Virus record (IMG/VR): IMGVR_UViG_3300007734_000751
Span: 1 to 64,000 of that record
From: a virus
Length of the DNA stretch: 64,000 nucleotides
Direction: 5' to 3' (one strand)
Positions 1-64,000 of this stretch are shown here, piece by piece. The notes below the pieces were generated by a model. The model searched no databases. It was not told the origin of the DNA and saw nothing but the letters and a program-made list of their open reading frames with translations. Within the stretch, counting starts at the first letter, position 1, and each line of letters begins with the position of its first letter. A program made the position numbers and the translations under genes.

Positions 1-1
1 G

Positions 2-901
2 CCACCTATGGCGCAAACCGGCCTTATCCAGGCCAAAATGGGCGCTGGGGAAGATATCAAATCCACCACGGGTCAATACGACAGCTCCATTGGTGCGACC
101 AGTAACGAGAGGACGGGTCGTGCGATTCTGGCTCGGCAAAACCAAGGCGATACATCCACGTATCACTACGTGGACAATCTCGCGCGTGCGGTCAGATATA
201 CGACAAGACAACTCGTCGATCTGATCCCTAAGATCTATGACACGGAACGTGTTGCGAGAATCGTAGGACTCGACGGCGAAGTGGGTATGGTGAAAATCAA
301 CCCGAATCAGCCAGAACCAGTGCGCGTCATTAAGGATCCGATCACGGGTCTGGACATTGAAAAGATCTACAACCCATCAGTCGGCACATACGACGTGGTG
401 GTGACGACAGGCCCAAGCTACGCAACCAAGCGCCAAGAGGCGATGGAAGCAATGCAGATGATCTTGCAGACTAACCCGCAGCTCTGGGGCGTGGCAGGCG
501 ACTTGTTCATCAAGAACATGGACTGGCCTGGAGCGCAGGAAATGGCGGCGCGCTTTGCCAAGACGCTTGATCCAAAGGTTCTGGATAATACAGATGAGTC
601 GCCAGAAGCGCAGATGATGCGCGCTCAGATGAACGACATGGCGAACCAGATGGAACAGACTGCGGCGTTGGTGCAACAGTTGCAGCAAAGCTACGACATG
701 CAGAAACTGGCGATTGACGAGCAAAATACGCAGATTAAGGCGTATGACGCAGAGACAAAACGTCTTCAGGCCATGCAAAGCGGACTGTCGCCTGAACAGA
801 TCCAAGACATTGTAATGGGAACGGTCGCAGCGGCTATGGATACGGGCGATATTGTGCCTCGTAACACGCCGATGCAACCACAACTGCCAGGATTAGAATA
901 A
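2..901 (+). CDS. P22-type portal protein, C-terminal part (5' end cut by window start)
   Basis: This open frame enters from the left edge with no start of its own and matches the last ~300 residues of the complete portal at 37368-39497 almost residue for residue. The portal is the dodecameric ring at the head vertex through which DNA is packaged and ejected. The visible part holds the end of the stem/wing region and a Gln/Met-rich helical tail (residues ~200-270) like the C-terminal barrel helices of P22-type portals. The stop overlaps the next start (TAATG). If unit 1 is a circular genome, its N-terminal half is the segment 37368-38596. Confidence 0.9.
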   Translation, partial: PPMAQTGLIQAKMGAGEDIKSTTGQYDSSIGATSNERTGRAILARQNQGDTSTYHYVDNLARAVRYTTRQLVDLIPKIYDTERVARIVGLDGEVGMVKINPNQPEPVRVIKDPITGLDIEKIYNPSVGTYDVVVTTGPSYATKRQEAMEAMQMILQTNPQLWGVAGDLFIKNMDWPGAQEMAARFAKTLDPKVLDNTDESPEAQMMRAQMNDMANQMEQTAALVQQLQQSYDMQKLAIDEQNTQIKAYDAETKRLQAMQSGLSPEQIQDIVMGTVAAAMDTGDIVPRNTPMQPQLPGLE

Positions 902-1263
902 TGAGCTGCGGGGATCTCATAGGCCACCTCTTCTTAGCCCGCGATGTGACTCACAGCGTGCATCTAAACACCCGTTCTTATGCAAAACATAAGGCTTTGG
1001 GCGGTTTTTATAGCAAAGTTATCGACTTAGCGGACGATTTAGCTGAAGCATATCAAGGCCGTCATGGACTGATCGGGCCGATTACGCTCCATTCGGCCAA
1101 GAAAACGGGCAATGTTGTCGAGTTTCTTGAAGATTCACTGAAAGATGTCGAGGATCTTCGTTATAAAGTCTGTGAAAAGGACGATACGGCGATCCAAAAC
1201 ATTATCGACGAGATAGTTGGTCTTTATCTCAAAACCCTGTATAAATTGAAATTCCTAGCGTGA
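901..1263 (+). CDS. Small helical phage protein (DUF5856-like)
   Basis: A 120-residue, mostly helical protein with conserved His residues in its first 35 positions (GHLF..RDVTHSVHL) and an acidic DLADDLAEAYQGR segment. The pattern resembles DUF5856, a phage family with a ferritin-like helical look; this assignment is from memory and tentative. The start overlaps the portal stop by one base, so it is co-translated with the portal. Its counterpart at 39497-39859 is nearly identical, differing mainly around residues 38-45. The position just after the portal suggests a virion or assembly role, but I see no decisive motif. Confidence 0.8.
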   Translation: MSCGDLIGHLFLARDVTHSVHLNTRSYAKHKALGGFYSKVIDLADDLAEAYQGRHGLIGPITLHSAKKTGNVVEFLEDSLKDVEDLRYKVCEKDDTAIQNIIDEIVGLYLKTLYKLKFLA

Positions 1264-1270
1264 GGAAATC

Positions 1271-1540
1271 ATGGCTTATTACACAAAACTGACCGCATCA
1301 TCGCAGGTCAAAGTTGGTCTTGGCAAGCTAAAAGGTATTTTTGCCAGCTCTGGCTCATCGCCGACGGTTGCTGTTTACGATACGCCTGACGGCGACACCA
1401 ACGACCCTGTTGTTATCGCGCAATTTACGGCTGCAACGCCTGGAAATTACGTTTTTACGGCGGAAGGCATTAGTCTAAATAACGGCCTTTATGTTGTTCT
1501 CGGCGGCACAAATCCTGTGGTTACTATTCTTTTCGAGTAA
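1271..1540 (+). CDS. Small beta-rich protein before the tail fibre
   Basis: An 89-residue protein of unknown function. It is rich in Gly, Thr, Val and alternating hydrophobic residues, with no signal peptide or membrane segment, which suggests a small beta-sandwich. It starts 7 bases after the previous stop behind GAGGAAATC, a usable ribosome binding site. It lies directly before the tail fibre in both units (second copy 39867-40136), so a virion decoration or fibre-attachment role is plausible but inferred only from position. Confidence 0.75.
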   Translation: MAYYTKLTASSQVKVGLGKLKGIFASSGSSPTVAVYDTPDGDTNDPVVIAQFTAATPGNYVFTAEGISLNNGLYVVLGGTNPVVTILFE

Positions 1541-1545
1541 TCTAA

Positions 1546-3888
1546 ATGGCCTTTATTTATAATCTTAGCGACACATGGAATGATGCTGCAACGACTTGGA
1601 ACGGCATTAAATTAGCCGTTACCAACTCTGGTTCTGATTCATCGTCCAAACTGCTTAATTTGACTGTTACAGGGGCGTCTACAGGGTCATTTACCGTCGA
1701 TAAAAGCGGTAATTTGCTCTTAAGTGGCTCGGTCAATAAGATTACGATGACGGCTCCAGCCACGGGCGCAACGCTCACGCTGGCTGATGGCTCTACTTTT
1801 GCGACATCTGGCGCTCACAGCGCAACTTTTACGTTCTCCGGCGCGACAACGCTGACGTTCCCAACGAGCGGCACGGTCACGGCGCTTGGCAACACGACGA
1901 CAGGCTCTGGCAGCATCGTCTTAGCGACCAGCCCTACGCTTGTTAGCCCTGCACTTGGCACGCCATCATCTGTCACGCTCACGAACGCCACTGGTCTGCC
2001 GATCTCGACGGGTCTGACAGGCACAGGCACGGGCGTTCTGACGGCTCTGGCTGTCAATGTCGGCTCTGCGGGCGCGTTTGTTACGTTTAATGGCGCGCTT
2101 GGCACGCCATCGTCAGGTAATCTATCAAACTGCACAGGCTACCCAGTTTCAGGTCTTGGTGGTCTTGGAACGGGCGTGGCGACTGCATTAGCAGTAAATG
2201 TCGGCTCTGCGGGCGCTTTCGTTGTTAATGGCGGTGCATTAGGCACGCCATCGTCAGGGACTCTGACAAATGCGACGGGATTACCTATTAGCACAGGCGT
2301 TGACGGCCTTGGGACAGGTGTTGCGACGTTCTTGGCGACGCCGACGAGCGCGAATCTCGCGGCGGCTGTCACAAATGAAACAGGGTCTGGGCCTCTAGTC
2401 TTTGCAACCAGCCCAACTTTCACGTCTCAGGTTACGCTTGGCACGTCTAGCTCGACACGCGGCACGTTGGTTCTATCCAACACAAGCGCCAATACGGTTA
2501 CGCTGCAATCATCAAATACCACCGCCGCAAATTACACGCTGACCTTCCCTGCGGCTGCACCTGTCAACGGTTACTACCTCCAAACTGACAGTCTTGGCGT
2601 CCTATCTTGGGCGGCAGGTGGTGGTGGAGGCGGTGGGTCACCCGGTGGGTCTAACACGCAGGTTCAGTTTAACGATTCCGCTACCTTTGGCGGTATGCCT
2701 GCCTTTACTTACGACAAGACGACCTACACGCTTGGTCTTGGTGTCGCTTCTACCTCTACAGGCACATTCAGCCTTTATAATTCAGCCAGCGCCAATTCTG
2801 TTAGCTTGAAGTCAGGTAACAACGCCTCTGCTTGGACGTTAACGCTGCCAACTGGCCCAGGAACAAACGGCTATGGCCTTGTAACGGACGGATCTGGCAA
2901 CACTTCATGGGCTGCTATTCCATCTGGCACGATTAACACCGGCACAATCGGTCAGATCACCTATTACAGCGGCACAAACGCGCTGTCTGGCACAACGACC
3001 GGCACGGGCGTCCTAACTGCTCTTGCGGTTAATACGGGATCTGCCGGAGCATTTGTTGTTAATGGCGGAGCGTTAGGCACACCTTCCAGCGGCACACTTT
3101 CGGGCTGCACAGGTCTGCCAATCTCTACCGGCGTGTCGGGTCTTGGCACAAGCGTAGCGACCGCATTAGCTGTCAATGTCGGAACGGCAGGCGCTGTTGT
3201 TGTTAATGGCGGAGCGTTAGGCACACCGTCTAGTGGCACGCTCTCAAGCTGCACGGGTTTGCCTGTTAGCACAGGTGTTAGTGGTCTTGGCACAAGCGTA
3301 GCGACCGCTTTAGCCGTTAACGTTGGTTCGGCTGGAGCGTTTGTCGTTAACGGCGGCGCTCTTGGAACGCCTTCAAGTGGCACACTTTCAAGCTGCACAG
3401 GTCTTCCTATTTCGACAGGTGTTAGTGGTTTAGGCAGTGGCGTTGCGACGTTCCTAGCGACACCGTCATCAGCCAATTTAGCTACTGCCGTTACGGACGA
3501 GACAGGCTCTGGTTCGTTGGTATTCGGCACGTCGCCTACGCTGTCGAATCCGACAGTCACTAACTACGTTGAGACATACTATAACATTGGCACAGTCACC
3601 TCTACGGTGACGTTGAATCTTGCCAATGGCACATTCCAAAACTTGACACTGACTTCAGCAACCGCTTTGACTGTAACAATGCCGACAGCCACCGCAGGTA
3701 AATCTTTCATCTTGATCGTTCGTCAACCTGCCTCTGGCACAGCAACAACGGCGACATTTACCAGCGTCAAATGGCCTGCTAGCACTGCTCCGACGATCAC
3801 AGCTACCGTTGGTAGAGCTGACATTATCTCGTTTTTCTCAGATGGCACGAACTGGTATGGTTCAGCCGTCCAAAACTTCACACCGTAA
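1546..3888 (+). CDS. Repeat-rich tail fibre protein
   Basis: A 780-residue Gly/Ser/Thr/Ala-rich fibrous protein. Residues ~1-130 form the conserved N-terminus shared with the 858-residue fibre of unit 2, the likely virion-binding end. The middle is built from a 48-residue repeat with the core GALGTPSSGTL followed by a TGLPISTGV-type segment; three copies are in strict tandem at 2992-3423 and related copies lie upstream near residues 160-260. A Gly run (GGGGGGGSPGGSNTQVQF) separates two halves. Repeats of this kind are known from shafts of trimeric phage fibres. The stop overlaps the next start (TAATG), linking shaft and adhesin translation. Confidence 0.85.
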   Translation: MAFIYNLSDTWNDAATTWNGIKLAVTNSGSDSSSKLLNLTVTGASTGSFTVDKSGNLLLSGSVNKITMTAPATGATLTLADGSTFATSGAHSATFTFSGATTLTFPTSGTVTALGNTTTGSGSIVLATSPTLVSPALGTPSSVTLTNATGLPISTGLTGTGTGVLTALAVNVGSAGAFVTFNGALGTPSSGNLSNCTGYPVSGLGGLGTGVATALAVNVGSAGAFVVNGGALGTPSSGTLTNATGLPISTGVDGLGTGVATFLATPTSANLAAAVTNETGSGPLVFATSPTFTSQVTLGTSSSTRGTLVLSNTSANTVTLQSSNTTAANYTLTFPAAAPVNGYYLQTDSLGVLSWAAGGGGGGGSPGGSNTQVQFNDSATFGGMPAFTYDKTTYTLGLGVASTSTGTFSLYNSASANSVSLKSGNNASAWTLTLPTGPGTNGYGLVTDGSGNTSWAAIPSGTINTGTIGQITYYSGTNALSGTTTGTGVLTALAVNTGSAGAFVVNGGALGTPSSGTLSGCTGLPISTGVSGLGTSVATALAVNVGTAGAVVVNGGALGTPSSGTLSSCTGLPVSTGVSGLGTSVATALAVNVGSAGAFVVNGGALGTPSSGTLSSCTGLPISTGVSGLGSGVATFLATPSSANLATAVTDETGSGSLVFGTSPTLSNPTVTNYVETYYNIGTVTSTVTLNLANGTFQNLTLTSATALTVTMPTATAGKSFILIVRQPASGTATTATFTSVKWPASTAPTITATVGRADIISFFSDGTNWYGSAVQNFTP
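2992..3423 (+). repeat. Three tandem 144-bp units in the fibre gene
   Basis: The units are 2992-3135, 3136-3279 and 3280-3423, each coding 48 residues with the core VVNGGALGTPSSGTL. A partial fourth unit begins at 3424. Bases differ at many third positions, so the array is old enough to have diverged but keeps its period. Such arrays can change length by recombination and so set fibre length. Confidence 0.8.
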
Positions 3889-6323
3889 TGTTTTCATCTA
3901 AGGATCTATTCTTCACACCTGCGGCTGGCGGTTACACCGTCAGTAAAAGTCTGCGTTTTCGTTCAGGTTCAACAACTTATTTAAATAGAACGCAAGGATC
4001 GCCTACAAATCAAATTAAATGGACTTGGAGCGCATGGGTTAAATTAGGAACATTAGGCGTCGATAGGACATTATTTGGCGCTGCGAATGCAGGCTCGGCT
4101 CCTTACGCAAGTATTTTTGTTACTAGCGGCGATAATTTGCGAATGAACGCGTCGCTTAATGGTTCTACAAGTGATGTCGATTTAATTACAACTTCAGTAT
4201 ATCGAGATCCGTCAGCTTGGTATCATATTGTTTTTATATACGATAGCGCGCAAGGAACTTCAACAAATAGATGTTCACTATACGTTAATGGCGTTCAGGT
4301 AACATCATTTTCTACGTCTACTTATCCTGGTTCTAGTGTAACAACAGCTATAAACACTAATACTTATGCAGCGGCCTTTGGTAGACGCCAAAATGGTGCA
4401 ACATGGTATTTTGATGGCTATTTAGCCGAAGTAAATTTTGTAGATGGCTCTGCGCTAACGCCTAGCTCATTTGGCGCGTATGATACGAATGGTGTCTGGC
4501 AACCAATTACACCGTCAGTATCAAGTTACGGAACTAACGGTTTTTATTTAAAATTCACAGATGTTGGTGCGACGTCTGGCAGCAACACAGGTTACGGTAA
4601 AGATTTTAGCACCAACACAAACTATTGGACGACGAATAACTTTGGCACCACCTCGACAGCCACAACATACGACTCGATGCTGGACTCGCCAACTAATGCG
4701 GCTGGCGATATTGGAAATTATTGCGTATTAAATCCATTAGATAACTATAATAACACCGTATCAGATGGTAATTTAACTGCAATATTATTGGGTTGGCCCG
4801 GAGGGTCAAATCCTAATGGTAATATAGCCGGATCTATAGCTGTTACATCAGGTAAATATTACTGGGAAGTTACTGTAACCGCAGCAACATCTAATGGTGT
4901 AGGTATTGGTGTTGCTAGAGGCGCTGATGGCATTACAGGATATACATCGTCTGGTGTCTATTATTTAGCGACCGGCAATAGTCAAACAGACGGCGGCACC
5001 GCGACAGCATATGGTGCGACATATGGTGTTAATGATGTCATTGGAGTTGCCTTAGACGCTACTGGCGGCACTGTTACATTTTACAAGCAAACAGGCGGCA
5101 CGGGATCTTTTACCGCATATAGCGCACTTACGTTGCCAAGTTCATCAAGCGGATGGAAACCTAAACTCGGAAATACTGCGGGAAGCGGGAATAGTTGGAC
5201 AATTGTTTTTAATGCAGGGCAACGCCCGCTTAACAATACAATTCCATCCGGCTATTCTCCGTTGACAACTCAAAATCTGAGCACACCGACGATCACCAAC
5301 GGCGCGCAGTATATGGCTGCGACGACTTATACGGGTAATGGCACTAGCATAACTGTTTCTAATTCCGCGAACAATACTATAGGCACAACGTTTCAGCCAG
5401 ATTTTGTATGGGTTAAAAAACGTTCAGCGGCTGGCAATAACGCGTTGTTTGACGTAATTCGAGGCGTCACAAAATATTTGATTTCTGATAGCACTTTAGC
5501 GGAAGGAACCGATGTTCAAACGCTAACGTCTTTTAACTCCACTGGATTTACATACGGAAATGAAGCATCGGGTAACGTAAATGGTGCGACCTTCGTCGGC
5601 TGGCAATGGAAAGCCAACGGCACAGGCGTATCCAACACCTCCGGCTCTATCACAAGCACAGTAAGCGCCAACACAAGCGCAGGGTTTAGTGTTGTTACTT
5701 ATACTGGTAATGGAACCATTGGGGCTACGATTGGACACGGGTTAGGGGTAAAACCATCTTTAATTATTGCTAAGACAAGAAGCAATGCTGATAATTGGCC
5801 TGTTTATCATACAAGCCTCGGCGCGACTAAATACATTTATTTAAATACTACAGGTGCCGAACAAACCAGTAGCACAACGTGGAATAATACAGAACCAACA
5901 TCTTCTGTCTTTACTGTCTATAATGATACAAGAATTAACGCATCAAGCTATACTTACGTAGCCTACTGTTTCGCTCCCGTGGCCGGATATTCAGCCTTTG
6001 GCAGCTATACGGGGAATGGCTCGACTGATGGGCCGTTTGTTTATACAGGCTTTAGGCCGCGATGGTTGTTGTTTAAACAGTCATCAGCGGCGGGCGAATA
6101 TTGGCATGTTATGGATACATCACGAAGTCCCTATAATGCCGTCGCATTAGATTTATACCCAAACTTATCAAATGCCGAAGCAACATATACTACGCCACCT
6201 TTTGATTTTGTATCGAACGGTTTCAAAATTAGAGACAGCAATACAGGATGGAATACTAACGGCGCTACATACATCTACGCTTGCTTCGCCGAAAACCCCT
6301 TTAAGATCAGTAGGGCACGATAA
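3888..6323 (+). CDS. Large adhesin-like tail protein with LamG-like and SPRY-like domains
   Basis: An 811-residue protein that starts on the fibre stop (TAATG). Residues ~15-205 look like a concanavalin/LamG fold (LRFRSGSTTYLNRT near the start, then WSAWVK, WYHIVFIYD and LYVNGVQV). Residues ~285-440 look like a SPRY/B30.2 domain (GKYYWEVTV, then GVALDATGGTVTFYK). The C-terminal half has repeated YTGNG and VGWQWKANG-type segments like the phage DUF7483 group. These folds bind sugars or proteins, so a receptor-binding role is inferred. The gene is visibly richer in A/T-ending codons than its neighbours and is absent from unit 2, where another adhesin sits, so it is probably a transferred module. 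Confidence 0.8.
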   Translation: MFSSKDLFFTPAAGGYTVSKSLRFRSGSTTYLNRTQGSPTNQIKWTWSAWVKLGTLGVDRTLFGAANAGSAPYASIFVTSGDNLRMNASLNGSTSDVDLITTSVYRDPSAWYHIVFIYDSAQGTSTNRCSLYVNGVQVTSFSTSTYPGSSVTTAINTNTYAAAFGRRQNGATWYFDGYLAEVNFVDGSALTPSSFGAYDTNGVWQPITPSVSSYGTNGFYLKFTDVGATSGSNTGYGKDFSTNTNYWTTNNFGTTSTATTYDSMLDSPTNAAGDIGNYCVLNPLDNYNNTVSDGNLTAILLGWPGGSNPNGNIAGSIAVTSGKYYWEVTVTAATSNGVGIGVARGADGITGYTSSGVYYLATGNSQTDGGTATAYGATYGVNDVIGVALDATGGTVTFYKQTGGTGSFTAYSALTLPSSSSGWKPKLGNTAGSGNSWTIVFNAGQRPLNNTIPSGYSPLTTQNLSTPTITNGAQYMAATTYTGNGTSITVSNSANNTIGTTFQPDFVWVKKRSAAGNNALFDVIRGVTKYLISDSTLAEGTDVQTLTSFNSTGFTYGNEASGNVNGATFVGWQWKANGTGVSNTSGSITSTVSANTSAGFSVVTYTGNGTIGATIGHGLGVKPSLIIAKTRSNADNWPVYHTSLGATKYIYLNTTGAEQTSSTTWNNTEPTSSVFTVYNDTRINASSYTYVAYCFAPVAGYSAFGSYTGNGSTDGPFVYTGFRPRWLLFKQSSAAGEYWHVMDTSRSPYNAVALDLYPNLSNAEATYTTPPFDFVSNGFKIRDSNTGWNTNGATYIYACFAENPFKISRAR

Positions 6324-6799
6324 TGTTTTTACTTGACGGAAAAGTCCTTCAACTCGACACGCCCTTTGAGCATGATGGCACAAGCTATCCGGCTAATTGG
6401 CTTCGCTTGGCAAGTCCTGAAGATCGCGCAGCGATAGGAATTACGGAAGTAACCCTTCAGCCCAGACCTGACGACCGCTTCTACTGGGTCAGCGGCCCCA
6501 ACGAGAACGGCGACTACACAGCCATTCCGAAAGATCTTGACGGTCTAAAGAAGACTTGGACAGCGCAGTTCAAGAAGACGGCTTACGCTATGCTCGCCAC
6601 GTCTGACTGGATGGTCGTCCGTAAGCAAGAAAACGATACGCCGATTCCGGCTGACTGGACATCCTATCGTGAGGCTGTGCGGACAACTTGCGCGCTGGCT
6701 ATCACAAATCTTGAAGCGACGACTGACATCACATCTTTCATCACGGCGGCTACAACAGTTCAGTGGCCGCGTGATCCTAATAGCATTGACGCTATATAG
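6323..6799 (+). CDS. Tail fibre assembly-like (Phage_tail_APC-like) protein
   Basis: A 158-residue soluble protein overlapping the adhesin stop by one base. The segment at residues ~92-115 (SDWMVVRKQE, then PADWTSYREAVR) resembles the motif of small tail fibre assembly chaperones encoded just after fibres. The N-terminal ~50 residues resemble a short beta domain. It has no counterpart in unit 2, where two other small genes fill this place, so it probably belongs to the swapped receptor-binding cassette and serves the 811-residue adhesin. Confidence 0.65.
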   Translation: MFLLDGKVLQLDTPFEHDGTSYPANWLRLASPEDRAAIGITEVTLQPRPDDRFYWVSGPNENGDYTAIPKDLDGLKKTWTAQFKKTAYAMLATSDWMVVRKQENDTPIPADWTSYREAVRTTCALAITNLEATTDITSFITAATTVQWPRDPNSIDAI

Positions 6800-6821
6800 A
6801 TGTTTATGTAATTATGTTTAC

Positions 6822-6844
6822 TACCGACTAGCCGGATAGCTAGG
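6822..6844 (+). promoter_or_regulatory. Conserved 23-nt hairpin element before the scaffold gene
   Basis: These 23 bases are identical at 44463-44485 although the sequence on the 5' side is unrelated between the units. The element contains an inverted repeat CTAGC-CGGATA-GCTAG. It sits 18 bases before the scaffold start in unit 1. It could be a leader hairpin, a processing site or the crossover point at the right edge of the swapped fibre cassette. Confidence 0.5.
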
Positions 6845-6861
6845 TCAGAAAGGAAGTTGCC

Positions 6862-7641
6862 TTGAGCGACGAAGAACAGGCTGTAGCGGAGATCAGCCCC
6901 GCGCCGGAACAGGAAGCCACGGCGGCACCTGAATCTGTTGAGACGACGCCGGAGGAACAATCGACGAAATCGTTCACTCAAGAAGAGTTGGACGCTATCG
7001 TTGGCAAACGCCTCGCAAGAGAACAGCGCAAATGGGAAAGAGAGCAAGCACAGTTGCTTGCGGAGCAACAGGCTAGACAAAAGCCGGTAGCACCTCCACC
7101 TGCGCCAGATGATTTTGAGAACGCTCAAGCCTATGCGGAAGCATTAGCGGAGCAAAAAGCTCAACAGCTTCTGGCTCAACGAGAGTCCGCAAGGCAGCAA
7201 GCAGCTCTGCTTGAGTCGTATAAAGATCGTGAAGAGGAAGCGCGTGAGCGATACGATGACTTTGAACAAGTCGCGTATAATCCGAACCTCCCCGTAACGA
7301 ACGATATGGCCCAAGCCATCCAAGCTTCAGATATTGGCCCCGAAGTGATCTATCACCTAGGATCCAATCCAAAAGAAGCTCATCGGATCGCCAATTTGCC
7401 GCCGATCTTGCAGGCCGTGGAGATAGGTAAGATCATAGCCAAATTGGTTGCTGATCCGCCGACAAAACGCACTTCAACTGCGCCAGCTCCTCTTGCTCCT
7501 GTCTCAACTACTCGGTCAAGTTCCGGCCCAAGGTATGACACGACAGATCCTAGATCTATTAAGGATTTGACGACATCTCAATGGATCGAAAACGAACGGT
7601 TGCGACAGATTAAGATGTGGGAAGCGCGAAACCGTAGGTAA
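6862..7641 (+). CDS. Capsid scaffolding protein
   Basis: A 259-residue protein that starts with TTG behind AAAGGAAG. The unit 2 homologue uses GTG at the equivalent place, which supports this start. The first ~50 residues are acidic (many Glu). Residues ~45-130 are a Gln/Glu/Arg-rich helical region that should form coiled coils, and the extreme C-terminus is basic (RLRQIKMWEARNRR), as in P22-type scaffolds whose basic C-terminal helices bind coat. It lies 8 bases before the coat gene, the standard scaffold-coat order. Protein levels may be tuned by the non-ATG starts. Confidence 0.8.
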   Translation: MSDEEQAVAEISPAPEQEATAAPESVETTPEEQSTKSFTQEELDAIVGKRLAREQRKWEREQAQLLAEQQARQKPVAPPPAPDDFENAQAYAEALAEQKAQQLLAQRESARQQAALLESYKDREEEARERYDDFEQVAYNPNLPVTNDMAQAIQASDIGPEVIYHLGSNPKEAHRIANLPPILQAVEIGKIIAKLVADPPTKRTSTAPAPLAPVSTTRSSSGPRYDTTDPRSIKDLTTSQWIENERLRQIKMWEARNRR

Positions 7642-7648
7642 TTAGGTC

Positions 7649-8845
7649 ATGTCAAACTCAATTTTAACAATTGACATGATTACTCGCAAGGCTCTTGAGA
7701 TCCTTGAGAATAATCTTGTCCTCACGCGCACTGTAAACCGTCAGTATGACGACTCTTTCGCTGTAGAAGGCGCTAAGATCGGCTCGACCCTCCGCATCCG
7801 TCTTCCTGACCGCGCATTGGTCACGGACGGCGCTGCCCTTCAGGTTCAGGACGACAACGAGCAATACACCACGCTCGCTGTTTCCAGCCAGAAGCACATC
7901 GGCGTGAACTTCACGACTGCCGAACTGACGATGCAGTTGGACGACTTCGCTGAACGTGTTCTGAAGCCTCGTATTTCGCAGCTTGCGTCTTCTATCGACG
8001 CAGACGTTGCAAACAGCTTCAAATACATCGGCAACTCGGTCGGCACCCCAGGCACCACGCCTGCTACGTCGCTCGTTTTGTTGCAGGCTCAACAGAAGCT
8101 CAACGAGAACGCTGCGGTTATGTCGCCTCGTTATGCTACCGTCAATCCAGCCGCTAACGCTGCTTTGATCGAAGGCATGAAAGGCCTCTTCAACCCTGTG
8201 TCGGCTATCTCGAAGCAGTTCAAGAACGGTGTATTTGGCGAAGGCATCCTCGGCTACGACGAGCTGAACATGTCTCAGTCAATCAAGCAGTTCACGACTG
8301 GCTCACGCGCTGGCACTGTTACGGTTAGCACGACTGTTACTTCGGAAGGTTCAACCAGCATCGTTCTTACGGGCCTCGGCTCAACGACGATCAAAGCTGG
8401 CGACGTCTTTACGATTGGCAGCGTCTACGCTGTTAACCCACAGACCCGTGAATCAACCGGCTCGCTCTATCAGTTTGTGGCTCTTGCTGACGTTACGGCG
8501 TCAACGACCGCTACGGTCACTGTTCCTGCGATGTATTCGGCTTCACAGGCTCTCGCCACGGTTGACGCTCTGCCGGTTTCCGGCGCGGCTGTCACGTTCC
8601 TCGGCGCTGCTTCTACGCAGTATCCACAGAACTTGATCTATCACCGCGACGCGATCACCTTCGCCACCGCCGACCTTCTGCTTCCGCAGGGCGTCGATAT
8701 GGCAAGCCGTCAAGTTCACAATGGCATTTCGCTCCGCGTTGTTCGTCAGTATGACATCAACAACGACCGTCTGCCTTGCCGTATTGACGTGCTCTATGGC
8801 TACAGCGTGATTCGTCCGCAGATGGCCGTTCGCCTTTGGGGCTAA
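7649..8845 (+). CDS. Major capsid (coat) protein, P22 gp5-like
   Basis: A 398-residue protein of the P22 coat family by overall pattern: an N-terminal helix (residues ~1-25), then EGAKIGSTLRIRLPDR and a FTTAELTMQLDDFAERVLKP-type helix with the expected spacing, and a beta-rich inserted domain around residues 210-320. It assembles the procapsid with the scaffold encoded just upstream. The unit 2 protein differs at only about five residues although silent changes are present, which shows strong purifying selection. A hairpin terminator follows directly. Confidence 0.92.
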   Translation: MSNSILTIDMITRKALEILENNLVLTRTVNRQYDDSFAVEGAKIGSTLRIRLPDRALVTDGAALQVQDDNEQYTTLAVSSQKHIGVNFTTAELTMQLDDFAERVLKPRISQLASSIDADVANSFKYIGNSVGTPGTTPATSLVLLQAQQKLNENAAVMSPRYATVNPAANAALIEGMKGLFNPVSAISKQFKNGVFGEGILGYDELNMSQSIKQFTTGSRAGTVTVSTTVTSEGSTSIVLTGLGSTTIKAGDVFTIGSVYAVNPQTRESTGSLYQFVALADVTASTTATVTVPAMYSASQALATVDALPVSGAAVTFLGAASTQYPQNLIYHRDAITFATADLLLPQGVDMASRQVHNGISLRVVRQYDINNDRLPCRIDVLYGYSVIRPQMAVRLWG

Positions 8846-8849
8846 TAGA

Positions 8850-8870
8850 GGGGGCGAAAGCCCCTTCTTA
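8850..8870 (+). terminator. Hairpin terminator after the coat gene (GAAA loop)
   Basis: The stem GGGGC with GCCCC closes a GAAA loop at 8851-8864 and is followed by TTCTT. At the equivalent place unit 2 has an 8-bp stem with a TTCG loop and six T. It likely makes the coat gene the end of an abundant transcript with partial read-through. Confidence 0.75.
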
Positions 8871-8896
8871 CATCTCATCTTTTGGAGTTCATTAAT

Positions 8897-9355
8897 ATGG
8901 CTACAACTACTGCAAATGCGGCTTATCCGCTTGACTCGTTTGGCCCAACCCCCGCCATTCCAAATGGCGATGGTGGCTATCAGCTCGGCGCAGGCAATCT
9001 TGTCGAAGCTAACATGCAAGTTGCTACCGTTACATCTGCTACCGGCGACATCACATTGACCGCCGCGCAGCTTCTTGGCGGTATCATTTCTTGCAATAAG
9101 GGCAGCGACGCCGCTCTTACGGTTACGACGCCTACGGCTGCGTTGATCGACACGGGTTTGCCTAGCGCAAAAGTCGGGTCTACTTTTGAAGTAACGATCA
9201 CCAACAACAATAACAGCGGCGCTTCGTCTACTGTTACGTTCTCAGGTGGCACAGGCGTTACCGTCGTCGGCTCTGGCACTGTTGCTCGGTATGGCGGATC
9301 AACGTATCGTTTTATCAAAACGGGCACCGCTGCATACTCAGCTTACCTGAAATAA
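8897..9355 (+). CDS. Conserved small virion protein after coat (possible head decoration)
   Basis: A 152-residue protein. I chose the ATG at 8897 rather than an in-frame ATG at 8882 because the unit 2 homologue starts at the matching residue and both have TTGGAG upstream. The N-terminus holds YPLDSFGP and NGDGGYQLGAGN. The rest is rich in Thr, Gly and Val with a likely beta-sandwich (TFEVTITNNNNSGASSTVTF). Its place between coat and connector genes, isolated by terminators on both sides, fits an abundant head decoration protein; this is an inference. Confidence 0.7.
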   Translation: MATTTANAAYPLDSFGPTPAIPNGDGGYQLGAGNLVEANMQVATVTSATGDITLTAAQLLGGIISCNKGSDAALTVTTPTAALIDTGLPSAKVGSTFEVTITNNNNSGASSTVTFSGGTGVTVVGSGTVARYGGSTYRFIKTGTAAYSAYLK

Positions 9356-9358
9356 TAA

Positions 9359-9382
9359 GGTGGGCTTCGGCCCGCCTTTCTC
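9359..9382 (+). terminator. Hairpin terminator with TTCG loop
   Basis: The stem GGTGGGC with GCCCGCC closes a TTCG tetraloop (9359-9376) and is followed by TTTCTCTTT. It is the second of three hairpins in this block and the position is conserved in unit 2. Confidence 0.8.
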
Positions 9383-9400
9383 TTTCCAGAGGGTATTTCC

Positions 9401-9871
9401 ATGCCAAACACCAAACCAGTTGGTGTTGCTTTTTCTGATCCTGAACTCGTCGCTGGCACAACCATCACGGGCGCAACGATCAGCGGCGGCACCGTTTCTA
9501 GCGCTACATCAGTTAGCGCCACTTCTGTTAGCGCAGGCGATCTCACCACAACAGGCGGTCTTTATCTGAAGACGGCTACTGTGGCGGCTACTGGCTCGAC
9601 ACAAGCCGACGCGGCTTCAGTGTCGGACGGTCTTACGCTTGTAACAGCGGCAGACGGCACTAAAGGCATTAAACTTCCTGCGGCGGTTGCTGGCCGCACG
9701 GTCATCTTAAAAAATGGCGCAGCCGCTATTTTAAAAGTATGGCCTGCTTCGGGCGACGGCATCAACGCAATCACGGTTGATTCCAACTATGTGCTTGCAG
9801 CCAATACCTCTTCGTTGCTCATCGCTTATGATGCGACGACCTGGTATTCTGTCCCGCTGCTTGCTTCTTAA
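9401..9871 (+). CDS. Virion protein with conserved N-terminus and variable beta domain
   Basis: A 156-residue protein. The first ~16 residues (MPNTKPVGVAFSDPEL) are almost the same as in the 90-residue unit 2 protein at 47038-47310, but the rest is unrelated in sequence. The remainder has Thr/Ser/Val-rich repeats (VSATSVSAGD) and a GRTVILKNGAAAILKVWP-type segment typical of beta-rich fibre or decoration tips. A conserved anchor with an exchangeable display domain would explain the pattern. The gene is bounded by terminators on both sides. Function is not known. Confidence 0.7.
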   Translation: MPNTKPVGVAFSDPELVAGTTITGATISGGTVSSATSVSATSVSAGDLTTTGGLYLKTATVAATGSTQADAASVSDGLTLVTAADGTKGIKLPAAVAGRTVILKNGAAAILKVWPASGDGINAITVDSNYVLAANTSSLLIAYDATTWYSVPLLAS

Positions 9872-9876
9872 TATAT

Positions 9877-9900
9877 AGCGGCCTACGGGCCGCTGTATTT
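9877..9900 (+). terminator. Third hairpin terminator
   Basis: The stem AGCGGCC with GGCCGCT closes the loop TACG (9877-9894), followed by GTATTT. Unit 2 has the same stem with a TTTG loop. The T tract is weak, so read-through into the connector genes is likely. Confidence 0.7.
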
Positions 9901-9916
9901 CTTTAGAAAGTAACCA

Positions 9917-10120
9917 ATGGCTGTTATTTATTTGAAACACCCCGAACATGGGGTTAAAGTGGCGTGTCTCGACCTAGAGGCCGAAGCCGACGAAGAGAAC
10001 GGCTGGATAAGGTTCGACCCAGATGACGACATACAGTGCATACGACCAGATTTGCGGAGCGTTGAGGCTCCTAGGAGTGTTAGCCGAAGGCGAAACGCCC
10101 TCGTCAGAAACAGCGAATGA
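9917..10120 (+). CDS. Small acidic protein overlapping the gp4-like gene
   Basis: A 67-residue protein with MAVIYLKHPEHGVKVAC at the start, an acidic middle (EAEADEENGWIRFDPDDD) and a basic Arg-rich tail. Its last 98 bases overlap the start of the next gene in another frame. The unit 2 copy differs by only four bases in that overlap, less than in flanking single-coding DNA, which supports real coding in both frames. Small proteins of this type are frequent before head-to-tail connector genes in phages. Function is unknown. Confidence 0.7.
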   Translation: MAVIYLKHPEHGVKVACLDLEAEADEENGWIRFDPDDDIQCIRPDLRSVEAPRSVSRRRNALVRNSE

Positions 10121-10739
10121 CGCGCTGTATGCGCTGAATCAAATGATCGACAGTTGGGACACTGAGCGTTTGGCGGTGTTTTCAACTAAAGATGATGTCT
10201 ATCTTTGGCCTGCGGGTCAAATATCGCGCACTTATGGCCCTACCGGCGATGTGGTTGGCGAGCGCCCTGTCCTATTAGATGACTCAACCTATTTCCGCGA
10301 TCCACAGACCAACGTGTCTTACGGGATCAAGTTTATCAATCAACAACAATATGATGGCATTGCTGTTAAAACAGTAACGTCAACTTATCCACAGGTCATG
10401 TGGATAAATATGAGCTACCCAAATATTGAAATGTATGTTTACCCAGTGCCGTTGCGGTTGCTGGAATGGCATTTCATCTCCGTCGAACGGCTAACGCAGC
10501 CCGCGACGTTGGCGACTTCGATTCTCTTCCCGCCAGGTTATCTGCGCGCTTTCCGCTACAATCTAGCCTGCGAGTTAGCGCCTGAGTTTGGTATCGAGCC
10601 ATCGCCGACGGTTAGCCGTATTGCTATGTATAGCAAGCGCGACTTAAAGCGTATCAATAATCCTGACGACATCATGGCTCTGCCTTACAGCATCGTCGGC
10701 ACACGTCAGCGCTATAACATCTACGCGGGCAACTACTGA
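10023..10739 (+). CDS. Head-to-tail connector, P22 gp4-like
   Basis: A 238-residue protein with the pattern of the P22 gp4/tail accessory factor family: an N-terminal helical bundle (QICGALRLLGVLAEGETP, then ALYALNQMIDSW) and a C-terminal segment in which PGYLRAFRYNLACELAPEFG and MYSKRDLKRIN recur in family members. Gp4 closes the portal ring after packaging and carries the next plug protein. It ends on the start of the gp10-like gene (ATGA overlap). The start lies inside the preceding small gene. The unit 2 copy is nearly identical. Confidence 0.85.
   Translation: MTTYSAYDQICGALRLLGVLAEGETPSSETANDALYALNQMIDSWDTERLAVFSTKDDVYLWPAGQISRTYGPTGDVVGERPVLLDDSTYFRDPQTNVSYGIKFINQQQYDGIAVKTVTSTYPQVMWINMSYPNIEMYVYPVPLRLLEWHFISVERLTQPATLATSILFPPGYLRAFRYNLACELAPEFGIEPSPTVSRIAMYSKRDLKRINNPDDIMALPYSIVGTRQRYNIYAGNY
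10385..10407. promoter_or_regulatory. Inverted pair of consensus DnaA boxes inside the gp4-like gene
   Basis: TTATCCACA at 10385-10393 and its exact inverse TGTGGATAA at 10399-10407 flank a 5-base spacer. Both match the bacterial DnaA box consensus. The same pair, base for base, lies at 47824-47846 in unit 2. It falls within codons for a YPQVMWIN stretch, so amino acid constraint could preserve part of it. Binding is not shown. Confidence 0.45.
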
Positions 10740-12517
10740 TGAAGACGCCGATCTTAGGCAGCTCGTATGTAACCAGAAGCCCAAACGCGGCGGACAGCCG
10801 CATGGTCAATCTCTTCCCAGAGGTTATACCAGAAGGCGGCAAAGAAGCCGCTTGGCTTCAACGAGCGCCAGGACTGCGGTATCTTCAAACATTAGGCGCT
10901 GGGCCAGTTCGCGGGCTTTGGACGTTTTACAGCGACGCTATAGCCCCTGCCCCTGGCGAACCTACTAAAGTAAATTATGGCTATGCTATTTCGGCTAAAA
11001 AATTATACCGTATTGACTCTGAATTTAACGCTACGGAAATAGGAACTATTGAAGGCACTACGCAAGTAAATATGACCGATAATGGTCGTCAGATGTTTAT
11101 TGCCGCCGATACTTATGGATATATCTATAATAGCACGTATCAAACGCTAGTTTGCAATACCACTAATACAAGCACAACAGTTGTTACCACAGACACAGCT
11201 TATGTTTACCCTGGGCAACCAGTTTCAGGCACAGGCATACCAACCGGCGCAACGGTTGCTAGTGTTACGGACGCGACGCATTTTGTATTGTCTGCCGCTG
11301 CAACTGCCACCAATACAGGCGTTACGTTAACATTTACGCCTTTTCTTACGCAGCTCACAACGCCTTTTGAAGGCGCGGTTGGGTGTGGATTTCTCGACGG
11401 TTGGTTCGTGTTTAATCAACCAAACAGTCAGATCTTTTGGGTTATGGATTCTACTGGCACAACGATTGATCCGTTGTATTTTGCCAGCGCGGAAGGCTCG
11501 CCTGACAATCTTGTCACACTGATTGTCGATCACCGCGAGATCTGGCTATTTGGAACTAATTCCGTCGAAGTCTGGTATGACGCTGGTCTTCCTGACTTTC
11601 CTATGGCGCGCATCCAAGGCGCGTTTAATGAAATCGGTTGTCTTGCCGCCTACTCAGTTGCCAAGCTCGACAACGGTTTGTTCTGGCTCGGCGCTGACGC
11701 GCGCGGTAATGGTATCGTCTACCGCTCAAAAGGCTATAGCGGCGAGCGTGTTTCTACCCATGCGGTTGAATGGCAGATCCAACAATACGCTAACCTGTCT
11801 GATGCGGTCGGTTATACTTATCAACAGGACGGCCACAGCTTCTATGTCCTAAACTTTCCGACCGCCAACACGACATGGGTTTATGACGTGGCGACGGGCG
11901 CATGGCATGAACGCGCTGGTTGGGAAAATGACACTTACACGCGGACACGCGGCAACTGCCAAATGAATTTCAATAATGAAATTGTCATCGGCGATTACCG
12001 CACAGGCGAGCTTTATGCCTATGATTTAAATGTATATTCAGAAGCCGGAACACGTCAAAAGTGGTTACGGTCATGGCGCGCGCTGCCGACAGGCCAGAAC
12101 GATCTGAACCGCACAGCGCAGCATAGTCTTCAGTTAGATTGTCAAGCGGGCGTCGGTCTTCCAGGCTACAGCCAAGAGGAAGTCAATGACATTATTTATA
12201 TTTATGATCGCGCACATGATTATATTCTTGACCGCGCTGGATCTCCTTTAAAAATTCGCGATTACGCCAATTATCAGATTACAGTTGGCGCTAATCCACA
12301 AGTCATGTTGCGTTGGTCTGATGATGGCGGTCACACTTGGTCAAATGAGCATTGGAAGTCTATGGGTCAGATCGGCCAGACTGGCTACCGCACGATTTGG
12401 CGTCGGCTTGGCATGACATTAAAACTTCGCGATAGAGTATATGAGATCTCCGGCACCGACCCCGTAAAGATCGCTATTATGGGGGCCGAGTTGCATGTGA
12501 GTCCGACCAATGCCTAA
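10739..12517 (+). CDS. Packaged-DNA stabilisation / tail hub protein, P22 gp10-like
   Basis: A 592-residue protein matching the gp10-like family that follows gp4 on the connector and keeps DNA in the head. It opens with a typical segment (SYVTRSPNAADSRMVNLFPE, then LQRAPGLRY). The middle and C-terminus alternate short beta stretches with aromatic turns (GCGFLDGWFVFNQP, then IDPLYFASAEGSPDNL, then WLFGTNSVEVWYDAG) consistent with a beta-propeller-like hub. Residues ~135-200 form a Thr-rich insertion that is the least conserved part between units. It overlaps the next gene by 8 bases. Confidence 0.85.
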   Translation: MKTPILGSSYVTRSPNAADSRMVNLFPEVIPEGGKEAAWLQRAPGLRYLQTLGAGPVRGLWTFYSDAIAPAPGEPTKVNYGYAISAKKLYRIDSEFNATEIGTIEGTTQVNMTDNGRQMFIAADTYGYIYNSTYQTLVCNTTNTSTTVVTTDTAYVYPGQPVSGTGIPTGATVASVTDATHFVLSAAATATNTGVTLTFTPFLTQLTTPFEGAVGCGFLDGWFVFNQPNSQIFWVMDSTGTTIDPLYFASAEGSPDNLVTLIVDHREIWLFGTNSVEVWYDAGLPDFPMARIQGAFNEIGCLAAYSVAKLDNGLFWLGADARGNGIVYRSKGYSGERVSTHAVEWQIQQYANLSDAVGYTYQQDGHSFYVLNFPTANTTWVYDVATGAWHERAGWENDTYTRTRGNCQMNFNNEIVIGDYRTGELYAYDLNVYSEAGTRQKWLRSWRALPTGQNDLNRTAQHSLQLDCQAGVGLPGYSQEEVNDIIYIYDRAHDYILDRAGSPLKIRDYANYQITVGANPQVMLRWSDDGGHTWSNEHWKSMGQIGQTGYRTIWRRLGMTLKLRDRVYEISGTDPVKIAIMGAELHVSPTNA

Positions 12518-13115
12518 TTATGTCGATAACAACACACAAATTCCTGCCGCTCGCGTTAAAATGAACGACGATTTGACAGGGTTTGTTAATCGACCTTGGT
12601 ATCGTTGGTTTTTTAATATGTATCAAGCTCTTGAAGCAGGGCGACGATACGGATCTTTTTATAGCACGGCGACGCAAACAGCGGCTGCGGCGAATACCGC
12701 CTACGCCATGACCTACAACGCCACGACTAAGAATAACCAAGGCACTGATCTTACTTACGGCGTCTATATTGGCACACCAATATCCCGCGTTTATGTAGAT
12801 AATACAGCTACTTATAACATACAATTTTCCGCGCAATTTGTTAGCACTAACGCCGCGTCTAAGAACGTAACAATATGGCCTGCTATTAATGGCACGGCGG
12901 TTACAGCCTCTGCTACGCAGATTACAATGTCTGGTTCTAGCGGTGCCTATGTTGCTGCGTGGAATTTTCTGCTAAACCTTAACTCCGGCGATTATTTTGA
13001 GTTATATTGGGAAACGACCAATACTAACGTCTCAATTTATGCCGCCGCCGCGTCGGGGCATATCCCCGCTATTCCTTCGGTCATCCTGACCGTAACAAGT
13101 TGTGTAGGTGTTTAA
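12510..13115 (+). CDS. Tail protein with likely C1q/TNF-like jelly-roll
   Basis: A 201-residue protein overlapping the gp10-like gene by 8 bases. Residues 1-50 are polar with a WYRWFFNMYQALEAG helix, perhaps the virion anchor. Residues ~95-200 alternate strands (YNIQFSAQFVS, NVTIWPAING, AAWNFLLNLNSGDYFELYW, IPSVILTVT) in the pattern of a C1q/TNF-type jelly-roll, a fold found in phage fibre tips. That fold call is an inference from the strand pattern. The next gene follows at once and codes a collar-domain fibre. The unit 2 copy is close to identical in the jelly-roll part. Confidence 0.7.
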   Translation: MPNYVDNNTQIPAARVKMNDDLTGFVNRPWYRWFFNMYQALEAGRRYGSFYSTATQTAAAANTAYAMTYNATTKNNQGTDLTYGVYIGTPISRVYVDNTATYNIQFSAQFVSTNAASKNVTIWPAINGTAVTASATQITMSGSSGAYVAAWNFLLNLNSGDYFELYWETTNTNVSIYAAAASGHIPAIPSVILTVTSCVGV

Positions 13116-14312
13116 ATGACCGTTGTATCGCCCACAGCCAAAGCTCAATTTATAGACGCGGCTGGCGTCCCGCTTAATGGCGGTCTTCTCTATACCTACG
13201 CCGCTGGCACGACTACACCGCAAGCTACTTATACGGACTCAACGGGCGCGACAGCTAATAGCAACCCTATTGTTTTAGATTCGCGTGGCGAAGCCAACAT
13301 TTGGCTTGGGTCATCTACCTATAAATTCAAACTTTGCGATTCAACTAATACTGAGATTTGGACAGTTGATAACGTATCCGCACCAACAACGGCGCTGTCG
13401 CCGGTCTTGTCTGGTAACGTCACGATTGACTCTGACTCGGCAGGAACAGCGTTAACGATTACTCAGACAGGCTCTGGCCCTGTTCTTAGAGTTCAAGATT
13501 CGGTGGATCCTGACGCCACGCCATTTATCATTGATACAACTGGTCAAGTTGGTATTGGAACGGCGACACCGGCAAATGCCCTTGATATTGCAGGCGGCAC
13601 ATTTCAGATTTCATCTTCGGCAGGAACATCGCGCACGACTATATCGGCGGACGCTACGGATTCAATTTTTGCTGTCACTAATGACCGTAATTTTACAATT
13701 AAAACTAATACGGCGACCCGATTAACTATTAATTCTACCGATGCTACGTCTACTGTTCCTATAGTATTACCCGCTGCCCCAACAACAACTCTTCAAGCGG
13801 CTACTAAAGGATATGTTGACGGATTAACTGGCTCACCTTCAGGTATTATCGCACCTTTTGCCGGAACAACAGCGCCGTCAGGCTGGTTAGCTTGTGATGG
13901 TTCTGCGGTATCTCGGACAACTTATGCTACTCTTTTTGCCGCTATTGGCACGACGTGGGGCGCAGGTAACGGCACGACTACGTTTAACGTGCCTGACCTT
14001 CGCGGTATGTTTCTTCGCGGTACAGGCACTAACGCGACTGGATCGTCAAGCGGCGCTGTTGGCCCATCAGTCGGCACCTATGCGGCAGATACATATCTAA
14101 ACCATACGCATACAGATAGCGGTCATACGCATACGATAAATATTGGTAATAGTGGACTTACTTGGAATACCACAGCTACTTCAGGATCTGTCGTATTCCC
14201 TGGTTATTCTACCACTACAGCTACTGGCACCGCCAATATTCAAACATCCACGACCGGCGGCACGGAAACAAAGCCAAAGAACTATGGCGTGCTATACATC
14301 ATCAAGACCTAG
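13116..14312 (+). CDS. Tail fibre with Phage Tail Collar domain
   Basis: A 398-residue fibre. Residues 1-95 are an N-terminal module common at the start of short-tailed phage fibres (KAQFIDAAGVPLNGGLLYTYAAG split by turns, then NPIVLDSRGEANIWL). Residues ~100-235 are shaft-like and Thr-rich. Residues ~245-310 form a Tail Collar domain (APFAGTTAPSGWLACDGSAV, then FNVPDLRGMFLRGTG). Then comes a His pair cluster (HTHTDSGHTH), as in metal-binding tips of T4 gp12-type fibres, and a closing GGTETKPKNYGVLYIIK. The tip region between the His cluster and this end differs between the units, which suggests receptor adaptation. Confidence 0.88.
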   Translation: MTVVSPTAKAQFIDAAGVPLNGGLLYTYAAGTTTPQATYTDSTGATANSNPIVLDSRGEANIWLGSSTYKFKLCDSTNTEIWTVDNVSAPTTALSPVLSGNVTIDSDSAGTALTITQTGSGPVLRVQDSVDPDATPFIIDTTGQVGIGTATPANALDIAGGTFQISSSAGTSRTTISADATDSIFAVTNDRNFTIKTNTATRLTINSTDATSTVPIVLPAAPTTTLQAATKGYVDGLTGSPSGIIAPFAGTTAPSGWLACDGSAVSRTTYATLFAAIGTTWGAGNGTTTFNVPDLRGMFLRGTGTNATGSSSGAVGPSVGTYAADTYLNHTHTDSGHTHTINIGNSGLTWNTTATSGSVVFPGYSTTTATGTANIQTSTTGGTETKPKNYGVLYIIKT

Positions 14313-14329
14313 TATTATAGTGAGGCATT

Positions 14330-15304
14330 ATGGATCCGTTCACACTAGCCCTTTTAGGTGGCTCCGCTTTAGCTTCAGGCGGTCTAAGCTACATGGGGTC
14401 AAAGCAAGCCGCTGGAGCGCAGCAACAGGCCGCGCAACAGTCGGGTATGCTTGGGCTATTAGCGCAGCAACAGGCTGCGGCTCAAGCTCAACGCATGGCC
14501 GAACAGGGCGCTGCGGCTGGGCGTGAGTATTATGATAAAGGCCGCGCGGATCTACTAGCTCAAGGCAAACTCGGCGCAGATACGGCGCGCGATTTCTACG
14601 GCCAGGGCGTAGGCTTTCAAGAGCCATACATGGGCGCAGGAGCTGGAGCTACCAATCAGCTCGCGTCGCTCTTTGGTCAAGGCGGCGCGTATACGCAACA
14701 GCCTACCTATGAACAACTCCAGATGGATCCTGGCTATGCCTTCCGGCAACAGCAAGGCGAGCAAGCGATGCTCAACGCCGCGCGGGGTGGTGGCCTAGCT
14801 GGATCGGGCGCTGCGTTAAAAGCTGCTACGCGGTATGGTCAAGAGGCTGGCAGTCAAGAATATACTAACGCCTATAATCGCTTTATGGCTAACCGCGCGC
14901 AGGCAGTTCAGGGTCTTCAGAATCTTGCAGGCACGGGCGCAGGCGCTGCGGGCACAGCTTCACAACTCGCCGGTAGCATGGGCAACGCTCTGTCGGGTAA
15001 TCAATTTAATGTTGGCTCTAACCTCGGCACGATGGCGTCAAACGCTGGTTCGACAGTCGCTGGTGCATACACCGGCGCGATCCCAACGATGGCGGCGCTT
15101 ACATCAGCTAACCCATACGGGCAAGCGATGGAGAATGTCGGACAAGCTAGAGCTTCTGGCTATGTCGGCGGCACATCAGCCCTCAGTAACGCATTAAACA
15201 GCGGTATGGGTAATGCGCTGGCGTATAACATGATGAGTAGGTATGCGCCTCAAGGCCCAACAGGCTCATATCAATTTGGCGGTCAAAATGTCCCTTATTT
15301 TTAG
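14330..15304 (+). CDS. DNA transfer / ejection protein (p32-like)
   Basis: A 324-residue Ala/Gln/Gly-rich helical protein. The segment QEYTNAYNRFMANRAQAVQ followed by LQNLAGTGAGAA is characteristic of proteins annotated as phage DNA transfer protein p32, which are packed in the head and injected. The first 20 residues include a hydrophobic Gly-rich stretch that could insert in membrane. It is first of three ejection-type genes in a row, as P22 has three ejection proteins. The ATG at 14330 follows a GTGAGG ribosome site. Unit 2 has a 328-residue homologue. Confidence 0.75.
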   Translation: MDPFTLALLGGSALASGGLSYMGSKQAAGAQQQAAQQSGMLGLLAQQQAAAQAQRMAEQGAAAGREYYDKGRADLLAQGKLGADTARDFYGQGVGFQEPYMGAGAGATNQLASLFGQGGAYTQQPTYEQLQMDPGYAFRQQQGEQAMLNAARGGGLAGSGAALKAATRYGQEAGSQEYTNAYNRFMANRAQAVQGLQNLAGTGAGAAGTASQLAGSMGNALSGNQFNVGSNLGTMASNAGSTVAGAYTGAIPTMAALTSANPYGQAMENVGQARASGYVGGTSALSNALNSGMGNALAYNMMSRYAPQGPTGSYQFGGQNVPYF

Positions 15305-15313
15305 GTGATTTAA

Positions 15314-16708
15314 ATGGTTGACTACACAATAGCTGCACGCGGCGCACAAGCTAACGCAGCGCCTGACTTTGCAAATATGCTGGCGCAATACCAGATGATG
15401 GGCGCTCGCGCGCAACAGCAACAGCTTCAACAGCGTGAATTAGACCGTCAGAATCAATTGATTAGCCTATTAGGCGGCGCGGATATTAACTCGCCTGAAA
15501 CTATTAACGCGCTTGCGAGAGCTGGGTATTTACCTGAGTCTATCAGCGTCATGGGCGCGCAACGCCAAGCGGAAGCGCAGCGGGCAGCGGCTGACGCACA
15601 GCGCGCTACCGCACTATATCATCAAGGTATGCTCGGCATAGCGCAGGCTAAACTTCCTTTTGAAGAGCGTAAACTAACGCAGGAAGCTCTTAAAGAAGAA
15701 CGGCTTGCTGGCGAAGCGGAAACTAAAGCCGCCAAGACGCAGTTAGAGCGCGATGCAGAGATGTTTAAAACCGCTGAAAATACAGCGGCTAAGATCGTCA
15801 TGGCTGGCGGCAAAGGCTATAAGCCTTTCTATGATAAATTACCCGATCCTTTGAAAAATGTATTGCGCCCTGACTACGACGAAGAGGCGTTGACAAACTT
15901 CACAACTCAGATGGCGACGTTCCAAGATCAAATTAAACGCCGCGATGAGTATGAGCTTAAAGAAAGAATTAATCCGGCTACAGGTCTTAAGGAAACAATC
16001 GCTATTCCTAAGTATCAGCCAGGAAAAGGCGCTACAGTTGTTCCTGGCAGCGCGGGCGGGATTGCGGATAAGTATAAATTTTTGGCTGGCCCTGAAGGAA
16101 CAGGTACGGTCATTCGCACAAATGAAGCTGCGGGGACTGCCGAGTCCTTACCGCTTACCAGCGGCGGTATCCCCGCACCGCGTGTTCAAGCTACGCCAGA
16201 AGGCAAATTAACGCCGCGCGTTGATATGGCCGCGCCTCCTGGCGCTCCGGCTAATGTGCCTGAACCTGTGCCTGGAACGCCTGAATTTACTAACCGTCGG
16301 TTTGCTAATCAAGTATTTAAAGATATCGAATACAATCCTAAGACAGGGGATGATCGGCTATCTACGTTAATTAAGAAATCTACTAGCGGCGGTCTTGAAG
16401 CGGCGGCGTCTGGCGTCAGCGGATTCTTTGGTCGATCTACGACGGGCGCTAAAGCTATTGCTCAGATCGGGACGCTTGTTAACGATATTGTCTTGGAAAG
16501 AATGAACGGCAAGTTAGGCGCTGGCGTATCTAACGAAGATCGTGAGTTCTTTAAATCCTTGCAAGGTAATCTCGACAATCCGTCGATTCCTGTCGAAACA
16601 CGATTGGCAGCATGGAATGAAGCCAAACGACGCATGGCAAAATATGCGGGCGACGCTGGTGCCGCACCAAAAGCAGGCGGCATTATTGACTTTGGGGATC
16701 TGAAATAA
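15314..16708 (+). CDS. Putative internal virion / ejection protein
   Basis: A 464-residue protein with no family I can name. Residues ~20-165 are extremely rich in Gln, Ala, Arg and Glu and should be long coiled coils (MGARAQQQQLQQRELDR). The middle has a PGPEGTGTVIRTN-like turn-rich linker and Pro-rich stretch (residues ~255-320), and the C-terminal ~120 residues look globular and helical. It lies between a p32-like protein and another large helical protein, and it ends on the next start, so a role in DNA ejection is inferred from position and composition. Confidence 0.7.
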   Translation: MVDYTIAARGAQANAAPDFANMLAQYQMMGARAQQQQLQQRELDRQNQLISLLGGADINSPETINALARAGYLPESISVMGAQRQAEAQRAAADAQRATALYHQGMLGIAQAKLPFEERKLTQEALKEERLAGEAETKAAKTQLERDAEMFKTAENTAAKIVMAGGKGYKPFYDKLPDPLKNVLRPDYDEEALTNFTTQMATFQDQIKRRDEYELKERINPATGLKETIAIPKYQPGKGATVVPGSAGGIADKYKFLAGPEGTGTVIRTNEAAGTAESLPLTSGGIPAPRVQATPEGKLTPRVDMAAPPGAPANVPEPVPGTPEFTNRRFANQVFKDIEYNPKTGDDRLSTLIKKSTSGGLEAAASGVSGFFGRSTTGAKAIAQIGTLVNDIVLERMNGKLGAGVSNEDREFFKSLQGNLDNPSIPVETRLAAWNEAKRRMAKYAGDAGAAPKAGGIIDFGDLK

Positions 16709-18612
16709 TGGATGTTCGGCTCCCTGACGGCACAGTCATAAAAAATGTTCCTGAAGGAACAACCAAAGCGCAGCTTGTAGAAAAGCTGAAAGCTAATGGG
16801 TATGACATTGGCGCGCTTGAAGCCAAGCCATCCGAGCCTCAAGAGATCGTTACGACGCCGCAAAAGATAGCGGGCTATCTTGGCGAAACGATTGGAAATA
16901 TCCCCGCGAGCACACTTAATCTCGCGCAAGGCGTTTACGAGACTGCGACGCACCCACTTCAGACAGCGGAAGCATTAGGACAGGCTGCGATGAGTCCTGT
17001 CCAGACGGCTAAAGCTATTGGTGGATATTTTGGCGAACGCTATGCGTCGCCGTTAGAGACATTCAAGCAAGATCCTGTCGGCGTTTTATCTGACATATCC
17101 GCTATCGCAGGTGGTGTCGGAGCTGGCGCGCGTTTAGCCGGCAAAGGCCCATTAGCGCAGGGCGCTATGAAATTAGCGCAACAAACCGCACCTTCAAATG
17201 TTTTAGCGGGCATGGTGCAGGCTCCTTTTAACGCCGCCGCGCCTACTTACGAGTTCGCGCGTAACATGATGGCTCCTAAGTATGCAGCCTACATGGCGGC
17301 GACTGAGGGCAGAACGCCTGAAATTATCTCGGCGCTTCGCAGCCCACAAGCTCAGATTGTTCCTGGCGCTATGCCTACGGCGGCTCAAGCCGCTGCGCCT
17401 GTTGGTGCGGCTAAGTTCCAGGCTCTCGGCGCTACAGCCGCCGAGACAATGCCATCTGAATATATGCAACGTGCTCAAGAGCAAGGCGCGGCGCGGCTAA
17501 AAGCTTTAAGAACTGTAGCTGGATCTGAGCGCACGCTAGAAGCGGCTAAAGAAGGCCGGTCTAAAGAAGCTGCGTATCTTTACGGAAAAGCAGATAAGAT
17601 GCTTGTGCCTGAAGATAAGAAATTAGCTGAGTTACTCACACGTCCTTCGATGGACAAAGCGCTTGCTCGCGCTGAAGAGTTAGCCGCAGAGCGCGGCCAT
17701 ACCTTCCAGCTTGGCGAGACTAAACCTGCTACGACTGTAGAGTCCGCTATCGTCGATGAGTATGGTAACCCGATCAAGCGCACGATTCCTGCGACAACCG
17801 CTAAGTATCCTGTTAGCAGCTTGCACGCGCTCAAGATGTCTATGGACGATCTTATACGCAATCCAGAACGCTTTGGCATCGGCGCATCTGAAGCCGCTGC
17901 TATAGGTAACACGCGTAAGCAATTAATTAGCTGGATCAAACAAAAATCACCGCTGTATGAACAAGCGCGCGGACAATTCGCAAAACGTAGCGGCCCGATC
18001 AATCAAATGGAGATCGGCCAATATCTTGAAAGCAAATTGCTGGCACCGTTGAGCGAAGAAGCGCCGCAACGCGCAGGTGTGTTTGCGACGGCTGTTGAGG
18101 CTGCACCGCGCACGATCAAACAAGCGCTTGAAGGTGGTGGGCCTCGGTTTGAGAAACTGTCTCAGGTTTTAACGCCCGCACAAGTAAAAGCTATTGAGAA
18201 TATCCAAGCTGACTTAGCGCGCGAGGCGCAAGCAGATCGTATGGCGCGTGTGGCTAGAGAAGCTGCGCCTGACGCGACTGAAATAACCAAAGGTGTGTTG
18301 CCGCGTGCTCCTAACTGGATGAACCGCATCACATCGACCGTCAATAAAATAATGGATAAATCGCAGGGCGCGCTTGATCGTAAATATGCGCTTGAGATCG
18401 CAACTGAGATGTTGGATCCCGAACAGACTGCAAAGGTTCTTGAAGCCGCTGTGGCGTATGCGGAAAAGACTAAAAAGACCGCAGAAAAGATAAAAGGCAT
18501 GGGCGCAGGTGTAAAAGACACTGTGCAGAAACTTGGCCCCGCGATCTCTGGAGCTGTGACCGTTCAGAACGTGATGCGCCGGAGAGACAACCAGAACGCG
18601 ATGGCAAGATAA
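16708..18612 (+). CDS. Putative internal virion / ejection protein with PDGT-type N-terminal module
   Basis: A 634-residue Ala-rich protein. The first ~33 residues (VRLPDGTVIKNVPEGTTKAQ, then LVEKLKANGYD) are a short module often found at the N-terminus of phage internal virion proteins. Residues ~45-110 hold a TTPQKIAGYLGETIGNIP segment and amphipathic helices, and the rest is helical and charged. From about residue 165 to the end the unit 2 protein is almost identical, yet its N-terminus carries a different module. It overlaps the next gene by one base. An ejection role is inferred. Confidence 0.7.
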   Translation: MDVRLPDGTVIKNVPEGTTKAQLVEKLKANGYDIGALEAKPSEPQEIVTTPQKIAGYLGETIGNIPASTLNLAQGVYETATHPLQTAEALGQAAMSPVQTAKAIGGYFGERYASPLETFKQDPVGVLSDISAIAGGVGAGARLAGKGPLAQGAMKLAQQTAPSNVLAGMVQAPFNAAAPTYEFARNMMAPKYAAYMAATEGRTPEIISALRSPQAQIVPGAMPTAAQAAAPVGAAKFQALGATAAETMPSEYMQRAQEQGAARLKALRTVAGSERTLEAAKEGRSKEAAYLYGKADKMLVPEDKKLAELLTRPSMDKALARAEELAAERGHTFQLGETKPATTVESAIVDEYGNPIKRTIPATTAKYPVSSLHALKMSMDDLIRNPERFGIGASEAAAIGNTRKQLISWIKQKSPLYEQARGQFAKRSGPINQMEIGQYLESKLLAPLSEEAPQRAGVFATAVEAAPRTIKQALEGGGPRFEKLSQVLTPAQVKAIENIQADLAREAQADRMARVAREAAPDATEITKGVLPRAPNWMNRITSTVNKIMDKSQGALDRKYALEIATEMLDPEQTAKVLEAAVAYAEKTKKTAEKIKGMGAGVKDTVQKLGPAISGAVTVQNVMRRRDNQNAMAR

Positions 18613-18872
18613 TGAATAGCGAGATCCAAGTATTCTTCGACGTAGCGGTCGGCGTGATCGGCGTTCTGGGCGGATGGGTATTGAATACCGTCTGGAGCGC
18701 CGTGAAAGATTTGCAGACCGCTGATAAAGAACTGGCTGAAAAAGTAGGCCAGATCGAAGTTCTTGTCGCTGGACGCTATGTTACCCGCGAAGAGTTTAAC
18801 ACGACACTTAGCCAAGTGTTCATAAAGCTCGATACGATTCGAGATATTGTGAGCCAGAAAGCGGATAGATGA
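18612..18872 (+). CDS. Small membrane-anchored coiled-coil protein of the lysis block
   Basis: An 86-residue protein with one hydrophobic helix (about residues 6-27, VFFDVAVGVIGVLGGWVLN) followed by a charged coiled-coil region (KDLQTADKELAEKVGQIEVL). This topology is seen in phage proteins encoded immediately before endolysins, sometimes listed as holin-like or lysis accessory. The start overlaps the preceding stop (TAATG) and its end overlaps the lysin start by 4 bases (ATGA). A holin or lysis regulator role is possible but unproven. Confidence 0.75.
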   Translation: MNSEIQVFFDVAVGVIGVLGGWVLNTVWSAVKDLQTADKELAEKVGQIEVLVAGRYVTREEFNTTLSQVFIKLDTIRDIVSQKADR

Positions 18873-19372
18873 AAGAGAACTACGCCCAGGCGCTGAAACA
18901 AGTCCTGAAGTATGAGGGCGGCTACGTTGACCATCCAAAAGACCCAGGTGGCCCGACGAATAAGGGAGTTACGCAAGCGGTTTATGATAGCTGGCGCAAG
19001 TCACAGAATCTCCCAACGCAAAGCGTGCGCGCTATCGCTGATTCAGAAGTTGCGGCGATTTACAAGAACCTATACTGGGATCGTATTTCTGGAGATAATC
19101 TGCCCTCTGGCGTTGATTTTGCTGTGTTCGATTATGCTGTCAATTCCGGCGTAAGCCGCGCAGCCAAGACCTTGCAGGCTGTTGTCGGCGTTACGCAAGA
19201 CGGCGTGATCGGGCCTGCAACCATAGAAGCTACTAAGACATATGTTGCGATGGCTGTTACCAACAAACGCTTGGCGTTTATGCAGTCCTTGTCGATCTGG
19301 TCTACGTTCGGCAAAGGATGGGCTGCACGGATCGCTGACGTCAAGAACCAGATCAAAGCATTATGCGGATAA
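18869..19372 (+). CDS. Endolysin, glycoside hydrolase family 108 muramidase
   Basis: A 167-residue lysozyme-like enzyme that cuts the peptidoglycan sugar backbone. Residues ~10-40 hold the family signature (VLKYEGGYVDHPKDPGG), where Glu16 of the EGG motif is the expected catalytic acid. Residues ~80-100 hold LPSGVDFAVFDYAVNSG, and the C-terminal part (VGVTQDGVIGPATIEA) matches the peptidoglycan-binding region that follows GH108 domains. No signal peptide is seen, so release should depend on a holin. Length fits the family. Confidence 0.92.
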   Translation: MKENYAQALKQVLKYEGGYVDHPKDPGGPTNKGVTQAVYDSWRKSQNLPTQSVRAIADSEVAAIYKNLYWDRISGDNLPSGVDFAVFDYAVNSGVSRAAKTLQAVVGVTQDGVIGPATIEATKTYVAMAVTNKRLAFMQSLSIWSTFGKGWAARIADVKNQIKALCG

Positions 19373-19458
19373 TCTTACTCTGCCTTTTACTTTCTGGCTG
19401 TGCGCCGGCTAAGTATATCTTTGACTGCACAGTGACGCAGCCGGAGAACTGTAACTAA
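19363..19458 (+). CDS. Tiny lipoprotein in the lysis block (unit 1 only)
   Basis: A 31-residue frame starting inside the lysin 3' end. It reads as a lipoprotein signal peptide (MRIILLCLLLSGCAPAK, lipobox LLSGC) with a mature part of about 19 residues ending in a Cys. Its stop overlaps the next start (TAATG). Unit 2 lacks it through a deletion of roughly 85 bases. It could be a second outer-membrane spanin-like peptide or a superinfection factor; size makes the call tentative. Confidence 0.5.
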   Translation: MRIILLCLLLSGCAPAKYIFDCTVTQPENCN

Positions 19459-19571
19459 TGGATCCGCGATTGGCGTATATTGTTTACGCTGTCGCTGCCG
19501 CCGCATCGGTTGCTTACGGGGCCAAACTATTATTCATGCTCGGCATTTATTTCAGGAGGACAATGGAATGA
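19458..19571 (+). CDS. Small single-pass membrane protein
   Basis: A 37-residue peptide with a long hydrophobic segment (residues ~5-30) and a charged tail (YFRRTME). It overlaps the stop before it by one base and the next start by four (ATGGAATGA). The C-terminal ~14 residues, and the GGAGGACA in the DNA that serves the next gene, are conserved in unit 2. It may be a holin or antiholin component, or mainly a translational coupling leader. Confidence 0.5.
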   Translation: MDPRLAYIVYAVAAAASVAYGAKLLFMLGIYFRRTME

Positions 19572-19729
19572 TTAAGAATTGGAAAACCACAATCCCTGGC
19601 ATCATCACTCTCATCGGCGTTCTCTTTAACGCTTGGCAGACCAAGACGCTTGACTGGTCTTCGCTGCAAGCAGCGCTTGTCGCCATCGGTCTTATCGGCG
19701 CTAAAGATTTTAACGTCACGGGCGCATGA
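19568..19729 (+). CDS. Small membrane protein, candidate holin
   Basis: A 53-residue protein behind AGGAGGACA. It has two hydrophobic stretches (residues ~8-22 and ~35-45) separated by NAWQTKTLDWSS and ends with IGAKDFNVTGA, an ending I know from many small phage proteins beside endolysins. Gene position between lysin and spanins and the size fit a small holin. It overlaps the spanin start by four bases. The unit 2 copy is almost identical. Confidence 0.65.
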   Translation: MIKNWKTTIPGIITLIGVLFNAWQTKTLDWSSLQAALVAIGLIGAKDFNVTGA

Positions 19730-19938
19730 CAACTGTTATCTTAATTGGCATAGTTTTAGTCGTTCTGTATGGGGCGGCTAAGATGCTAACGGCTGAAGCC
19801 TATGAGCGCGGACGACGCGAGGAAGTTGTGCGTCGATTAGACCTTGCAGCCAAATTAAAAGAAAGACAGACCAATGTCGTTATGGCCCCTAAAACCGTGG
19901 ACGATACTGCTACTGATCTCGACAACGGCACTTTCTAG
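19726..19938 (+). CDS. Inner-membrane spanin subunit (Rz-like)
   Basis: A 70-residue protein with an N-terminal membrane helix (residues ~2-20), then a basic coiled-coil segment (RGRREEVVRRLDLAAKLKERQ), the topology of an i-spanin. Its last 65 bases also encode the start of the outer subunit in the +1 frame. Spanin pairs fuse inner and outer membranes in the last step of lysis of Gram-negative hosts. It is short compared with lambda Rz, but similar short forms occur. Confidence 0.8.
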   Translation: MTTVILIGIVLVVLYGAAKMLTAEAYERGRREEVVRRLDLAAKLKERQTNVVMAPKTVDDTATDLDNGTF

Positions 19939-20095
19939 CTGCCAGTCAACGAGCGGCGGGTCTTGCCCGCCACTCGCTCAATACTCACTCGCTCAACAGC
20001 GCGCTGTCGCCAGTGAACTTCGGCGGCTCCGTGGAACCGAAACGGCTCAGTTTATCGTCGATTACGGCAAGCTCCGCGCGGCGTGTAGACTTTAG
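19874..20095 (+). CDS. Outer-membrane spanin lipoprotein (Rz1-like)
   Basis: A 73-residue lipoprotein: signal peptide residues ~1-22 with lipobox LSSC, then SCPPLAQYSLAQQRAVA with the Pro pair usual for o-spanins, and a charged helix. It begins inside the i-spanin gene in another frame, the classic Rz/Rz1 arrangement. Its 3' 111 bases are also antisense to the end of the leftward gene 19985-20437. The two-fold overlap explains why this DNA is almost unchanged between the units. Confidence 0.82.
   Translation: MSLWPLKPWTILLLISTTALSSCQSTSGGSCPPLAQYSLAQQRAVASELRRLRGTETAQFIVDYGKLRAACRL
19948..19977. other. Conserved GC-rich hairpin within the spanin gene
   Basis: The stem GGCGGG-TCTTG-CCCGCC (about 19952-19968) lies in the o-spanin frame, next to the convergent gene end, and is unchanged at about 57363-57379. 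Flanking GAGC and GCTC could extend the stem imperfectly. There is no T tract. It might slow or stop converging transcripts, or be a by-product of overlapping codes. Confidence 0.3.
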
Positions 20096-20437
20096 CGGCT
20101 CGATCTTAGCCGGCTTCAACTCTACCTTCTTCTTGTAACCGATGTTAGCGCCGGTTGCTGCTTTCTGTGCGATGTAATCGGCAGCAAACATGCTCGCAAA
20201 CGCTTCATAGTTCATAGCGTCTATGCGGCTATCAAGATGTGTCGGGTCATTAAACGCCCGCGCATTCTTAACGCAGACCATAATAATCGCCACCTCAAAC
20301 GGATGGATGTCACGCCCCAAACGTAACGACGCCAGATCCGCTACAAGCTGGAAATTATTTTCGATTCCGCCGTATGTCTCACCGCGCTCGGCGATGATAT
20401 CAGCGGCCTGTCTTAGGAGATCGGTAGGTGTATGCAT
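19985..20437 (-). CDS. DUF6378-like phage protein
   Basis: A 150-residue protein. Residues 1-95 fit the DUF6378 pattern: a helix DLLRQAADIIAERG, then YGGIENNF, LGRDIHPFEVAIIMVCVKNARA and DSRIDAMNYEAFAS. The last ~45 residues are a basic, Lys/Pro-rich extension that overlaps the spanin gene on the other strand. The biochemical role of the family is not known to me; it is common near phage replication genes. Genes 22346 down to 19985 overlap each other and form a leftward operon. Confidence 0.75.
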   Translation of the reverse strand: MHTPTDLLRQAADIIAERGETYGGIENNFQLVADLASLRLGRDIHPFEVAIIMVCVKNARAFNDPTHLDSRIDAMNYEAFASMFAADYIAQKAATGANIGYKKKVELKPAKIEPLKSTRRAELAVIDDKLSRFGSTEPPKFTGDSALLSE

Positions 20438-20606
20438 CTTTCAACAGTTCCTCTCTTTCGCGCAACACTCGCAGAATGTTGTAGCGTTGATGCAAGCGGG
20501 TCATAATAAAAGCGCGCCGCCCATTCGCGCGTTCATCCTGAAGCAGGTCGTAAACTTGCTTCTCAGATAAATCAGCTAATTTCTTATTCAGTTCGTTCCA
20601 GTGCAT
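20400..20606 (-). CDS. Small helical protein of the leftward nuclease-helicase operon
   Basis: A 68-residue charged helical protein (ELNKKLADLSEKQVYDLL, then RLHQRYNILRVLREREEL). It overlaps the helicase stop on one side and the DUF6378-like start on the other. The unit 2 homologue (77 residues) keeps the HQRY and LRERAE segments but has a different tail. Small proteins like this regularly accompany phage SNF2-type helicases. Function unknown. Confidence 0.7.
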   Translation of the reverse strand: MHWNELNKKLADLSEKQVYDLLQDERANGRRAFIMTRLHQRYNILRVLREREELLKDAYTYRSPKTGR

Positions 20607-21880
20607 AATTCCTCCAACGCCAATTCCGACATGGAGCGCTTGTCTTTCAGCGCGGTTTGGATCTTTTCATCGATGGTGTTAGCACAAATAATATTGTAAC
20701 ACCAGACATCTTTTGTTTGCCCGCTGCGATGCAAGCGCCCGATGGTTTGTTCGTACAGTTCAAGCGACCAAGGCAACGACAAGAAAATCATTTTGTTGCC
20801 GCCAAACTGTAGATTCAGTCCATGCCCAGCGGATTTAGGATGTATCGCTAAAAGTTCTGTTTCGCCTCTGTTCCACTTGTCCACAGCCTGTGGATCGTCC
20901 ATAGTGGAAAGTTTCGGAAATAGTTCTCGTAACTTAGCAAGCTCTTCCTTGTAGTTATACACAACGATGGTGTTGTCGTGTTGGTTCTCTTCGAGCACTT
21001 CTTTTAATAGGTCATACTTATGCGAAGTAAGCCACTCCGCGCCGTCTGCGCCGTAGACGAAGCCGCCGGCGAGTTGCTGTAGTTTCTGCGTCACGACCGC
21101 AGCGGTCGGCGCTGTAATGGTCTGGCCCAGCTCCAAAACAAAATCTCGTTTCATCTTGTTGTACGGCCCCATATCCATCGTGCAGCGCATATCCACGACA
21201 TGCAGTTCCGGCAGCTTGTCCTTATACTCTCCAGGCTCTAGCACGTATGTCGCCGGCTTGATCGCGTGCATGACGCTCTCTAGCGCGGTGGGTAGTGGCA
21301 CCCATTGTTGATACTCGCGGTTTAAACAGTAGAAATACTGTTGCAGAAACGCGCCTTTAGATCTGCCGAGTAGTTTCTGATCAACGACCTTGCATTGACC
21401 AAACACGTCTTCCAAGCCGTTCGACGTAAACGATCCAGTCAAACCCCAGCGTATGTGAAACTGATCAAGGATCTTTAACAGATGCTTAAAGCGTTTGCCG
21501 CTTGGGTTCTTAAGCCGCGTTAATTCATCAAATACTATTCCATCAAAGCCTGTAGGATCAATTGACGGTATATTGTCGTAATTAGTTACGACGACATCAA
21601 CGTCCGCAGCGAACGCCGCTTGACGCTGTGTTGGTGAACCGACAGCCACGGCTATAGGCATTTCAGGTGCCCACTTCGGGCCTTCAACAGGCCACACGTC
21701 AGTGCACACACGCTTGGGCGCGAGCACAAGCCAGCGGCTTACGAAGCCCTTCTCCAGCATGTCGCGCATAGCTGTTAATGTTATTGCTGTCTTCCCCGCG
21801 CCGACTGGCGCGAGGATCATGGCTCTGTCACGACAGAAAAGAAAATCCGCCGCCTCATCTTGATAAGGACGCAGCTTCAT
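20588..21880 (-). CDS. SNF2-type superfamily 2 helicase
   Basis: A 430-residue ATPase. Motif I is APVGAGKT (residues 24-31), motif II is DELT near residue 135, and TGSFTSNGLEDVFGQ matches motif III with its following helix. The C-terminal half has GHGLNLQFGGNKMIFLSLPW and QTIGRLHRSGQ (motifs V and VI of the SNF2 class). It lacks a separate targeting domain. Such compact phage helicases are thought to remodel or translocate on DNA during replication or recombination. The next gene upstream in the operon encodes a small protein and then a VRR-NUC nuclease, a pairing conserved in unit 2. Confidence 0.88.
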   Translation of the reverse strand: MKLRPYQDEAADFLFCRDRAMILAPVGAGKTAITLTAMRDMLEKGFVSRWLVLAPKRVCTDVWPVEGPKWAPEMPIAVAVGSPTQRQAAFAADVDVVVTNYDNIPSIDPTGFDGIVFDELTRLKNPSGKRFKHLLKILDQFHIRWGLTGSFTSNGLEDVFGQCKVVDQKLLGRSKGAFLQQYFYCLNREYQQWVPLPTALESVMHAIKPATYVLEPGEYKDKLPELHVVDMRCTMDMGPYNKMKRDFVLELGQTITAPTAAVVTQKLQQLAGGFVYGADGAEWLTSHKYDLLKEVLEENQHDNTIVVYNYKEELAKLRELFPKLSTMDDPQAVDKWNRGETELLAIHPKSAGHGLNLQFGGNKMIFLSLPWSLELYEQTIGRLHRSGQTKDVWCYNIICANTIDEKIQTALKDKRSMSELALEELCTGTN

Positions 21881-22056
21881 TTTGGTCTTTTTTTAGTAAG
21901 AAGAGTTATCATGTCTTTAGCTAAAAACTCACCTAACATGTACATACGCACGCCAGCTAAAGGCTTTTCGTCTTTATGAAGATTTAAATAAATTTTATCT
22001 ACTTCACGGCATCTTTCTTCAACTAACTGCCTAAATACAATCTCTAGCCGAGTCAT
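21877..22056 (-). CDS. Small protein between nuclease and helicase (unit 1 only)
   Basis: A 59-residue protein of unknown function (MTRLEIVFRQLVEERCREVD). I chose the start at 22056 because its ATG overlaps the nuclease stop (ATGA) behind AAGAAGAG; an in-frame ATG at 22092 is less well placed. It overlaps the helicase start by four bases. Unit 2 has no such gene; there the nuclease gene runs straight into the helicase gene with a 64-base overlap. Confidence 0.65.
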   Translation of the reverse strand: MTRLEIVFRQLVEERCREVDKIYLNLHKDEKPLAGVRMYMLGEFLAKDMITLLTKKRPK

Positions 22057-22346
22057 ATGCTCTTCTTTTTTGAGTCTCTTTCTATCGCCCATCGGTCTAC
22101 TTGCTCCCTATTCCACAGACACGCGTAATGCTGATTCATACGCTTCATGTCTTGTGCAAAGATTTTTTGAAGCGCCGACAACTTGCCCCCTGTTGTCTTC
22201 ACTTCGATGAACCACGTCTCGCCATTTGGTAAACACACAACGCGATCACTCACGCCGCGATGCGATAACGAGTTGAATTTGTAGGCTTCGCCGTCCATAG
22301 CGCGGACGGTTTTAACCAAATATTGTTCAATGTCTGATTCTTTCAT
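22053..22346 (-). CDS. VRR-NUC family nuclease
   Basis: A 97-residue stand-alone VRR-NUC domain of the PD-(D/E)xK fold. Visible motifs are RGVSDRVVCLPNGETWFIEVKTTGGKLS, where the first D, the EVK pair and the downstream Gln (LQKIF) are the expected catalytic and metal-binding residues. The frame stays open upstream to 22415, but the ATG at 22346 matches the unit 2 start region. VRR-NUC proteins act on branched or flap DNA. It is first in the leftward operon with the helicase. Confidence 0.85.
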   Translation of the reverse strand: MKESDIEQYLVKTVRAMDGEAYKFNSLSHRGVSDRVVCLPNGETWFIEVKTTGGKLSALQKIFAQDMKRMNQHYACLWNREQVDRWAIERDSKKKSI

Positions 22347-22356
22347 AAAAAAGTTA

Positions 22357-22385
22357 TTGCATAAACAAAAAAAGTTGTCTAGTGT
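22357..22385 (+). promoter_or_regulatory. Candidate promoter for the replication block
   Basis: TTGCAT (22357-22362), a 17-base spacer and TAGTGT (22380-22385) lie 23 bases before the DUF2800 start. Unit 2 has a better version at the same place (TTGACA, 18 bases, TAGTAT), and the sequence TTGTCTAGT is shared. The 63-base divergent gap must also hold the leftward promoter. Confidence 0.45.
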
Positions 22386-22408
22386 GATTCGCATAAGGGA
22401 GATAATAA

Positions 22409-23506
22409 ATGGCACATTCTACTATTGTCGGCGGCTCATCAGCCAAGCGCGTCATCAACTGCCCTGGCAGTGTTGCGCTGGTTAGTAAAGTGCCGCCGAA
22501 GCCTACGTCGTCATACGCAGAAGAAGGCACGTTCCTGCATGAGTGCATGGAGCGTATACTCAATGGCGAATCAATTGACACGTTTACTGATGCGACTGAG
22601 GAACAGTTAAATGAGAAACTACGGCCTGCATTCGCCGCGCTCGATGAGATCGATCCAGAAGGCAAGTTGGAGTTCCAGACTGAAGTTCACGTCGCGTTTC
22701 CTGAACCATTACAAGAAGTGTTTGGATCTTGCGACGTGGTTGGTCGCCGTGGCGATACTGCTATTATTCTTGACTGGAAGTTCGGTAGCGGCGTCTGGGT
22801 TGACGCAGAAGAAAACGATCAGCTCATGTTCTACGCAGCCGCAGCTATGCACACAGAGAGCTGCCGCTGGGCGTTTGAAGGCGTCAACAAAATCGAATGC
22901 ATCATCGTCCAGCCCCCTTACATCAAGGTCTGGGAAACAACCCCTGGACGCATCAAAAACTTTGAGCGTGAACTGGTGCGTGCTATTCATTCTGCCATGC
23001 GTGAAGACGCCCCTCTAAAGAAGGGTGATCATTGTCGCTGGTGCGCCGCCAAAGCTATTTGTCCTTTGATGAACGGCGAGGCTAAACGCGCAGCTAAGAT
23101 ACAACTAAAGCAACTGCCGGATCTTTCAGATGCTCTTAAACTTGCTGATTTGCTTGAGCCGTGGATTAAAGATGTGCGAGAGCTTGCTCTTCGCAGTATG
23201 GAAGAAGGAACACAAATCACAGATTTTAAACTGGTCTCAAAACGAGCAACACGCCAATGGGTGGATGCTGAAGGAGCGCGAGAAGCTCTTGAGAAAATGG
23301 GACTGGATATGTCGGAATTGATGGAGACGAAGCTCCTATCGGTAGCGCAAGCGGAAAAGGTGTTGAAAAAGCACAAGCTCGCTTTACCAAAAGAGCATGT
23401 TGTGTCCATCTCATCGGGCAACACAATCGCGCCAAAGGATGATCCTAGGCCGGCGGTGTCGCAACTCAGCCAGAGTCTTCTGGCTTTTAGCAAAATGGAA
23501 AGATAG
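22409..23506 (+). CDS. DUF2800 protein (RecB/Cas4-like nuclease fold)
   Basis: A 365-residue protein of the DUF2800 family. The N-terminus has SSAKRVINCPGSVAL and EEGTFLHE. The segment AIILDWKFGSG carries the Asp and Lys of a PD-(D/E)xK active site. CRWCAAKAICP near residue 215 provides cysteines like the iron-sulfur cluster ligands of RecB/AddB/Cas4-type enzymes. The C-terminal third is helical (residues ~250-345). It starts the rightward replication block and probably processes DNA ends in phage recombination together with the next gene; that role is inferred. Confidence 0.85.
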   Translation: MAHSTIVGGSSAKRVINCPGSVALVSKVPPKPTSSYAEEGTFLHECMERILNGESIDTFTDATEEQLNEKLRPAFAALDEIDPEGKLEFQTEVHVAFPEPLQEVFGSCDVVGRRGDTAIILDWKFGSGVWVDAEENDQLMFYAAAAMHTESCRWAFEGVNKIECIIVQPPYIKVWETTPGRIKNFERELVRAIHSAMREDAPLKKGDHCRWCAAKAICPLMNGEAKRAAKIQLKQLPDLSDALKLADLLEPWIKDVRELALRSMEEGTQITDFKLVSKRATRQWVDAEGAREALEKMGLDMSELMETKLLSVAQAEKVLKKHKLALPKEHVVSISSGNTIAPKDDPRPAVSQLSQSLLAFSKMER

Positions 23507-23509
23507 AAA

Positions 23510-24139
23510 ATGACAGACTTTGCAAACTTACCGGCAGTCGCTGATTTAGGTGCAGCTCTTGAAAAGTTCGCGGCAGGTTCGCCTACGCGTCTTAAAGAAG
23601 TGTATCTAAAAATGGATAAAACAGGTCATTGGGTTTACGGCGCTGATCAAACTGAGATCGAGCGCGACTCACTTTGGGCTATTAATCCATTCTCATTTGT
23701 AGAAGGTTTCGTATGTTGGGGCGCGCAAGACACGCCTAACATGGGTAAGCTTCTTGGTGAGGTCATGAAGCCGCTGGGAAAAGATGAACTTGTTATGCCT
23801 GAAGATATTCCTGACTCTAATGGTTGGGAAGAGCAAGTTGGTATATCATTACAATGCATTAGCGGAAATGATAAAGGATTATCCGCGCGATATACAACTA
23901 AAACCAAAGGCGGTGTGCCGGAAGTTCGGCGCGTGGCTTTTGAAACAGGCATGAACTATAGGATTCGTAAATCGGAACCTGTTCCTATCGTAAAGTTAAA
24001 GAGTACTCATTATACTCACAACGCCGGCTATGGGCGCGTGTATACGCCTGTAATCGAGATCGTGAAATTCGTGAGTAATGAGACAGAACCCACTGTTGAA
24101 GAAGTAACGGAAGCTCCCGTTCGTCGTCGCAGAGGTTAA
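23510..24139 (+). CDS. Conserved protein after DUF2800 (possible ssDNA-binding partner)
   Basis: A 209-residue protein I do not recognise with certainty. It has IKMDKTGHWV-like beta strands (residues ~30-50), WAINPFSFVEGF, a YTHNAGYGRVYTPVIEIVKFV strand pair near residue 170, and an acidic tail ending in basic RRRRG. The beta-rich core and acidic tail are reminiscent of phage single-strand binding proteins, which often neighbour DUF2800, but no motif decides this. The 210-residue unit 2 homologue keeps the core and differs in the middle. A hairpin terminator follows. Confidence 0.7.
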   Translation: MTDFANLPAVADLGAALEKFAAGSPTRLKEVYLKMDKTGHWVYGADQTEIERDSLWAINPFSFVEGFVCWGAQDTPNMGKLLGEVMKPLGKDELVMPEDIPDSNGWEEQVGISLQCISGNDKGLSARYTTKTKGGVPEVRRVAFETGMNYRIRKSEPVPIVKLKSTHYTHNAGYGRVYTPVIEIVKFVSNETEPTVEEVTEAPVRRRRG

Positions 24140-24145
24140 TGAGTT

Positions 24146-24169
24146 GGGGCGCGTGAAGCGCCCCTTCTT
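24146..24169 (+). terminator. Hairpin terminator within the replication block
   Basis: The stem GGGGCGC with GCGCCCC closes a 5-base loop (24146-24164) and is followed by TTCTT. It separates the two recombination-type genes from the polymerase part. Unit 2 has a different but equally placed hairpin (61358-61389). Confidence 0.75.
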
Positions 24170-24186
24170 ATCTCAGGAGAAATCAA

Positions 24187-24780
24187 ATGTTATTTGTGCC
24201 TGCCTATTGGCCGTTCTTTAAGAGCGGCGAACTGAGACGCTTTGACTATAGCAACCCTAACGCGCCTAGCTTCACATCTGTGTTTAGCTACGATAAGGGC
24301 AGCGATAGCATGCTGTACAACAATTATGATTCAGCCGGCACCTGGCTGAACAAATGGTATTATCAATACCGCACAGGCTTTGGCGTTGCTGAATGGCGCG
24401 ATGATTATCCAGGCAACAAGAAGGTCGTACTTAACCCGCCGATTGGCTGGGGCGAGTTCCAAGAAGTCGGGTCTGACTACGTAAATTACCCGCGCTTTGA
24501 TTTCTTTAAATGCTGGCCCCCAGCGTCAAGTAAGGGCGTACAGATCGTACACTTTGAAGAGCATATCTCGCAGATGTCTGCGCTTGGTGTGTATTACCAA
24601 GACGTGATCAAGTTCAGCTATTTGCAGAATTGGGATGGCAAACCTGCGACCGGCGCGCGCTATTGGATGGCGCTTGGCGTTGGGCCAATACAAACACAGT
24701 TCTTAACGCAAGACGCAAAAGATCCAACAAAGATAACGGAGTCAATCGTATGGGAAGCGAAGATAACGACCGTGAATTAA
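24187..24780 (+). CDS. Conserved aromatic-rich protein of unknown function
   Basis: A 197-residue protein, very rich in Trp, Tyr and Phe (FVPAYWPFFKSGELRRFDY, YNNYDSAGTWLNKWYYQY, FFKCWPPASS). No signal peptide or transmembrane helix is apparent. It starts behind CAGGAGAAATC. The 201-residue unit 2 protein is strongly conserved. It lies between the recombination genes and the DNA polymerase, so an early role is likely. The aromatic content suggests a compact beta protein, perhaps binding nucleic acid or a host protein. I cannot name a family. Confidence 0.75.
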   Translation: MLFVPAYWPFFKSGELRRFDYSNPNAPSFTSVFSYDKGSDSMLYNNYDSAGTWLNKWYYQYRTGFGVAEWRDDYPGNKKVVLNPPIGWGEFQEVGSDYVNYPRFDFFKCWPPASSKGVQIVHFEEHISQMSALGVYYQDVIKFSYLQNWDGKPATGARYWMALGVGPIQTQFLTQDAKDPTKITESIVWEAKITTVN

Positions 24781-24938
24781 GACTAAAGCAATTGATGGGC
24801 GATCTATTGTTCACCATCAAACAATATTCTGACAAACATGAGAAACCCGATGAGATCCTTTTTGTTCTTGACCGTATCGTTGACGCTTATCACACAGCCA
24901 TTAAAATCACAAGAAGTGGAGACGCCAAGGTTCACTGA
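24750..24938 (+). CDS. Small acidic helical protein
   Basis: A 62-residue protein starting inside the end of the previous gene. It is charged and helical (DNDRELRLKQLMGDLL) with a conserved KPDEILFVLDRIVDAYHTA segment. Unit 2 carries an 80-residue version with a longer acidic/basic N-terminus (MSDRSDMEYYLDALDREDRK), which supports this frame. Its last 100 bases overlap the next gene in a second frame. Function unknown; it may bind the polymerase or a neighbour. Confidence 0.65.
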   Translation: MGSEDNDRELRLKQLMGDLLFTIKQYSDKHEKPDEILFVLDRIVDAYHTAIKITRSGDAKVH

Positions 24939-25077
24939 GATGAACTACGGCGAGCAAACTTTCATCTATGATCGCAACGGGCGCATGGTCGCTGCGGGCG
25001 TAGGCGATGAGTATGGCATGTATTACAGCAACCGCTACGGCCAGACTATCGGCACAAGATATGATGCACCAAAATGA
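24838..25077 (+). CDS. Small predicted secreted protein, overlapping gene
   Basis: A 79-residue frame with an N-terminal signal peptide (FLFLTVSLTLITQPLKSQE, about residues 8-26) and a mature part with NYGEQTFIYDRNGRMVAAGVG and repeated Tyr/Gly turns. An ATG at 24850 is an alternative start. About 100 bases overlap the preceding gene. The mature part is almost invariant in unit 2, so it is a real gene. A periplasmic protein in a replication block is unusual and may affect the host envelope or superinfection. Confidence 0.65.
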   Translation: MRNPMRSFLFLTVSLTLITQPLKSQEVETPRFTEMNYGEQTFIYDRNGRMVAAGVGDEYGMYYSNRYGQTIGTRYDAPK

Positions 25078-26966
25078 TCTGGCTTGATTTTGAAACGCGG
25101 AGCGAGTGCGATCTAAAATCGATGGGCGTATATAACTACGCCCGTCATCCCACAACAGAAGTGTTGTGTATGTCTTACGCATACAACGACGATCCTGTGC
25201 AGACGTGGCGTCCAGGCGAGCCGTTCCCACGCTTGAACGGTCAGATCCGCGCGCACAACGCAGCGTTTGAGCGTCTGATTTTCTGGCATGTGTTAGACAA
25301 ACAGATCCCGCTTGAACAATTCTACTGCACCGCGTCACAAGCGAGAGCTAACTGTGCGCCAGGATCGCTCGAAGACGTTGCGCGTTTTGCTGGCACAAGC
25401 ATGCGTAAAGATCACCGAGGCAACTACTTGGTGCGTAAGCTCTGCATCCCGCCGTTCAGCAACGACGTGCGTTTGCTGCAAGAGCTGGTAGAATATTGCG
25501 AACAAGACGTGCGTACGATGCGCGCGGCATCTAAGGCGATGCGGGAACTGACAGATGAAGAGCTGGCAGATTATCATACTAATGAGCGGATCAATGATCG
25601 CGGCGTCTTGGTTGACGTATTTTTATGCCAAGCGGCGGTTCGATTTGCGGCTGATGAATTACAGGAAATCGAACGAATCGTTCGTGAGGTTACGAATGGC
25701 GAGATTACATCAGTCCGAAGCCCTAAGATGCGACAATGGGTTCAAGATCGTGTCGGCCCCGCAGCCCTCAAGCTCATGGAGCGCGACGACAAGTATAGTA
25801 TCGACAAGACGGCGCGCGCAAATTTATTGGCGATGGACGATCCTGAAGAAGTGCCGCCAGATGTTGCCGACGTTATACAGTGCGCTGACGATCTTTGGGC
25901 GTCTTCTGTAGCAAAGTTCAAGCGCCTTAACGATCTCGCCGGCGATGACCACAGAGTACGCGGCGCGTTCGTGTTCGCAGGTGGCAGCGCAACAGGGCGC
26001 GCGTCTAGCTACGGCGCGCAGGTTCATAATTTCACGCGCGTCTGCGCCGAAGAGCCAGAGGCTGTGCGTCATGCGATGGTGCGCGGACATAAGATCGTGC
26101 CTAAGTTCGGCAAGCGCGTCACTGATGTGCTCAAAGGTATGTTACGTCCTGCGATGATTCCGGCCAAGGGTCATCAGTTCGTCGTCGCCGATTGGTCGTC
26201 CATAGAAGCCCGTGTTACTCCGTGGTTGTCCATGAATGGCGATGACAAGCTTGCGTTATTTAATTCTGGACAAGATGTGTATAAGTTCAACGCATCAAAA
26301 ACCTTTGGTTGTGCAATAGAAGATGTGACAAAAGACCAACGCCAGGTTGGTAAAGTGCAAGAGCTTGCGTGTGGTTTTGCCGGCGGTGTCGGCGCGTTTG
26401 CTGCGATGGGTCGTGTATACGGAATTAACATGCCGGAAGACGAAGCCAGACGCATGGTAAACGCCTGGAGACTCGCAAATAAATGGTCAGTGCCGTTCTG
26501 GAATGACATCGAGATGGCGTACACGCGGGCGCTAGGTCGTCAAGACGAAATATTTAGCGCGGGTAGAATTAAATACTTGTTTCGCGGTGAGCACCTTTGG
26601 TATGCTCTCCCTTCGGGTCGCGTTCTTTGTTATCCCTATGCGCGGTTTGAAGATGACGGCAGTATAACTTACGCCAAAGCATCTTGGAAACCAGCCGCAG
26701 ACGCAAAGGAATGGCCCCGTGCACGGCTATGGCGTGGGCTTGCATGTGAGAATGTAACCCAAGCAGTTGCAAATGATTTATTAAGGTACAGTCTACGAAA
26801 TTTAAATAATGTTGTGCTTCATGTGCATGACGAAATAGTTGTCGAATCAGATGAGCCGGAAATAGCAAGGGAGGCTATGGTTCGTGTGATGACAACGCCG
26901 CCAGATTGGGCGGTTGGATTACCACTTGCCGTTGAGGCTAATATTATGGGGCGTTATGGAAAATAG
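25074..26966 (+). CDS. DNA polymerase, family A
   Basis: A 630-residue replicative polymerase. The exonuclease part begins at once: LDFETRSECDL (Exo I, residues 4-14), AHNAAFERLI (Exo II, ~62) and YCEQDVRTM (Exo III, ~140). The polymerase part has VVADWSSIEARVTPWLS (motif A, ~370-385), an ENVTQAVANDLLRYS segment (~555-570) and VLHVHDEIVVESDE (motif C, ~580-592). It is shorter than E. coli Pol I and has no 5' nuclease domain, like other phage versions. The start overlaps the preceding stop (ATGA) and the end overlaps the primase-helicase start by 11 bases. Confidence 0.93.
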   Translation: MIWLDFETRSECDLKSMGVYNYARHPTTEVLCMSYAYNDDPVQTWRPGEPFPRLNGQIRAHNAAFERLIFWHVLDKQIPLEQFYCTASQARANCAPGSLEDVARFAGTSMRKDHRGNYLVRKLCIPPFSNDVRLLQELVEYCEQDVRTMRAASKAMRELTDEELADYHTNERINDRGVLVDVFLCQAAVRFAADELQEIERIVREVTNGEITSVRSPKMRQWVQDRVGPAALKLMERDDKYSIDKTARANLLAMDDPEEVPPDVADVIQCADDLWASSVAKFKRLNDLAGDDHRVRGAFVFAGGSATGRASSYGAQVHNFTRVCAEEPEAVRHAMVRGHKIVPKFGKRVTDVLKGMLRPAMIPAKGHQFVVADWSSIEARVTPWLSMNGDDKLALFNSGQDVYKFNASKTFGCAIEDVTKDQRQVGKVQELACGFAGGVGAFAAMGRVYGINMPEDEARRMVNAWRLANKWSVPFWNDIEMAYTRALGRQDEIFSAGRIKYLFRGEHLWYALPSGRVLCYPYARFEDDGSITYAKASWKPAADAKEWPRARLWRGLACENVTQAVANDLLRYSLRNLNNVVLHVHDEIVVESDEPEIAREAMVRVMTTPPDWAVGLPLAVEANIMGRYGK

Positions 26967-29256
26967 AATCTTAGACTATGTCATTAGTCTTGCCGAAACC
27001 GGCGAAACGCCGCTTATCGTGCGTCAGATTCCACTTATGCGTGGTGGGGTTCATCAACAATATTTGGACGGATCTTATAAATATACTTGGCCCGCTTACT
27101 TGCCCGCGCATAAGCGCAAGAAAGGTGAAGCATGGTATATTAATACAGGTTCTTTTATTGTTGAGCGATTAAAAGACCGCATAAGCGCCGCAACAGCAAA
27201 TTGCGAATACGTGCTCTTTATGATGTTGGACGATATCGGCACTAAGTCCAAGATACCGCCGCTTAAGCCGACATGGATCGTTGAGACAAGCCCAGGCAAT
27301 TTTCAGTGGTGTTACGCATTTAGAGAACAACCTACAATAGGAGAATATTGTGCAGCCATTACAGCTATCGCCGACGCTGGTTATACCGACAAGGGCGCTA
27401 CTAATGCTGTGCGTAATTGCCGCTTGCCTGGTTCAGTTAATCTAAAGCCAGGACGCGATGCATTTACCTGCGTAGAAATAGAATTTAATCCTACTATAGA
27501 CTACACGTTAAAAGAAATATGCGATGCGCTCGGCGTTGTGCCAGGTGAAGCGTCTACGTCAATTTATAAATCAGTAACTGTAGAAGATACCGGCATTGAT
27601 AACGTAATGACGTGGCTCAACGAGCAAGGGCTTGTTCTGTCGCGTCCTAATCCTGCGGGATGGATGGGCGTTGTATGTCCTAATCACGAAGAACATAGTG
27701 ATGGACAGATTGAAGGCCGGTACAAGCCACTAGACAGATCTTATTGCTGTAAACACGCGCATTGCGAGCACCTTAACAGCGAAGCGTTTCTTACATGGGT
27801 CGCCGACAATGGTGGCCCGCGCGAGCGCCAAGGTATTCGAGGCGATCTTATTGCAAATGAATTTAAAGCAATGTTTGAAGGCATCAAGCCTAACGCGCTC
27901 TATCCAGATGTTGCATCTGAGCGTGTGGCGCAGGTAGATCGAGAAGAGGCTGGGCGTGTTGAGCGCGGTAGCTGGTATGAGCGCTTTGCGTACATCGTAG
28001 ATGACGACGCTTACTTTGACATGACAACGCGTAACGAGATCTCGCGCGGATCTTTCAATGCTATCTTTCGGCACATCAACTGCACATCAGTGCACAACCC
28101 CAAGCGCCGCATCGAGGCGTCTGTTTGTTTCGATGAGAACAGGCAAGAGCACAAAGCAAAATTATTGAAAGGCTTAACCTATGCGGCAGGTGAAAAGATC
28201 TTGGTGCATAAAGATGGCGAAGTCTATGGCAATAGATGGCGAGATGCGCGTCCCACTGTCGCACGAACAACTAGTGATATATCTCGCTTTACTGCCCATT
28301 GTGAACGATTGGTGGGAGATGAGATTGAACGAAACCATTGCTACGACGTTATGGCGTTTAAGCTCCAACACCCAGAAGTAAAAGTAAATCACGCCGTGTT
28401 GCATGGCGGCGATGAAGGCTCCGGCAAAGATACGATGTGGGCACCATTCATTTGGTCTGTCTGTGGCCCGAACAATCACAACTGGGGTATCATAGACAAC
28501 GAGAGCCTCTCTTCGCAGTGGGGCTATCAGCTAGAGAGCGAGATACTCATTCTTAACGAGCTACGCGAGCCGGAGGCCCGTGAGCGCCGCGCGCTGGCTA
28601 ACAAGCTCAAGCCCATTATTGCTGCGCCGCCTGACATGCTGCCGATCAACCGCAAGGGTCTGCATCCTTACGAGATGATCAACCGGCTGCTTGTGCTCGC
28701 GTTCACCAACGATCCGATTCCGATCTCTATACCGTCGCAAGACCGCCGCTGGTTCTGTCTGTGGTCTACTGCGCCGCGCATGTCGCCCGATGAGGCGCGT
28801 GAGATCTGGGCCTGGTATAAGGCCGGTGGCTTTGAGGCTATCGCCGCTTGGCTCTATGCGCGCGATGTGAGCAAGTTCAACCCTACCGCTGCGCCGCCTA
28901 TCACTGATTTCAAGCTTTCGCTTGTTGAGCATGGCATGTCTATGGCCGAGAGCTTTATCGTCGAGATGGCGCGCGGTCGCAAAGGCGATTTTGCTGCCGG
29001 CGTTATCGGTGGCCCGTTCCACGACATATGCTCGCGTATAAGCACCATGGCAGGCAATGGCGTTAAGGTGCCACAGGCAGCGCTTCTCCATGCGCTCAAG
29101 GAGGCCGGCTGGATAGATTGCGGGCGGCTGCACTCAGGTAAATATCAGACCAAGCGCCATGTGTTCTGCGCGCCTGAGATGGCTAGTCATAAAAATTCCG
29201 ACCTTCGGAACATGTGCGAACCCAATCCAACCCCAACCCTACAGGTGGTCAAATGA
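26956..29256 (+). CDS. Primase-helicase (RepB-like primase plus D5/DUF5906-type ATPase)
   Basis: A 766-residue replication protein starting at the ATG that overlaps the polymerase stop; an earlier in-frame ATG lies deep in the polymerase. Residues ~80-170 resemble RepB-type archaeo-eukaryotic primases (WIVETSPGNFQWCYAF, then AVRNCRLPGSVNLKPG). A Cys/His cluster near residues 235-265 (CPNHEEHS, then YCCKHAHCEH) looks like zinc binding. Residues ~483-495 hold GGDEGSGKDTMW, a Walker A of the DUF5906/D5 ATPases, followed by ILILNELREPE and AFTNDPIPI. It should prime and unwind at the fork together with the polymerase. Confidence 0.85.
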   Translation: MENRILDYVISLAETGETPLIVRQIPLMRGGVHQQYLDGSYKYTWPAYLPAHKRKKGEAWYINTGSFIVERLKDRISAATANCEYVLFMMLDDIGTKSKIPPLKPTWIVETSPGNFQWCYAFREQPTIGEYCAAITAIADAGYTDKGATNAVRNCRLPGSVNLKPGRDAFTCVEIEFNPTIDYTLKEICDALGVVPGEASTSIYKSVTVEDTGIDNVMTWLNEQGLVLSRPNPAGWMGVVCPNHEEHSDGQIEGRYKPLDRSYCCKHAHCEHLNSEAFLTWVADNGGPRERQGIRGDLIANEFKAMFEGIKPNALYPDVASERVAQVDREEAGRVERGSWYERFAYIVDDDAYFDMTTRNEISRGSFNAIFRHINCTSVHNPKRRIEASVCFDENRQEHKAKLLKGLTYAAGEKILVHKDGEVYGNRWRDARPTVARTTSDISRFTAHCERLVGDEIERNHCYDVMAFKLQHPEVKVNHAVLHGGDEGSGKDTMWAPFIWSVCGPNNHNWGIIDNESLSSQWGYQLESEILILNELREPEARERRALANKLKPIIAAPPDMLPINRKGLHPYEMINRLLVLAFTNDPIPISIPSQDRRWFCLWSTAPRMSPDEAREIWAWYKAGGFEAIAAWLYARDVSKFNPTAAPPITDFKLSLVEHGMSMAESFIVEMARGRKGDFAAGVIGGPFHDICSRISTMAGNGVKVPQAALLHALKEAGWIDCGRLHSGKYQTKRHVFCAPEMASHKNSDLRNMCEPNPTPTLQVVK

Positions 29257-29453
29257 AACCCGGTGCTATGCATGCCTTGAAAGATCCGTCACGTCTAACG
29301 CCTGCCGAGGAGCGCATATACGCCTACATGAAAGAGGGTTTGACCGCGAAGGAGATTGCTGTGAGAATAGGAACTGGAACTGCGGGAGCGATGAACTGCC
29401 GCATCAAGGTCATACGAGAAAAGCTTGCTACGCGCCTTATGCCTACTGGTTAG
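29253..29453 (+). CDS. Small helix-turn-helix protein
   Basis: A 66-residue protein starting on the primase-helicase stop (ATGA). RLTPAEERIYAYMKEGLTAK followed by EIAVRIG and VIREKL fits a LuxR/sigma-type helix-turn-helix. Unit 2 has a related HTH gene at another place (61419-61598), just before the aromatic-rich unknown gene. It may regulate phage transcription. The track of the frame upstream of 29253 is excluded because it lies in the previous gene. Confidence 0.75.
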   Translation: MKPGAMHALKDPSRLTPAEERIYAYMKEGLTAKEIAVRIGTGTAGAMNCRIKVIREKLATRLMPTG

Positions 29454-29482
29454 GGTTACCGTTTTATGGATGCTTTTCATTT

Positions 29483-29500
29483 GGTTCTTTATTGAGAACC
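29483..29500 (+). other. Short hairpin before gene 29516-29968
   Basis: GGTTCT and AGAACC pair around a TTATTG loop. It lies 16 bases upstream of the next start and just before its GAGGGTAGG ribosome site. It has no T tract, so it is not a convincing terminator and might be a leader structure. Confidence 0.3.
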
Positions 29501-29515
29501 GAAAGAGGGTAGGTA

Positions 29516-29968
29516 ATGGTTGACGAAGTAAACGCATTGCTCGGCAGGATAGCCAGGGAGCGCTATTCTAGCAAAGAGGCGCTCAAAGACCTGCCGGAAC
29601 CATCCTACTTGGATGACCTTACGTTTATGTATCAGCATAACTTTATGCCGCGATACAACGCGCTCGCGGCGCAATTGTTCGGGCCTGGGCCATCCTACAG
29701 CGACCCCTTAACGAGCCGTGAGCGCTCGCCTGTAGGGTTTATGGGCGACATGCCTACACAGGCTACCCCAGCCCAGCCGATGGCCCTGAACGCCTTCGTC
29801 TTTAATCCTATGCGCGCCTATCCGCGCTATTACACCGCAACTGAAACCTCTAATGAAGACGTTAAAGGCCCAAGCAAGTTGATGGAAGGTTTTAGCTATT
29901 TAGGCAACGACCGCCCCTGGGGCTTTATGGATATGACCTCGGGGCGCTATCCAGGCTTCGTCAAATAA
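29516..29968 (+). CDS. Unknown protein at the end of the replication block
   Basis: A 150-residue protein with a helical N-terminus (VDEVNALLGRIARERYSSKE) and a Pro/Tyr/Met-rich remainder (FVFNPMRAYPRYYTATE, then LGNDRPWGFMDM). It has a good ribosome site (GAGGGTAGGTA). It ends just before a strong two-way hairpin at which the leftward small-gene cluster also ends. I recognise no family; the disordered, aromatic-rich C-terminus suggests a binding protein or an internal virion component. Confidence 0.65.
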   Translation: MVDEVNALLGRIARERYSSKEALKDLPEPSYLDDLTFMYQHNFMPRYNALAAQLFGPGPSYSDPLTSRERSPVGFMGDMPTQATPAQPMALNAFVFNPMRAYPRYYTATETSNEDVKGPSKLMEGFSYLGNDRPWGFMDMTSGRYPGFVK

Positions 29969-29970
29969 AA

Positions 29971-30000
29971 GCCCTCTAGCTATGGGGGCAGCTAGAGGGC
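29971..30000 (-). terminator. Hairpin terminator between convergent units
   Basis: GCCCTCTAGCT (29971-29981) and AGCTAGAGGGC (29990-30000) form a perfect 11-bp stem with an 8-base loop. On the minus strand it is followed by TTTTATTT, so it should stop the leftward small-gene transcript. On the plus strand there is no T tract, but the stem may also slow the rightward transcript. Confidence 0.8.
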
Positions 30001-30096
30001 AGGAGGCTTGCATATAAGGCCAAGGGAGGAGGCCATAGGCCGCACCCTAACGCATCACGATAAACGCTACAAGACCTAAAACGAAAAGCGTTAAGA

Positions 30097-30282
30097 TCAA
30101 AACATCGTATCCAGATACTGGACAATTTCCGCTTCTGTCATGCCTGTCTTTCTAGTCCATTTTGTCCAGAAACGCCACAGAGGCTTGTTGACATTCTCGC
30201 ATGGCTCGTCGCGTGGAATGTCGGGAATGGTGCATTGCAGCTCCTCGTATTGCTCTAGAAAATATTCTTTTATTTTAGACAT
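30097..30282 (-). CDS. Small unknown protein, last gene of the leftward cluster
   Basis: A 61-residue protein (KIKEYFLEQYEELQCTIPDI, then WTKWTRKTGMTEAEIVQYL) with helical ends and a Trp-rich centre. It starts 10 bases after the DnaA-like gene, behind GAGGTGCTGCT. No family is recognised. Placement in an unbroken run of small overlapping leftward genes supports it as real. Confidence 0.55.
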   Translation of the reverse strand: MSKIKEYFLEQYEELQCTIPDIPRDEPCENVNKPLWRFWTKWTRKTGMTEAEIVQYLDTMF

Positions 30283-30291
30283 AGCAGCACC

Positions 30292-30549
30292 TCAATGATT
30301 GCTGTTACTAGGACAATAAACGCCGATTCTTCGTTTTTCATAGTTAATCCCGCTTATGATGGTTGTATGGTCGCGTTTAAAGACGCGCGCTATTTGCGTA
30401 TAAGTTTTATCGGTTTCTATATGCGCGCGATACATGGCCTTGCGGCGCACTGCGATAACGCGCAGCGTGTTGTTATAAGAGATAAGGGTTTCATAGCTTA
30501 ACCCCGCCGCTTTCGCCTCCTCTTGTATTATTTGCTTTATTGTTTTCAT
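30292..30549 (-). CDS. Stand-alone DnaA domain IV-like DNA-binding protein
   Basis: An 85-residue protein. RVIAVRRKAMYRAHIETDKT followed by YTQIARVFKRDHTTIISGI matches the helix-turn-helix of DnaA domain IV, including the RDHTT signature loop that reads the DnaA box. The ATPase domains of DnaA are absent. I prefer the ATG at 30549 over an in-frame ATG at 30570 because the domain fits it and AGGAGGCGAAAG-type sequence lies farther upstream. It could redirect or block host DnaA at the DnaA boxes of the phage or host. Its 5' end overlaps the gene upstream by 59 bases. Confidence 0.75.
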   Translation of the reverse strand: MKTIKQIIQEEAKAAGLSYETLISYNNTLRVIAVRRKAMYRAHIETDKTYTQIARVFKRDHTTIISGINYEKRRIGVYCPSNSNH

Positions 30550-30751
30550 GTGGCCCCATATTAAAAGCAAAATTTAAAGCGCTCGCTATTGTCGCCAAAC
30601 CGCGCAAGTCTGCATGCGTTACGTAAAGGCGCATGATCGGCGTTTCTTTTCCATCACACTTGTAAATGATAACGCAGCTAGTGTTATCAGTCTTGATTGC
30701 TTTAGCTTTCATGCGCCCTGGGTGGTCACAAAATAAATCAAGATGTAGCAT
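30491..30751 (-). CDS. Small unknown protein of the leftward cluster
   Basis: An 86-residue protein. The N-terminal 55 residues look beta-rich (CVIIYKCDGKETPIMRLYV) and then a helix (LRGLATIASALNFAFNMG). An ATG at about residue 14 is an alternative start, but the ATG at 30751 overlaps the previous gene by 14 bases in the style of this cluster. The C-terminus overlaps the DnaA-like gene. No family recognised. Confidence 0.55.
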   Translation of the reverse strand: MLHLDLFCDHPGRMKAKAIKTDNTSCVIIYKCDGKETPIMRLYVTHADLRGLATIASALNFAFNMGPHENNKANNTRGGESGGVKL

Positions 30752-30989
30752 TTAATTTTTCCTTGTATTTTTTGACCATGCCTTCAAGGTAGCCATTGCG
30801 GACTGATAACTCTAAAATCTTGTCCTCCATGTCTTTAACTGTCCCAAACCCCCTTGCGACATAATTTAATTGTCTTTGAAGGCGTTCAATTTCCTTGTTT
30901 GCCTTTTTTAACTCGCGCAACAATAAGATCGGCTTGTTAAGCTCGTTAATCACATCATCTATTGGATTAGTTTTTCGTGGCGCGCGCAT
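30738..30989 (-). CDS. Small coiled-coil protein
   Basis: An 83-residue protein that is nearly all heptad-like helix after residue 10 (LRELKKANKEIERLQRQLN, then KILELSVRNGYLEGMVKKYK) with a basic N-terminus (MRAPRKTNP). Such small coiled-coil proteins are frequent in early phage regions and may bind host factors. It overlaps the small gene upstream by 23 bases. Confidence 0.6.
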   Translation of the reverse strand: MRAPRKTNPIDDVINELNKPILLLRELKKANKEIERLQRQLNYVARGFGTVKDMEDKILELSVRNGYLEGMVKKYKEKLNATS

Positions 30990-31098
30990 TGATTTCCCCC
31001 TCTATTAACTCGCGGCGTGTCTCGTCACCCTCACCCTGTAACATTAGCTCAAGCGCCGGTGTGGATAGGCGATAAAGCAAACAGCAAAAATCGTACAT
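30967..31098 (-). CDS. Very small protein of the leftward cluster
   Basis: A 43-residue frame (MYDFCCLLYRLSTPALELML, then an acidic Glu/Arg-rich end) that fills the space between two better supported genes and overlaps the downstream start by 23 bases. It begins one base before the stop of the membrane peptide gene upstream. Support comes only from tight packing, so confidence is modest. Confidence 0.4.
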   Translation of the reverse strand: MYDFCCLLYRLSTPALELMLQGEGDETRRELIEGEINARATKN

Positions 31099-31099
31099 G

Positions 31100-31198
31100 C
31101 TAGCCTCGTTCTATTAGGTAAAGTATGGTTATGATTGCCGCAGGTATGGCTAGGCTAACGCTTGCCGCTAGCCCTATGAGATAAAGAGCTTGCCTCAT
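31100..31198 (-). CDS. Very small membrane peptide
   Basis: A 32-residue frame with one hydrophobic helix spanning residues ~4-28 (ALYLIGLAASVSLAIPAA). Its ATG overlaps the stop of the gene upstream (ATGA), which argues for translation by coupling. It could target the host membrane. No homologue is available in the window because unit 2 is cut before this region. Confidence 0.5.
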   Translation of the reverse strand: MRQALYLIGLAASVSLAIPAAIITILYLIERG

Positions 31199-31509
31199 AT
31201 GTCTGCCTCATAACATGCGTCTTCTTCACATGATTGCTGCACATGGTCGCTATTTATTAGCGCGTCATATATAAGCTTATAAAGCCAGTGATCCTGGCTA
31301 AGATTAAGAGGCGACAAGTCTTTTTTATTGTTATGCAAAACAATTGACGTGATATCGATATCAGTGGCCCAGGCGTCAAAAATTCCTACGTCCGGCTCCG
31401 CGTCAGCCATTGTATACTCTATATCCGCTTCCCCTGTAGCTGTGACGGCATAGCCTGGAATTAACTCCAGCTCCTCAAAATTATATGTGAACGTGTTCGT
31501 CTTTTTCAT
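31195..31509 (-). CDS. Acidic unknown protein
   Basis: A 104-residue, strongly acidic protein (FEELELIPGYAVTATGEADI, then many Asp/Glu). I chose the ATG at 31509 behind AAGGGGGATAAC over one at 31551, which would run into the upstream gene. The acidic composition and early location recall DNA-mimic inhibitors, but this is speculation from charge alone. It overlaps the next gene start by four bases. Confidence 0.55.
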   Translation of the reverse strand: MKKTNTFTYNFEELELIPGYAVTATGEADIEYTMADAEPDVGIFDAWATDIDITSIVLHNNKKDLSPLNLSQDHWLYKLIYDALINSDHVQQSCEEDACYEADI

Positions 31510-31519
31510 GTTATCCCCC

Positions 31520-31705
31520 TTAGTCGTTCTCAGCCGTTCTATCCCAGTCATACCGCGCGCAGTGTTGGCGCTCGGCTTCGTTGTCGTACTCTTCTTGCAT
31601 AGTGTGCAGCGCGTCGATTAAATGCCAAGGCAAGGGCGCGGGTTGAGCGTTTAAGATTTTAATAAGCGCCTCGACCGCCTCATGTTCTAGTGTTAGCTCT
31701 ATCAT
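31520..31705 (-). CDS. Small unknown protein
   Basis: A 61-residue protein (MIELTLEHEAVEALIKILN, then LPWHLIDALHTMQEEYDNEA) rich in Glu and His, likely two helices. The ATG at 31705 is preferred over the long upstream extension because it follows the previous stop within two bases. No family recognised. Confidence 0.5.
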   Translation of the reverse strand: MIELTLEHEAVEALIKILNAQPAPLPWHLIDALHTMQEEYDNEAERQHCARYDWDRTAEND

Positions 31706-31706
31706 G

Positions 31707-31913
31707 TTACACCCCATAGGTTTCGATATATTGACGCGCCGCGCGATAGCCCATGACGGTAAACGCGTCATTAATTTGATCGATATATTTAAGCTCGGCT
31801 TGCTCATTAACGCCGCGCATAGCGTCAGCAGCAGCTCTCGCGTCTTTAACAATATATTCAAGCTCGGCGTCAGTCTTTTTATGATATGGGTGATCTTTTA
31901 ATGGCTTTTTCAT
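31707..31913 (-). CDS. Small helical unknown protein
   Basis: A 68-residue Ala/Asp-rich helical protein (KKTDAELEYIVKDARAAADA, then DQINDAFTVMGYRAARQYIE). The KTDAELEYIVKDA pattern with a basic start is common in small phage proteins. It overlaps the upstream gene by four bases (ATGA). Confidence 0.6.
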   Translation of the reverse strand: MKKPLKDHPYHKKTDAELEYIVKDARAAADAMRGVNEQAELKYIDQINDAFTVMGYRAARQYIETYGV

Positions 31914-32137
31914 TTTAACATCCCCTTCAATTCTGCCTTAACGCGCCGCGCGGTATCGCCGCGCCATGTCGAGGCGTTACATAAAAAATAGCGAACAATA
32001 CTTTCGCCGCTATCATAACCATAGGGTTGATTGATATCGTCCAGCGTCGACATAGCTTGCAGGTATGGTACCGCGCCAAAGTATGGCTTGCGCCAGTCTT
32101 GCGCTATCTCGCGCGCTATTGTTGATAGTGTTCTCAT
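31910..32137 (-). CDS. Small unknown protein
   Basis: A 75-residue protein (STIAREIAQDWRKPYFGAVP, YLQAMSTLDD, then YGYDSGESIVRYFLCNASTW). The YLxAMxxLDxI...YG.DSG..IV.YFLxNAxxWRG pattern is one I know from many phages and plasmids as an uncharacterised short protein. It overlaps the genes on both sides by four bases. Confidence 0.65.
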   Translation of the reverse strand: MRTLSTIAREIAQDWRKPYFGAVPYLQAMSTLDDINQPYGYDSGESIVRYFLCNASTWRGDTARRVKAELKGMLK

Positions 32138-32406
32138 AATATAACCCCCTCTCTTAAAGCTTGCGCCATGTCATCTTGCGCCGTGTAAGTAACGCGCCCC
32201 CTATGATCTTTTATTGGTGTTGTTTTGTATCGTGTCCCGAACAAGCGCCCGCGCTCATAGGCCCATTGATCGTTGAGCGTTTTTCCCGCGTCATAATTAA
32301 ATGGTTTACCTTCACGCGCCTCTTTAACGCCGCGATTGAATAGAGCGCTCCTCATTATAATTTTTAACGAAACGGTCTTAGTAGTAACTTGCTGTATGGT
32401 AGCCAT
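32134..32406 (-). CDS. Small unknown protein
   Basis: A 90-residue basic protein (RSALFNRGVKEAREGKPFNY, then NDQWAYERGRLFG). The FxxG...AxxGxPF......WxYERGR motif recurs in uncharacterised phage proteins. It overlaps the downstream gene by four bases and touches the upstream stop by one. Confidence 0.6.
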   Translation of the reverse strand: MATIQQVTTKTVSLKIIMRSALFNRGVKEAREGKPFNYDAGKTLNDQWAYERGRLFGTRYKTTPIKDHRGRVTYTAQDDMAQALREGVIL

Positions 32407-33176
32407 TATGCGGCCCTCCCTACGCGGAACCCGTGAAGGTTAATCACGATATCTTTAGACGATTTACTGCTATTGCCAGCGCATAGGCCGCATTTATCGC
32501 AGCTAGTGCGCGCGCCGTTTTCTTTAGCGGCAGGGCAACCAATTTCATTAGATGATTTAACGTCTTTAGATTTTTTGGCGCGGAAGGTTCGCCATCCACA
32601 AGCGCTAGCAAGTAAATGGTCTGATTCTGATTCGCAGCTAGCCATACATAGCAGCGAGAAAGCCTGAAAGCGCGGGTCGCGCCATTGGTGGCTATAGCCT
32701 GTAATCTTGGCAGCTCTTAACGTCGCGGCGCGCCATATCTGAAAAGGTATTGCGGCAGGGTCGCCATACGTGCCAAGTCTAAACGCTAGCCCTTCAAATA
32801 GCTCCGGCAATATAGCAGGGTCATAGTCTATGCCAGGGCGCGCATAGCGCTTGCGCTCATATGCGCCGTAAACGCTCACTACTGATTTAGCCACGTCAAC
32901 GTAGCATTTACCGCCCTTGAAGGGTCGCTGGGGGCAATCTCCACAAATGCTATGATCACGCCCGTCTTTAATTGCTGTAAAAGGATTAACATCGGCGCGT
33001 ATTATGAAAGTCTGAACCATTGCGCCGGTCTTAGCATTGGCGCTATTCGCGATAATGCGATTAGCTATCGCCACGATAGGCGCGCCATCGATGGCGCTTG
33101 GCCCTTCATATAATATCACGCCGGTAAATTGATTGCGCTTTATCGCTAGGCGCAAGGCGCTTGCTGTATCAATCAT
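32406..33176 (-). CDS. Cys-rich phage protein (DUF7227-like)
   Basis: A 256-residue protein, the largest of the cluster. Two Cys groups are visible: ICGDCPQRPFKGGKCYV near residue 75 and CPAAKENGARTSCDKCGLC near residue 225, both likely metal sites. Between them lie RLGTYGDPAAIP and ITGYSHQWRDPRF, typical of a phage/plasmid family I recall as DUF7227. I chose the ATG at 33176 over 33200. It is the first gene behind its own candidate promoter. Function is unknown; some relatives have been noted next to rolling-circle and phage replication genes. Confidence 0.7.
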   Translation of the reverse strand: MIDTASALRLAIKRNQFTGVILYEGPSAIDGAPIVAIANRIIANSANAKTGAMVQTFIIRADVNPFTAIKDGRDHSICGDCPQRPFKGGKCYVDVAKSVVSVYGAYERKRYARPGIDYDPAILPELFEGLAFRLGTYGDPAAIPFQIWRAATLRAAKITGYSHQWRDPRFQAFSLLCMASCESESDHLLASACGWRTFRAKKSKDVKSSNEIGCPAAKENGARTSCDKCGLCAGNSSKSSKDIVINLHGFRVGRAA

Positions 33177-33212
33177 TAGACTACCCTCATATTGAGACAA
33201 AAAGACATTAGG

Positions 33213-33240
33213 ACGTTAACACAAAATCTTTATTAGTCAA
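33213..33240 (-). promoter_or_regulatory. Candidate leftward promoter (weak -10)
   Basis: On the minus strand TTGACT (33240-33235) is followed after 16 bases by TAACGT. The 12-base block GCTATTGACTAA containing the -35 is identical to that of the stronger promoter at 33780-33807, so both may answer to the same regulator. Confidence 0.4.
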
Positions 33241-33509
33241 TAGCCTCTATTGTGATCATAGTTACGAATTTTTGATCTTTTTTCGCGCGCGACGCGTTCG
33301 CGGAATTTTGGGTTGCTATTCGTTCTCTCGCGATAGCGAACGATAAACAACGACGCGTCGCAATCCTCCTCTAGGTAAAGATCGTCGCCTCGGCGATAGC
33401 TATATGAGCTAAAGTCCGCCGACGTTAATCCTAGAGCGAACAAATCGCGGGTGTTTACCTTCAACCATCCATGACCAGGGTCAGATATAAAATCAAATGT
33501 CGTACGCAT
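33237..33509 (-). CDS. Small unknown protein (GHGWLKV type)
   Basis: A 90-residue protein with SDPGHGWLKVNTRDLFALGL, a YSYRRGDDLYLEEDCDASLF segment and a basic C-terminus (REKRSKIRNYDHNRGY). The HGWLxV...L...LG pattern is widespread in uncharacterised phage proteins. Its stop codon lies inside the next promoter. Confidence 0.6.
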   Translation of the reverse strand: MRTTFDFISDPGHGWLKVNTRDLFALGLTSADFSSYSYRRGDDLYLEEDCDASLFIVRYRERTNSNPKFRERVAREKRSKIRNYDHNRGY

Positions 33510-33547
33510 GATATTTAATCCTTTTTAGTTAGAGATTAGAGCGGCGC

Positions 33548-33745
33548 TTATGCGCGCCGCTTTCTTTTCTTTGGTGCTACGTATTGCGCCGCTTGTTGCT
33601 CATAGTGCTCGACATGTCTTTGCAATTGCTCGACCGTCGTAAAGAAAGCGCAAAAAGTCATTATGTCTTGGTTGATATTTGCGGGATGATTTTGCGCCGA
33701 TGTTAAACGCGCCATCAGTTCGGGGTTGCTTTTCCATATGGTCAT
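33548..33745 (-). CDS. Small unknown protein, first gene of the leftward cluster
   Basis: A 65-residue protein with a helical body (TTVEQLQRHVEHYEQQAAQY) and a basic tail (PKKRKRRA). It has a good ribosome site (GAGGAG, 9 bases before ATG) and lies 35 bases behind the best leftward promoter, so it should be the first product made. Function unknown; the tail suggests nucleic acid binding. Confidence 0.6.
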   Translation of the reverse strand: MTIWKSNPELMARLTSAQNHPANINQDIMTFCAFFTTVEQLQRHVEHYEQQAAQYVAPKKRKRRA

Positions 33746-33779
33746 TTTGGGTTGCTCCTCTTTGCGATTTGATGATCAT

Positions 33780-33807
33780 ATATTAGCAAAGATTTTTTGT
33801 TAGTCAA
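33780..33807 (-). promoter_or_regulatory. Leftward promoter of the small-gene cluster
   Basis: On the minus strand TTGACT (33807-33802), a 16-base spacer and TAATAT (33785-33780) give a good sigma70-type promoter. It overlaps one copy of the 17-bp direct repeat, so a protein bound there would cover the spacer. Confidence 0.65.
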
Positions 33808-33840
33808 TAGCTTTTTTGTTAAAAGCAAAGATTTTTTGTT
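33785..33840. repeat. Two 17-bp direct repeats at the leftward promoter
   Basis: AGCAAAGATTTTTTGTT occurs at 33785-33801 and again at 33824-33840, 39 bases apart, with a shortened relative between them (33809-33821). The first copy lies in the promoter spacer. They may be operator sites or bent A/T tracts. Confidence 0.65.
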
Positions 33841-33885
33841 TATTCTGGTCTTGATGGTCTTGAATGGTTAAATATATTTTAAAAA

Positions 33886-34155
33886 TGACCATGTTAAACG
33901 TGTTGAATTGGCGGGTTTTAGTGTTAAATGGTCATTATGGTCATTATTGTTTAATTCTAAGAAAAATTTATATATGTATACAAATAAAGATAGTGTGTCA
34001 CCATTCTTGGCGCGATTTTTTCCGCGTGACCATTTGACCATAATGACCAAAAGCCCCTCTTCTTTGCCGCGTTTTCTTCCCCCATGTTGACATATATGTT
34101 TACATTCATATACCAGTGTGACCTCCGACTAGTAAACGCGTGACCATAATGACCA
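33886..34155. repeat. TGACCA iteron-like clusters
   Basis: TGACCA hexamers start at 33886, 34027, 34035, 34044, 34141 and 34150, and in the other orientation at 33929 and 33938. Within groups the period is 8 or 9 bases, giving the 15-mer TGACCATAATGACCA three times (once inverted). Clustered short repeats with constant period are typical of replication initiator or repressor binding sites. Confidence 0.6.
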
Positions 34156-34200
34156 TGAGTTATGTCGACATTTGAATGACAACTTAGTTTATGTAAACAT
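34084..34200. promoter_or_regulatory. Four ATGTNNACAT palindromes, candidate operators
   Basis: Ten-base dyads lie at 34084 (ATGTTGACAT), 34096 (ATGTTTACAT), 34162 (ATGTCGACAT) and 34191 (ATGTAAACAT). A near match is at 33974. The first contains the -35 box of the rightward promoter and the second lies in its spacer, so a dimeric repressor bound there would block it. Confidence 0.6.
34087..34114 (+). promoter_or_regulatory. Candidate rightward promoter for packaging genes
   Basis: TTGACA (34087-34092), a 16-base spacer and TATACC (34109-34114) point towards the small terminase gene, leaving a leader of about 230 bases with further TGACCA and ATGTNNACAT sites. Confidence 0.5.
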
Positions 34201-34349
34201 AGTTGACAATCATTTGACTAAACGACCATGCGCGCCAATTCGACGGCATGCGACGCGACGGGGGGACTGGGCCTTGCGTGGTCTGGGAATATCTACGCAG
34301 GGATTACACAAACTTTTTTTTATTTTTAAAATATGGTAATAAAGATTCT

Positions 34350-34874
34350 ATGTTTGAAAGCTTGCCATATGAGCCTCGAAAAATAGAGGCCACAGAAAAG
34401 AATCTCGAACTAATCTACGAGGCCGCGCGCAAAGGACTTAAAGGTGACGCGTTGGCGCTAGCTGCCGGCATGATGCCGGTAGAGTATCGCCGGCTTGTGC
34501 AGTTCGACCCTATCGCTGAGTATGCGGAAACCAAAGGCCGCGCAGACGGCGAGGCTGAGATGGCGAACGTGCTCCGCACAGCCGCGTTGAACGGCGACAC
34601 TAAGGCGGCGCTTGAGATGCTCAAGCACGCGCATGGCTGGGTCGCCAAGCAGGCCGTCAGCGTAGAAGTGAACCAGACCATATCTATTACGGCGGCGCTT
34701 CAGGAGGCGCAGCAACGAGTCATCGAAGGGCAAATCATAGATGCAAACGACTATTTACAGTCCGGAGGAAGAACAGCGTTTGATGGCGACGCTGTGGAAT
34801 CCGGCGCTGAAGGACGACCCGCTGGCCTTCGTGAGATTAGCCTTCCCGTGGAAGAAGCCGAATACGCCCCTTGA
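34350..34874 (+). CDS. terS: Terminase small subunit (probable)
   Basis: A 174-residue protein. Residues ~10-55 form a helix-turn-helix-like DNA-binding start (KNLELIYEAARKGLKGDALA, then AAGMMPVEYRRLVQ), followed by a helical region (GDTKAALEMLKHAHGWVAKQ) and a C-terminal part, as in small terminase subunits that recognise the packaging site. The ATG at 34350 is preferred over one at 34248, whose extra residues are not protein-like. It precedes the large subunit and overlaps it by 134 bases in another frame, which is long; the last ~40 residues may therefore be unreliable. Confidence 0.75.
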   Translation: MFESLPYEPRKIEATEKNLELIYEAARKGLKGDALALAAGMMPVEYRRLVQFDPIAEYAETKGRADGEAEMANVLRTAALNGDTKAALEMLKHAHGWVAKQAVSVEVNQTISITAALQEAQQRVIEGQIIDANDYLQSGGRTAFDGDAVESGAEGRPAGLREISLPVEEAEYAP

Positions 34875-36267
34875 GCACTTCGAAGGCCCACGCAAATGGC
34901 AGCGCGAGGTGCTCGTTGAACTGCGCGATCACATCCACGCAAACAACGGACGAATAGACTTCGAGACGCTGCGGCTGGCGGTCAGTTCAGGACGCGGTAT
35001 CGGTAAGTCTGCGCTAGTCAGTTGGCTGACAATTTGGATGCTGACCACGCGGATCGGCTCGACGACCATCGTGTCGGCTAACTCGGAAGCGCAGCTCCGT
35101 AGCGTCACCTGGGCCGAGATAACAAAGTGGTTGAGCATGGCGATTCACAGCCACTGGTTCGAGGTATCCGCAACGCGGGTGCTACCGGCTAAGTGGATCG
35201 CGGAGTTGGTCGAACGTGATCTGAAAATGGGAACGCGCTACTGGGGCGTAGAAGGGCGGTTGTGGAGTGCGGAGAATCCTGACGCATACGCTGGTGTGCA
35301 CAACTTCGCGGGTGTCATGCTGGTATTCGATGAGGCGAGCGGAATTGATGATTCTATCTGGTCAGTTGCAGCGGGCTTTTTTACGGAAAATACCCCTAAT
35401 CGCTTTTGGTTGTGCTTCAGCAACCCCCGTCGTAACTCTGGTTACTTTTATGAGTGTTTTAACTCCAAGCGCGACTTCTGGCGAAATAAGATTGTCGATG
35501 CCCGATCTGTCGAAGGGACGGATAAAGCCGTCTACCAGCAAATCATTGACGAGTATGGGCCAGACTCCAGCGCGGCGCATGTCGAAGTCTACGGTCAGTT
35601 CCCCAACGCATCAGACGACCAGTTCATCGGAAACGCGCTGGTTGACGAGGCAATGGAACGTCCCGCTGTCGCCGACCAGTCCGCCCCCATCGTGGTCGGA
35701 GTGGATCCAGCACGCTTTGGGGCCGACGCCACCGTTATAGCCATAAGGCAGGGCAGAGACATCCTAGCCATCAAGCGCTACCGAGGCGACGACACGATGG
35801 AGGTTGTCGGTCGTGTCATCGATGTCATCGAAGAGTTCAAGCCAGCCTTGGTCGTCATCGACGAAGGCGGCTTGGGTGCGGGTGTAGTGGATCGGTTGAA
35901 GGAGCAGCGCTACAAGGTGCGCGGCGTGAACTTCGGCAATAAGAGCACGAAGCCCATGATGTATGGGAACAAGCGCGCTGAGATGTGGGGCGCGATGAAG
36001 GACTGGCTGAAGGACGCGAGCATACCGAAGGATCGCTACTTAAAATCTGACCTCATCGGGCCAATGATGAAGCCGGACTCGAAAGGCACCATATTCCTAG
36101 AGTCTAAGAAGGACATGAAAAGCAGAGGACTGGCGTCTCCAGACGCGGCGGACGCTATCGCGATAACCTTCGCATTTCCCGTAGCTAGACGCGAACAGCG
36201 AGTAGACAACACACGTCGCCTCGCGTATGGTGGCAACGCAGCCTCTTCAGGATGGATGGCAAGCTAA
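34741..36267 (+). CDS. terL: Terminase large subunit
   Basis: A 508-residue packaging motor. Residues ~82-92 hold SSGRGIGKSAL (Walker A), ~192-200 hold MLVFDEAS (Walker B), and CFSNPRRNSGYFYE lies in the coupling region. The nuclease domain shows VGVDPARFGADATVIA (~318), LVVIDEGGLGAG (~371) and PDAADAIAITFA (~466), giving the acidic active site residues. An ATG at 34783 behind GGAGGAAG would shorten the overlap with the small subunit and is a fair alternative start. It uses ATP to fill the procapsid and cuts DNA, docking on the portal. Confidence 0.93.
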   Translation: MQTTIYSPEEEQRLMATLWNPALKDDPLAFVRLAFPWKKPNTPLEHFEGPRKWQREVLVELRDHIHANNGRIDFETLRLAVSSGRGIGKSALVSWLTIWMLTTRIGSTTIVSANSEAQLRSVTWAEITKWLSMAIHSHWFEVSATRVLPAKWIAELVERDLKMGTRYWGVEGRLWSAENPDAYAGVHNFAGVMLVFDEASGIDDSIWSVAAGFFTENTPNRFWLCFSNPRRNSGYFYECFNSKRDFWRNKIVDARSVEGTDKAVYQQIIDEYGPDSSAAHVEVYGQFPNASDDQFIGNALVDEAMERPAVADQSAPIVVGVDPARFGADATVIAIRQGRDILAIKRYRGDDTMEVVGRVIDVIEEFKPALVVIDEGGLGAGVVDRLKEQRYKVRGVNFGNKSTKPMMYGNKRAEMWGAMKDWLKDASIPKDRYLKSDLIGPMMKPDSKGTIFLESKKDMKSRGLASPDAADAIAITFAFPVARREQRVDNTRRLAYGGNAASSGWMAS

Positions 36268-36518
36268 TGGTATCATTATCTGTAGGTCGTGGCGAGAAGC
36301 TATCGACGAAAGCGGGGGCTGGACTGACAGCCAAAGGCCGCGCTAAATACAATAAAGCCACTGGCAGCAAGTTAAAAGCGCCAGCTCCGAATCCTAAGAC
36401 CGAAGCAGATAAGGGCCGTAAGGCTAGTTTTTGTGCGCGCATGGGCGGCGTAGTCGCTAAGTCTAAGAACGCAGACCGCGCTAAAGCATCAATGAAAAGG
36501 TGGAACTGTGGCAAGTAA
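36267..36518 (+). CDS. DUF6321-like small protein
   Basis: An 83-residue basic protein starting on the large terminase stop (TAATG). The pattern AGLTAKGRAKYNKATGSKLK, then KGRKASFCARMGGV, matches the phage DUF6321 family as I remember it. Family members usually lie close to terminase genes; their role is unknown. The Cys, Arg and Lys content suggests DNA or RNA binding. Confidence 0.75.
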   Translation: MVSLSVGRGEKLSTKAGAGLTAKGRAKYNKATGSKLKAPAPNPKTEADKGRKASFCARMGGVVAKSKNADRAKASMKRWNCGK

Positions 36519-36657
36519 GCCAGGGCTATACGCCAACATACACGCTAAACGCGCGCGCATCGCAGCCGGATCGGGTGAGAAGATGCGTAAGGTCGGCGCT
36601 AAAGGCGCACCGACAGCGAAAGCGTTTAAAGAATCCGCTAAGACGAGGAAAAAATAA
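36508..36657 (+). CDS. Small basic phage protein
   Basis: A 49-residue protein with a GTG start at 36508 inside the end of the previous gene. PGLYANIHAKRARIAAGSGE, then KMRKVGAKGAPTAKAFKESA, is a sequence type I know from many phages beside portal genes. The stop overlaps the next ATG. It is probably a small nucleic acid-binding or virion protein. Confidence 0.7.
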   Translation: MASKPGLYANIHAKRARIAAGSGEKMRKVGAKGAPTAKAFKESAKTRKK

Positions 36658-36821
36658 TGCCTCTAGTTAAGTCCACATCTAAGAACGCCTTTCGGAAAAA
36701 TATCAAAGCTGAAGTCGCTGCCGGTAAGCCGGTCAAGCAAGCCGTTGCAATCGCGTATGCTACTAAGCGTAGCGCAGCGGCTAAGAAAGGCGGCATGAGC
36801 AAGAAAAGCGGTAAATGCTAA
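36657..36821 (+). CDS. Small basic phage protein
   Basis: A 54-residue protein starting on the previous stop (TAATG). PLVKSTSKNAFRKNIKAEVA, then AGKPVKQAVAIAYATKR, is another recurrent short phage sequence, with a Lys/Gly/Ser-rich tail. Its end overlaps the HNH gene by 7 bases. Function unknown. Confidence 0.7.
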   Translation: MPLVKSTSKNAFRKNIKAEVAAGKPVKQAVAIAYATKRSAAAKKGGMSKKSGKC

Positions 36822-37378
36822 TCTACGACGTTGGCATACCGTGCCGCAAAGGACACACAACAGGCCGATATACAGTCAGCCGCAAGTGCGTTCAATGCGC
36901 TAAAGATACGGCATTGGCGTGGAATAAAGCTAATCCTGAACGCTATAAAGAGATAAAACGTAAGTCGCGCGACCCCGAAAAAGAATCGGAAAGATATCGC
37001 AAATGGCGGCTAGAAAATCCCGATAAAGTAAAAGCCAAAAATGCTAATTGGCGTGATAAGAATTGGGATAAGTATTTAGATATATCGGCAAGTTGGAAAC
37101 GACGAAATCGCGGGCATACAAACGCTAAGACTAAAGAGCGACGACTATCTCAGATACAACGCACGCCGAAATGGCTGACAGATCAAGATTTTGCTGATAT
37201 AAAGAAATTCTATGATTTGGCCCATGAACTTTCGCAGGCTTACGGCTTTCCTTGGCATGTAGATCATATTATACCATTACAAGGTAAAACCGTTTCAGGA
37301 TTGCATGTAGTCGATAATCTCCAAGTTATTCCTGGGTCGGAAAATTCTCGAAAAGGCAATAGATTCTATGGCTGCTAG
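36815..37378 (+). CDS. HNH endonuclease
   Basis: A 187-residue protein. The C-terminal ~45 residues carry the HNH core (HVDHIIPLQGKTVSGLHVVD followed by NLQVIPGSENSRKGN): His-His pair, Asn and terminal Asn. The N-terminus has Cys residues (CRKGH, then CVQCAKD) like a small zinc knuckle, and the middle is very basic with Trp/Lys/Arg, suited to DNA. It lies between terminase and portal, where phage HNH enzymes may aid packaging cleavage; a free-standing homing enzyme is the alternative. It overlaps the portal start by 11 bases. Confidence 0.85.
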   Translation: MLIYDVGIPCRKGHTTGRYTVSRKCVQCAKDTALAWNKANPERYKEIKRKSRDPEKESERYRKWRLENPDKVKAKNANWRDKNWDKYLDISASWKRRNRGHTNAKTKERRLSQIQRTPKWLTDQDFADIKKFYDLAHELSQAYGFPWHVDHIIPLQGKTVSGLHVVDNLQVIPGSENSRKGNRFYGC

Positions 37379-39497
37379 TGACGTTGAAGGAGCCGGAAAA
37401 GTCTCCGATACCCCAGACCATGATCGTCTGGCTACTATGCGGCATCGCTTTACCGTTGCCTCTGCCGCTTATAGCGATTCACGGGAAGACGAATTAGATG
37501 ACCTTCGTTTTATGGCCGGAAGTCCTGACAACAGTTGGCAGTGGCCAGCCGACGTCTTGGCGACCAGAGGCGCGGTGCAGGGCCAGACGATCAACGCGCG
37601 GCCATGCCTGACGATTAACAAGCTGCCACAGCATGTTAGGCTGGTAACAAATGAACAACGACAGAACCGCCCCTCCGGCAAAGTCATCCCAGCGGACGAT
37701 AAAGCCGACGTCGCGGTCGCAGAAGTCTTTCAAGGTATTGTCAGACACATCGAATATTTGTCGGACGCGGACGTTGCTTATGATACCGCCTGCGACAATC
37801 AAGTTACCTACGGCGAAGGTTATATCCGAATCCTTACGGAATATTGCCGCGAAGACTCGTTTGACCAAGACCTGAAGATCGGTCGCGTTCGCAACAGCTT
37901 CAGCGTCTATATGGATCCGATGATTCACGATCCATGCGGATCAGACGCCGAGTGGTGCTTCATAACCGAAGACATTCCGAAAGAAGAGTATGAGCGTCTT
38001 TATCCTGACGCGCTGCCGATTTCTGTGATGATGTCGCAGGGCGTTGGCGATCAGTCACTTAGCATGTGGATGAGCCAGGAAACCGTCCGTATTGCTGAGT
38101 ATTTTTATATCGAACATCAGAAGCGCAAGCTGAACCTGTATCCAGACAATATGACGGCGTTCGATGGCACGCCGCTGGATAAGCAGCTCAAGGCGATGTT
38201 TGGCAAGCCGCTGAAATCTCGCACAAGCGAGCATCGTCAGGTGAAATGGCTAAAGACCAACGGCTTCGAGGTTCTTGAAGAGCGCGATTGGGCGGGTAAA
38301 TGGATTCCTGTCATCCGCGTGGTTGGCAATGAGTTTGAGGTAGACGGGCAGTTATACATCAGCGGTTTGGTGCGAAACGCCAAAGACGCGCAGCGCATGT
38401 ATAACTACTGGGTCAGCCAGGAAGCAGAGATGCTGGCGCTGGCTCCGAAAGCACCGTTTATCGGATATGGGGGTCAGTTTGAAGGATACGAAACAAACTG
38501 GAAAACGGCCAATACGAACAACTGGCCCTACCTCGAAGTCAACCCCGACGTCACCGATGGCGCTGGAAATCCTCTGCCATTACCTGAACGCGCGCAGCCA
38601 CCTATGGCGCAAACCGGCCTTATCCAGGCCAAAATGGGCGCTGGGGAAGATATCAAATCCACCACGGGTCAATACGACAGCTCCATTGGTGCGACCAGTA
38701 ACGAGAGGACGGGTCGTGCGATTTTGGCTCGGCAAAACCAAGGCGATACCTCCACATACCACTATGTGGACAATCTCGCCCGTGCGGTCAGATATACGAC
38801 AAGACAACTGGTAGATCTGATCCCTAAGATCTACGACACGGAACGCGTGGCACGCATCGTCGGACTCGACGGCGAAGTGGGTATGGTGAAAATCAACCCA
38901 AATCAGCCTGAACCAGTGCGCGTCATCAAGGATCCGATCACGGGTCTGGACATTGAAAAGATCTACAACCCATCGGTCGGCACATACGACGTGGTAGTGA
39001 CGACAGGCCCAAGCTACGCGACCAAGCGCCAAGAGGCGATGGAAGCGATGCAGATGATCTTGCAGACCAACCCGCAGCTCTGGGGTGTGGCAGGCGACCT
39101 GTTCATCAAGAACATGGACTGGCCTGGAGCGCAGGAAATGGCGGCTCGGTTCGCCAAGACGCTCGATCCGAAGGTTCTGGATAATACGGATGAGTCGCCA
39201 GAAGCGCAGATGATGCGCGCTCAGATGAACGACATGGCGAACCAGATGGAACAGACTGCGGCGTTGGTTCAGCAACTGCAACAGTCTTACGATATGCAGA
39301 AACTGGCGATTGACGAGCAAAATACGCAGATTAAGGCGTATGACGCAGAGACAAAACGTCTTCAGGCCATGCAAAGCGGGCTGTCGCCTGAACAGATCCA
39401 AGACATCGTAATGGGAACGGTCGCAGCGGCGATGGATACGGGCGATATTGTCCCGCGTAACACGCCGATGCAACCACAACTGCCAGGATTAGAATAA
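37368..39497 (+). CDS. P22-type portal protein (spans the unit 1/unit 2 junction)
   Basis: A 709-residue portal, close to the size of P22 gp1. It opens with RHRFTVASAAYSDSREDELD and DLRFMAGSPDNSWQWP, then TINKLPQHVRLVTNEQRQNR and a DYEN-less core with YGEGYIRILTEYC, FSVYMDPMIHDPCGSDAEWC and YNYWVSQEAEMLALAPKAPF, all typical of the family. The last third repeats residues at window positions 2-901. The shared 127-base junction (38597-38723) lies in this gene, so as written it may combine the N-terminal part of one phage with the C-terminal part of another. Confidence 0.9.
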   Translation: MAASDVEGAGKVSDTPDHDRLATMRHRFTVASAAYSDSREDELDDLRFMAGSPDNSWQWPADVLATRGAVQGQTINARPCLTINKLPQHVRLVTNEQRQNRPSGKVIPADDKADVAVAEVFQGIVRHIEYLSDADVAYDTACDNQVTYGEGYIRILTEYCREDSFDQDLKIGRVRNSFSVYMDPMIHDPCGSDAEWCFITEDIPKEEYERLYPDALPISVMMSQGVGDQSLSMWMSQETVRIAEYFYIEHQKRKLNLYPDNMTAFDGTPLDKQLKAMFGKPLKSRTSEHRQVKWLKTNGFEVLEERDWAGKWIPVIRVVGNEFEVDGQLYISGLVRNAKDAQRMYNYWVSQEAEMLALAPKAPFIGYGGQFEGYETNWKTANTNNWPYLEVNPDVTDGAGNPLPLPERAQPPMAQTGLIQAKMGAGEDIKSTTGQYDSSIGATSNERTGRAILARQNQGDTSTYHYVDNLARAVRYTTRQLVDLIPKIYDTERVARIVGLDGEVGMVKINPNQPEPVRVIKDPITGLDIEKIYNPSVGTYDVVVTTGPSYATKRQEAMEAMQMILQTNPQLWGVAGDLFIKNMDWPGAQEMAARFAKTLDPKVLDNTDESPEAQMMRAQMNDMANQMEQTAALVQQLQQSYDMQKLAIDEQNTQIKAYDAETKRLQAMQSGLSPEQIQDIVMGTVAAAMDTGDIVPRNTPMQPQLPGLE

Positions 39498-39859
39498 TGA
39501 GCTGCGGGGATCTGATAGGCCACCTCTTCTTAGCCCGCGATGTGACTCATAGCGTGCATCTAAACACCCGTTCTTATGCAAAACATAAGGCTCTGGGCGG
39601 TTTTTATGAGAATGTGATCGAATTAGCGGACGATTTGGCCGAAGCCTATCAAGGCAGACATGGCCTAATCGGGCCGATTACGCTTCATTCAGCCAAGAAA
39701 ACGGGCAATGTTATCGAGTTTCTTGAAGATTCACTGAAAGATGTTGAAGATCTTCGCTATAAAGTCTGTGAAAAGGACGATACGGCGATCCAAAACATTA
39801 TCGATGAGATAGTTGGTCTTTATCTCAAAACCCTGTATAAATTGAAATTCCTAGCGTGA
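39497..39859 (+). CDS. Small helical phage protein (DUF5856-like), unit 2
   Basis: A 120-residue homologue of 901-1263, starting on the portal stop (TAATG). The changes cluster at residues ~38-45 (YENVIELAD instead of YSKVIDLAD) with scattered silent differences, so selection keeps the protein. Same tentative DUF5856 resemblance and unknown function. Confidence 0.8.
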   Translation: MSCGDLIGHLFLARDVTHSVHLNTRSYAKHKALGGFYENVIELADDLAEAYQGRHGLIGPITLHSAKKTGNVIEFLEDSLKDVEDLRYKVCEKDDTAIQNIIDEIVGLYLKTLYKLKFLA

Positions 39860-39866
39860 GGAAATC

Positions 39867-40136
39867 ATGGCTTATTATGCACATCTGACCGCCACAACAC
39901 AGCTTAAGGTCGGTCTTGGCAAGCTGAAAGGCATTTTTGCCAGCTCTGGCTCATCGCCAACAGTAGCTGTTTACGACACGCCTGACGGCGACACGAATGA
40001 CCCTATCGTAATCGCTCAATTCACGGCTGCAACGCCTGGAAATTATGTGTTTACGGCGGAAGGTATCAGCTTAAATAACGGCCTTTACGTTGTTCTAGGC
40101 GGAACAAACCCGAAGGTTACAATCCTTTTCGAGTAA
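39867..40136 (+). CDS. Small beta-rich protein before the tail fibre, unit 2
   Basis: An 89-residue homologue of 1271-1540 with differences in residues 5-15 and near the C-terminus. Spacing to both neighbours is unchanged, which supports a tight functional link with the fibre that follows. Function unknown. Confidence 0.75.
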   Translation: MAYYAHLTATTQLKVGLGKLKGIFASSGSSPTVAVYDTPDGDTNDPIVIAQFTAATPGNYVFTAEGISLNNGLYVVLGGTNPKVTILFE

Positions 40137-40141
40137 TCTAA

Positions 40142-42718
40142 ATGGCCTTTATTTATAATCTTACTGACACTTGGAATGACGTTACAACTACATGGAACGG
40201 CATTAAATTAGCCGTTACCGACTCTGGTTCGTCATCGACTTCCAAACTCCTGAATTTAACGATTTCTGGCTCGTCAACGGGCTATTTTTATGTCGATAAA
40301 AGCGGAAATCTGACGCTTTCAGGAACTGTCAATAAGGTTACTTTAACGGCTCCAGCTACCAGCGCAACGCTTACGCTGGCTGATGGCTCTACTTTTGCGA
40401 CTTCTGGCGCTTATACGAGCACTTTTACCTTCACCGGCACGACTGCGCTGACGTTCCCAACGAGCGGCACGGTTACAGCGCTCGGTAACTCAACAACTGG
40501 CTCTGGTAGCATCGTCCTTCAGTCAAGCCCAACTCTGGTCACGCCTAATCTTGGCACGCCATCATTTGCAACGCTTACAAATGCTACTGGTCTGCCGATC
40601 TCGTCAGGTGTTAGCGGTCTTGGCACCAATGTGGCAACGGCGCTTGGCGTAAGTGTCGGCACAGACGGCGCATTTGTTGTAAAAGGCGGGGCGTTAGGCA
40701 CACCATCGTCAGGTAATTTATCAAGCTGCACAGGTTATGTCGTCGGTAATCTATCTGGCCTCGGCACAGGCGTAGCGACATGGCTTGCGACGCCATCTAG
40801 CGCCAATTTAGCAGCCGCTGTCACGGATGAGACAGGATCAGGCTCATTAGTTTTCGCTACATCACCAACCCTCGTTACACCTGCACTTGGGACGCCATCT
40901 TCGGCGACGCTAACCAATGCGACGGGATTACCTATTAGCACAGGCGTTAGCGGCCTTGGGACAGGTGTTGCGACGTTCTTGGCGACGCCGACGAGCGCGA
41001 ATCTCGCGGCGGCTGTCACGAATGAAACAGGATCTGGGCCTCTAGTCTTCGCAACCAGCCCGACTTTCACGTCTCAGGTTACGCTTGGCACGGCTAGTTC
41101 GACACGCGGCACGTTGGTTCTTGCTAATACAAGCGCCAATACGGTCACGCTACAATCCTCAAATACCACCGCAGCGGCTTACACGCTGACGTTCCCAGCG
41201 GCTGCGCCTGTTAATGGTTACTACCTTCAGACCGACAATCTTGGCGTCCTATCTTGGGCGGCAGGGGGCGGCGGTGGCGGTGGGTCACCTGGCGGGTCTA
41301 ACACGCAGGTTCAGTTTAACGATTCCGCGACATTCGGCGGCGAAGCTGCTTTTACATATACTAAAGCAACATACACGCTTGGGCTTGGCGTTGCCTCTAC
41401 ATCTACTGGCACATTCAGCCTTTATAACTCAGCCAGCGCCAATTCTGTTAGCTTAAAGTCAGGCAATAATAGCGTCGCTTGGTCGTTGACCTTACCTACG
41501 ACCGCAGGCACAGCTAATTACTTCCTGCAAACTGACGGCTCTGGCAACACCACATGGGCTGCGGCTGCGGCAGGCACGATCAACACCGGCACAGTCGGTC
41601 AGATCACCTATTACAGCGGCACAAACACGCTGTCTGGCACAACTACTGGCACGGGTGTCTTAACGGCTCTTGGTAACAACACGAACACCGCTGGCGGCGT
41701 TCTTGTTCCTGCGGCAGCTCTTACAGCAAGTGCTATCGTTCTTGGCGGCGGGTCTGGTACCGGCCCAGCTACGACGACAACAGGCACAGGCGTCATCACA
41801 GCCATCGGCAATGCTGTTAATACGGCAGGCGGTTTGTTAGCCCCTGCGGCAGCTCTCACTGCAAGCTCTCTTGTTGTCGGCGGAGGTTCTGGCACTGGCC
41901 CGTCAACGATAACGACCGGCACGGGCGTTGTTACGGCTCTCGGTGTCAACACAGGATCTGCCGGAGCGTTTGTCGTCAACGGCGGCGCGCTCGGCACACC
42001 GTCATCTGGCACACTCTCAAGCTGCACAGGGTTATCTCTTACAACTGGCGTTTCTGGCGTTCTTCCTGTCGCTAACGGCGGCACGAACGCATCTTCAGCC
42101 GGTATTACAGCGTTTAATAATATTACGGGTTACACAGCGGCGGGCGCGACAGGAACCACAAGCACCAATCTTGTGTTTTCGACCAGCCCGACACTTGTTA
42201 CGCCGGTTCTTGGTGCAGCAACAGCTACAAGCATCAACGGTCTGACGATCACATCGTCTACTGGCACGCTGACCGTTACTAACGGTAAAACGGCTTCTTT
42301 CAGTAACTCGATAACCTTTGCGGGCACTGATTCTACAACGATGACGTTCCCTGCAACGTCGTCGACAGTGCTTACGACAGGCAATACCGCTACAATTACA
42401 AAAGGCTATACTGTAACGCCATATAGCATTGGCACTGTATCTAGTGGCACATCAACGCCAGATCCGGCAAACGGTAACTATCAATATCTGACGAATGGCG
42501 GCGCATTTACTTTGGCAGCTCCGTCATCTGATTGTGCTATTGATATTCTTGTTATTAATGGCGCATCTTCAGGAGCTATTACTTTTAGTGGATTCAAAAC
42601 ACCTGGGACGGGTGTAACAGGAGCTACTTACGCTACTACCAATAGCACTTGGTGGGTTCTATCTATTCGCCGAACTAATAGTGTATCCACATATTCTTGG
42701 AATGGGCCTTGGACGTAA
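40142..42718 (+). CDS. Repeat-rich tail fibre protein, unit 2
   Basis: An 858-residue fibre. The first ~490 residues align well with the unit 1 fibre, including the Gly run and SPGGSNTQVQFNDSATFGG. After that it differs: instead of three tandem 48-residue units it carries two copies of a GVLVPAAALTASAIVLGGGS-type repeat (residues ~515-590), one GALGTPSSGTL unit and a VLPVANGGTNASSAGITAFN segment typical of phage fibres. The last ~130 residues are unrelated to unit 1 and end in a beta-rich SIRRTNSVSTYSWNGPW. The stop overlaps the adhesin start (TAATG). Confidence 0.85.
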   Translation: MAFIYNLTDTWNDVTTTWNGIKLAVTDSGSSSTSKLLNLTISGSSTGYFYVDKSGNLTLSGTVNKVTLTAPATSATLTLADGSTFATSGAYTSTFTFTGTTALTFPTSGTVTALGNSTTGSGSIVLQSSPTLVTPNLGTPSFATLTNATGLPISSGVSGLGTNVATALGVSVGTDGAFVVKGGALGTPSSGNLSSCTGYVVGNLSGLGTGVATWLATPSSANLAAAVTDETGSGSLVFATSPTLVTPALGTPSSATLTNATGLPISTGVSGLGTGVATFLATPTSANLAAAVTNETGSGPLVFATSPTFTSQVTLGTASSTRGTLVLANTSANTVTLQSSNTTAAAYTLTFPAAAPVNGYYLQTDNLGVLSWAAGGGGGGGSPGGSNTQVQFNDSATFGGEAAFTYTKATYTLGLGVASTSTGTFSLYNSASANSVSLKSGNNSVAWSLTLPTTAGTANYFLQTDGSGNTTWAAAAAGTINTGTVGQITYYSGTNTLSGTTTGTGVLTALGNNTNTAGGVLVPAAALTASAIVLGGGSGTGPATTTTGTGVITAIGNAVNTAGGLLAPAAALTASSLVVGGGSGTGPSTITTGTGVVTALGVNTGSAGAFVVNGGALGTPSSGTLSSCTGLSLTTGVSGVLPVANGGTNASSAGITAFNNITGYTAAGATGTTSTNLVFSTSPTLVTPVLGAATATSINGLTITSSTGTLTVTNGKTASFSNSITFAGTDSTTMTFPATSSTVLTTGNTATITKGYTVTPYSIGTVSSGTSTPDPANGNYQYLTNGGAFTLAAPSSDCAIDILVINGASSGAITFSGFKTPGTGVTGATYATTNSTWWVLSIRRTNSVSTYSWNGPWT

Positions 42719-43887
42719 TGTTATATGAACGGCATTTTGAGTGTAAAACCAGAGGGTTAGTTCAAGGGCCAACTAGTTTAGATGGCTTTCCTGGCGCTGT
42801 AACGTCCATAAAAACACCAAAACAATTTCGTTTTATAAATAAACGCGAATTTTTTGTTGAGGATTTTTTTAAAGATTTGCGTGAAGAAAATCAGCCTTGG
42901 ATTAGAACATATAAAATTGTTATTCGTTCACATGAAAGCAAAGAAGAGATATGGGTTCGCCCTTTTGCGGATAAGTCCGAATGTTTTCTAATTTGGGCGC
43001 GTTTGATTGGTATGGATTTAGAACGCCTACCGACCGATAAACCGTTTGTCTGTCCGACTATTTGGATAGATGGTGAGATAGAATATTTGTTTGCTACAGT
43101 TGACCAATTTACTACTGTTGGGACTTTTACTTGGTCGCCAACAGGTAATGTTGTCGCTACAGATTATCTTATAGTTGCTGGCGGGGCTTCTGGCGGCGGC
43201 GCACCTACAGGTAGTTATGGCGGCGCGGGTGGGGGAGGCGGCGGCGAACTTAAAACAACGACAAACTATACGTTTACTACTAAAACCGTTGTAGTTGGAA
43301 ATTATGGCGCTGCTTCGGGAGCGGGACAGAATAATGGTAATCCTGGGTATGATAGCTCTTTTGATGGAATAACATCAAAAGGCGGTGGCTATGGTTCAAA
43401 AGCATATGGCACTGGCGGCGCTGCTTCAGCTAGTGGCGGAACTGCGGCTTGTGGAGGCGGCGGCTCAAATGGTAGTGGCGGTACTGGGTCTAAATATAGC
43501 GGTGGTACAGGAGCGGATGGCGGCGGCGGCGGGGCTGGAGATAGCCAAAATGGTGTAAGCGGAAGCGGGGCAAATGGCGGTAACGGCGGAAACGGCACTT
43601 CTAGTTCTTTAACGGGATCTTCAGTTGCTTATTCTGGCGGCGGCGGCGGCGGCGCATATCAATCTGGCACCGTTGGCGCGGCAGGAAACGCGGCGGCTAC
43701 TGCTGGTGCGGCAAATCTTGCTAGTAGTTCTAACGCTACTGCAAATAGAGGTGGCGGGTCTGGCGGCGGCGGCGGAACTTTTACATCTGGTACAACTGGA
43801 TCGGGTAACGGCGGCACAGGATTTGTGGCGTTAAGCTATACACCTATTACGCTTGTAGTTCGCAATATGCCAATGTTAGGAATGTAG
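42718..43887 (+). CDS. Glycine-rich adhesin-like tail protein
   Basis: A 389-residue protein starting on the fibre stop; an ATG at 42697 lies inside the fibre gene and is rejected. Residues 1-130 form a compact globular part (MLYERHFECKTRGLVQGP, WIRTYKIVIRSHESKEEIWV). Residues ~130-165 lead into a long Gly-rich domain (to ~380) with many GGG, GGGG and longer Gly runs, as in phage tip adhesins that form polyglycine II-type bundles. It takes the place held by the 811-residue LamG/SPRY protein in unit 1, so the two phages should bind different receptors. Confidence 0.8.
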   Translation: MLYERHFECKTRGLVQGPTSLDGFPGAVTSIKTPKQFRFINKREFFVEDFFKDLREENQPWIRTYKIVIRSHESKEEIWVRPFADKSECFLIWARLIGMDLERLPTDKPFVCPTIWIDGEIEYLFATVDQFTTVGTFTWSPTGNVVATDYLIVAGGASGGGAPTGSYGGAGGGGGGELKTTTNYTFTTKTVVVGNYGAASGAGQNNGNPGYDSSFDGITSKGGGYGSKAYGTGGAASASGGTAACGGGGSNGSGGTGSKYSGGTGADGGGGGAGDSQNGVSGSGANGGNGGNGTSSSLTGSSVAYSGGGGGGAYQSGTVGAAGNAAATAGAANLASSSNATANRGGGSGGGGGTFTSGTTGSGNGGTGFVALSYTPITLVVRNMPMLGM

Positions 43888-43889
43888 AA

Positions 43890-44318
43890 ATGCAAGTTGG
43901 ATATAAGCTTATTGAAATTGCAACAGGCAATGTTATTCAATCTTGGGGCGGTAATTGGGGTCAGCTTCCTAATCCCCCAAGCCCAATAGAACTTCCTACT
44001 GGCGAGCAAGTATGCGGCGCTCAGACAGGAGACGAGTTTAACGGATATAGATTAGATCCGTGGAATATGGATAGTCCTCCAGTTCCTCAACAAGCCCCTA
44101 TGTGGGCTGTTAGAACAGTTCTTCAAAATGACAATCTGTTTGACCAAGCTCAAGCAGCCATTACGGCGTCAACAGATAACGCGCTTAAGAATGTCTGGGA
44201 ATACGGTAATTTTGCTGACAGAAATTCCAAAGCTATTGCATCTTTAGCCGTAACACTTAATTTGACAGACGCACAAGTAGATCAAATGTTTTTCGACGCA
44301 AACAGTCTGGAAGTCTGA
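43890..44318 (+). CDS. Small protein following the adhesin, unit 2 only
   Basis: A 142-residue protein starting two bases after the adhesin stop. Residues 1-65 look beta-rich (GYKLIEIATGNVIQSWGGNW), and residues ~70-142 are helical and acidic (MWAVRTVLQNDNLFDQAQAA, then ALKNVWEYGNFADR). The C-terminal helical part is a type that recurs in small tail-associated proteins of phages. It may assist assembly of the Gly-rich adhesin; that is inferred from its place in the cassette. Confidence 0.65.
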   Translation: MQVGYKLIEIATGNVIQSWGGNWGQLPNPPSPIELPTGEQVCGAQTGDEFNGYRLDPWNMDSPPVPQQAPMWAVRTVLQNDNLFDQAQAAITASTDNALKNVWEYGNFADRNSKAIASLAVTLNLTDAQVDQMFFDANSLEV

Positions 44319-44452
44319 TGAAAATTGAACTTACATCGCAAGAATGGACTTATATTTTAAATGTGTTGGCTCAACGCCCTTATGGCGAAGTTGTTGAACT
44401 CATAGCCAAGATACAGAAACAAGCCGTTGACGATGTTTCTGTAAACGAGTAA
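44318..44452 (+). CDS. Very small helical protein, unit 2 only
   Basis: A 44-residue peptide starting on the previous stop (TGATG). It reads MKIELTSQEWTYILNVLAQR, then PYGEVVELIAKIQKQ, a short helical type seen after many phage fibre genes. The overlap and codon pattern support translation. Function unknown. Confidence 0.6.
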   Translation: MKIELTSQEWTYILNVLAQRPYGEVVELIAKIQKQAVDDVSVNE

Positions 44453-44462
44453 TTATATACGT

Positions 44463-44485
44463 TACCGACTAGCCGGATAGCTAGG
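44463..44485 (+). promoter_or_regulatory. Second copy of the 23-nt hairpin element
   Basis: Identical over 23 bases to 6822-6844 and again just before the scaffold gene, although everything for 2 kb on its left differs between the units. It ends 15 bases before the GTG start. Confidence 0.5.
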
Positions 44486-44500
44486 ATGATAGGAGGTCGC

Positions 44501-45283
44501 GTGAGCGACGAAGACCTTGCTACAGCGGAGATAAGCACCGCGTCAGAGTTGGAAGCTACGGTGGCCCCAACGACTGAGGAAACCAAACCGGAAGAACAGC
44601 CGTCCGAGAAGTTGTTCACTCAAAAAGAGCTGGACAAACTTATCGACAAACGGTTTCGCAAAGAGAAGCTAGACGCGGCTAAAGCAGCCCAGGAGTTAGC
44701 TCGACTTCAGGCAGAATTGCAGGCCAAAACTGCAAATCCGCCAGCGCCAGATGACTTTGAGAACGCTCATGCTTATGCGGAAGCATTAGCAGAGCAAAAA
44801 GCTCAACAGCTTCTGTTGCGTAAAGAAGAAGAGCGGCAACAAGCGGCAGCGCTTGAGGCGTATAGAGAGCGTGAAGAGGAAGCGCGCGAAAAATACGACG
44901 ACTTTGAACAAGTCGCGTATAACGAGCACCTCCCCGTAACGGACTATATGGCCCAAGTCATTCAGGCTTCAGACATCGGCCCCGAAGTGATTTATCACTT
45001 AGGATCTAACCCGAAAGAAGCCCATCGAATAGCCAAGTTACCGCCGATCTTGCAAGCAAGAGAAATCGGGCGAATCGAAGCCAAATTGGCCGCTGATCCA
45101 CCGACTAAACGCACTTCAACTGCGCCAGCTCCGCTTGCTCCTGTTTCAGCTACTCGGTCGAGTTCAGGCCCAAGGTATGACACGACAGATCCTAGAGCTA
45201 TCAAGGATATGACGCCGTCTCAATGGATTGAAGCCGACAGGTTGCGACAGATCAAGAAGATGGAAGCGCAAAACCGTAGGTAA
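44501..45283 (+). CDS. Capsid scaffolding protein, unit 2
   Basis: A 260-residue scaffold. I chose the GTG at 44501, preceded by AGGAGG, over the in-frame ATG at 44486, because the AGGAGG lies between them and the unit 1 protein starts with TTG at the matching residue. The acidic N-terminus and the coiled-coil region diverge more from unit 1 than the C-terminal ~100 residues, which include the basic coat-binding end (RLRQIKKMEAQNRR). Confidence 0.8.
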   Translation: MSDEDLATAEISTASELEATVAPTTEETKPEEQPSEKLFTQKELDKLIDKRFRKEKLDAAKAAQELARLQAELQAKTANPPAPDDFENAHAYAEALAEQKAQQLLLRKEEERQQAAALEAYREREEEAREKYDDFEQVAYNEHLPVTDYMAQVIQASDIGPEVIYHLGSNPKEAHRIAKLPPILQAREIGRIEAKLAADPPTKRTSTAPAPLAPVSATRSSSGPRYDTTDPRAIKDMTPSQWIEADRLRQIKKMEAQNRR

Positions 45284-45290
45284 TTAAGTC

Positions 45291-46487
45291 ATGTCAAACT
45301 CAATTTTAACAATTGACATGATTACTCGCAAGGCTCTTGAGATCCTTGAGAATAATCTTGTCCTTACGCGCACTGTAAACCGTCAGTATGACGACTCTTT
45401 CGCCGTTGAAGGCGCTAAGATCGGCTCGACCCTTCGCATCCGTCTTCCTGACCGCGCTCTGGTCACGGACGGCGCTGCCCTTCAGGTTCAGGACGACAAC
45501 GAGCAATACACCACGCTCGCTGTTTCCAGCCAGAAGCACATCGGCGTAAACTTTACGACCGCCGAACTGACGATGCAGTTGGACGACTTCGCTGAACGTG
45601 TTCTGAAGCCTCGTATTTCGCAGCTTGCGTCTTCTATCGACGCTGACGTTGCGAATAGCTTCAAATACATCGGCAACTCGGTCGGCACCCCAGGCACCAC
45701 GCCTGCTACGTCGCTCGTCCTGTTGCAAGCTCAACAGAAGCTCAACGAGAACGCCGCTGTTATGCAGCCTCGTTATGCCACTGTTAACCCAGCCGCTAAC
45801 GCTGCGTTGATCGAAGGCATGAAAGGTCTGTTCAACCCTGTGTCGGCTATCTCGAAGCAGTTCAAGAACGGCGTATTTGGCGAAGGCATCCTCGGCTACG
45901 ACGAGCTGAATATGTCTCAGTCAATCAAGCAGTTCACGACTGGCTCACGCGCTGGCACCGTTACGGTTAGCACGACTGTTACTTCGGAAGGTTCAACCAG
46001 CATCGTTCTTACGGGCCTTGGCTCAACGACGATCAAAGCTGGCGACGTCTTCACGATTGCTAACGTCTACGCTGTTAACCCACAGACCCGTGAATCAACC
46101 GGCTCGCTCTATCAGTTCGTTGCTCTTGCTGACGTTACGGCGTCAACGACCGCTACGGTCACTGTTCCTGCGATGTATTCGGCTTCACAGGCTCTTGCTA
46201 CGGTTGACGCGCTTCCTGTTGCTACGGCTGCGGTCACGTTCCTCGGCGCTGCTTCTACGCAGTATCCACAGAACTTGATCTATCATCGTGACGCGATCAC
46301 CTTCGCCACCGCCGATCTTCTGCTTCCGCAGGGCGTCGATATGGCAAGCCGTCAGGTTCACAATGGCATCAGCTTACGCGTTGTTCGTCAGTATGACATC
46401 AATAACGACCGTCTGCCTTGCCGTATTGACGTGCTCTATGGCTACAGCGTGATTCGTCCGCAGATGGCCGTTCGCCTTTGGGGCTAA
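45291..46487 (+). CDS. Major capsid (coat) protein, P22 gp5-like, unit 2
   Basis: A 398-residue coat protein that differs from the unit 1 protein at only a few positions (for example MQP for MSP near residue 152, IAN for IGS near 253, ATA for SGA near 311) while silent changes are scattered through the gene. The same P22 coat features apply. The next hairpin differs in loop from unit 1. Confidence 0.92.
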   Translation: MSNSILTIDMITRKALEILENNLVLTRTVNRQYDDSFAVEGAKIGSTLRIRLPDRALVTDGAALQVQDDNEQYTTLAVSSQKHIGVNFTTAELTMQLDDFAERVLKPRISQLASSIDADVANSFKYIGNSVGTPGTTPATSLVLLQAQQKLNENAAVMQPRYATVNPAANAALIEGMKGLFNPVSAISKQFKNGVFGEGILGYDELNMSQSIKQFTTGSRAGTVTVSTTVTSEGSTSIVLTGLGSTTIKAGDVFTIANVYAVNPQTRESTGSLYQFVALADVTASTTATVTVPAMYSASQALATVDALPVATAAVTFLGAASTQYPQNLIYHRDAITFATADLLLPQGVDMASRQVHNGISLRVVRQYDINNDRLPCRIDVLYGYSVIRPQMAVRLWG

Positions 46488-46489
46488 TA

Positions 46490-46515
46490 GAGTGGGCTTC
46501 GGCCCGCTCTTTTTT
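46490..46515 (+). terminator. Hairpin terminator after the coat gene (TTCG loop), unit 2
   Basis: GAGTGGGC and GCCCGCTC pair around TTCG, followed by six T. This is the strongest intrinsic terminator in the window. Confidence 0.88.
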
Positions 46516-46539
46516 CTCATCATTCTTGGAGTTTAACCC

Positions 46540-46995
46540 ATGACAACTACTCAGAACGCGGCTTATCCGCTTGAGACGTTTGGCCCTTATGGCCCTATCC
46601 CAAATGGCGATGGCGGCTATCAGCTCGGCGCAGGCAATCTGTTAGAAGGAAATATGCAGGTAGCTACCGTTACGTCTTTGACGGGCGATGCTACTTTGAC
46701 GGCAGCGCAGGTCGCTGGCGGCATCATTTCCTGCAATAAAGGCAGCGACGCTGGCCTCACGGTTACGACGCCTACCGGCACGTTGCTTGACGCTGGTTTT
46801 CCAAGCGCCAAAGTTGGCTCAACCTTTGAGCTGACGATCACCAACAACAATAACAGCGGCGCTTCGTCGACTGTTACGTTCTCAGGTGGCACAGGCGTTA
46901 CGGTTGTTGGCTCTGGCACTGTTGCTCGTTACGGCGGCGCTACCTATCGCTTCGTCAAGACCGGCACGGCTACTTACTCTGCCTATCTGAAATAA
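46540..46995 (+). CDS. Conserved small virion protein after coat, unit 2
   Basis: A 151-residue homologue of 8897-9355, with TTGGAG nine bases before the ATG. NGDGGYQLGAGN and the Asn-rich NNNNSGASSTVTFSGG segment are kept; differences cluster in residues ~38-85. Possible head decoration protein. Confidence 0.7.
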   Translation: MTTTQNAAYPLETFGPYGPIPNGDGGYQLGAGNLLEGNMQVATVTSLTGDATLTAAQVAGGIISCNKGSDAGLTVTTPTGTLLDAGFPSAKVGSTFELTITNNNNSGASSTVTFSGGTGVTVVGSGTVARYGGATYRFVKTGTATYSAYLK

Positions 46996-46997
46996 TA

Positions 46998-47020
46998 GGG
47001 TGGGCTTTGGCCCACTCTTT
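46998..47020 (+). terminator. Hairpin terminator, unit 2 second of three
   Basis: GTGGGC and GCCCAC pair around TTTG with two further pairs outside, followed by TTT. Position matches 9359-9382. Confidence 0.7.
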
Positions 47021-47037
47021 CCTTTAGGAGATTAAAA

Positions 47038-47310
47038 ATGCCAAACACCAAAGCGGTTGGTGTTGCGTTCTCTGATCCAGAACTCAGCGGCGCATCTATC
47101 ACCAACTCGACATTCACATCGTCAGCTACGACGGGCGCTGTTATCGCTAACGCGACGGCAGGTCTTTACTTTCTGACATCTGCCATTACGGCTAACTCGA
47201 CCACGACAACGGCACCTGCCGGTTCGATTGCTACGACAACGAACGCAACAGGCACCGGCAAATTGTTTGTGTCAGATGGCACCAAATGGCAGTTTGCAGT
47301 AGTAGCCTAA
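47038..47310 (+). CDS. Virion protein with conserved N-terminus, short form
   Basis: A 90-residue protein sharing MPNTKAVGVAFSDPEL with the 156-residue unit 1 protein. The rest is different and shorter: a Thr-rich stretch, AGLYFLTSAITANSTTTTAP and a closing GKLFVSDGTKWQFAVVA, which resembles the end of phage fibre-type beta domains. It starts behind AGGAGATTAAAA. The shared start may be an attachment peptide. Confidence 0.7.
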   Translation: MPNTKAVGVAFSDPELSGASITNSTFTSSATTGAVIANATAGLYFLTSAITANSTTTTAPAGSIATTTNATGTGKLFVSDGTKWQFAVVA

Positions 47311-47317
47311 CAAACTC

Positions 47318-47340
47318 AGCGGCCTTTGGGCCGCTGTTTC
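47318..47340 (+). terminator. Hairpin terminator, unit 2 third of three
   Basis: AGCGGCC and GGCCGCT pair around TTTG and are followed by GTTTCC. Stem bases equal those at 9877-9894. Confidence 0.7.
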
Positions 47341-47355
47341 CTTAGAAAGTTACAC

Positions 47356-47559
47356 ATGGCTGTTATTTATTTGAAACACCCCGAACATGGGGTTAAAGTG
47401 GCGTGTCTCGACCTAGAGGCCGAAGCCGACGAAGAGAACGGCTGGATAAGGTTCGACCCAGATGACGACATACAGTGCGTACGACCAGATTTGCGGAGCG
47501 TTGAGGCTCCTAGGAGTGTTAGCCGAAGGCGAAACGCCCTCAGTAGAAACAGCGAATGA
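47356..47559 (+). CDS. Small acidic protein overlapping the gp4-like gene, unit 2
   Basis: A 67-residue protein. The ATG at 47356 matches the unit 1 start; an in-frame ATG at 47326 is inside the terminator region. Only two residues differ from unit 1 and the 98-base overlap with the next gene is almost unchanged. Confidence 0.7.
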   Translation: MAVIYLKHPEHGVKVACLDLEAEADEENGWIRFDPDDDIQCVRPDLRSVEAPRSVSRRRNALSRNSE

Positions 47560-48178
47560 TGCGCTGTATGCGCTGAATCAAATGATCGACAGTTGGGACA
47601 CCGAGCGTTTGGCGGTGTTCTCAACTAAAGATGATGTCTATCTTTGGCCTGCGGGTCAAATATCGCGCACTTATGGCCCTACCGGCGACGTGGTTGGCGA
47701 GCGCCCTGTCCTATTAGATGACTCAACCTACTTCCGCGATCCGCAGACCAACGTGTCTTACGGAATCAAGTTTATCAATCAACAACAATATGATGGGATT
47801 GCCGTTAAGACGGTAACGTCAACTTATCCACAGGTCATGTGGATAAATATGAGCTACCCAAATATTGAAATGTATGTTTATCCAGTGCCGTTGCGGTTGT
47901 TGGAATGGCATTTCATTTCCGTTGAACGGCTAACGCAGCCAGCGACATTAGCTACGGCGATCCTTTTCCCGCCAGGTTATCTGCGCGCTTTCCGTTACAA
48001 TCTGGCTTGCGAGCTTGCGCCTGAGTTTGGTGTTGAGCCATCGCCGACGGTTAGCCGCATCGCCATGTATAGCAAGCGCGATCTGAAGCGTATCAATAAC
48101 CCTGACGACATTATGGCCCTGCCTTACAGCATCGTCGGCACACGTCAGCGCTATAACATCTACGCGGGCAATTACTGA
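47462..48178 (+). CDS. Head-to-tail connector, P22 gp4-like, unit 2
   Basis: A 238-residue homologue of 10023-10739 with only about four residue changes (such as SVE for SSE at residue 27). The stop overlaps the start of the gp10-like gene. It also contains the inverted DnaA box pair. Confidence 0.85.
   Translation: MTTYSAYDQICGALRLLGVLAEGETPSVETANDALYALNQMIDSWDTERLAVFSTKDDVYLWPAGQISRTYGPTGDVVGERPVLLDDSTYFRDPQTNVSYGIKFINQQQYDGIAVKTVTSTYPQVMWINMSYPNIEMYVYPVPLRLLEWHFISVERLTQPATLATAILFPPGYLRAFRYNLACELAPEFGVEPSPTVSRIAMYSKRDLKRINNPDDIMALPYSIVGTRQRYNIYAGNY
47824..47846. promoter_or_regulatory. Inverted DnaA box pair, unit 2
   Basis: TTATCCACA (47824-47832) and TGTGGATAA (47838-47846) with the same 5-base spacer as at 10385-10407. 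All 23 bases agree between the units. Confidence 0.45.
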
Positions 48179-49956
48179 TGAAGACGCCGATCTTAGGCAG
48201 CTCATATGTAACCAGAAGCCCCAACGCGGCGGACAGCCGTATGGTCAATCTCTTCCCAGAGGTCATACCAGAAGGCGGCAAAGAAGCCGCATGGTTACAG
48301 CGCGCGCCTGGACTGCGGTATCTTCAGACATTAGGCGCAGGGCCAGTGCGCGGATTGTGGACGTTTACAAGCGATAGAATCGCGCCTGCCGTCGGCGAAT
48401 CTGCTACAGCGACTTATGGATATGCAGTATCGGCTAAAACTTTATACCGTATTGATACTGATTGGAATTATACTTCGTTAGGAACGATTGAAGGTGTAGA
48501 TCAAGTTACCATGACAGATAACGGACGGCAGATGTTTATCGCCGCCGGAACGTACGGCTACATTTATAACAGCACGTATAAAAAAGTTGCCTTCAACACG
48601 ACGAATACAAGCACAACTGTATCGGGCGGCGATACGACTTATGTTTACCCTGGTCAACCTGTGTCAGGCACCGGCATACCTGTAGGCGCGACCGTTGTTA
48701 GTGTAACTAATGCCACGACGTTTGTCTTATCGGCAGCGGCTACAGCAACAAATACCGGCACAACGCTGACATTCTCACCTTTTATAACTCAACTTACATC
48801 GCCGTTTGCTGGCGCTGTTGGTTGTGGCTTTCTTGACGGCTGGTTTGTATTTAACCAACCAAACAGTCAGATCTTTTGGGTTATGGATTCTACCGGCACA
48901 ACGATTGACCCGCTCTATTTTGCCAGTGCGGAAGGCTCACCTGACAATCTTGTTACGCTGATTGTCGATCACCGCGAAATCTGGCTGTTTGGCACTAACT
49001 CCGTCGAAGTTTGGTATGACGCCGGTTTGCCTGACTTTCCTATGGCGCGCATCCAAGGCGCGTTTAATGAAATAGGTTGTCTTGCGGCCTATTCGGTTGC
49101 GAAGCTCGACAACGGCTTGTTTTGGCTCGGCACCGACGCGCGCGGTAACGGTATTGTTTATCGCTCGAAAGGCTATTCCGGCGAGCGCGTTTCAACCCAC
49201 GCCGTTGAATGGCAGATCCAACAATACTCAACGCTTTCCGATGCTGTGGGATATACCTACCAACAAGACGGCCACAGCTTCTACGTTCTGAACTTTCCGA
49301 ACGCCAACACGACATGGGTTTATGACGTGGCGACTGGCGCATGGCATGAGCGCGCTGGATGGGAAAACAATCAATTTACCCGCACACGCGGCAACTGTCA
49401 GATGAACTTCAACAATGAGATCGTCATTGGAGACTATCGCACAGGCGAGATCTTTGCCTACGATCCGACAGTTTATACCGAAGCTGGCGCTACGCAGAAA
49501 TGGCTACGCTCTTGGCGCGCGTTGCCAACTGGTCAAAACGATTTAAACCGCACGGCGCAGCATAGTCTTCAACTGGACTGTCAAGCAGGTGTCGGTCTGG
49601 CTGGCTACAGCCAGGAGGAAGTCAATGATATTATTTATATTTATGATCGCGCACATGATTATATTCTTGACCGCGCTGGGTCTGCTTTAAAGATCCGCGA
49701 CTACGCTCAATACACCATCACCATTGGCGCTGACCCACAAGTCATGTTGCGCTGGTCTGACGATGGGGGTCATACTTGGTCAAATGAACATTGGAAATCT
49801 ATGGGCCAGATCGGCGAAACAGGCTATCGCACAATCTGGCGTCGGCTTGGCATGACTTTAAAACTCCGTGATAGAGTCTATGAAATTTCCGGCACGGATC
49901 CTGTGCAGATAGCGATCATGGGCGCTGAGTTGCACGCGAGTCCGACCAATGCCTAA
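48178..49956 (+). CDS. Packaged-DNA stabilisation / tail hub protein, P22 gp10-like, unit 2
   Basis: A 592-residue homologue of 10739-12517 of the same length. Divergence is concentrated in residues ~65-200 (TSDRIAPAVGESATATYGYA region and the Thr-rich insertion), while the rest is nearly the same. That suggests one surface is under different selection, perhaps where fibres attach. Confidence 0.85.
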   Translation: MKTPILGSSYVTRSPNAADSRMVNLFPEVIPEGGKEAAWLQRAPGLRYLQTLGAGPVRGLWTFTSDRIAPAVGESATATYGYAVSAKTLYRIDTDWNYTSLGTIEGVDQVTMTDNGRQMFIAAGTYGYIYNSTYKKVAFNTTNTSTTVSGGDTTYVYPGQPVSGTGIPVGATVVSVTNATTFVLSAAATATNTGTTLTFSPFITQLTSPFAGAVGCGFLDGWFVFNQPNSQIFWVMDSTGTTIDPLYFASAEGSPDNLVTLIVDHREIWLFGTNSVEVWYDAGLPDFPMARIQGAFNEIGCLAAYSVAKLDNGLFWLGTDARGNGIVYRSKGYSGERVSTHAVEWQIQQYSTLSDAVGYTYQQDGHSFYVLNFPNANTTWVYDVATGAWHERAGWENNQFTRTRGNCQMNFNNEIVIGDYRTGEIFAYDPTVYTEAGATQKWLRSWRALPTGQNDLNRTAQHSLQLDCQAGVGLAGYSQEEVNDIIYIYDRAHDYILDRAGSALKIRDYAQYTITIGADPQVMLRWSDDGGHTWSNEHWKSMGQIGETGYRTIWRRLGMTLKLRDRVYEISGTDPVQIAIMGAELHASPTNA

Positions 49957-50554
49957 TTATATCGACAATAACACGCAAATCCCTGCGGCCCGCGTCAAGA
50001 TGAATGACGACTCTACGGGATTTGTGAACCGGCCTTGGTATCGTTGGTTCTTTAATATGTATCAAGCCGTCGAAGCAGGGCGGCGATACGGATCTTTTTA
50101 TAGCACGGCGACACAAACTGCGACGGCGGCAAATACCGCATACGCCATGACTTACAATGCCACGACAGCTAATAAGCAAGGCACTGATCTTACTTACGGT
50201 GTATATACGGGCACACCAAATTCGCGTGTTTATGTAGATAATACAGCTACATATAACATACAGTTTTCCGCGCAATTTGTTAGCACTAACGCCGCGTCTA
50301 AAAACGTAACAATATGGCCTGCTATTAATGGCACGGCGGTTACAGCTTCTGCTACGCAAATTACAATGTCTGGTTCTAGCGGTGCCTATGTCGCTGCGTG
50401 GAATTTTCTGCTAAACCTTAACTCCGGCGATTATATTGAGATATATTGGGAAACGACCAATACAAACGTCTCAATCTATGCCGCCGCCGCATCGGGGCAT
50501 ATCCCCGCTATTCCTTCGGTCATCCTGACCGTAACAAGCTGTGTAGGTGTCTAA
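49949..50554 (+). CDS. Tail protein with likely jelly-roll, unit 2
   Basis: A 201-residue homologue of 12510-13115, overlapping the previous gene by 8 bases. The beta-rich C-terminal half is almost unchanged (IEIYWETTN for FELYWETTN). Confidence 0.7.
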   Translation: MPNYIDNNTQIPAARVKMNDDSTGFVNRPWYRWFFNMYQAVEAGRRYGSFYSTATQTATAANTAYAMTYNATTANKQGTDLTYGVYTGTPNSRVYVDNTATYNIQFSAQFVSTNAASKNVTIWPAINGTAVTASATQITMSGSSGAYVAAWNFLLNLNSGDYIEIYWETTNTNVSIYAAAASGHIPAIPSVILTVTSCVGV

Positions 50555-51757
50555 ATGGCTGTCGTAACGCCAACCGCAAAAGCCCAATTTATTGACGCCG
50601 CAGGCATACCGCTCGCAGGCGGTTTTCTTTATACCTACGCCGCTGGCACGACCACGCCGCAGGCGACTTATACGGATTCGACCGCATCTACGGCAAACAG
50701 TAATCCAATTGTCTTAGACTCGCGCGGCGAAGCTAATATTTGGCTTACTGGCGCAAACTATAAATTTAAACTAACGGACGCTAACGGCACAGAGATCTGG
50801 ACGGTTGATAACATCGCTGCGCCTTCTACGGCGTTGTCGCCTGTGTTCGATAGTAACGTCACGATTTCGGCCAACACTTCTGGCCCTGCACTTCTTGTTA
50901 CGCAGACAGGCGCGGGCGCGGCTATTCGTATTCAAGATTCTACGGATCCTGACTCATCGCCTTTTGTGGTCGATAACGCAGGCAATGTTGGTATTGGCAC
51001 AGCGTCTCCGGCTAATGCACTTGATTTAGCGGGCGGCGCTATTCAGGTATCATCTTCCGGCGGCACAGCCCGCACTATCATGTCAGCGGATTCTACGGAT
51101 TCTATTTTTGCAGTTAGCGACGACCGTAATTTTACTGTTAAGACCAATACAGTAACACGACTGACCGTTAACAGCTCAACGGCAACTTCTACTGTTCCTG
51201 TCGTGCTTCCTGGCGATCCCACATCCGCGCTTCAAGCTGCACCTAAACAGTATGTTGACGCGGCTGGCCCTGCGGGCGCTATTATGGCCTTTGCGGGCAC
51301 GACCGCACCGTCAGGTTGGTTGAAGTGCGAAGGCCAAGCAGTATCACAAACTACATATGCAAGTCTCTACGCCGCGATAGGAACGAACTGGAATACAGGC
51401 GGCGAAGGCGCGGGCAATTTTAGATTGCCAGATCTTCGCGGGATGTTTGTGCGCGGCACAGGCACCAATGCGACTGGTTCGTCTAGCGGTGCAGTAGGCC
51501 CATCAGTCGGCACATACGCAGCCGATACATATTTGAACCATAGCCACGCTGTAACAGATCCAGGCCATACACATTCATTTCCTGGCTATGCAGGTTCATC
51601 TCCAAGCTCCGCAGTAAGTGGAAGTACTTGGTATATTACTGGTTCTAGCACTAACACCAATTCAAATACCACTGGCCTGACCGTTAACACATCCACGACC
51701 GGCGGCACGGAAACAAAGCCAAAGAACTATGGCGTGCTATACATCATCAAGACCTAG
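50555..51757 (+). CDS. Tail fibre with Phage Tail Collar domain, unit 2
   Basis: A 400-residue homologue of 13116-14312. The N-terminal module and the collar domain (AFAGTTAPSGWLKCEGQAVS, then FRLPDLRGMFVRGTG) are kept. The tip after HSHAVTDPGHTH is a different Ser/Thr/Gly-rich stretch before the shared GGTETKPKNYGVLYIIK end. This local change at a fibre tip fits a shift in receptor choice. Confidence 0.88.
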   Translation: MAVVTPTAKAQFIDAAGIPLAGGFLYTYAAGTTTPQATYTDSTASTANSNPIVLDSRGEANIWLTGANYKFKLTDANGTEIWTVDNIAAPSTALSPVFDSNVTISANTSGPALLVTQTGAGAAIRIQDSTDPDSSPFVVDNAGNVGIGTASPANALDLAGGAIQVSSSGGTARTIMSADSTDSIFAVSDDRNFTVKTNTVTRLTVNSSTATSTVPVVLPGDPTSALQAAPKQYVDAAGPAGAIMAFAGTTAPSGWLKCEGQAVSQTTYASLYAAIGTNWNTGGEGAGNFRLPDLRGMFVRGTGTNATGSSSGAVGPSVGTYAADTYLNHSHAVTDPGHTHSFPGYAGSSPSSAVSGSTWYITGSSTNTNSNTTGLTVNTSTTGGTETKPKNYGVLYIIKT

Positions 51758-51774
51758 TATTATAGTGAGGCATT

Positions 51775-52761
51775 ATGGATCCGTTAACATTAGGCTTATT
51801 GATGGGTGGCACGTCGTTAGCGACGGGCGGACTCAATTATCTAGGTTCCAAGCAAGCCGCTGGGACGCAGAGCGCGGCTGCACAACAGTCCGGCATATTT
51901 GGTATGCTGGCTCAACAGCAAGCGCTTCAGCAAGCCAAACAAATGGCCGAACAAGGCGCTGCGGCTGGACGTGAGTATTATGATAAAGGCCGCGCGGATC
52001 TTTTAAACCAAGGTAAGATCGCAGCGGATACGACTAATCAATTTTATGGGCAAGGCATAGGCTATCAACAGCCTTATATGCAAGCTGGCGAACAAGCGAC
52101 GAATCAGCTCGCGCAACTTTACGGCCCTAATGGCGCTTATACGCAGATGCCAACCATCGCTCAGATTGAAATGGATCCTAGCTATGCGTGGCGCACCCAA
52201 CAGGGGCAACAAGCACTTCTTAACGCAACGCGGGCTGGCGTAGGCGGCGCTAATGCCGGATCTGGTGCAGCGGGTAAAGCTTTTATTAACTACGGTCAGA
52301 ACGCTGCCAGCCAAGAATATGCTAGTGCGTATAATCGCTTTATGGCTAACCGCGCTCAAGCTGTTCAAGGTCTTCAAAACTTGGCCGGCACAGGCGCAGG
52401 TGCAGCTCAGACAGCGACAGGTCTAGCCGGTAGCATGGGCAATGCGTTGTCAGGCAATCAATTTAATCTCGGTTCCAATCTCGGTACGATGGCGTCTAAC
52501 GCTGGTTCGACGGTCGCCGGCGCTTACACAGGCGCGATTCCAACGGTCGCGGGGCTTGCGTCCGCTAATCCTTACGGCACAGCGGCTGAGAATGCTGCCG
52601 CAGCTCGCGCTTCAGGATATGTTGGCGGCACGTCAGCGCTGGGCAACGCCCTACAGGGCGGCGTCAACGGTATGTTGGCTTATAGCATGTTAAACCGTAT
52701 GCCGCAGCAAGCCACTAATTTTGGCGCTTATGGGCCGCAACCAACTTATAATGGGCTTTAA
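51775..52761 (+). CDS. DNA transfer / ejection protein (p32-like), unit 2
   Basis: A 328-residue homologue of 14330-15304 with the same EYASAYNRFMANRAQAVQ and LQNLAGTGAGAA signature. The N-terminal Gly/Ala-rich hydrophobic stretch (residues ~5-22) is kept. The last ~20 residues differ. The 17 bases before the ATG are identical in the two units. Confidence 0.75.
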   Translation: MDPLTLGLLMGGTSLATGGLNYLGSKQAAGTQSAAAQQSGIFGMLAQQQALQQAKQMAEQGAAAGREYYDKGRADLLNQGKIAADTTNQFYGQGIGYQQPYMQAGEQATNQLAQLYGPNGAYTQMPTIAQIEMDPSYAWRTQQGQQALLNATRAGVGGANAGSGAAGKAFINYGQNAASQEYASAYNRFMANRAQAVQGLQNLAGTGAGAAQTATGLAGSMGNALSGNQFNLGSNLGTMASNAGSTVAGAYTGAIPTVAGLASANPYGTAAENAAAARASGYVGGTSALGNALQGGVNGMLAYSMLNRMPQQATNFGAYGPQPTYNGL

Positions 52762-52763
52762 CT

Positions 52764-54176
52764 ATGCCAGTTGACTACACAATAGCTGCACGCGGCGCAC
52801 AGGCTAACACAGCTCCTGACTTTGCGAATACACTCGCTCAGTATCAGATGATGGGCGCACGCGCACAGCAAGAACAGCTTCAACAGCTTCAAACGCAAAA
52901 GCTTCAACAAGAGCAACAACAACAGAACATGTTGCTTAATACTTTGCGTAATTTGGATATTAACTCACCTGAAGCGATTAATGTTTTAGCGCGCGGCGGC
53001 AATCTATCTGAAGCTTTGTCTGTTCAACAAGCTCAACGGCAAAATGAAGCGCTTCGCGCCCAAACGGCAGCGCAAAATGCGACCGCTGGATATCACACAG
53101 GTATGCTTGGTTTAGCTCAAGCTAAACTTCCGCTTGAGCAAAGAAAGCTAGAGCAAGAAGCTCTTAAAGAAGAACGTCTTGCAGGAGAGGCTGAAATTAA
53201 GTCTCAAAAAACTGCATATGAGCGCGACGCTGAAGTATTAAAAAAGCATGAAAACCTTGCTGCTAAAATCGTTATGAACGGCGGTAAAGGATATGATAAT
53301 TTTTATAAAAATGCGCCAGATGAATTAAAGCCATATCTTTCGCCGAAATATGACGAAGATATGCTCACCAATTTTACAACTCAAATGTCGACGGTTCAGG
53401 AAAACTTGAAGCGCGCGCATGAGTTTGAGTTAGTTGATAGGATCAATCCTCAGACTGGTCTTAAAGAAAAAATTGCTGTTCCTAAATACGCGCCTGAAAA
53501 GGGCGGCAAAGCTGTTGCTGGCACGCAAGGCGTTGTTCAAGAAAAATACGGATTTATGCCTGGGCCTGAAGGAACTGGCACTGTTATTCGTACCAATCCT
53601 CTAGCTGGCACCGCCGAGTCTTTACCGCTTACCAGCGGCATACCTGCGCCCCGCGTCCAAGCGCCGCCTGAAGGCAAGCTAACGCCCCGCGTTGATATGA
53701 ACGCGCCTCCTGGCGCTCCGGCTAACGCTCCTGAACCTGTGCCTGGAACGCCTGAATATACTAATCGTCGTTTTGGCCGTGAAGCTCTAGAGGCTATTGG
53801 TTTTAATCCGCAGACCGGCGAAGACCGCGTGTCAAAATTGATTAGCCAATCTACAAGTGGTGGATTGCAATCCATCGGTGCAGGCGTTCGCGGGTTTCTT
53901 GGTAAAGGCACGTCAGGTGCTCAAGCTATTGGTCAGATCAAACCAATCATCAATAACCTTATTTTGGAAAAAATGAATGGTAAGCTCGGCGCAGGCATAT
54001 CAAACGAAGACCGCGAGTTCTTTAAATCGACGCTTGGCAATCTAGATGACCCAAGCATTCCGTCAAACGTAAGACTTGCATCTTGGGAAGAGGCTAAACG
54101 CCGGCTTGCTAAGTATGCTGGCGGTATGGCCGCACCATCTGATAACCGTCCATCTCTTAACGAGATCTTTAAATAA
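52764..54176 (+). CDS. Putative internal virion / ejection protein, unit 2
   Basis: A 470-residue homologue of 15314-16708. The first ~35 residues and the PGPEGTGTVIRTN linker are well kept, while the Gln-rich coiled-coil part is longer (EQLQQLQTQKLQQEQQQQNM) and the C-terminal 30 residues differ (SDNRPSLNEIFK end). It ends on the next start. Confidence 0.7.
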   Translation: MPVDYTIAARGAQANTAPDFANTLAQYQMMGARAQQEQLQQLQTQKLQQEQQQQNMLLNTLRNLDINSPEAINVLARGGNLSEALSVQQAQRQNEALRAQTAAQNATAGYHTGMLGLAQAKLPLEQRKLEQEALKEERLAGEAEIKSQKTAYERDAEVLKKHENLAAKIVMNGGKGYDNFYKNAPDELKPYLSPKYDEDMLTNFTTQMSTVQENLKRAHEFELVDRINPQTGLKEKIAVPKYAPEKGGKAVAGTQGVVQEKYGFMPGPEGTGTVIRTNPLAGTAESLPLTSGIPAPRVQAPPEGKLTPRVDMNAPPGAPANAPEPVPGTPEYTNRRFGREALEAIGFNPQTGEDRVSKLISQSTSGGLQSIGAGVRGFLGKGTSGAQAIGQIKPIINNLILEKMNGKLGAGISNEDREFFKSTLGNLDDPSIPSNVRLASWEEAKRRLAKYAGGMAAPSDNRPSLNEIFK

Positions 54177-56122
54177 TGGCTAATTTCTCCGCTAAGATCC
54201 AGACAGCGCGCGATGCCGGATACTCTGATGAAGAGATCAAACGGTTTCTTATGTCTACGCCTGAAGCGGAGAAAGCCAAAGAAGCTGGCTATACAGACGT
54301 AGAGATCGCGTCACATTTTGGATTAGCGCCATCAGAACCTAAAGAGATCGTTACGACTCCGCAAAAGATTGCCGGATATGTTGGCGAGACATTAGGCAAT
54401 ATTCCTGAAAGCACGCTTAATTTTGCTCAAGGCATTTATGAAACCGCCACCAATCCTATGCAAACGGTGGAAGCATTAGGACAGGCCGCGATGAGTCCTG
54501 TCCAGACGGCTAAAGCTATTGGTGGTTATTTAGGTGAACGCTACGGGTCGCCTACACAGGCATTAGAAACTTTTAAGACCGATCCTGTTGGCGTGTTGTC
54601 TGATATTTCTGCGGGTGCAGGTATTGGTGGATTGACTGCGCGGCTTGGCGGTAAAGGCGTTTTAGCTCAGAATGCAATGCGTTTAGCTGAACGCACTGCG
54701 CCTTCAAACGTATTAGCCGGCGCTTTACAAGCTCCTTTTAATGCCGCCGCGCCTACTTATGAGTTTGCGCGCAACATGATGGCTCCTAAGTACGCAGCAT
54801 ACATGGCGGCGACTGAGGGCAGAACGCCTGAAATTATCTCGGCGCTTCGCAGCCCACAAGCGCAGATCGTTCCTGGCGCTATGCCTACAGCGGCGCAAGC
54901 CGCTGCGCCTGTTGGTGCGGCTAAGTTCCAGGCGCTCGGCGCTACAGCCGCCGAAACAATGCCGTCCGAATATATGCAACGTGCTCAAGAGCAAGGCGCG
55001 GCGCGTCTAAAAGCATTAAGAACTGTAGCTGGATCTGAGCGCACGTTAGAAGCGGCTAAAGAAGGCCGGTCTAAAGAAGCTGCGTATCTTTACGGAAAAG
55101 CAGATAAAATGCTTGTACCTGAAGATAAAAAACTAGCTGAGTTACTAACGCGTCCTTCGATGGACAAAGCGCTTGCTCGCGCTGAAGAGTTAGCCGCAGA
55201 GCGCGGCCATACGTTCCAGCTTGGCGAAACTAAACCTGCTACGACTGTAGAGTCCGCTATCGTCGATGAATATGGCAATCCGATCAAGCGCACAATTCCT
55301 GCAACGACCGCTAAGTATCCTGTTAGCAGCTTGCACGCGCTCAAGATGTCTATGGACGATCTTATACGCAACCCAGAACGCTTTGGCATCGGCGCATCTG
55401 AAGCCGCTGCTATAGGTAACACGCGCAAGCAATTAATTAGTTGGATCAAACAAAAATCACCGCTGTATGAACAAGCGCGCGGTCAGTTTGCCAAGCGTAG
55501 CGGGCCGATCAATCAAATGGAGATCGGCCAATATCTCGAAAGCAAATTGCTGGCACCGTTGAGCGAAGAAGCACCGCAACGCGCAGGTGTATTTGCGACG
55601 GCTGTTGAGGCTGCACCACGCACGATCAAACAAGCGCTCGAAGGTGGTGGGCCTCGATTCGAGAAACTGTCTCAAGTATTAACGCCCACACAAGTAAAAG
55701 CTATTGAGAATATCCAAGCTGACTTAGCGCGCGAGGCGCAAGCAGATCGTATGGCGCGTGTGGCTAGAGAAGCTGCGCCTGACGCGACTGAAATAACTAA
55801 AGGTGTGTTGCCGCGTGCTCCTAACTGGATGAACCGCATCACATCGACCGTCAATAAAATAATGGATAAATCGCAGGGCGCGCTTGATCGTAAATATGCG
55901 CTTGAGATCGCGACTGAGATGTTGGATCCCGAACAGACCGCAAAGGTTCTTGAAGCCGCTGTGGCATATGCGGAAAAAACTAAAAAGACCGCAGCAAAAA
56001 TAAAAGGCATGGGCGCAGGTGTAAAAGAAACTGTGCAGAAACTTGGCCCCGCGATCTCTGGAGCTGTGACCGTTCAGAACGTGATGCGCCGCAGAGACAA
56101 TCAAAACGCGATGGCGAGATGA
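54176..56122 (+). CDS. Putative internal virion / ejection protein with UBA-like N-terminal module
   Basis: A 648-residue homologue of 16708-18612. The first ~50 residues are replaced by a module with two copies of an AGYSDEEI / AGYTDVEI motif (TARDAGYSDEEIKRFL, then EAGYTDVEIASHFGL), another short module frequent at the start of phage virion proteins. From about residue 180 to the end it is almost identical to unit 1, even at many third codon positions, which suggests recent recombination. It overlaps the next gene by four bases (ATGA). Confidence 0.7.
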   Translation: MANFSAKIQTARDAGYSDEEIKRFLMSTPEAEKAKEAGYTDVEIASHFGLAPSEPKEIVTTPQKIAGYVGETLGNIPESTLNFAQGIYETATNPMQTVEALGQAAMSPVQTAKAIGGYLGERYGSPTQALETFKTDPVGVLSDISAGAGIGGLTARLGGKGVLAQNAMRLAERTAPSNVLAGALQAPFNAAAPTYEFARNMMAPKYAAYMAATEGRTPEIISALRSPQAQIVPGAMPTAAQAAAPVGAAKFQALGATAAETMPSEYMQRAQEQGAARLKALRTVAGSERTLEAAKEGRSKEAAYLYGKADKMLVPEDKKLAELLTRPSMDKALARAEELAAERGHTFQLGETKPATTVESAIVDEYGNPIKRTIPATTAKYPVSSLHALKMSMDDLIRNPERFGIGASEAAAIGNTRKQLISWIKQKSPLYEQARGQFAKRSGPINQMEIGQYLESKLLAPLSEEAPQRAGVFATAVEAAPRTIKQALEGGGPRFEKLSQVLTPTQVKAIENIQADLAREAQADRMARVAREAAPDATEITKGVLPRAPNWMNRITSTVNKIMDKSQGALDRKYALEIATEMLDPEQTAKVLEAAVAYAEKTKKTAAKIKGMGAGVKETVQKLGPAISGAVTVQNVMRRRDNQNAMAR

Positions 56123-56385
56123 CACCAATGGCTGAATATCAAGTGTTCTTTGACGTGGCCGTTGGTATGATTGGCGTCCTGGGCGGATGGGTATTGAATA
56201 CCGTCTGGGGCGCTGTCAAAGACCTGCAAGAAGCCGATAAGGATCTGGCTGAGAAGGTCGGTCAGATCGAGGTTCTTGTCGCTGGACGTTACGTTACCCG
56301 CGAAGAGTTTAACACGACACTTAGCCAAGTGTTCATAAAGCTCGATACGATTCGAGATATTGTGAGCCAGAAAGCGGATAGATGA
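56119..56385 (+). CDS. Small membrane-anchored coiled-coil protein, unit 2
   Basis: An 88-residue homologue of 18612-18872 with an extra two residues at the start; ATG 56119 overlaps the previous stop, ATG 56128 is the alternative. One membrane helix (residues ~8-29) precedes the coiled coil. The last 35 codons lie in a 106-base tract identical to unit 1. Confidence 0.75.
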   Translation: MTPMAEYQVFFDVAVGMIGVLGGWVLNTVWGAVKDLQEADKDLAEKVGQIEVLVAGRYVTREEFNTTLSQVFIKLDTIRDIVSQKADR

Positions 56386-56885
56386 AAGAGAACTACGCGC
56401 AGGCGCTGAAGCAAGTCTTGAAATACGAAGGTGGCAAAGTAGATGACCCTCGTGATCCAGGCGGCAGGACTGCTTTTGGCATCACTCAGGATACCTATGA
56501 CGCGTGGCGTAAAAAACAGAATCTGCCGACAGTTGACGTGTTCACGATCAGTCAGGCGGATGTTGCGGCCATTTACCGTCAAGAATATTGGGATCGTATT
56601 TCTGGAGATAATTTGCCCTCTGGCGTTGATTTTGCTGTGTTCGACTTTGCTGTCAATTCCGGCGTAAGCCGCGCGGCTAAAACATTGCAAGCCGTTGTCG
56701 GCGTTACGCAAGACGGCGTGATTGGCCCCGCTACTATTCAAGCCGCTAAGACCTATGTTGCGATGTCGATAACTAATCGACGTCTAGCGTTTATGCAGTC
56801 CCTGTCGATCTGGTCTACGTTCGGCAAAGGATGGTCTGCGCGAATAGCTGACGTTAAATCGCAGATCATAGCGCTTGTTAAATAG
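56382..56885 (+). CDS. Endolysin, GH108 muramidase, unit 2
   Basis: A 167-residue lysin with the EGGKVDDPRDPGGRTAFGIT signature (catalytic Glu16 expected). The first half differs from unit 1 at many positions (residues ~19-75), while LPSGVDFAVFDFAVNSG onwards is nearly the same. The GRTAFGIT form is the commoner family sequence; unit 1 has GPTNKGVT. Confidence 0.92.
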   Translation: MKENYAQALKQVLKYEGGKVDDPRDPGGRTAFGITQDTYDAWRKKQNLPTVDVFTISQADVAAIYRQEYWDRISGDNLPSGVDFAVFDFAVNSGVSRAAKTLQAVVGVTQDGVIGPATIQAAKTYVAMSITNRRLAFMQSLSIWSTFGKGWSARIADVKSQIIALVK

Positions 56886-56979
56886 AATAGTATATATCGT
56901 CGCGGTTGCCGCTTCGATTTCATACGGTGCAAAACTAGCATTTATGCTTGGCATTTATTTTAGGAGGACAATGGAATGA
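56875..56979 (+). CDS. Small single-pass membrane protein, unit 2 (TTG start)
   Basis: A 34-residue frame read from TTG at 56875, inside the lysin end, through a hydrophobic helix (IVYIVAVAASISYGAKLAF) to the shared YFRRTME end. The start is uncertain; a later ATG gives a peptide too short to span a membrane. The lipoprotein gene found before it in unit 1 is deleted here. Confidence 0.4.
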   Translation: MLNRIVYIVAVAASISYGAKLAFMLGIYFRRTME

Positions 56980-57140
56980 TTAAGAATTGGAAAACCACAA
57001 TTCCTGGCGTTATTACTCTTATTGGCGTTGTCTTCAATGCTTGGCAGACCAAAACGCTTGACTGGTCTTCACTGCAAGCTGCGCTCGTCGCTATTGGTCT
57101 GATCGGCGCTAAAGATTTTAACGTCACTGGCGGCGCATGA
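56976..57140 (+). CDS. Small membrane protein, candidate holin, unit 2
   Basis: A 54-residue homologue of 19568-19729 with one extra Gly near the end. AGGAGGACA precedes the start. The two hydrophobic segments and IGAKDFNVTGGA end are kept. Confidence 0.65.
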   Translation: MIKNWKTTIPGVITLIGVVFNAWQTKTLDWSSLQAALVAIGLIGAKDFNVTGGA

Positions 57141-57349
57141 CGACTGCCATTCTCGTTGGTTTATTTTTAATTGTGCTTTACGGCGCGGTTAAAATGTTAA
57201 TCGCCGACGCTTATGATCGCGGGCGACGCGAGGAAGTTGTGCGTCGTTTAGATCTTGCGGCTAAGTTAAAAGAAAGACAGACCAATGTCGTTATGGCCCC
57301 TAAAACCGTGGACGATACTGCTACTGATCTTGACAACGGCACTTTCTAG
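57137..57349 (+). CDS. Inner-membrane spanin subunit (Rz-like), unit 2
   Basis: A 70-residue homologue of 19726-19938. The membrane helix differs in sequence but not in character, while from RGRREEVVRRLDLAAKLKE on it is unchanged, as expected where a second gene is embedded. Confidence 0.8.
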   Translation: MTTAILVGLFLIVLYGAVKMLIADAYDRGRREEVVRRLDLAAKLKERQTNVVMAPKTVDDTATDLDNGTF

Positions 57350-57506
57350 TTGCCAGTCAACGAGCGGCGGGTCTTGCCCGCCACTCGCTCAATATTCACT
57401 CGCTCAACAGCGCGCCGTTGCCGCTGAACTTAGGCGGCTCCGTGGAACCGAAACGGCTCAGTTTATCGTCGATTACGGCAAGCTCAGGGCGGCGTGTCGG
57501 CTTTAG
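57285..57506 (+). CDS. Outer-membrane spanin lipoprotein (Rz1-like), unit 2
   Basis: A 73-residue homologue of 19874-20095 with two residue changes. The lipobox LSSC and SCPPLAQYSLAQQRAVAAEL are kept. It starts within the i-spanin gene and ends antisense to gene 57396-57845. Confidence 0.82.
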   Translation: MSLWPLKPWTILLLILTTALSSCQSTSGGSCPPLAQYSLAQQRAVAAELRRLRGTETAQFIVDYGKLRAACRL

Positions 57507-57845
57507 ATCTTCTCTTTTAGCGGGTTTTAAATCCGTACGCTTCTTGTATCCGATGTTAGCGCCAGTCGCGGCCTTCTGATTTGCATAATCATTAGCAAAC
57601 ATCGCCGCAAACGCTTCATAGTTCATCGCGTCAAGGCGGCTGTCGATATGCGTCGGGCTGCTAAACGCGCGAGCGTTCTTAACGCAGACCATGATAATCG
57701 CTACCTCAAAGGGGTGAATATCGCGGCCCAAACGCAGAGATGCCAAATCAGCAATAAGCTGAAAATTATCTTCAATTCCACCGTAGTCAGCCCCGCGCTC
57801 TCCGATAATTTCGCTGGCTTGTTGTAGTAGATCGTGCGGATTCAT
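57396..57845 (-). CDS. DUF6378-like phage protein, unit 2
   Basis: A 149-residue homologue of 19985-20437. The core (YGGIEDNF, LGRDIHPFEVAIIMVCVKNARA, DSRLDAMNYEAFAAMF) is kept, with changes in the basic linker. The last residues are fixed by the antisense spanin gene. Confidence 0.75.
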   Translation of the reverse strand: MNPHDLLQQASEIIGERGADYGGIEDNFQLIADLASLRLGRDIHPFEVAIIMVCVKNARAFSSPTHIDSRLDAMNYEAFAAMFANDYANQKAATGANIGYKKRTDLKPAKREDLKPTRRPELAVIDDKLSRFGSTEPPKFSGNGALLSE

Positions 57846-58020
57846 CTATTTCCCCTATTAGTTCGGCACGCTCACGCAACATCCGCAGCGTCGTGTAACG
57901 CTGATGCAAACGTATAATGACCGTAGACCGCCGAGCGTTCTTGCGCTCGTCTTCCAAGAGATCCAATACCTCTTGTTCCGTGTAGTCCGTCAGGACTTCA
58001 TTCAATTCACGCCAGTTCAT
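57787..58020 (-). CDS. Small helical protein of the leftward operon, unit 2
   Basis: A 77-residue homologue of 20400-20606 with a longer, Arg/Ser/Thr-rich tail (SARSTTTSQRNYRRARG). It overlaps the helicase gene by 14 bases and the DUF6378-like gene by 59. Confidence 0.65.
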   Translation of the reverse strand: MNWRELNEVLTDYTEQEVLDLLEDERKNARRSTVIIRLHQRYTTLRMLRERAELIGEIDESARSTTTSQRNYRRARG

Positions 58021-59287
58021 TTAAGGCTAACTCCGCTAACGAACGCTTGTCGTGCAGACTTGCGTAGATGCGCTCGTCAATAGTCTTATTACAAATCATA
58101 ACGTAACACCACACTTCTTTTGTTTGGCCGCTACGGTGCAGGCGTCCAATGGTTTGCTCGTAAAGTTCGAGCGACCACGGCAACGATAGAAAGATGATCT
58201 TGTTGCCGCCAAACTGTAAGTTCAGTCCGTGACCTGCGCTCTTTGGATGCAGGGCCAATAGCTCCAGTTCACCTTTGTTCCACTTGTCAACGACATTCTC
58301 GTCGTCCATAGTAGAGAGTTGTGGATATTGTCGTTTTAATTCTGCTAGTTCTTCTTTATAATTGTAGACAATGATTGTGTTGGCGTGTTGGTTTTCTTCG
58401 AGCACTTCTCTTAATAGATCAAACTTATGCGAAGTTAGCCACTCCGCGCCGTTAGCGCCGTAAATGAATCCGCCCGCGAGCTGTTGTAGTTTCTGAGTGA
58501 CGACAGCCGCTGTCGGCGCTGTGATGGTCTGTCCTAACTCAAGGACAAAATCCTTTTTCATTTTATTGTATGGCGCTAGATCCATGTCGCAGCGCAACTC
58601 TACGACGTTGAGCGGCGGTAGCTTGTCCTTGTATTCGCCAGCCTCTAACACATATGTCGCTGGTTTGATCGCGGTCATTACATGGTTCAACGCCTCAGGC
58701 AGCGGCTCCCACTGTTGATACTCGCGGTTGATGCAGTAGAAATACTGTTGCAGAAACGCGCCTTTGCTACGGCCTAACAGCTTCTGGTCAACAACTTTGC
58801 ACTGGCCGAACACGTCTTCAAGACCGTTCGACGTGAACGATCCTGTCAAGCCCCAGCGTATGTGGAACTTGTCAAGGATTTTCAGTAAGTATTTAAAGCG
58901 TTTTCCACTAGGATTTTTTAGTCGCGTAAGCTCATCAAAAACCACACCGTCAAAACCAGTGGGATCAATGCTAGGTATATTGTCATAGTTCGTCACCACA
59001 ATGTCAGCGTCGGAATCAAAAGCGGCTTTGCGTTGCGCTGGCGTCCCAACGGCTATGCTTATGTCAAACTCAGGACACCACTTTTGACCCTCTTGCTTCC
59101 AAACATCAGTGCAAACTCGTTTGGGTGCAAGCACTAACCAGCGGTCAACAAAACCTCGCGCTAACATTTCTGTCATTGCGGTTAATGTAATTGCAGTCTT
59201 ACCAGCGCCGACGGGCGCTAAGATCATGGCGCGGTCACGACAGAAAAGGAAGTCGGCTGCGTCGTGTTGATACGGTCGTAAGTCCAT
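58007..59287 (-). CDS. SNF2-type superfamily 2 helicase, unit 2
   Basis: A 426-residue homologue of 20588-21880. APVGAGKT, FDELTRLKNPSGKRFK, TGSFTSNGLEDVFGQ and QTIGRLHRSGQTK are unchanged. The segment after residue 65 (VWKQEGQKWCPEFDISIAVG) and the C-terminus differ most. Confidence 0.88.
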   Translation of the reverse strand: MDLRPYQHDAADFLFCRDRAMILAPVGAGKTAITLTAMTEMLARGFVDRWLVLAPKRVCTDVWKQEGQKWCPEFDISIAVGTPAQRKAAFDSDADIVVTNYDNIPSIDPTGFDGVVFDELTRLKNPSGKRFKYLLKILDKFHIRWGLTGSFTSNGLEDVFGQCKVVDQKLLGRSKGAFLQQYFYCINREYQQWEPLPEALNHVMTAIKPATYVLEAGEYKDKLPPLNVVELRCDMDLAPYNKMKKDFVLELGQTITAPTAAVVTQKLQQLAGGFIYGANGAEWLTSHKFDLLREVLEENQHANTIIVYNYKEELAELKRQYPQLSTMDDENVVDKWNKGELELLALHPKSAGHGLNLQFGGNKIIFLSLPWSLELYEQTIGRLHRSGQTKEVWCYVMICNKTIDERIYASLHDKRSLAELALNELA

Positions 59288-59547
59288 CTATCTACCTGTT
59301 CACGATTCCAGAGGCACGCATAACGCTGATTCAACTTTTTCATGTCTTCGGCAAATATCTTTTGCAACGCCGATAGCTTGCCGCCCTCTTGTTTTAACTC
59401 TACAAACCATGTTTCGCCGTTTGGTAAACAAACAATTCTGTCAGAAACGCCACGATTGGACAGGCTGTTAAATTTAAACGCAACGCCGTTAAGTGATTGA
59501 ACGGACTTTACAAAGTAGCGTTCAATATCTTTTTCCAAATCAGTCAT
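59224..59547 (-). CDS. VRR-NUC family nuclease, unit 2
   Basis: A 107-residue nuclease with RGVSDRIVCLPNGETWFVEL and KQEGGKLSALQKIF, so the metal-binding Asp, Glu and Gln are kept (ELK for EVK). It has a longer tail (TTQPTSFSVVTAP) that overlaps the helicase gene by 64 bases, since the small gene found between them in unit 1 is missing. Confidence 0.85.
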   Translation of the reverse strand: MTDLEKDIERYFVKSVQSLNGVAFKFNSLSNRGVSDRIVCLPNGETWFVELKQEGGKLSALQKIFAEDMKKLNQRYACLWNREQVDRWTYDRINTTQPTSFSVVTAP

Positions 59548-59557
59548 AAAAAACTAT

Positions 59558-59587
59558 TTGACACATCCGTAATAAATTGTCTAGTAT
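59558..59587 (+). promoter_or_regulatory. Promoter of the replication block, unit 2
   Basis: TTGACA (59558-59563), an 18-base spacer and TAGTAT (59582-59587) lie 25 bases before the DUF2800 start, which has AGAAAGGTAA upstream. A good sigma70-type match. Confidence 0.6.
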
Positions 59588-59612
59588 GCAAATCACAGAA
59601 AGGTAATATACA

Positions 59613-60719
59613 ATGCACTCGGATATAGTCGGCGGCTCAACTGCAAAGCGCGTAATGAACTGCCCTGGCTCTGTAAAGCTCGCGCAATCCGTTCCCCCAA
59701 GACCAACATCAAAATATGCAGAGGAAGGATCACTCTTACATGATGCGATACACAAGATCTTATCTCACGGTGCATCTGTTGATGATTTTGGCCTTGGCGA
59801 TGATCTCATTGAGCGTAAACTACGCGTTGCCCTTGATGCGCTGAATGAGATTGATCCTAACTCACAGATGGAGTTTCAGACTGAGATCTCCGTCTCCTTT
59901 GGAGGGTATCTAGCTGGCGTATTCGGATCATGTGACCTCATTGGTCGTATTGGCAATCGTGCAGTTGTTCTCGATTGGAAGTTTGGTGATGGGGTGGCGG
60001 TGGATGCTGTCGAGAACCATCAGCTTTTGTTCTATGCCGCTGCGGCTATGCGGACTGACGAAGCCCGTTGGGCGTTCGAGGGCGTCACTGAAATAGAGTG
60101 CATCATCGTCCAACCGCCATATGTCAAGCGTTGGACTACTACGCCAGGTCGCGTCAAAGCGTTCGAGCGGGATCTTTACGACGCCGTTACAACAGCGCTG
60201 CGCGGTAACGCTCCTGTAAAGATTGGCGATCATTGCAAATGGTGTCCTGCCAAGCCAATATGTCCTGCCATGACTGGCGAGACTGAGCGCGCGTTACGGA
60301 TACAACTGAACAGCATATCGCCAGAGGGCTACAGCAATGCGCTTGTTATCGCAGATCGCCTTGAAGACTGGATCAAATCTGTGCGTGAGATGGCGCAACA
60401 GGCGCTTGAGAACGACATTGCCATCCCAGGATTTAAACTTGTGCCAAAGCGCGCCACACGTCAATGGGTCAACGACGAAGGCGCATTGGAAGCTCTTAAA
60501 GAAATGGGACTTGAGCTTGATGAATTAACAGAAACGAAATTGAGATCGCCAGCGCAGCTAGAGAAAGTGTTGAAGAAACACAAGCTCGAATTGCCTAAAG
60601 ATCACGTCGTCGCTGTTTCAACGGGTAACACGATTGCGCCGGAGTCAGATCCGCGCCCAGCCGCGTTACAACTCGGTAAGCACATCCGTGCTGCCACACT
60701 CAAACTACAGGTAAAATAA
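59613..60719 (+). CDS. DUF2800 protein, unit 2
   Basis: A 368-residue homologue of 22409-23506. STAKRVMNCPGSVKL, the AVVLDWKFGDG nuclease motif and the cysteines of HCKWCPAKPICP are kept. The N-terminal helix after residue 45 (SHGASVDDFGLGDDLIE) and the last 20 residues differ. It ends on the next start. Confidence 0.85.
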   Translation: MHSDIVGGSTAKRVMNCPGSVKLAQSVPPRPTSKYAEEGSLLHDAIHKILSHGASVDDFGLGDDLIERKLRVALDALNEIDPNSQMEFQTEISVSFGGYLAGVFGSCDLIGRIGNRAVVLDWKFGDGVAVDAVENHQLLFYAAAAMRTDEARWAFEGVTEIECIIVQPPYVKRWTTTPGRVKAFERDLYDAVTTALRGNAPVKIGDHCKWCPAKPICPAMTGETERALRIQLNSISPEGYSNALVIADRLEDWIKSVREMAQQALENDIAIPGFKLVPKRATRQWVNDEGALEALKEMGLELDELTETKLRSPAQLEKVLKKHKLELPKDHVVAVSTGNTIAPESDPRPAALQLGKHIRAATLKLQVK

Positions 60720-61351
60720 TGTCTAATCTAGTAAAGTTCGCTGGCGAAAACGCTAAACTTCCTAACTTATCACAAGTGTTGCGTTCGGTTAAGACCGAAT
60801 CAGCGCCGATAGGCATGGCAATTATCAAGATGGACAAGACCGGCCACTGGGTTGTCGGCGCTGACCAGACTGAGATTGAGAAGACAAGCGTATGGGCGGT
60901 TAATCCTTTCTCCTTTGTTCACGGCTTTATTGCTTGGGGCCAAGGCGAAGTGTTAGCTGAGAAGATGTTTCCGATTGATGTCAAACTTGCTGACGTTGAT
61001 CTGGGGCCAGCTCCGGCAGGCGCGCAGCGCGGTTGGGAAGATCAGTTCGGCATGTCTGTGAAATGCGTAGAAGGTGCCGACGAAGGACTTGATGCGCGTT
61101 TCTCAACAACATCTGTCGGTGGGCGGCGCGCTATGGCGACGTTGATGAACACCGTCGGCGAACAAGAAGAGAAAGACCCAACCAACATTGTGCCGTTGGT
61201 TGAGCTTGGTAGCGAGTATTATGCACATAAGGTTTATGGTCGCGTTTACACACCTGTATTCAAGATCATTAACTGGATCAGCTTAGACGGTAACGCCGCT
61301 GACGAGGCGCAAGTCGAGTCGGCAAGCACGGGGCGTCGCCGCCGTAGCTGA
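60719..61351 (+). CDS. Conserved protein after DUF2800, unit 2
   Basis: A 210-residue homologue of 23510-24139. KMDKTGHWVVGADQTEIE, WAVNPFSFVHGFIAWG and YGRVYTPVFKIINW are kept, the centre (residues ~80-150) differs and the tail again ends in basic RRRRS. Possible single-strand binding role, not proven. Confidence 0.7.
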   Translation: MSNLVKFAGENAKLPNLSQVLRSVKTESAPIGMAIIKMDKTGHWVVGADQTEIEKTSVWAVNPFSFVHGFIAWGQGEVLAEKMFPIDVKLADVDLGPAPAGAQRGWEDQFGMSVKCVEGADEGLDARFSTTSVGGRRAMATLMNTVGEQEEKDPTNIVPLVELGSEYYAHKVYGRVYTPVFKIINWISLDGNAADEAQVESASTGRRRRS

Positions 61352-61357
61352 TACGAT

Positions 61358-61389
61358 GGGGCGGCGTTCGCGTGACACCGTGCCGCCCC
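61358..61389 (+). terminator. Hairpin terminator, unit 2 replication block
   Basis: GGGGCGGC (61358-61365) and GCCGCCCC (61382-61389) form an 8-bp stem with a 16-base loop. The T tract is poor (GTCACCCTT), so it may only attenuate. Confidence 0.5.
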
Positions 61390-61418
61390 GTCACCCTTCC
61401 TAACAGAAAGATAAGAAG

Positions 61419-61598
61419 ATGGCCGAACGTAAAGTTTGGAACGACGCAACACGTCTAACGCCCAAAGAACAACAGGTGTATGATCTATTCCGTAAGGGCT
61501 TTAGAGTTAAAGACATCGCTGTGATTCTTAGCATTACGCCAAGCGCAGCGCGGACAAGACTAGCTCTAGCAAAGGATAAGGTGCGCTGTGGCGGATAA
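61419..61598 (+). CDS. Small helix-turn-helix protein, unit 2
   Basis: A 59-residue protein with RLTPKEQQVYDLFRKGFRVK, then DIAVILSITPSAARTRL, a LuxR/sigma-like helix-turn-helix. AGATAAGAAG precedes the ATG. It resembles the unit 1 protein at 29253-29453 but is located before, not after, the polymerase genes. It overlaps the next GTG start by 11 bases. Confidence 0.7.
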   Translation: MAERKVWNDATRLTPKEQQVYDLFRKGFRVKDIAVILSITPSAARTRLALAKDKVRCGG

Positions 61599-62193
61599 AC
61601 TTTTCATACCGGCTTACTGGCCTTTCTTCAAATCGGGTGAGTTGCGTCGCTTTGACTATCAAGCGCCGGACACGCCATCGTTTACGTCTGTGTTTAGTTA
61701 TGACAAGGGCAGCGACAGTATGCTCTACAATAACTATGACAGCGCAGGCACATGGTTGAACAAATGGTTCTACCGATACAATCCTGGCTTCGGCGTTGCT
61801 GAGTGGCGTGACGACTATCCTGGCAACAAGAAGGTAGTTCTATCACCAGCGATAGGATGGGGCGAATTTCAGGACGTTGGGTCTGATTACATCAACTATC
61901 CGCGCTTTGACTTCTTTAAATGCTGGCCGCCAGCGTCAAGCAGCGGTGTGCAAATCGTGCATTTCGAAGAACACATCTCACAAATGAACGTGATGGGCGC
62001 ATACTATCAAGACGTGATCCAGTTCACTTACTTGCAGAACTGGAACGGCAAGCCAGCCACAGGCGCGCGTTATTGGATGGCGCTCGGTGTTGGCCCGATC
62101 AAGACGCAGTTCTTAACTCAGGAGGCAACAGACCCAACAAAGATAACGGAATCTGTAATATGGGACGCTAAAATAACGAGGATAAACCAATGA
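61588..62193 (+). CDS. Conserved aromatic-rich protein of unknown function, unit 2
   Basis: A 201-residue homologue of 24187-24780 with a GTG start inside the HTH gene (GTGGCGGATAAACTT, behind AAGGATAAGGTG). Aromatic segments (FIPAYWPFFKSGELRRFDY, FFKCWPPASSSG) are kept, with few changes overall. The last bases overlap the next start by four. Confidence 0.75.
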   Translation: MADKLFIPAYWPFFKSGELRRFDYQAPDTPSFTSVFSYDKGSDSMLYNNYDSAGTWLNKWFYRYNPGFGVAEWRDDYPGNKKVVLSPAIGWGEFQDVGSDYINYPRFDFFKCWPPASSSGVQIVHFEEHISQMNVMGAYYQDVIQFTYLQNWNGKPATGARYWMALGVGPIKTQFLTQEATDPTKITESVIWDAKITRINQ

Positions 62194-62432
62194 GTGACCG
62201 AAGCGATATGGAATACTATTTAGACGCCTTAGACCGCGAAGACCGTAAAGATCGCCGCGATGATCGTGAAGAGCGATTAAAAGAGCTGATGAGCGATCTA
62301 CTGTCCACCATCAAAAACTATTCAGACAAACATGAGAGGCCAGATGAAATCCTATTCGTTCTTGATCGTATCGTTGACGCTTATCGCACAGCCTTTGAAA
62401 GCACAGGAGGTAGAGACGCCAAGGTTCAGTGA
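62190..62432 (+). CDS. Small charged helical protein, unit 2
   Basis: An 80-residue homologue of 24750-24938 with an additional N-terminal stretch of alternating Asp/Arg/Glu (DREDRKDRRDDREERLKEL). The RPDEILFVLDRIVDAYRTA part is kept. Starts on the previous stop (ATGA). Confidence 0.65.
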   Translation: MSDRSDMEYYLDALDREDRKDRRDDREERLKELMSDLLSTIKNYSDKHERPDEILFVLDRIVDAYRTAFESTGGRDAKVQ

Positions 62433-62571
62433 GATGAACTACGGCGAACAGACCTTCATCTACGACCGCAACGGGCGCATGGTCGCTGCGGGCGTGGGCG
62501 ATGAGTATGGCATGTATTACAGCAACCGCTACGGCCAGACTATCGGCACAAGATATGATGCGCCAAAATGA
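62332..62571 (+). CDS. Small predicted secreted protein, unit 2
   Basis: A 79-residue homologue of 24838-25077. The signal peptide (SYSFLIVSLTLIAQPLKAQE) is altered slightly, and the mature part from NYGEQTFIYDRNGRMVAAGV is unchanged. It overlaps the gene before it by 101 bases and the polymerase start by four. Confidence 0.65.
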   Translation: MRGQMKSYSFLIVSLTLIAQPLKAQEVETPRFSEMNYGEQTFIYDRNGRMVAAGVGDEYGMYYSNRYGQTIGTRYDAPK

Positions 62572-64000
62572 TCTGGTTAGACTTTGAAACGCGCAGCGAG
62601 TGCGATCTGAAGGTGGCGGGCGTATATAACTACGCTCGTCATCCTTCGACGCAGATACTGTGCATGGGCTTTGCGTTTAATGATGAGAGCGTCAACGTCA
62701 CAACGAACGTGTCGGAGATGCGTAAGATATTTGCTAACGCTCCAGACCATCAGATCTGCGCGCACAACGCAGCCTTTGAGCGGCTAATCATAGAGCATGT
62801 GCTTGGTATGCCGATGCCGATAGATCGTTTCTACTGCACGTCTGCACAGGCCCGCGCTAACTGTATGCCAGGATCGTTAGAAGATGTCGGGCGCTTCATG
62901 GGCGCGTCAATGCGTAAAGACAACAAAGGCGGCGCGCTTGTTAAGAAGCTCTGCACACCGCCGTTCAAAGGCACTGACGAAGACATGAAAGGTTTGATTA
63001 GATATTGCGCGCAGGACGTTCGCGCTATGCGAGACTTCAGCCAACGCATTGAACCGTTGAGCGAAGAACAGCTAACTGATTATCACGTCAACGAGCGCAT
63101 CAACGACAGAGGCGTGCGCGTAGATGTTAAACTGTGCAAGGCCGCGCTGCTTTATTCTGATGCAGAGATTGTTGATATTCAAAAGCGCGTGGTTGACATA
63201 ACCAAAGGCGCGATCACATCTGTCCGCAGTCCTAAGATGCGCGAGTGGGTGTTAGCGCGGCTAGGCCCAGACGCGCGGGCGCTGGCGGTCAAGAACGACA
63301 AGCCGTCTATCGACAAGAGCGTACGCGCCGCGCTGTTGTCAATGGGCGACCCTGACCAAGTGCCGCCCGATGTCCTTGAGGTCATACAATGCGCCGATGA
63401 TATGTGGGCGTCCTCGGTCGCTAAGTTCAAGCGGCTTGAACAGCTCGCCGGAGAGGACGACCGTGTGCGCGGCGCGTTTGTGTTCGCTGGCGGCAGCGCC
63501 ACGGGTAGAGCGTCATCATACGGCGCACAAGTGCATAACTTCACGCGCAAGTGTGCAGACAAGCCCGACTCGGTGCGTCAAGATATGGTGCGGCGTAAAC
63601 CGATTGTGCCTATACATGGTAAGCGTGTCACTGACGTGCTCAAGAGTATGTTACGCCCCGCGTTAATTCCGGCCACTAATAAAAAGTTTGTAGTAGCAGA
63701 CTGGTCGTCCATAGAAGCCCGTATAACTCCGTGGTTGTCTAATAATGGTGAAGCTAAGTTAAAACTATTTGAGACAGGCGCTGATGTTTATAAAGTAAAC
63801 GCGGCTAAAACATTTAATATATCAGTAGATAAAGTAACAAAAGATCAGCGACAGATTGGTAAAGTTCAAGAGCTTGCGTGTGGCTTTGCTGGCGGTATCG
63901 GCGCGTTTGCCGCGATGGGGCGCATCTACGGCGTTGATTTGTCTGATACTGAAGCGAATCAAATGGTTGTCGGTTGGCGCAAGGCTAATGATTGGGCGGC
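62568..64000 (+). CDS. DNA polymerase, family A, unit 2 (cut by window end)
   Basis: The first ~477 residues of a homologue of 25074-26966. Exo motifs LDFETRSECDL, AHNAAFERLI and YCAQDVRAM and polymerase motif A (VVADWSSIEARITPWLS) are visible. The frame is open to the last base; motif C lies beyond the window. Residues ~35-60 and ~100-130 differ most from unit 1. Confidence 0.92.
   Translation, partial: MIWLDFETRSECDLKVAGVYNYARHPSTQILCMGFAFNDESVNVTTNVSEMRKIFANAPDHQICAHNAAFERLIIEHVLGMPMPIDRFYCTSAQARANCMPGSLEDVGRFMGASMRKDNKGGALVKKLCTPPFKGTDEDMKGLIRYCAQDVRAMRDFSQRIEPLSEEQLTDYHVNERINDRGVRVDVKLCKAALLYSDAEIVDIQKRVVDITKGAITSVRSPKMREWVLARLGPDARALAVKNDKPSIDKSVRAALLSMGDPDQVPPDVLEVIQCADDMWASSVAKFKRLEQLAGEDDRVRGAFVFAGGSATGRASSYGAQVHNFTRKCADKPDSVRQDMVRRKPIVPIHGKRVTDVLKSMLRPALIPATNKKFVVADWSSIEARITPWLSNNGEAKLKLFETGADVYKVNAAKTFNISVDKVTKDQRQIGKVQELACGFAGGIGAFAAMGRIYGVDLSDTEANQMVVGWRKANDWA

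Follow-up and report, generated by a model that had tools for sequence, protein, structure and literature searches.

In phage P4, primase, helicase and, at the C-terminus, origin-binding domains are united in a single polypeptide, the alpha protein, and the iterons lie away from its gene. A similar layout, with a one-protein primase-helicase and distant iterons, is found in the phage sequence analyzed here, a window of 64 000 nucleotides (positions 1 to 64 000 of the IMG/VR record IMGVR_UViG_3300007734_000751), but in this case the N-terminal primase belongs to the RepB_primase family, the C-terminal domain has no Pfam match and its binding to the iterons is putative. The source record probably represents a chimera, assembled from two related phages, and MW202483.1 was the sole match in a DNA similarity search.

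According to excerpts of PMC8263062, the DNA-binding domain of the RepA_N initiator of the PLE satellites covaries with the iterons, the two being exchanged as a module, and the origin-directed nuclease of ICP1, Odn, indicates that the origin sequence matters in the conflict between phage and parasite. The PLE/Odn systems come in two module types, with a RepA_N domain and semi-palindromic iterons of ~30 bp (same excerpts), whereas the window phage and its relatives carry tandem repeats of 6–8 nt that come in many types, with changes traceable to single hairpin residues of the primase-helicase. In the literature on iterons, primases and phage origins (mostly titles and the first lines of abstracts; PMC8263062, PMC10803314), no residue–base code for such primases was found.

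A conserved, highly variable operon of small genes

The leftward island (30097–33745, minus strand) comprises 14 open frames of 32–256 codons. The first gene, g1 (33548..33745, 65 aa), encodes a protein with a basic tail, and its start codon is overlapped by one TGGTCA site; it is followed by g2 (33237..33509, 90 aa), g3 (32406..33176, 256 aa), g4 (32134..32406, 90 aa), g5 (31910..32137, 75 aa; phrog_13953, E = 2.2e-33), g6 (31707..31913, 68 aa), g7 (31520..31705, 61 aa), the acidic g8 (31195..31509, 104 aa), g9 (31100..31198, 32 aa), g10 (30967..31098, 43 aa), the coiled-coil-looking g11 (30738..30989, 83 aa), g12 (30491..30751, 86 aa), g13 (30292..30549, 85 aa) and g14 (30097..30282, 61 aa). 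Genes overlap at 7 of the 13 junctions, by 1, 4, 4, 4, 23, 14 and 59 nt (the last of these between g12 and g13), and are separated by gaps of 1–60 nt at the other six.

Homologues were detected by tblastn for all 14 genes (166 loci), from 5 for g6 to 92 for g3. The median pN/pS per gene lies within the 0.05–0.40 range, the lowest value being that of g9, which is indicative of purifying selection in every case, and therefore, the island frames are genes rather than chance frames. The leftward island of small genes reported in the preliminary description is thus confirmed; most of the genes are tiny but g3 is not, overlaps are confined to about half of the junctions, and the lack of known function applies to most products, g13 alone passing a Pfam cut-off. 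The membrane peptide mentioned there is the hydrophobic g9, for which this assignment looks right from the sequence.

In the relatives, the island likewise occupies the minus strand, with the primase-helicase gene on one side and the terminase on the other. Its promoter-distal part (the core, g7–g14, with g7, g8, g10, g13 and g14 as core genes in the island comparison) is conserved, and its promoter-proximal part is variable; g13 is present in 34 of the 41 full islands. The 414 genes called in 56 islands form 153 clusters, of which 92 are singletons, these counts coming from a home-made gene caller that drops genes shorter than 35 aa or weakly scored and overlooks three genes of the window island (g9, g10 and g12). 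Overall, the small phage genes of the island, mostly of unknown function, make up a genuine operon that is both conserved and highly variable, and by itself, it would be one more hypervariable phage operon.

At the distal end of the island lies a predicted intrinsic terminator (29971..30000, minus strand), with a 12-pair stem and a T tail, the longest of 14 terminator-like sites (7.1, sd 2.9, in shuffled sequences), in agreement with the strong terminator noted earlier. The accompanying claim that the island has its own promoters lacks statistical backing because the number of promoter-like sites, 10, is not above that in shuffles (9.7, sd 3.4); the best-placed of these sites, TTGACT-N16-TAATAT with an extended -10 element (33780..33807, minus strand), is a candidate for the island promoter.

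Proposed roles of the island products

It appears fairly probable, judging from sequence comparison, that the phage is a P22-like podovirus and the island one of its accessory operons, transcribed leftward, with its promoter inside the origin and the primase-helicase acting as the iteron-binding initiator. The island would then be placed between the initiator gene (RepB-primase/DUF5906-helicase) and the putative origin (33739–34156), with a transcript that would start at a promoter buried in the origin and stop at the strong terminator, before the rightward replication genes. After entry, the host polymerase would transcribe the island leftward, presumably early. The conserved core genes g7, g8, g10, g13 and g14 may aid replication and transcription, g13 perhaps by assisting through DNA binding, whereas particular hosts or defences may be handled by the variable genes at the front. 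The C-terminal hairpin of the primase-helicase would bind the TGGTCA iterons directly, leading to the start of replication, and, with iterons on both sides of the promoter and one over the start codon of g1, the same binding might in addition reduce expression of the island.

A different emphasis, on host takeover or anti-defence, was placed in the preliminary description. In its strong form, which has most of the products acting as inhibitors of host functions or of defences and g8 as a DNA mimic, this explanation is a tentative one, with a likelihood slightly short of even. The position, orientation, gene size, selection and turnover of the island all fit an accessory, early-type island, and a host-takeover function is a reasonable suggestion, but the 10 of the 14 window proteins that were scanned with PADLOC produced no match to a defence model. 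The acidic 104-residue protein singled out previously is g8, with a net charge of -16; acidity is a family-wide property (-9 to -18 in 39 of the 39 aligned relatives) that persists while identity falls to 23%, as mimicry would have it. The predicted structure of g8, however, is a mixed fold of three strands and two helices that lacks a clear PDB relative: the PDB matches are weak, Foldseek returned no match at E = 0.001, and neither an Ocr-like protein nor another known mimic was among the g8 matches listed. DNA mimicry, for which structure prediction had been proposed as a check, is a possible function of g8.

For at least one member of the core, g13, a role in DNA binding is suggested instead of takeover. 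This protein, described earlier as a DnaA-like DNA binder, indeed matches Bac_DnaA_C (PF08299) with 45.1 bits, above the gathering cut-off of 31.5, and keeps the RDHTT motif of DnaA domain IV, with its helix-turn-helix (HTH). It is not a full DnaA initiator: the 85 aa correspond to domain IV only, standing alone without the AAA+ ATPase domain that is part of DnaA. The islands of the relatives additionally include sliding-clamp-like, dCTP deaminase-like, dUTPase and HNH genes, which, like g13, belong to DNA metabolism and argue against a predominance of takeover functions.

Covariation of iteron type with primase-helicase hairpin residues

The intergenic region in which transcription of the island would start contains an iteron array (33739..34156) with 9 TGGTCA sites within the 665-bp region tested. 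Neighbouring sites are spaced 9 bp (three pairs) or 8 bp (one pair), and within the window, such tandem pairs are confined to the array, the putative replication origin. In the relatives, for which the array region was set to run from 1050 bp to 385 bp ahead of terL, a repeated 7-mer exceeded all 40 shuffles in 70 of the 105 non-redundant loci, with many different sequences but with tandem pairs of ~9-bp period recurring across the repeat classes; the remaining 35 had no repeat above shuffles in the region examined, and arrays elsewhere were missed because this region was fixed.

The primase-helicase (26914..29256, plus strand), the putative initiator, matches RepB_primase (29.4 bits, cut-off 24.3) and DUF5906 (39.9 bits, cut-off 27.6), and its helicase part matches 6k9c and 6k9e, two solved structures that carry the label ‘Primase’ (E = 9e-4). 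Neither Pfam nor the solved structures provided a match to the C-terminal domain (from base 28861), so that it can be called a winged helix only from the look of its sequence. Within this domain, the hairpin IDCGRLHSGKYQTKR (29113..29157, plus strand) includes two columns that follow the iteron type, His at 29131–29133 and Gln at 29146–29148. Across 37 disjoint close pairs of loci, hairpin columns rank 1, 2, 3 and 5 of 344 (95th percentile, 0.686 balanced accuracy), the top two being the Gln column (36/37 concordant pairs) and the His column (34/37).

Among the 129 loci examined, those with a dominant TNGTCA array pair His, Met, Ala or Cys with N = G, A, T or C, respectively, in 19 of 19 cases (H-G 6, M-A 9, A-T 3, C-C 1). 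Predictions written before the new loci were read proved right for 13 of 16, the three misses being loci with no detectable array; the rule of Met-A in the RLMS/RLMC clade did not figure in these predictions (which named CMS), the Met column having been singled out earlier, and that of Ala-T in RLASHD/RLASAD emerged only once the held-out loci had been read. This Met is the sole residue private to the two TAGTC training groups, with control groupings yielding 0–5 such residues. In one pair (L426 and L447), primase bodies that are 97% identical carry Met and Ala, respectively, and are associated with unrelated repeats; as counter-cases, some close pairs (L557/L549 and L072/L065) have the same residue but differ in motif. 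Iteron type therefore covaries with residues of the primase-helicase hairpin.

Whole-protein Mantel tests did not single out the primase, either in the 35-locus set (rho of 0.28–0.31 for primase parts versus 0.26–0.27 for terL/terS) or in the 28-locus set that included g13 (0.15 for the primase C-terminus, 0.34 for terS), and in column-wise mutual information without control for relatedness, g13 and TerS columns scored as high as those of the primase. As a reader of the array, g13 was rejected given that two loci with nearly the same g13 (L186 and L187) have ATAGTCA and TACCCTA repeats; TerS was rejected as well, its N-termini being near-identical across classes with different repeats (L049/L035 versus L039/L113; L179 versus L187).

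Whether these podoviruses have a readable initiator–origin recognition code, with type switches by few substitutions and the island promoter tied in, is evenly balanced in our estimate. Under such a code, one hairpin residue would pick one base of TNGTCA (His-G, Met-A, Ala-T, Cys-C) and neighbouring residues other positions, a lineage would switch its replication type through a few substitutions and the rewriting of a dozen sites, and the promoter inside the array would tie early transcription to the same recognition.

Alternatively, the array could consist of operators at which a repressor or a late regulator acts, with the primase binding there to control transcription. The divergent intergenic setting and the candidate island promoter inside the array are compatible with this function, which is nevertheless unlikely given that the covarying protein is the primase-helicase rather than a repressor and that neither the DnaA-like g13 nor TerS tracks the repeat type. 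A packaging (pac) site read by TerS is very improbable: the array is directly upstream of terS, near which packaging sites are common, but the near-identity of the TerS N-termini across repeat classes speaks against such reading, and a better pac/cos candidate is available in the conserved non-coding element GGGGGGACTGGGCCTTG...TTTTTTTT between the array and terS (34260..34330, plus strand; no Rfam match was obtained anywhere in the window). Chance repetition or functionless, decaying sequence, which the 35 relatives without a repeat above shuffles might suggest, has a negligible probability in view of the 70 of 105 loci that exceed shuffles, the ~9-bp tandem pairs in class after class and the covariation that holds on held-out loci.

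If the array is an origin recognized by the primase-helicase, it provides a large natural data set in which close pairs with a switched type make the DNA-reading residues of the initiator readable one substitution at a time. The question this raises is why the origin type has changed so often; a possible driver is escape from satellites, rival phages or nucleases that exploit the origin. The repeat type also sorts uncultured phages into replication groups, which may compete or be parasitised separately.

The cysteine-rich protein g3

The largest island protein, g3, is a clear member of phrog_2554 (profile match over residues 13–250, E = 4.5e-68); its family is widespread and resembles DUF7227, and seven of the cysteines are invariant. 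Against Pfam DUF7227 (PF23872), g3 scores 15 bits, below the 27-bit gathering cut-off, and weak DUF7227 matches occur in 56 of its 66 relatives (best E = 1.2e-5). In a profile–profile comparison with true DUF7227 proteins of related records, the probability is 93% (E = 3.3e-7, 182 columns, cysteines shared), the DUF7227 side consisting of two sequences, L560 and L561, the two of five such loci that read cleanly, with three dropped for stops in the stretch. The DUF7227-like label given to g3 at the outset thus appears right but remote: the likely homology is nearly full-length and includes the cysteines, but g3 falls below the Pfam cut-off and differs in its N-terminal part. A literature search for DUF7227 found nothing, and no hhalign signal was obtained between g3 and the GP88 protein that replaces it in one relative (L188).

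The invariant cysteines form CX2CX9C and CX11CX2CX2C patterns; the radical SAM motif CX3CX2C is absent. Identification of g3 as a radical SAM enzyme was not supported by profile comparison, which was empty for DUF5131 and Pfam Radical_SAM (probability 0.1–0.2, the same as for the AP_endonuc_2 control); the DUF5131 test is weak, its alignment of 11 rows including one (L340) that is evidently in the wrong frame. Foldseek with the g3 model yielded no match at E = 0.001. A radical-SAM-like fold is nonetheless suspected from the AF2 model (pLDDT 90.6), for which radical SAM enzymes make up 8 of the first 10 VIA rows, albeit with Z scores of at most 3.4.

Gene content and conservation of the small-gene island

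The leftward island of small genes at 30097-33745 proves to be real: each of its 14 minus-strand genes (g1, promoter-proximal, to g14, promoter-distal), checked individually, has homologues in 5 to 92 of 166 loci, and median pN/pS across the genes is 0.05-0.40, the lowest value (0.05; range 0.02-0.59) being that of g9, a 32-codon hydrophobic peptide. In the comparison across related phages that the preliminary description had proposed, the island occupies the same slot between primase and terminase, again leftward. Profile searches of 171 loci recovered g13 (DnaA-domain-IV-like) in 108, g8 in 102, g10 in 97, g7 in 88 and g14 in 69, invariably on the minus strand; in full islands these genes are likewise frequent (34, 28, 27, 24 and 22 of 41, respectively), and the promoter-proximal ones are variable (2 of 41 for g1, 4 for g2, 5 for g5). 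The stretch from primase end to terL start spans 2775-8181 bases (median 4840) in 56 islands, the 414 called genes of which fall into 153 clusters, including 92 singletons. Known families in the relatives' islands (58 representatives scanned) include a sliding-clamp-like domain, dUTPase, dCTP-deaminase-like, HNH, metallophosphatase and HTH proteins. Overall, the earlier interpretation of the island, as a source of host takeover or anti-defence factors, is supported in part.

The acidic character of the 104-aa protein g8 holds throughout its family (net charge -9 to -18 in 39 of 39 members), within which identity falls as low as 23%. The structure prediction suggested for this protein yielded a model (pLDDT 90.2; three strands and two helices) and no clear structural relative of that model; g8 is a possible DNA mimic.

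Two further features concern gene arrangement. Between g12 and g13 there is an overlap of 59 nt (30491-30549), and relatives show one too (56 nt in one locus, by tblastn ends). A LuxR-type HTH-like protein is encoded after the primase in the window (29214-29453, plus strand), and in the second genome copy of the record (copy B) and its kin it lies on the minus strand, within the island (8063-8236 in locus L006).

The iteron array and the primase-helicase hairpin

The island's control region led to an array of TGGTCA repeats (33739-34156) between g1 and terS, with nine sites in a 665-bp region and neighbouring pairs spaced at 9 bp (three) or 8 bp (one); no tandem TGGTCA pairs occur elsewhere in the window, and a scan of the full 64 kb for 7-mer repetition gives the array as its three top-scoring 665-base stretches. 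At the same place, 70 of 105 non-redundant relatives have a repeated 7-mer above all 40 shuffles; these repeats are frequently direct with a 9-bp period and differ in sequence (TGACCA, TAGTCA, TTGGGTCA, TAGGGCAA, TAGGGTA, TAGGTCA, GTCCACA and others). Upstream of terL in one relative, L270, GTCCACA and TGACCCA repeats stand side by side, perhaps an intermediate of repeat-type change. Between array and terS lies a conserved non-coding element (34260-34330; GGGGGG-CTGGGCCTTG ... T run), which a pattern search recovers in 55 of the 179 relatives and which has a weak predicted hairpin (z -1.8); is it a pac/cos site or a terminator?

Neither g13 nor TerS, both considered as array readers, tracks the repeat type. 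The repeats are sorted by the residues that follow W-x-D-x-G near the C-terminus of the primase-helicase (26914-29256, plus strand), in a hairpin encoded at 29113-29157. Predictions were written beforehand, and then 141 further loci were fetched, 108 of them with the region; 25 near-copies of training regions were excluded and 75 non-redundant loci tested, 59 of which carried no prediction. The array agrees with the prediction at 13 of 16 loci (12 of the VASGD class, close relatives of one another, and one TAGGCG), and the other three are without a detectable array. When training and held-out loci were pooled (129), a dominant base at N of TNGTCA was found in 19, and it follows the hairpin residue without exception: His with G (6/6), Met with A (9/9), Ala with T (3/3), Cys with C (1/1); the remaining 110 lack a dominant TNGTCA array or a recognisable hairpin. 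A tree that leaves out the hairpin and everything after it requires at least three changes for the Met-A group, which is therefore not one lineage. As a control for relatedness, residue sameness was compared with repeat sameness for 344 primase columns over 37 disjoint nearest pairs whose primase bodies are at least 70% identical; hairpin columns rank 1 (36/37 pairs), 2 (34/37), 3 and 5, and the median column has a balanced accuracy of 0.533. Two cruder tests did not set the primase apart from other proteins.

The RepB_primase and DUF5906 domains of the primase-helicase exceed their cut-offs, its helicase part matches solved structures labelled primase, and its C-terminal domain has no match in Pfam or PDB. 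Because this protein tracks the unique iteron array, the two are suggested to be an initiator and its origin, with origin function, direct contact and timing each putative. Phage P4 is a known case of a primase-helicase initiator with its origin. The RepA/origin modules of PLE satellites (PMC8263062) likewise pair an initiator with its origin. The island lies between the primase-helicase gene and the array, which contains a candidate island promoter.

The cysteine-rich protein g3 and its slot

The 256-aa protein g3, previously described as DUF7227-like, is a clear member of phrog_2554; records of the same phage group include true DUF7227 proteins (5 of 49 above the cut-off). The protein g3 is present in 147 of 50,697 phage records, with hosts including Mycobacterium, Gordonia, Klebsiella, Microcystis and Ruegeria, and the annotated rows among the matches listed read 'hypothetical protein'. 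Another 61 loci encoding g3 come from a bacterial genome collection, with several copies per genome in filamentous cyanobacteria (Calothrix, Rivularia and kin; L290-L331). The bacterial loci share neighbours such as tyrosine recombinases, TniB, TniQ and DUF6876, and the question arises whether these homologues are cargo of mobile elements. In one relative, L188, a GP88-family protein (PF17338; 2570-3307) sits directly before g4, in the exact g3 slot of an otherwise very similar island.

In all 65 non-redundant rows, seven cysteines are conserved without exception, as are His163, His248 and Arg133. In the model, which is confident (pLDDT 90.6), strands and helices alternate, and Cys78, Cys81 and Cys91 lie between the third strand and the long helix after it. 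Radical SAM enzymes are 8 of the first 10 structural rows (Z <=3.4); this likeness is no more than a lead, since g3 does not contain the canonical radical SAM motif and sequence profiles give no link. The slot would appear to be a home of interchangeable metal-binding enzymes.

Two genome copies in the record

The window covers positions 1-64000 of an IMG/VR virus record of 72555 bases, the nearest annotated phage being MW202483.1, an environmental podovirus from Manatee Spring (terminase 95% identical). The plan of a ~38-kb phage genome is present twice, as two diverged copies, head to tail and 66-88% identical; single-copy relatives are 37-39 kb in size. The first 127-140 bases of the record recur exactly at 38597, and 35242-35422 is identical to its last 181 bases, so that both ends duplicate internal sequence, as we would expect of a chimeric assembly path. 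The record is probably two related phages joined by the assembler via a shared terminase-portal stretch, and the island is read as part of the first. A 780-aa gene (1546-3888) and its second-copy counterpart contain internal diverged repeats (1989-3512 and 40604-42052).

Follow-up and report, generated by a model that had tools for sequence, protein, structure and literature searches.

A 72.6-kb double phage genome in IMG/VR is very probably a chimeric contig of two related P22-like phages

The present analysis leaves little doubt that the 72,555-base IMG/VR record IMGVR_UViG_3300007734_000751, whose bases 1-64000 constitute the 64,000-base stretch analysed here (the window), is a chimeric contig in which two related and presumably co-occurring P22-like phages of ~38 kb each, here termed A and B, were joined by an assembly error. 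What looks like a double phage genome is almost certainly a database artefact and not new biology. A preliminary description of the window had reported that bases 1-127 are identical to 38597-38723 and that the two copies first differ at base 128 (C in the first, T in the second), and both observations were reproduced. It had staked its account on the sequence not continuing leftward from base 1, and such a continuation is absent, base 1 being the true start of the contig in the record. Comparison of the whole 72,555-base record with itself further revealed that its final 181 bases (72375-72555) repeat 35242-35422; this tract is the longest repeat in the record, and its second copy finishes on the last base of the contig. 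Within the window the 127-nt match is indeed the longest repeat, the longer tract existing only in the whole record, and shorter repeats of 113, 109 and 106 nt were recovered as described, although the next-longest repeat inside the window, 123 nt in length (9917-10039 and 47356-47478), had been missed. The two units were likewise correctly seen as homologous yet diverged, as they are colinear with ~65-88% identity depending on the segment, and homology is absent across the host-recognition region and some stretches of the early region. As all 56 of the 127-mers that the units share sit in the two tracts that touch the contig ends, chance does not account for the 127-nt match (Table 1).

Table 1. 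Coordinates of the repeated tracts, the phage segments and the two genes in which the tracts lie
Feature	Position	Strand	Evidence
127-mer at the contig start; branching vertex in the portal gene, exit via base 128 (C) into phage A	1..127	+	exact match, k-mer graph
Second copy of the 127-mer (portal ORF codons 410-452), exit via T into phage B	38597..38723	+	exact match, k-mer graph
First copy of the 181-nt tract, codons 168-228 of the terminase large-subunit gene; second branching vertex and alternative false-join site	35242..35422	+	whole-record repeat, k-mer graph
Second copy of the 181-nt tract, outside the window at the end of the record	72375..72555		whole-record repeat
Middle segment, single copy, 3,174 nt; may be A's, B's or both	35423..38596	+	repeat and k-mer graph analysis
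Phage A, colinear with one circle of MW202483.1	1..35241	+	alignment
Phage B (reaching 72374 in the record), colinear homologue of A	38724..64000	+	alignment
Terminase large subunit ORF, 508 aa	34741..36267	+	phrog_2 terminase large subunit
P22-type portal ORF, 709 aa, spanning the junction	37368..39497	+	PF16510

The topology of the k-mer graph ties these tracts to the contig ends. With unit 1 (1-38596) circularized and unit 2 (38597-72555) kept linear, the graph at k=127 contained exactly two branching vertices, 1/38597 with one edge in and two out, and 35242/72375 with two edges in and one out, against 10 branching or end vertices at k=99 and 56 at k=55. Of the common 127-mers, one opens the contig and the other 55 lie within its last 181 bases; every other tract common to the units is at most 123 nt long. 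The contig thus begins exactly on one vertex, opening with exactly k bases that recur at the internal junction, and finishes in the shared tract that starts at the other vertex, and tracts of at least k occur only at these two vertices on the path, both at contig ends. A real double genome broken at random would not have both of its ends on these tracts. The k=127 graph walk that had been proposed from the window is strongly supported by base 1 being the contig start and by the other end falling in the 181-nt tract, the single further shared tract that reaches 127 nt, and it is further backed by exact 127-nt end overlaps among relatives from the same metagenome, by the k of the presumed pipeline and by a second two-unit record, all described below.

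These data allow a model in which two related P22-like podophages, each of ~37-39 kb, would have been placed in one k=127 de Bruijn graph, where both would have been assembled as circles owing to putatively circularly permuted or concatemeric DNA. The two genomes would have 127-mers in common at two sites only, the portal 127-mer and the 181-nt terminase tract. The path of the assembler would start on an edge out of the portal vertex, so that the first 127 bases of the contig are that vertex, then circle A, pass from A to B somewhere in 35242-38723, next circle B, and halt where the shared terminase tract ends. Some observations fit this model less readily. A 127-nt tract is resolvable by 150-nt reads or by pairs, and only uneven coverage or a mistaken choice of path would produce a misjoin at precisely that site; a join in the 181-nt tract, or in a longer collapsed stretch, is more readily accounted for. 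In addition, 126 and not 127 nt are repeated at the start of the second two-unit record and in one end overlap between relatives. Among the relatives searched, no near-identical single copy of A or B was found above ~95.5% identity over long stretches.

Contigs of relatives taken from IMG/VR, compared pairwise within one and the same metagenome, provide a calibration for this model. Exact 127-nt end overlaps were found in three metagenomes, namely 3300027769 (L033/L220, L033/L234 and L234/L220), 3300044655 (L024/L208) and 3300043449 (L035/L236), while the L208/L038 overlap measures 126 nt. Further, the last 127 nt of contig G015 (3300042868) equal its own positions 58-184, and contig G002 carries a terminal repeat of exactly 99 nt, another k of the JGI pipeline, in which metaSPAdes is run with -k 33,55,77,99,127 (PMC7311315, PMC11584781). 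A k of 127 is therefore documented for the pipeline and visible in the contigs of relatives, and we infer the same assembler and k for the studied record itself. L220 and L234 share a 160-nt tract at their ends, which falls in the region of the terminase gene where the record also stops, and the start of L033 maps to 35338-35464 of the record. The 46-mer at 35377-35422, which lies in the terminase gene and also at the end of the record, is present exactly in 65 IMG/VR stretches, and of the 47 contigs available in full length, 7 stop no more than 200 nt from it on the 3' side (1.5 expected). The terminase tract, judged from these sequences, appears to be a conserved spot where the graphs of co-occurring strains branch.

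The same family has yielded a second record of this kind. The relative IMGVR_UViG_3300044675_001281 (L253-L255, 51,296 bp) carries two portal genes, and its opening 126 nt equal its positions 38054-38179, giving a unit of 38,053 bp; its units diverge after the 126-nt match (91.7% identity), and an identical block of 7,462 nt runs from 6155/43835 to the contig end. It looks like one genome in which two versions of a ~6-kb stretch were walked successively. It resembles the studied record in its two portal copies and in a start that is repeated internally, and differs in that its strains share the 7,462-nt end block where the studied record has a 181-nt end tract. The 59,857-bp record G024 was considered as a further chimera and rejected, as it contains no duplicated genome.

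The place of the false step can be confined to 35242-38723, so that it may lie at the 181-nt tract and not at 38597-38723. Two overlapping candidate circles can be drawn, 1-38596, which closes on 127 nt, and 35242-72374 (37,133 bp), which closes on 181 nt; they have the segment 35423-38596 in common, and it is present only once in the record. As this middle segment may be A's, B's or identical in both, the false join is not necessarily at 38597. Unit 1 had been put forward as a complete genome of 38,596 bp, and it does close as a circle on 127 nt; its completeness does not follow, as 35242-72374 closes equally well. The likelihoods given for the three resulting readings are shares inside the artefact explanation, which they divide rather than compete with. 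There is close to an even chance that the step fell at the 181-nt tract 35242-35422, in which case A would be an open fragment, B would own the middle segment and be complete as the 37,133-bp circle, and the junction at 38597 would be genuine B sequence. This placement is consistent with the closure of 35242-72374 through the 181-nt repeat, with a tract length that exceeds a 150-nt read where 127 nt falls short of it, with a path that ends where B completes a full circle, and with the breaking of relatives' contigs at the terminase tract. However, the data fit A as owner of the segment equally, and the comparison with relatives expresses no preference: when identities to 53-60 relatives were used to correlate the difference A minus B with the middle segment, neither the left-hand rho (0.08) nor the right-hand one (-0.17) was significant. 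Tentatively, A may instead own the middle segment and be complete at 38,596 bp, with the false step at 38597-38723, as the preliminary description had it. The circle 1-38596 closes on the 127-mer, its order and length fit MW202483.1, and a sequence resembling 38570-38596 adjoins the tract on the left in the 11 relatives that contain its opening 50 bases; however, a repeat left unresolved would be expected to exceed 127 nt, and the left-hand sequence is conserved across the family, so that it does not tell A and B apart. It is unlikely that A and B are identical over all of 35242-38723 (3,482 nt) and that both circles are complete. Such a long repeat would best account for the failed resolution, and precedents are at hand in the identical block of the second two-unit record and in co-occurring relatives, which have tracts of up to 1,353 nt in common. 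However, under a simple shared edge the contig would end on 127 identical bases instead of 181, and this reading calls for a third strain that branches at 35422; the contig end lies 54 bases beyond the vertex, which favours an edge of its own for the 181-nt tract and hence two different continuations after 35422.

Outside the artefact explanation, the two units could form a real heterodimer, one molecule that holds either prophages in tandem or a concatemer recombined from two phages. Recombination of this kind is possible in co-infected cells, and the join is colinear and in frame within the portal gene. However, homology between A and B, with matching reading frames, is what carries the portal ORF through the junction without a stop, and an uninterrupted ORF does not demonstrate a recombinant. 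Against a heterodimer stand the contig ends, both of which fall exactly on the two shared tracts, and the repeat length of 127, which equals the k of the presumed pipeline. In addition, no integrase or resolvase was found (no match to PF00589 or PF00239), a scan of bacterial genomes for portal relatives found none, and the best 80 portal relatives all come from records the size of one genome, none above 39.6 kb. Nothing supports tandem prophages, as the join lies inside the portal gene and phage sequence, and not an integrase, att sites or host flanks, extends up to both contig ends. The preliminary description had kept tandem prophages or a heterodimer as a residual option, and on this evidence it survives only as a highly improbable one; that genuine heterodimeric phage DNA of at least 72 kb, as a recombinant concatemer of sister phages, was present in the sample and sequenced as such is equally improbable.

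Returning to the chimeric contig, comparable artefacts have been described in published work. In the CheckV paper, concatenated genomes in IMG/VR, and terminal repeats whose lengths match a k-mer size, are regarded as probable artefacts (PMC8116208). The concatenated contigs described there resemble the studied record in being above the expected length, in containing more than one genome length and in having terminal repeats equal to the k of the assembler, but they are repeats of one genome with a k-mer frequency above 1. In the studied record the copies are diverged and the k-mer frequency statistic would stay near 1, making it harder to flag; copy-number checks based on repeated k-mers would miss the chimera for the same reason. 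Virome benchmarks have found that chimeric contigs arise from co-existing related viruses and that metaSPAdes yields more of them than MEGAHIT (PMC5610896). Those chimeras, like the present one, are artificial contigs made from two distinct related genomes, and the studied record differs from them in running through a near-complete circle and then most of a second. Left unflagged, it would be taken for a phage of 72.6 kb that has its terminase, portal and tail module in duplicate, inflating both genome size and gene copy number. A general signature may be drawn from it, namely that the first or last k bases recur inside the contig and that both ends lie on shared tracts.

Each unit is predicted from its proteins to be a P22-like podophage. 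Domain scans, mostly of unit 1 with unit 2 being colinear, identified a P22-type portal (PF16510, E=5.5e-173) and coat protein (PF11651, E=3.7e-41), together with a tail collar protein, a family A DNA polymerase and a terminase, and the unit sizes fit a P22-like genome of about 38-40 kb, for which headful packaging and circular permutation would be expected. No tRNA was found. Podoviridae sp. ctNMl277 (MW202483.1), a circular genome of 38,801 bp, has the gene order of the units once around, likewise codes for a P22-type portal, coat protein, terminase, tail collar protein and DNA polymerase, and is ~78-80% identical to the units in DNA over the aligned parts; it differs in holding a single genome copy and in its spring-water origin. 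The host-recognition region is swapped between the phages, occupying 3888-6323 in A, where an 811-aa protein carries Laminin_G_3, SPRY and DUF7483 domains, and 40142-43887 in B, where an 858-aa ORF is accompanied by a 396-aa glycine-rich tail protein (PF21722, 42697-43887) for which no relatives were found in IMG/VR. Downstream of the portal region, a 780-aa ORF (1546-3888) contains an imperfect 144-bp tandem repeat of 2.7 copies (3046-3436), and related repeats occur in unit 2.
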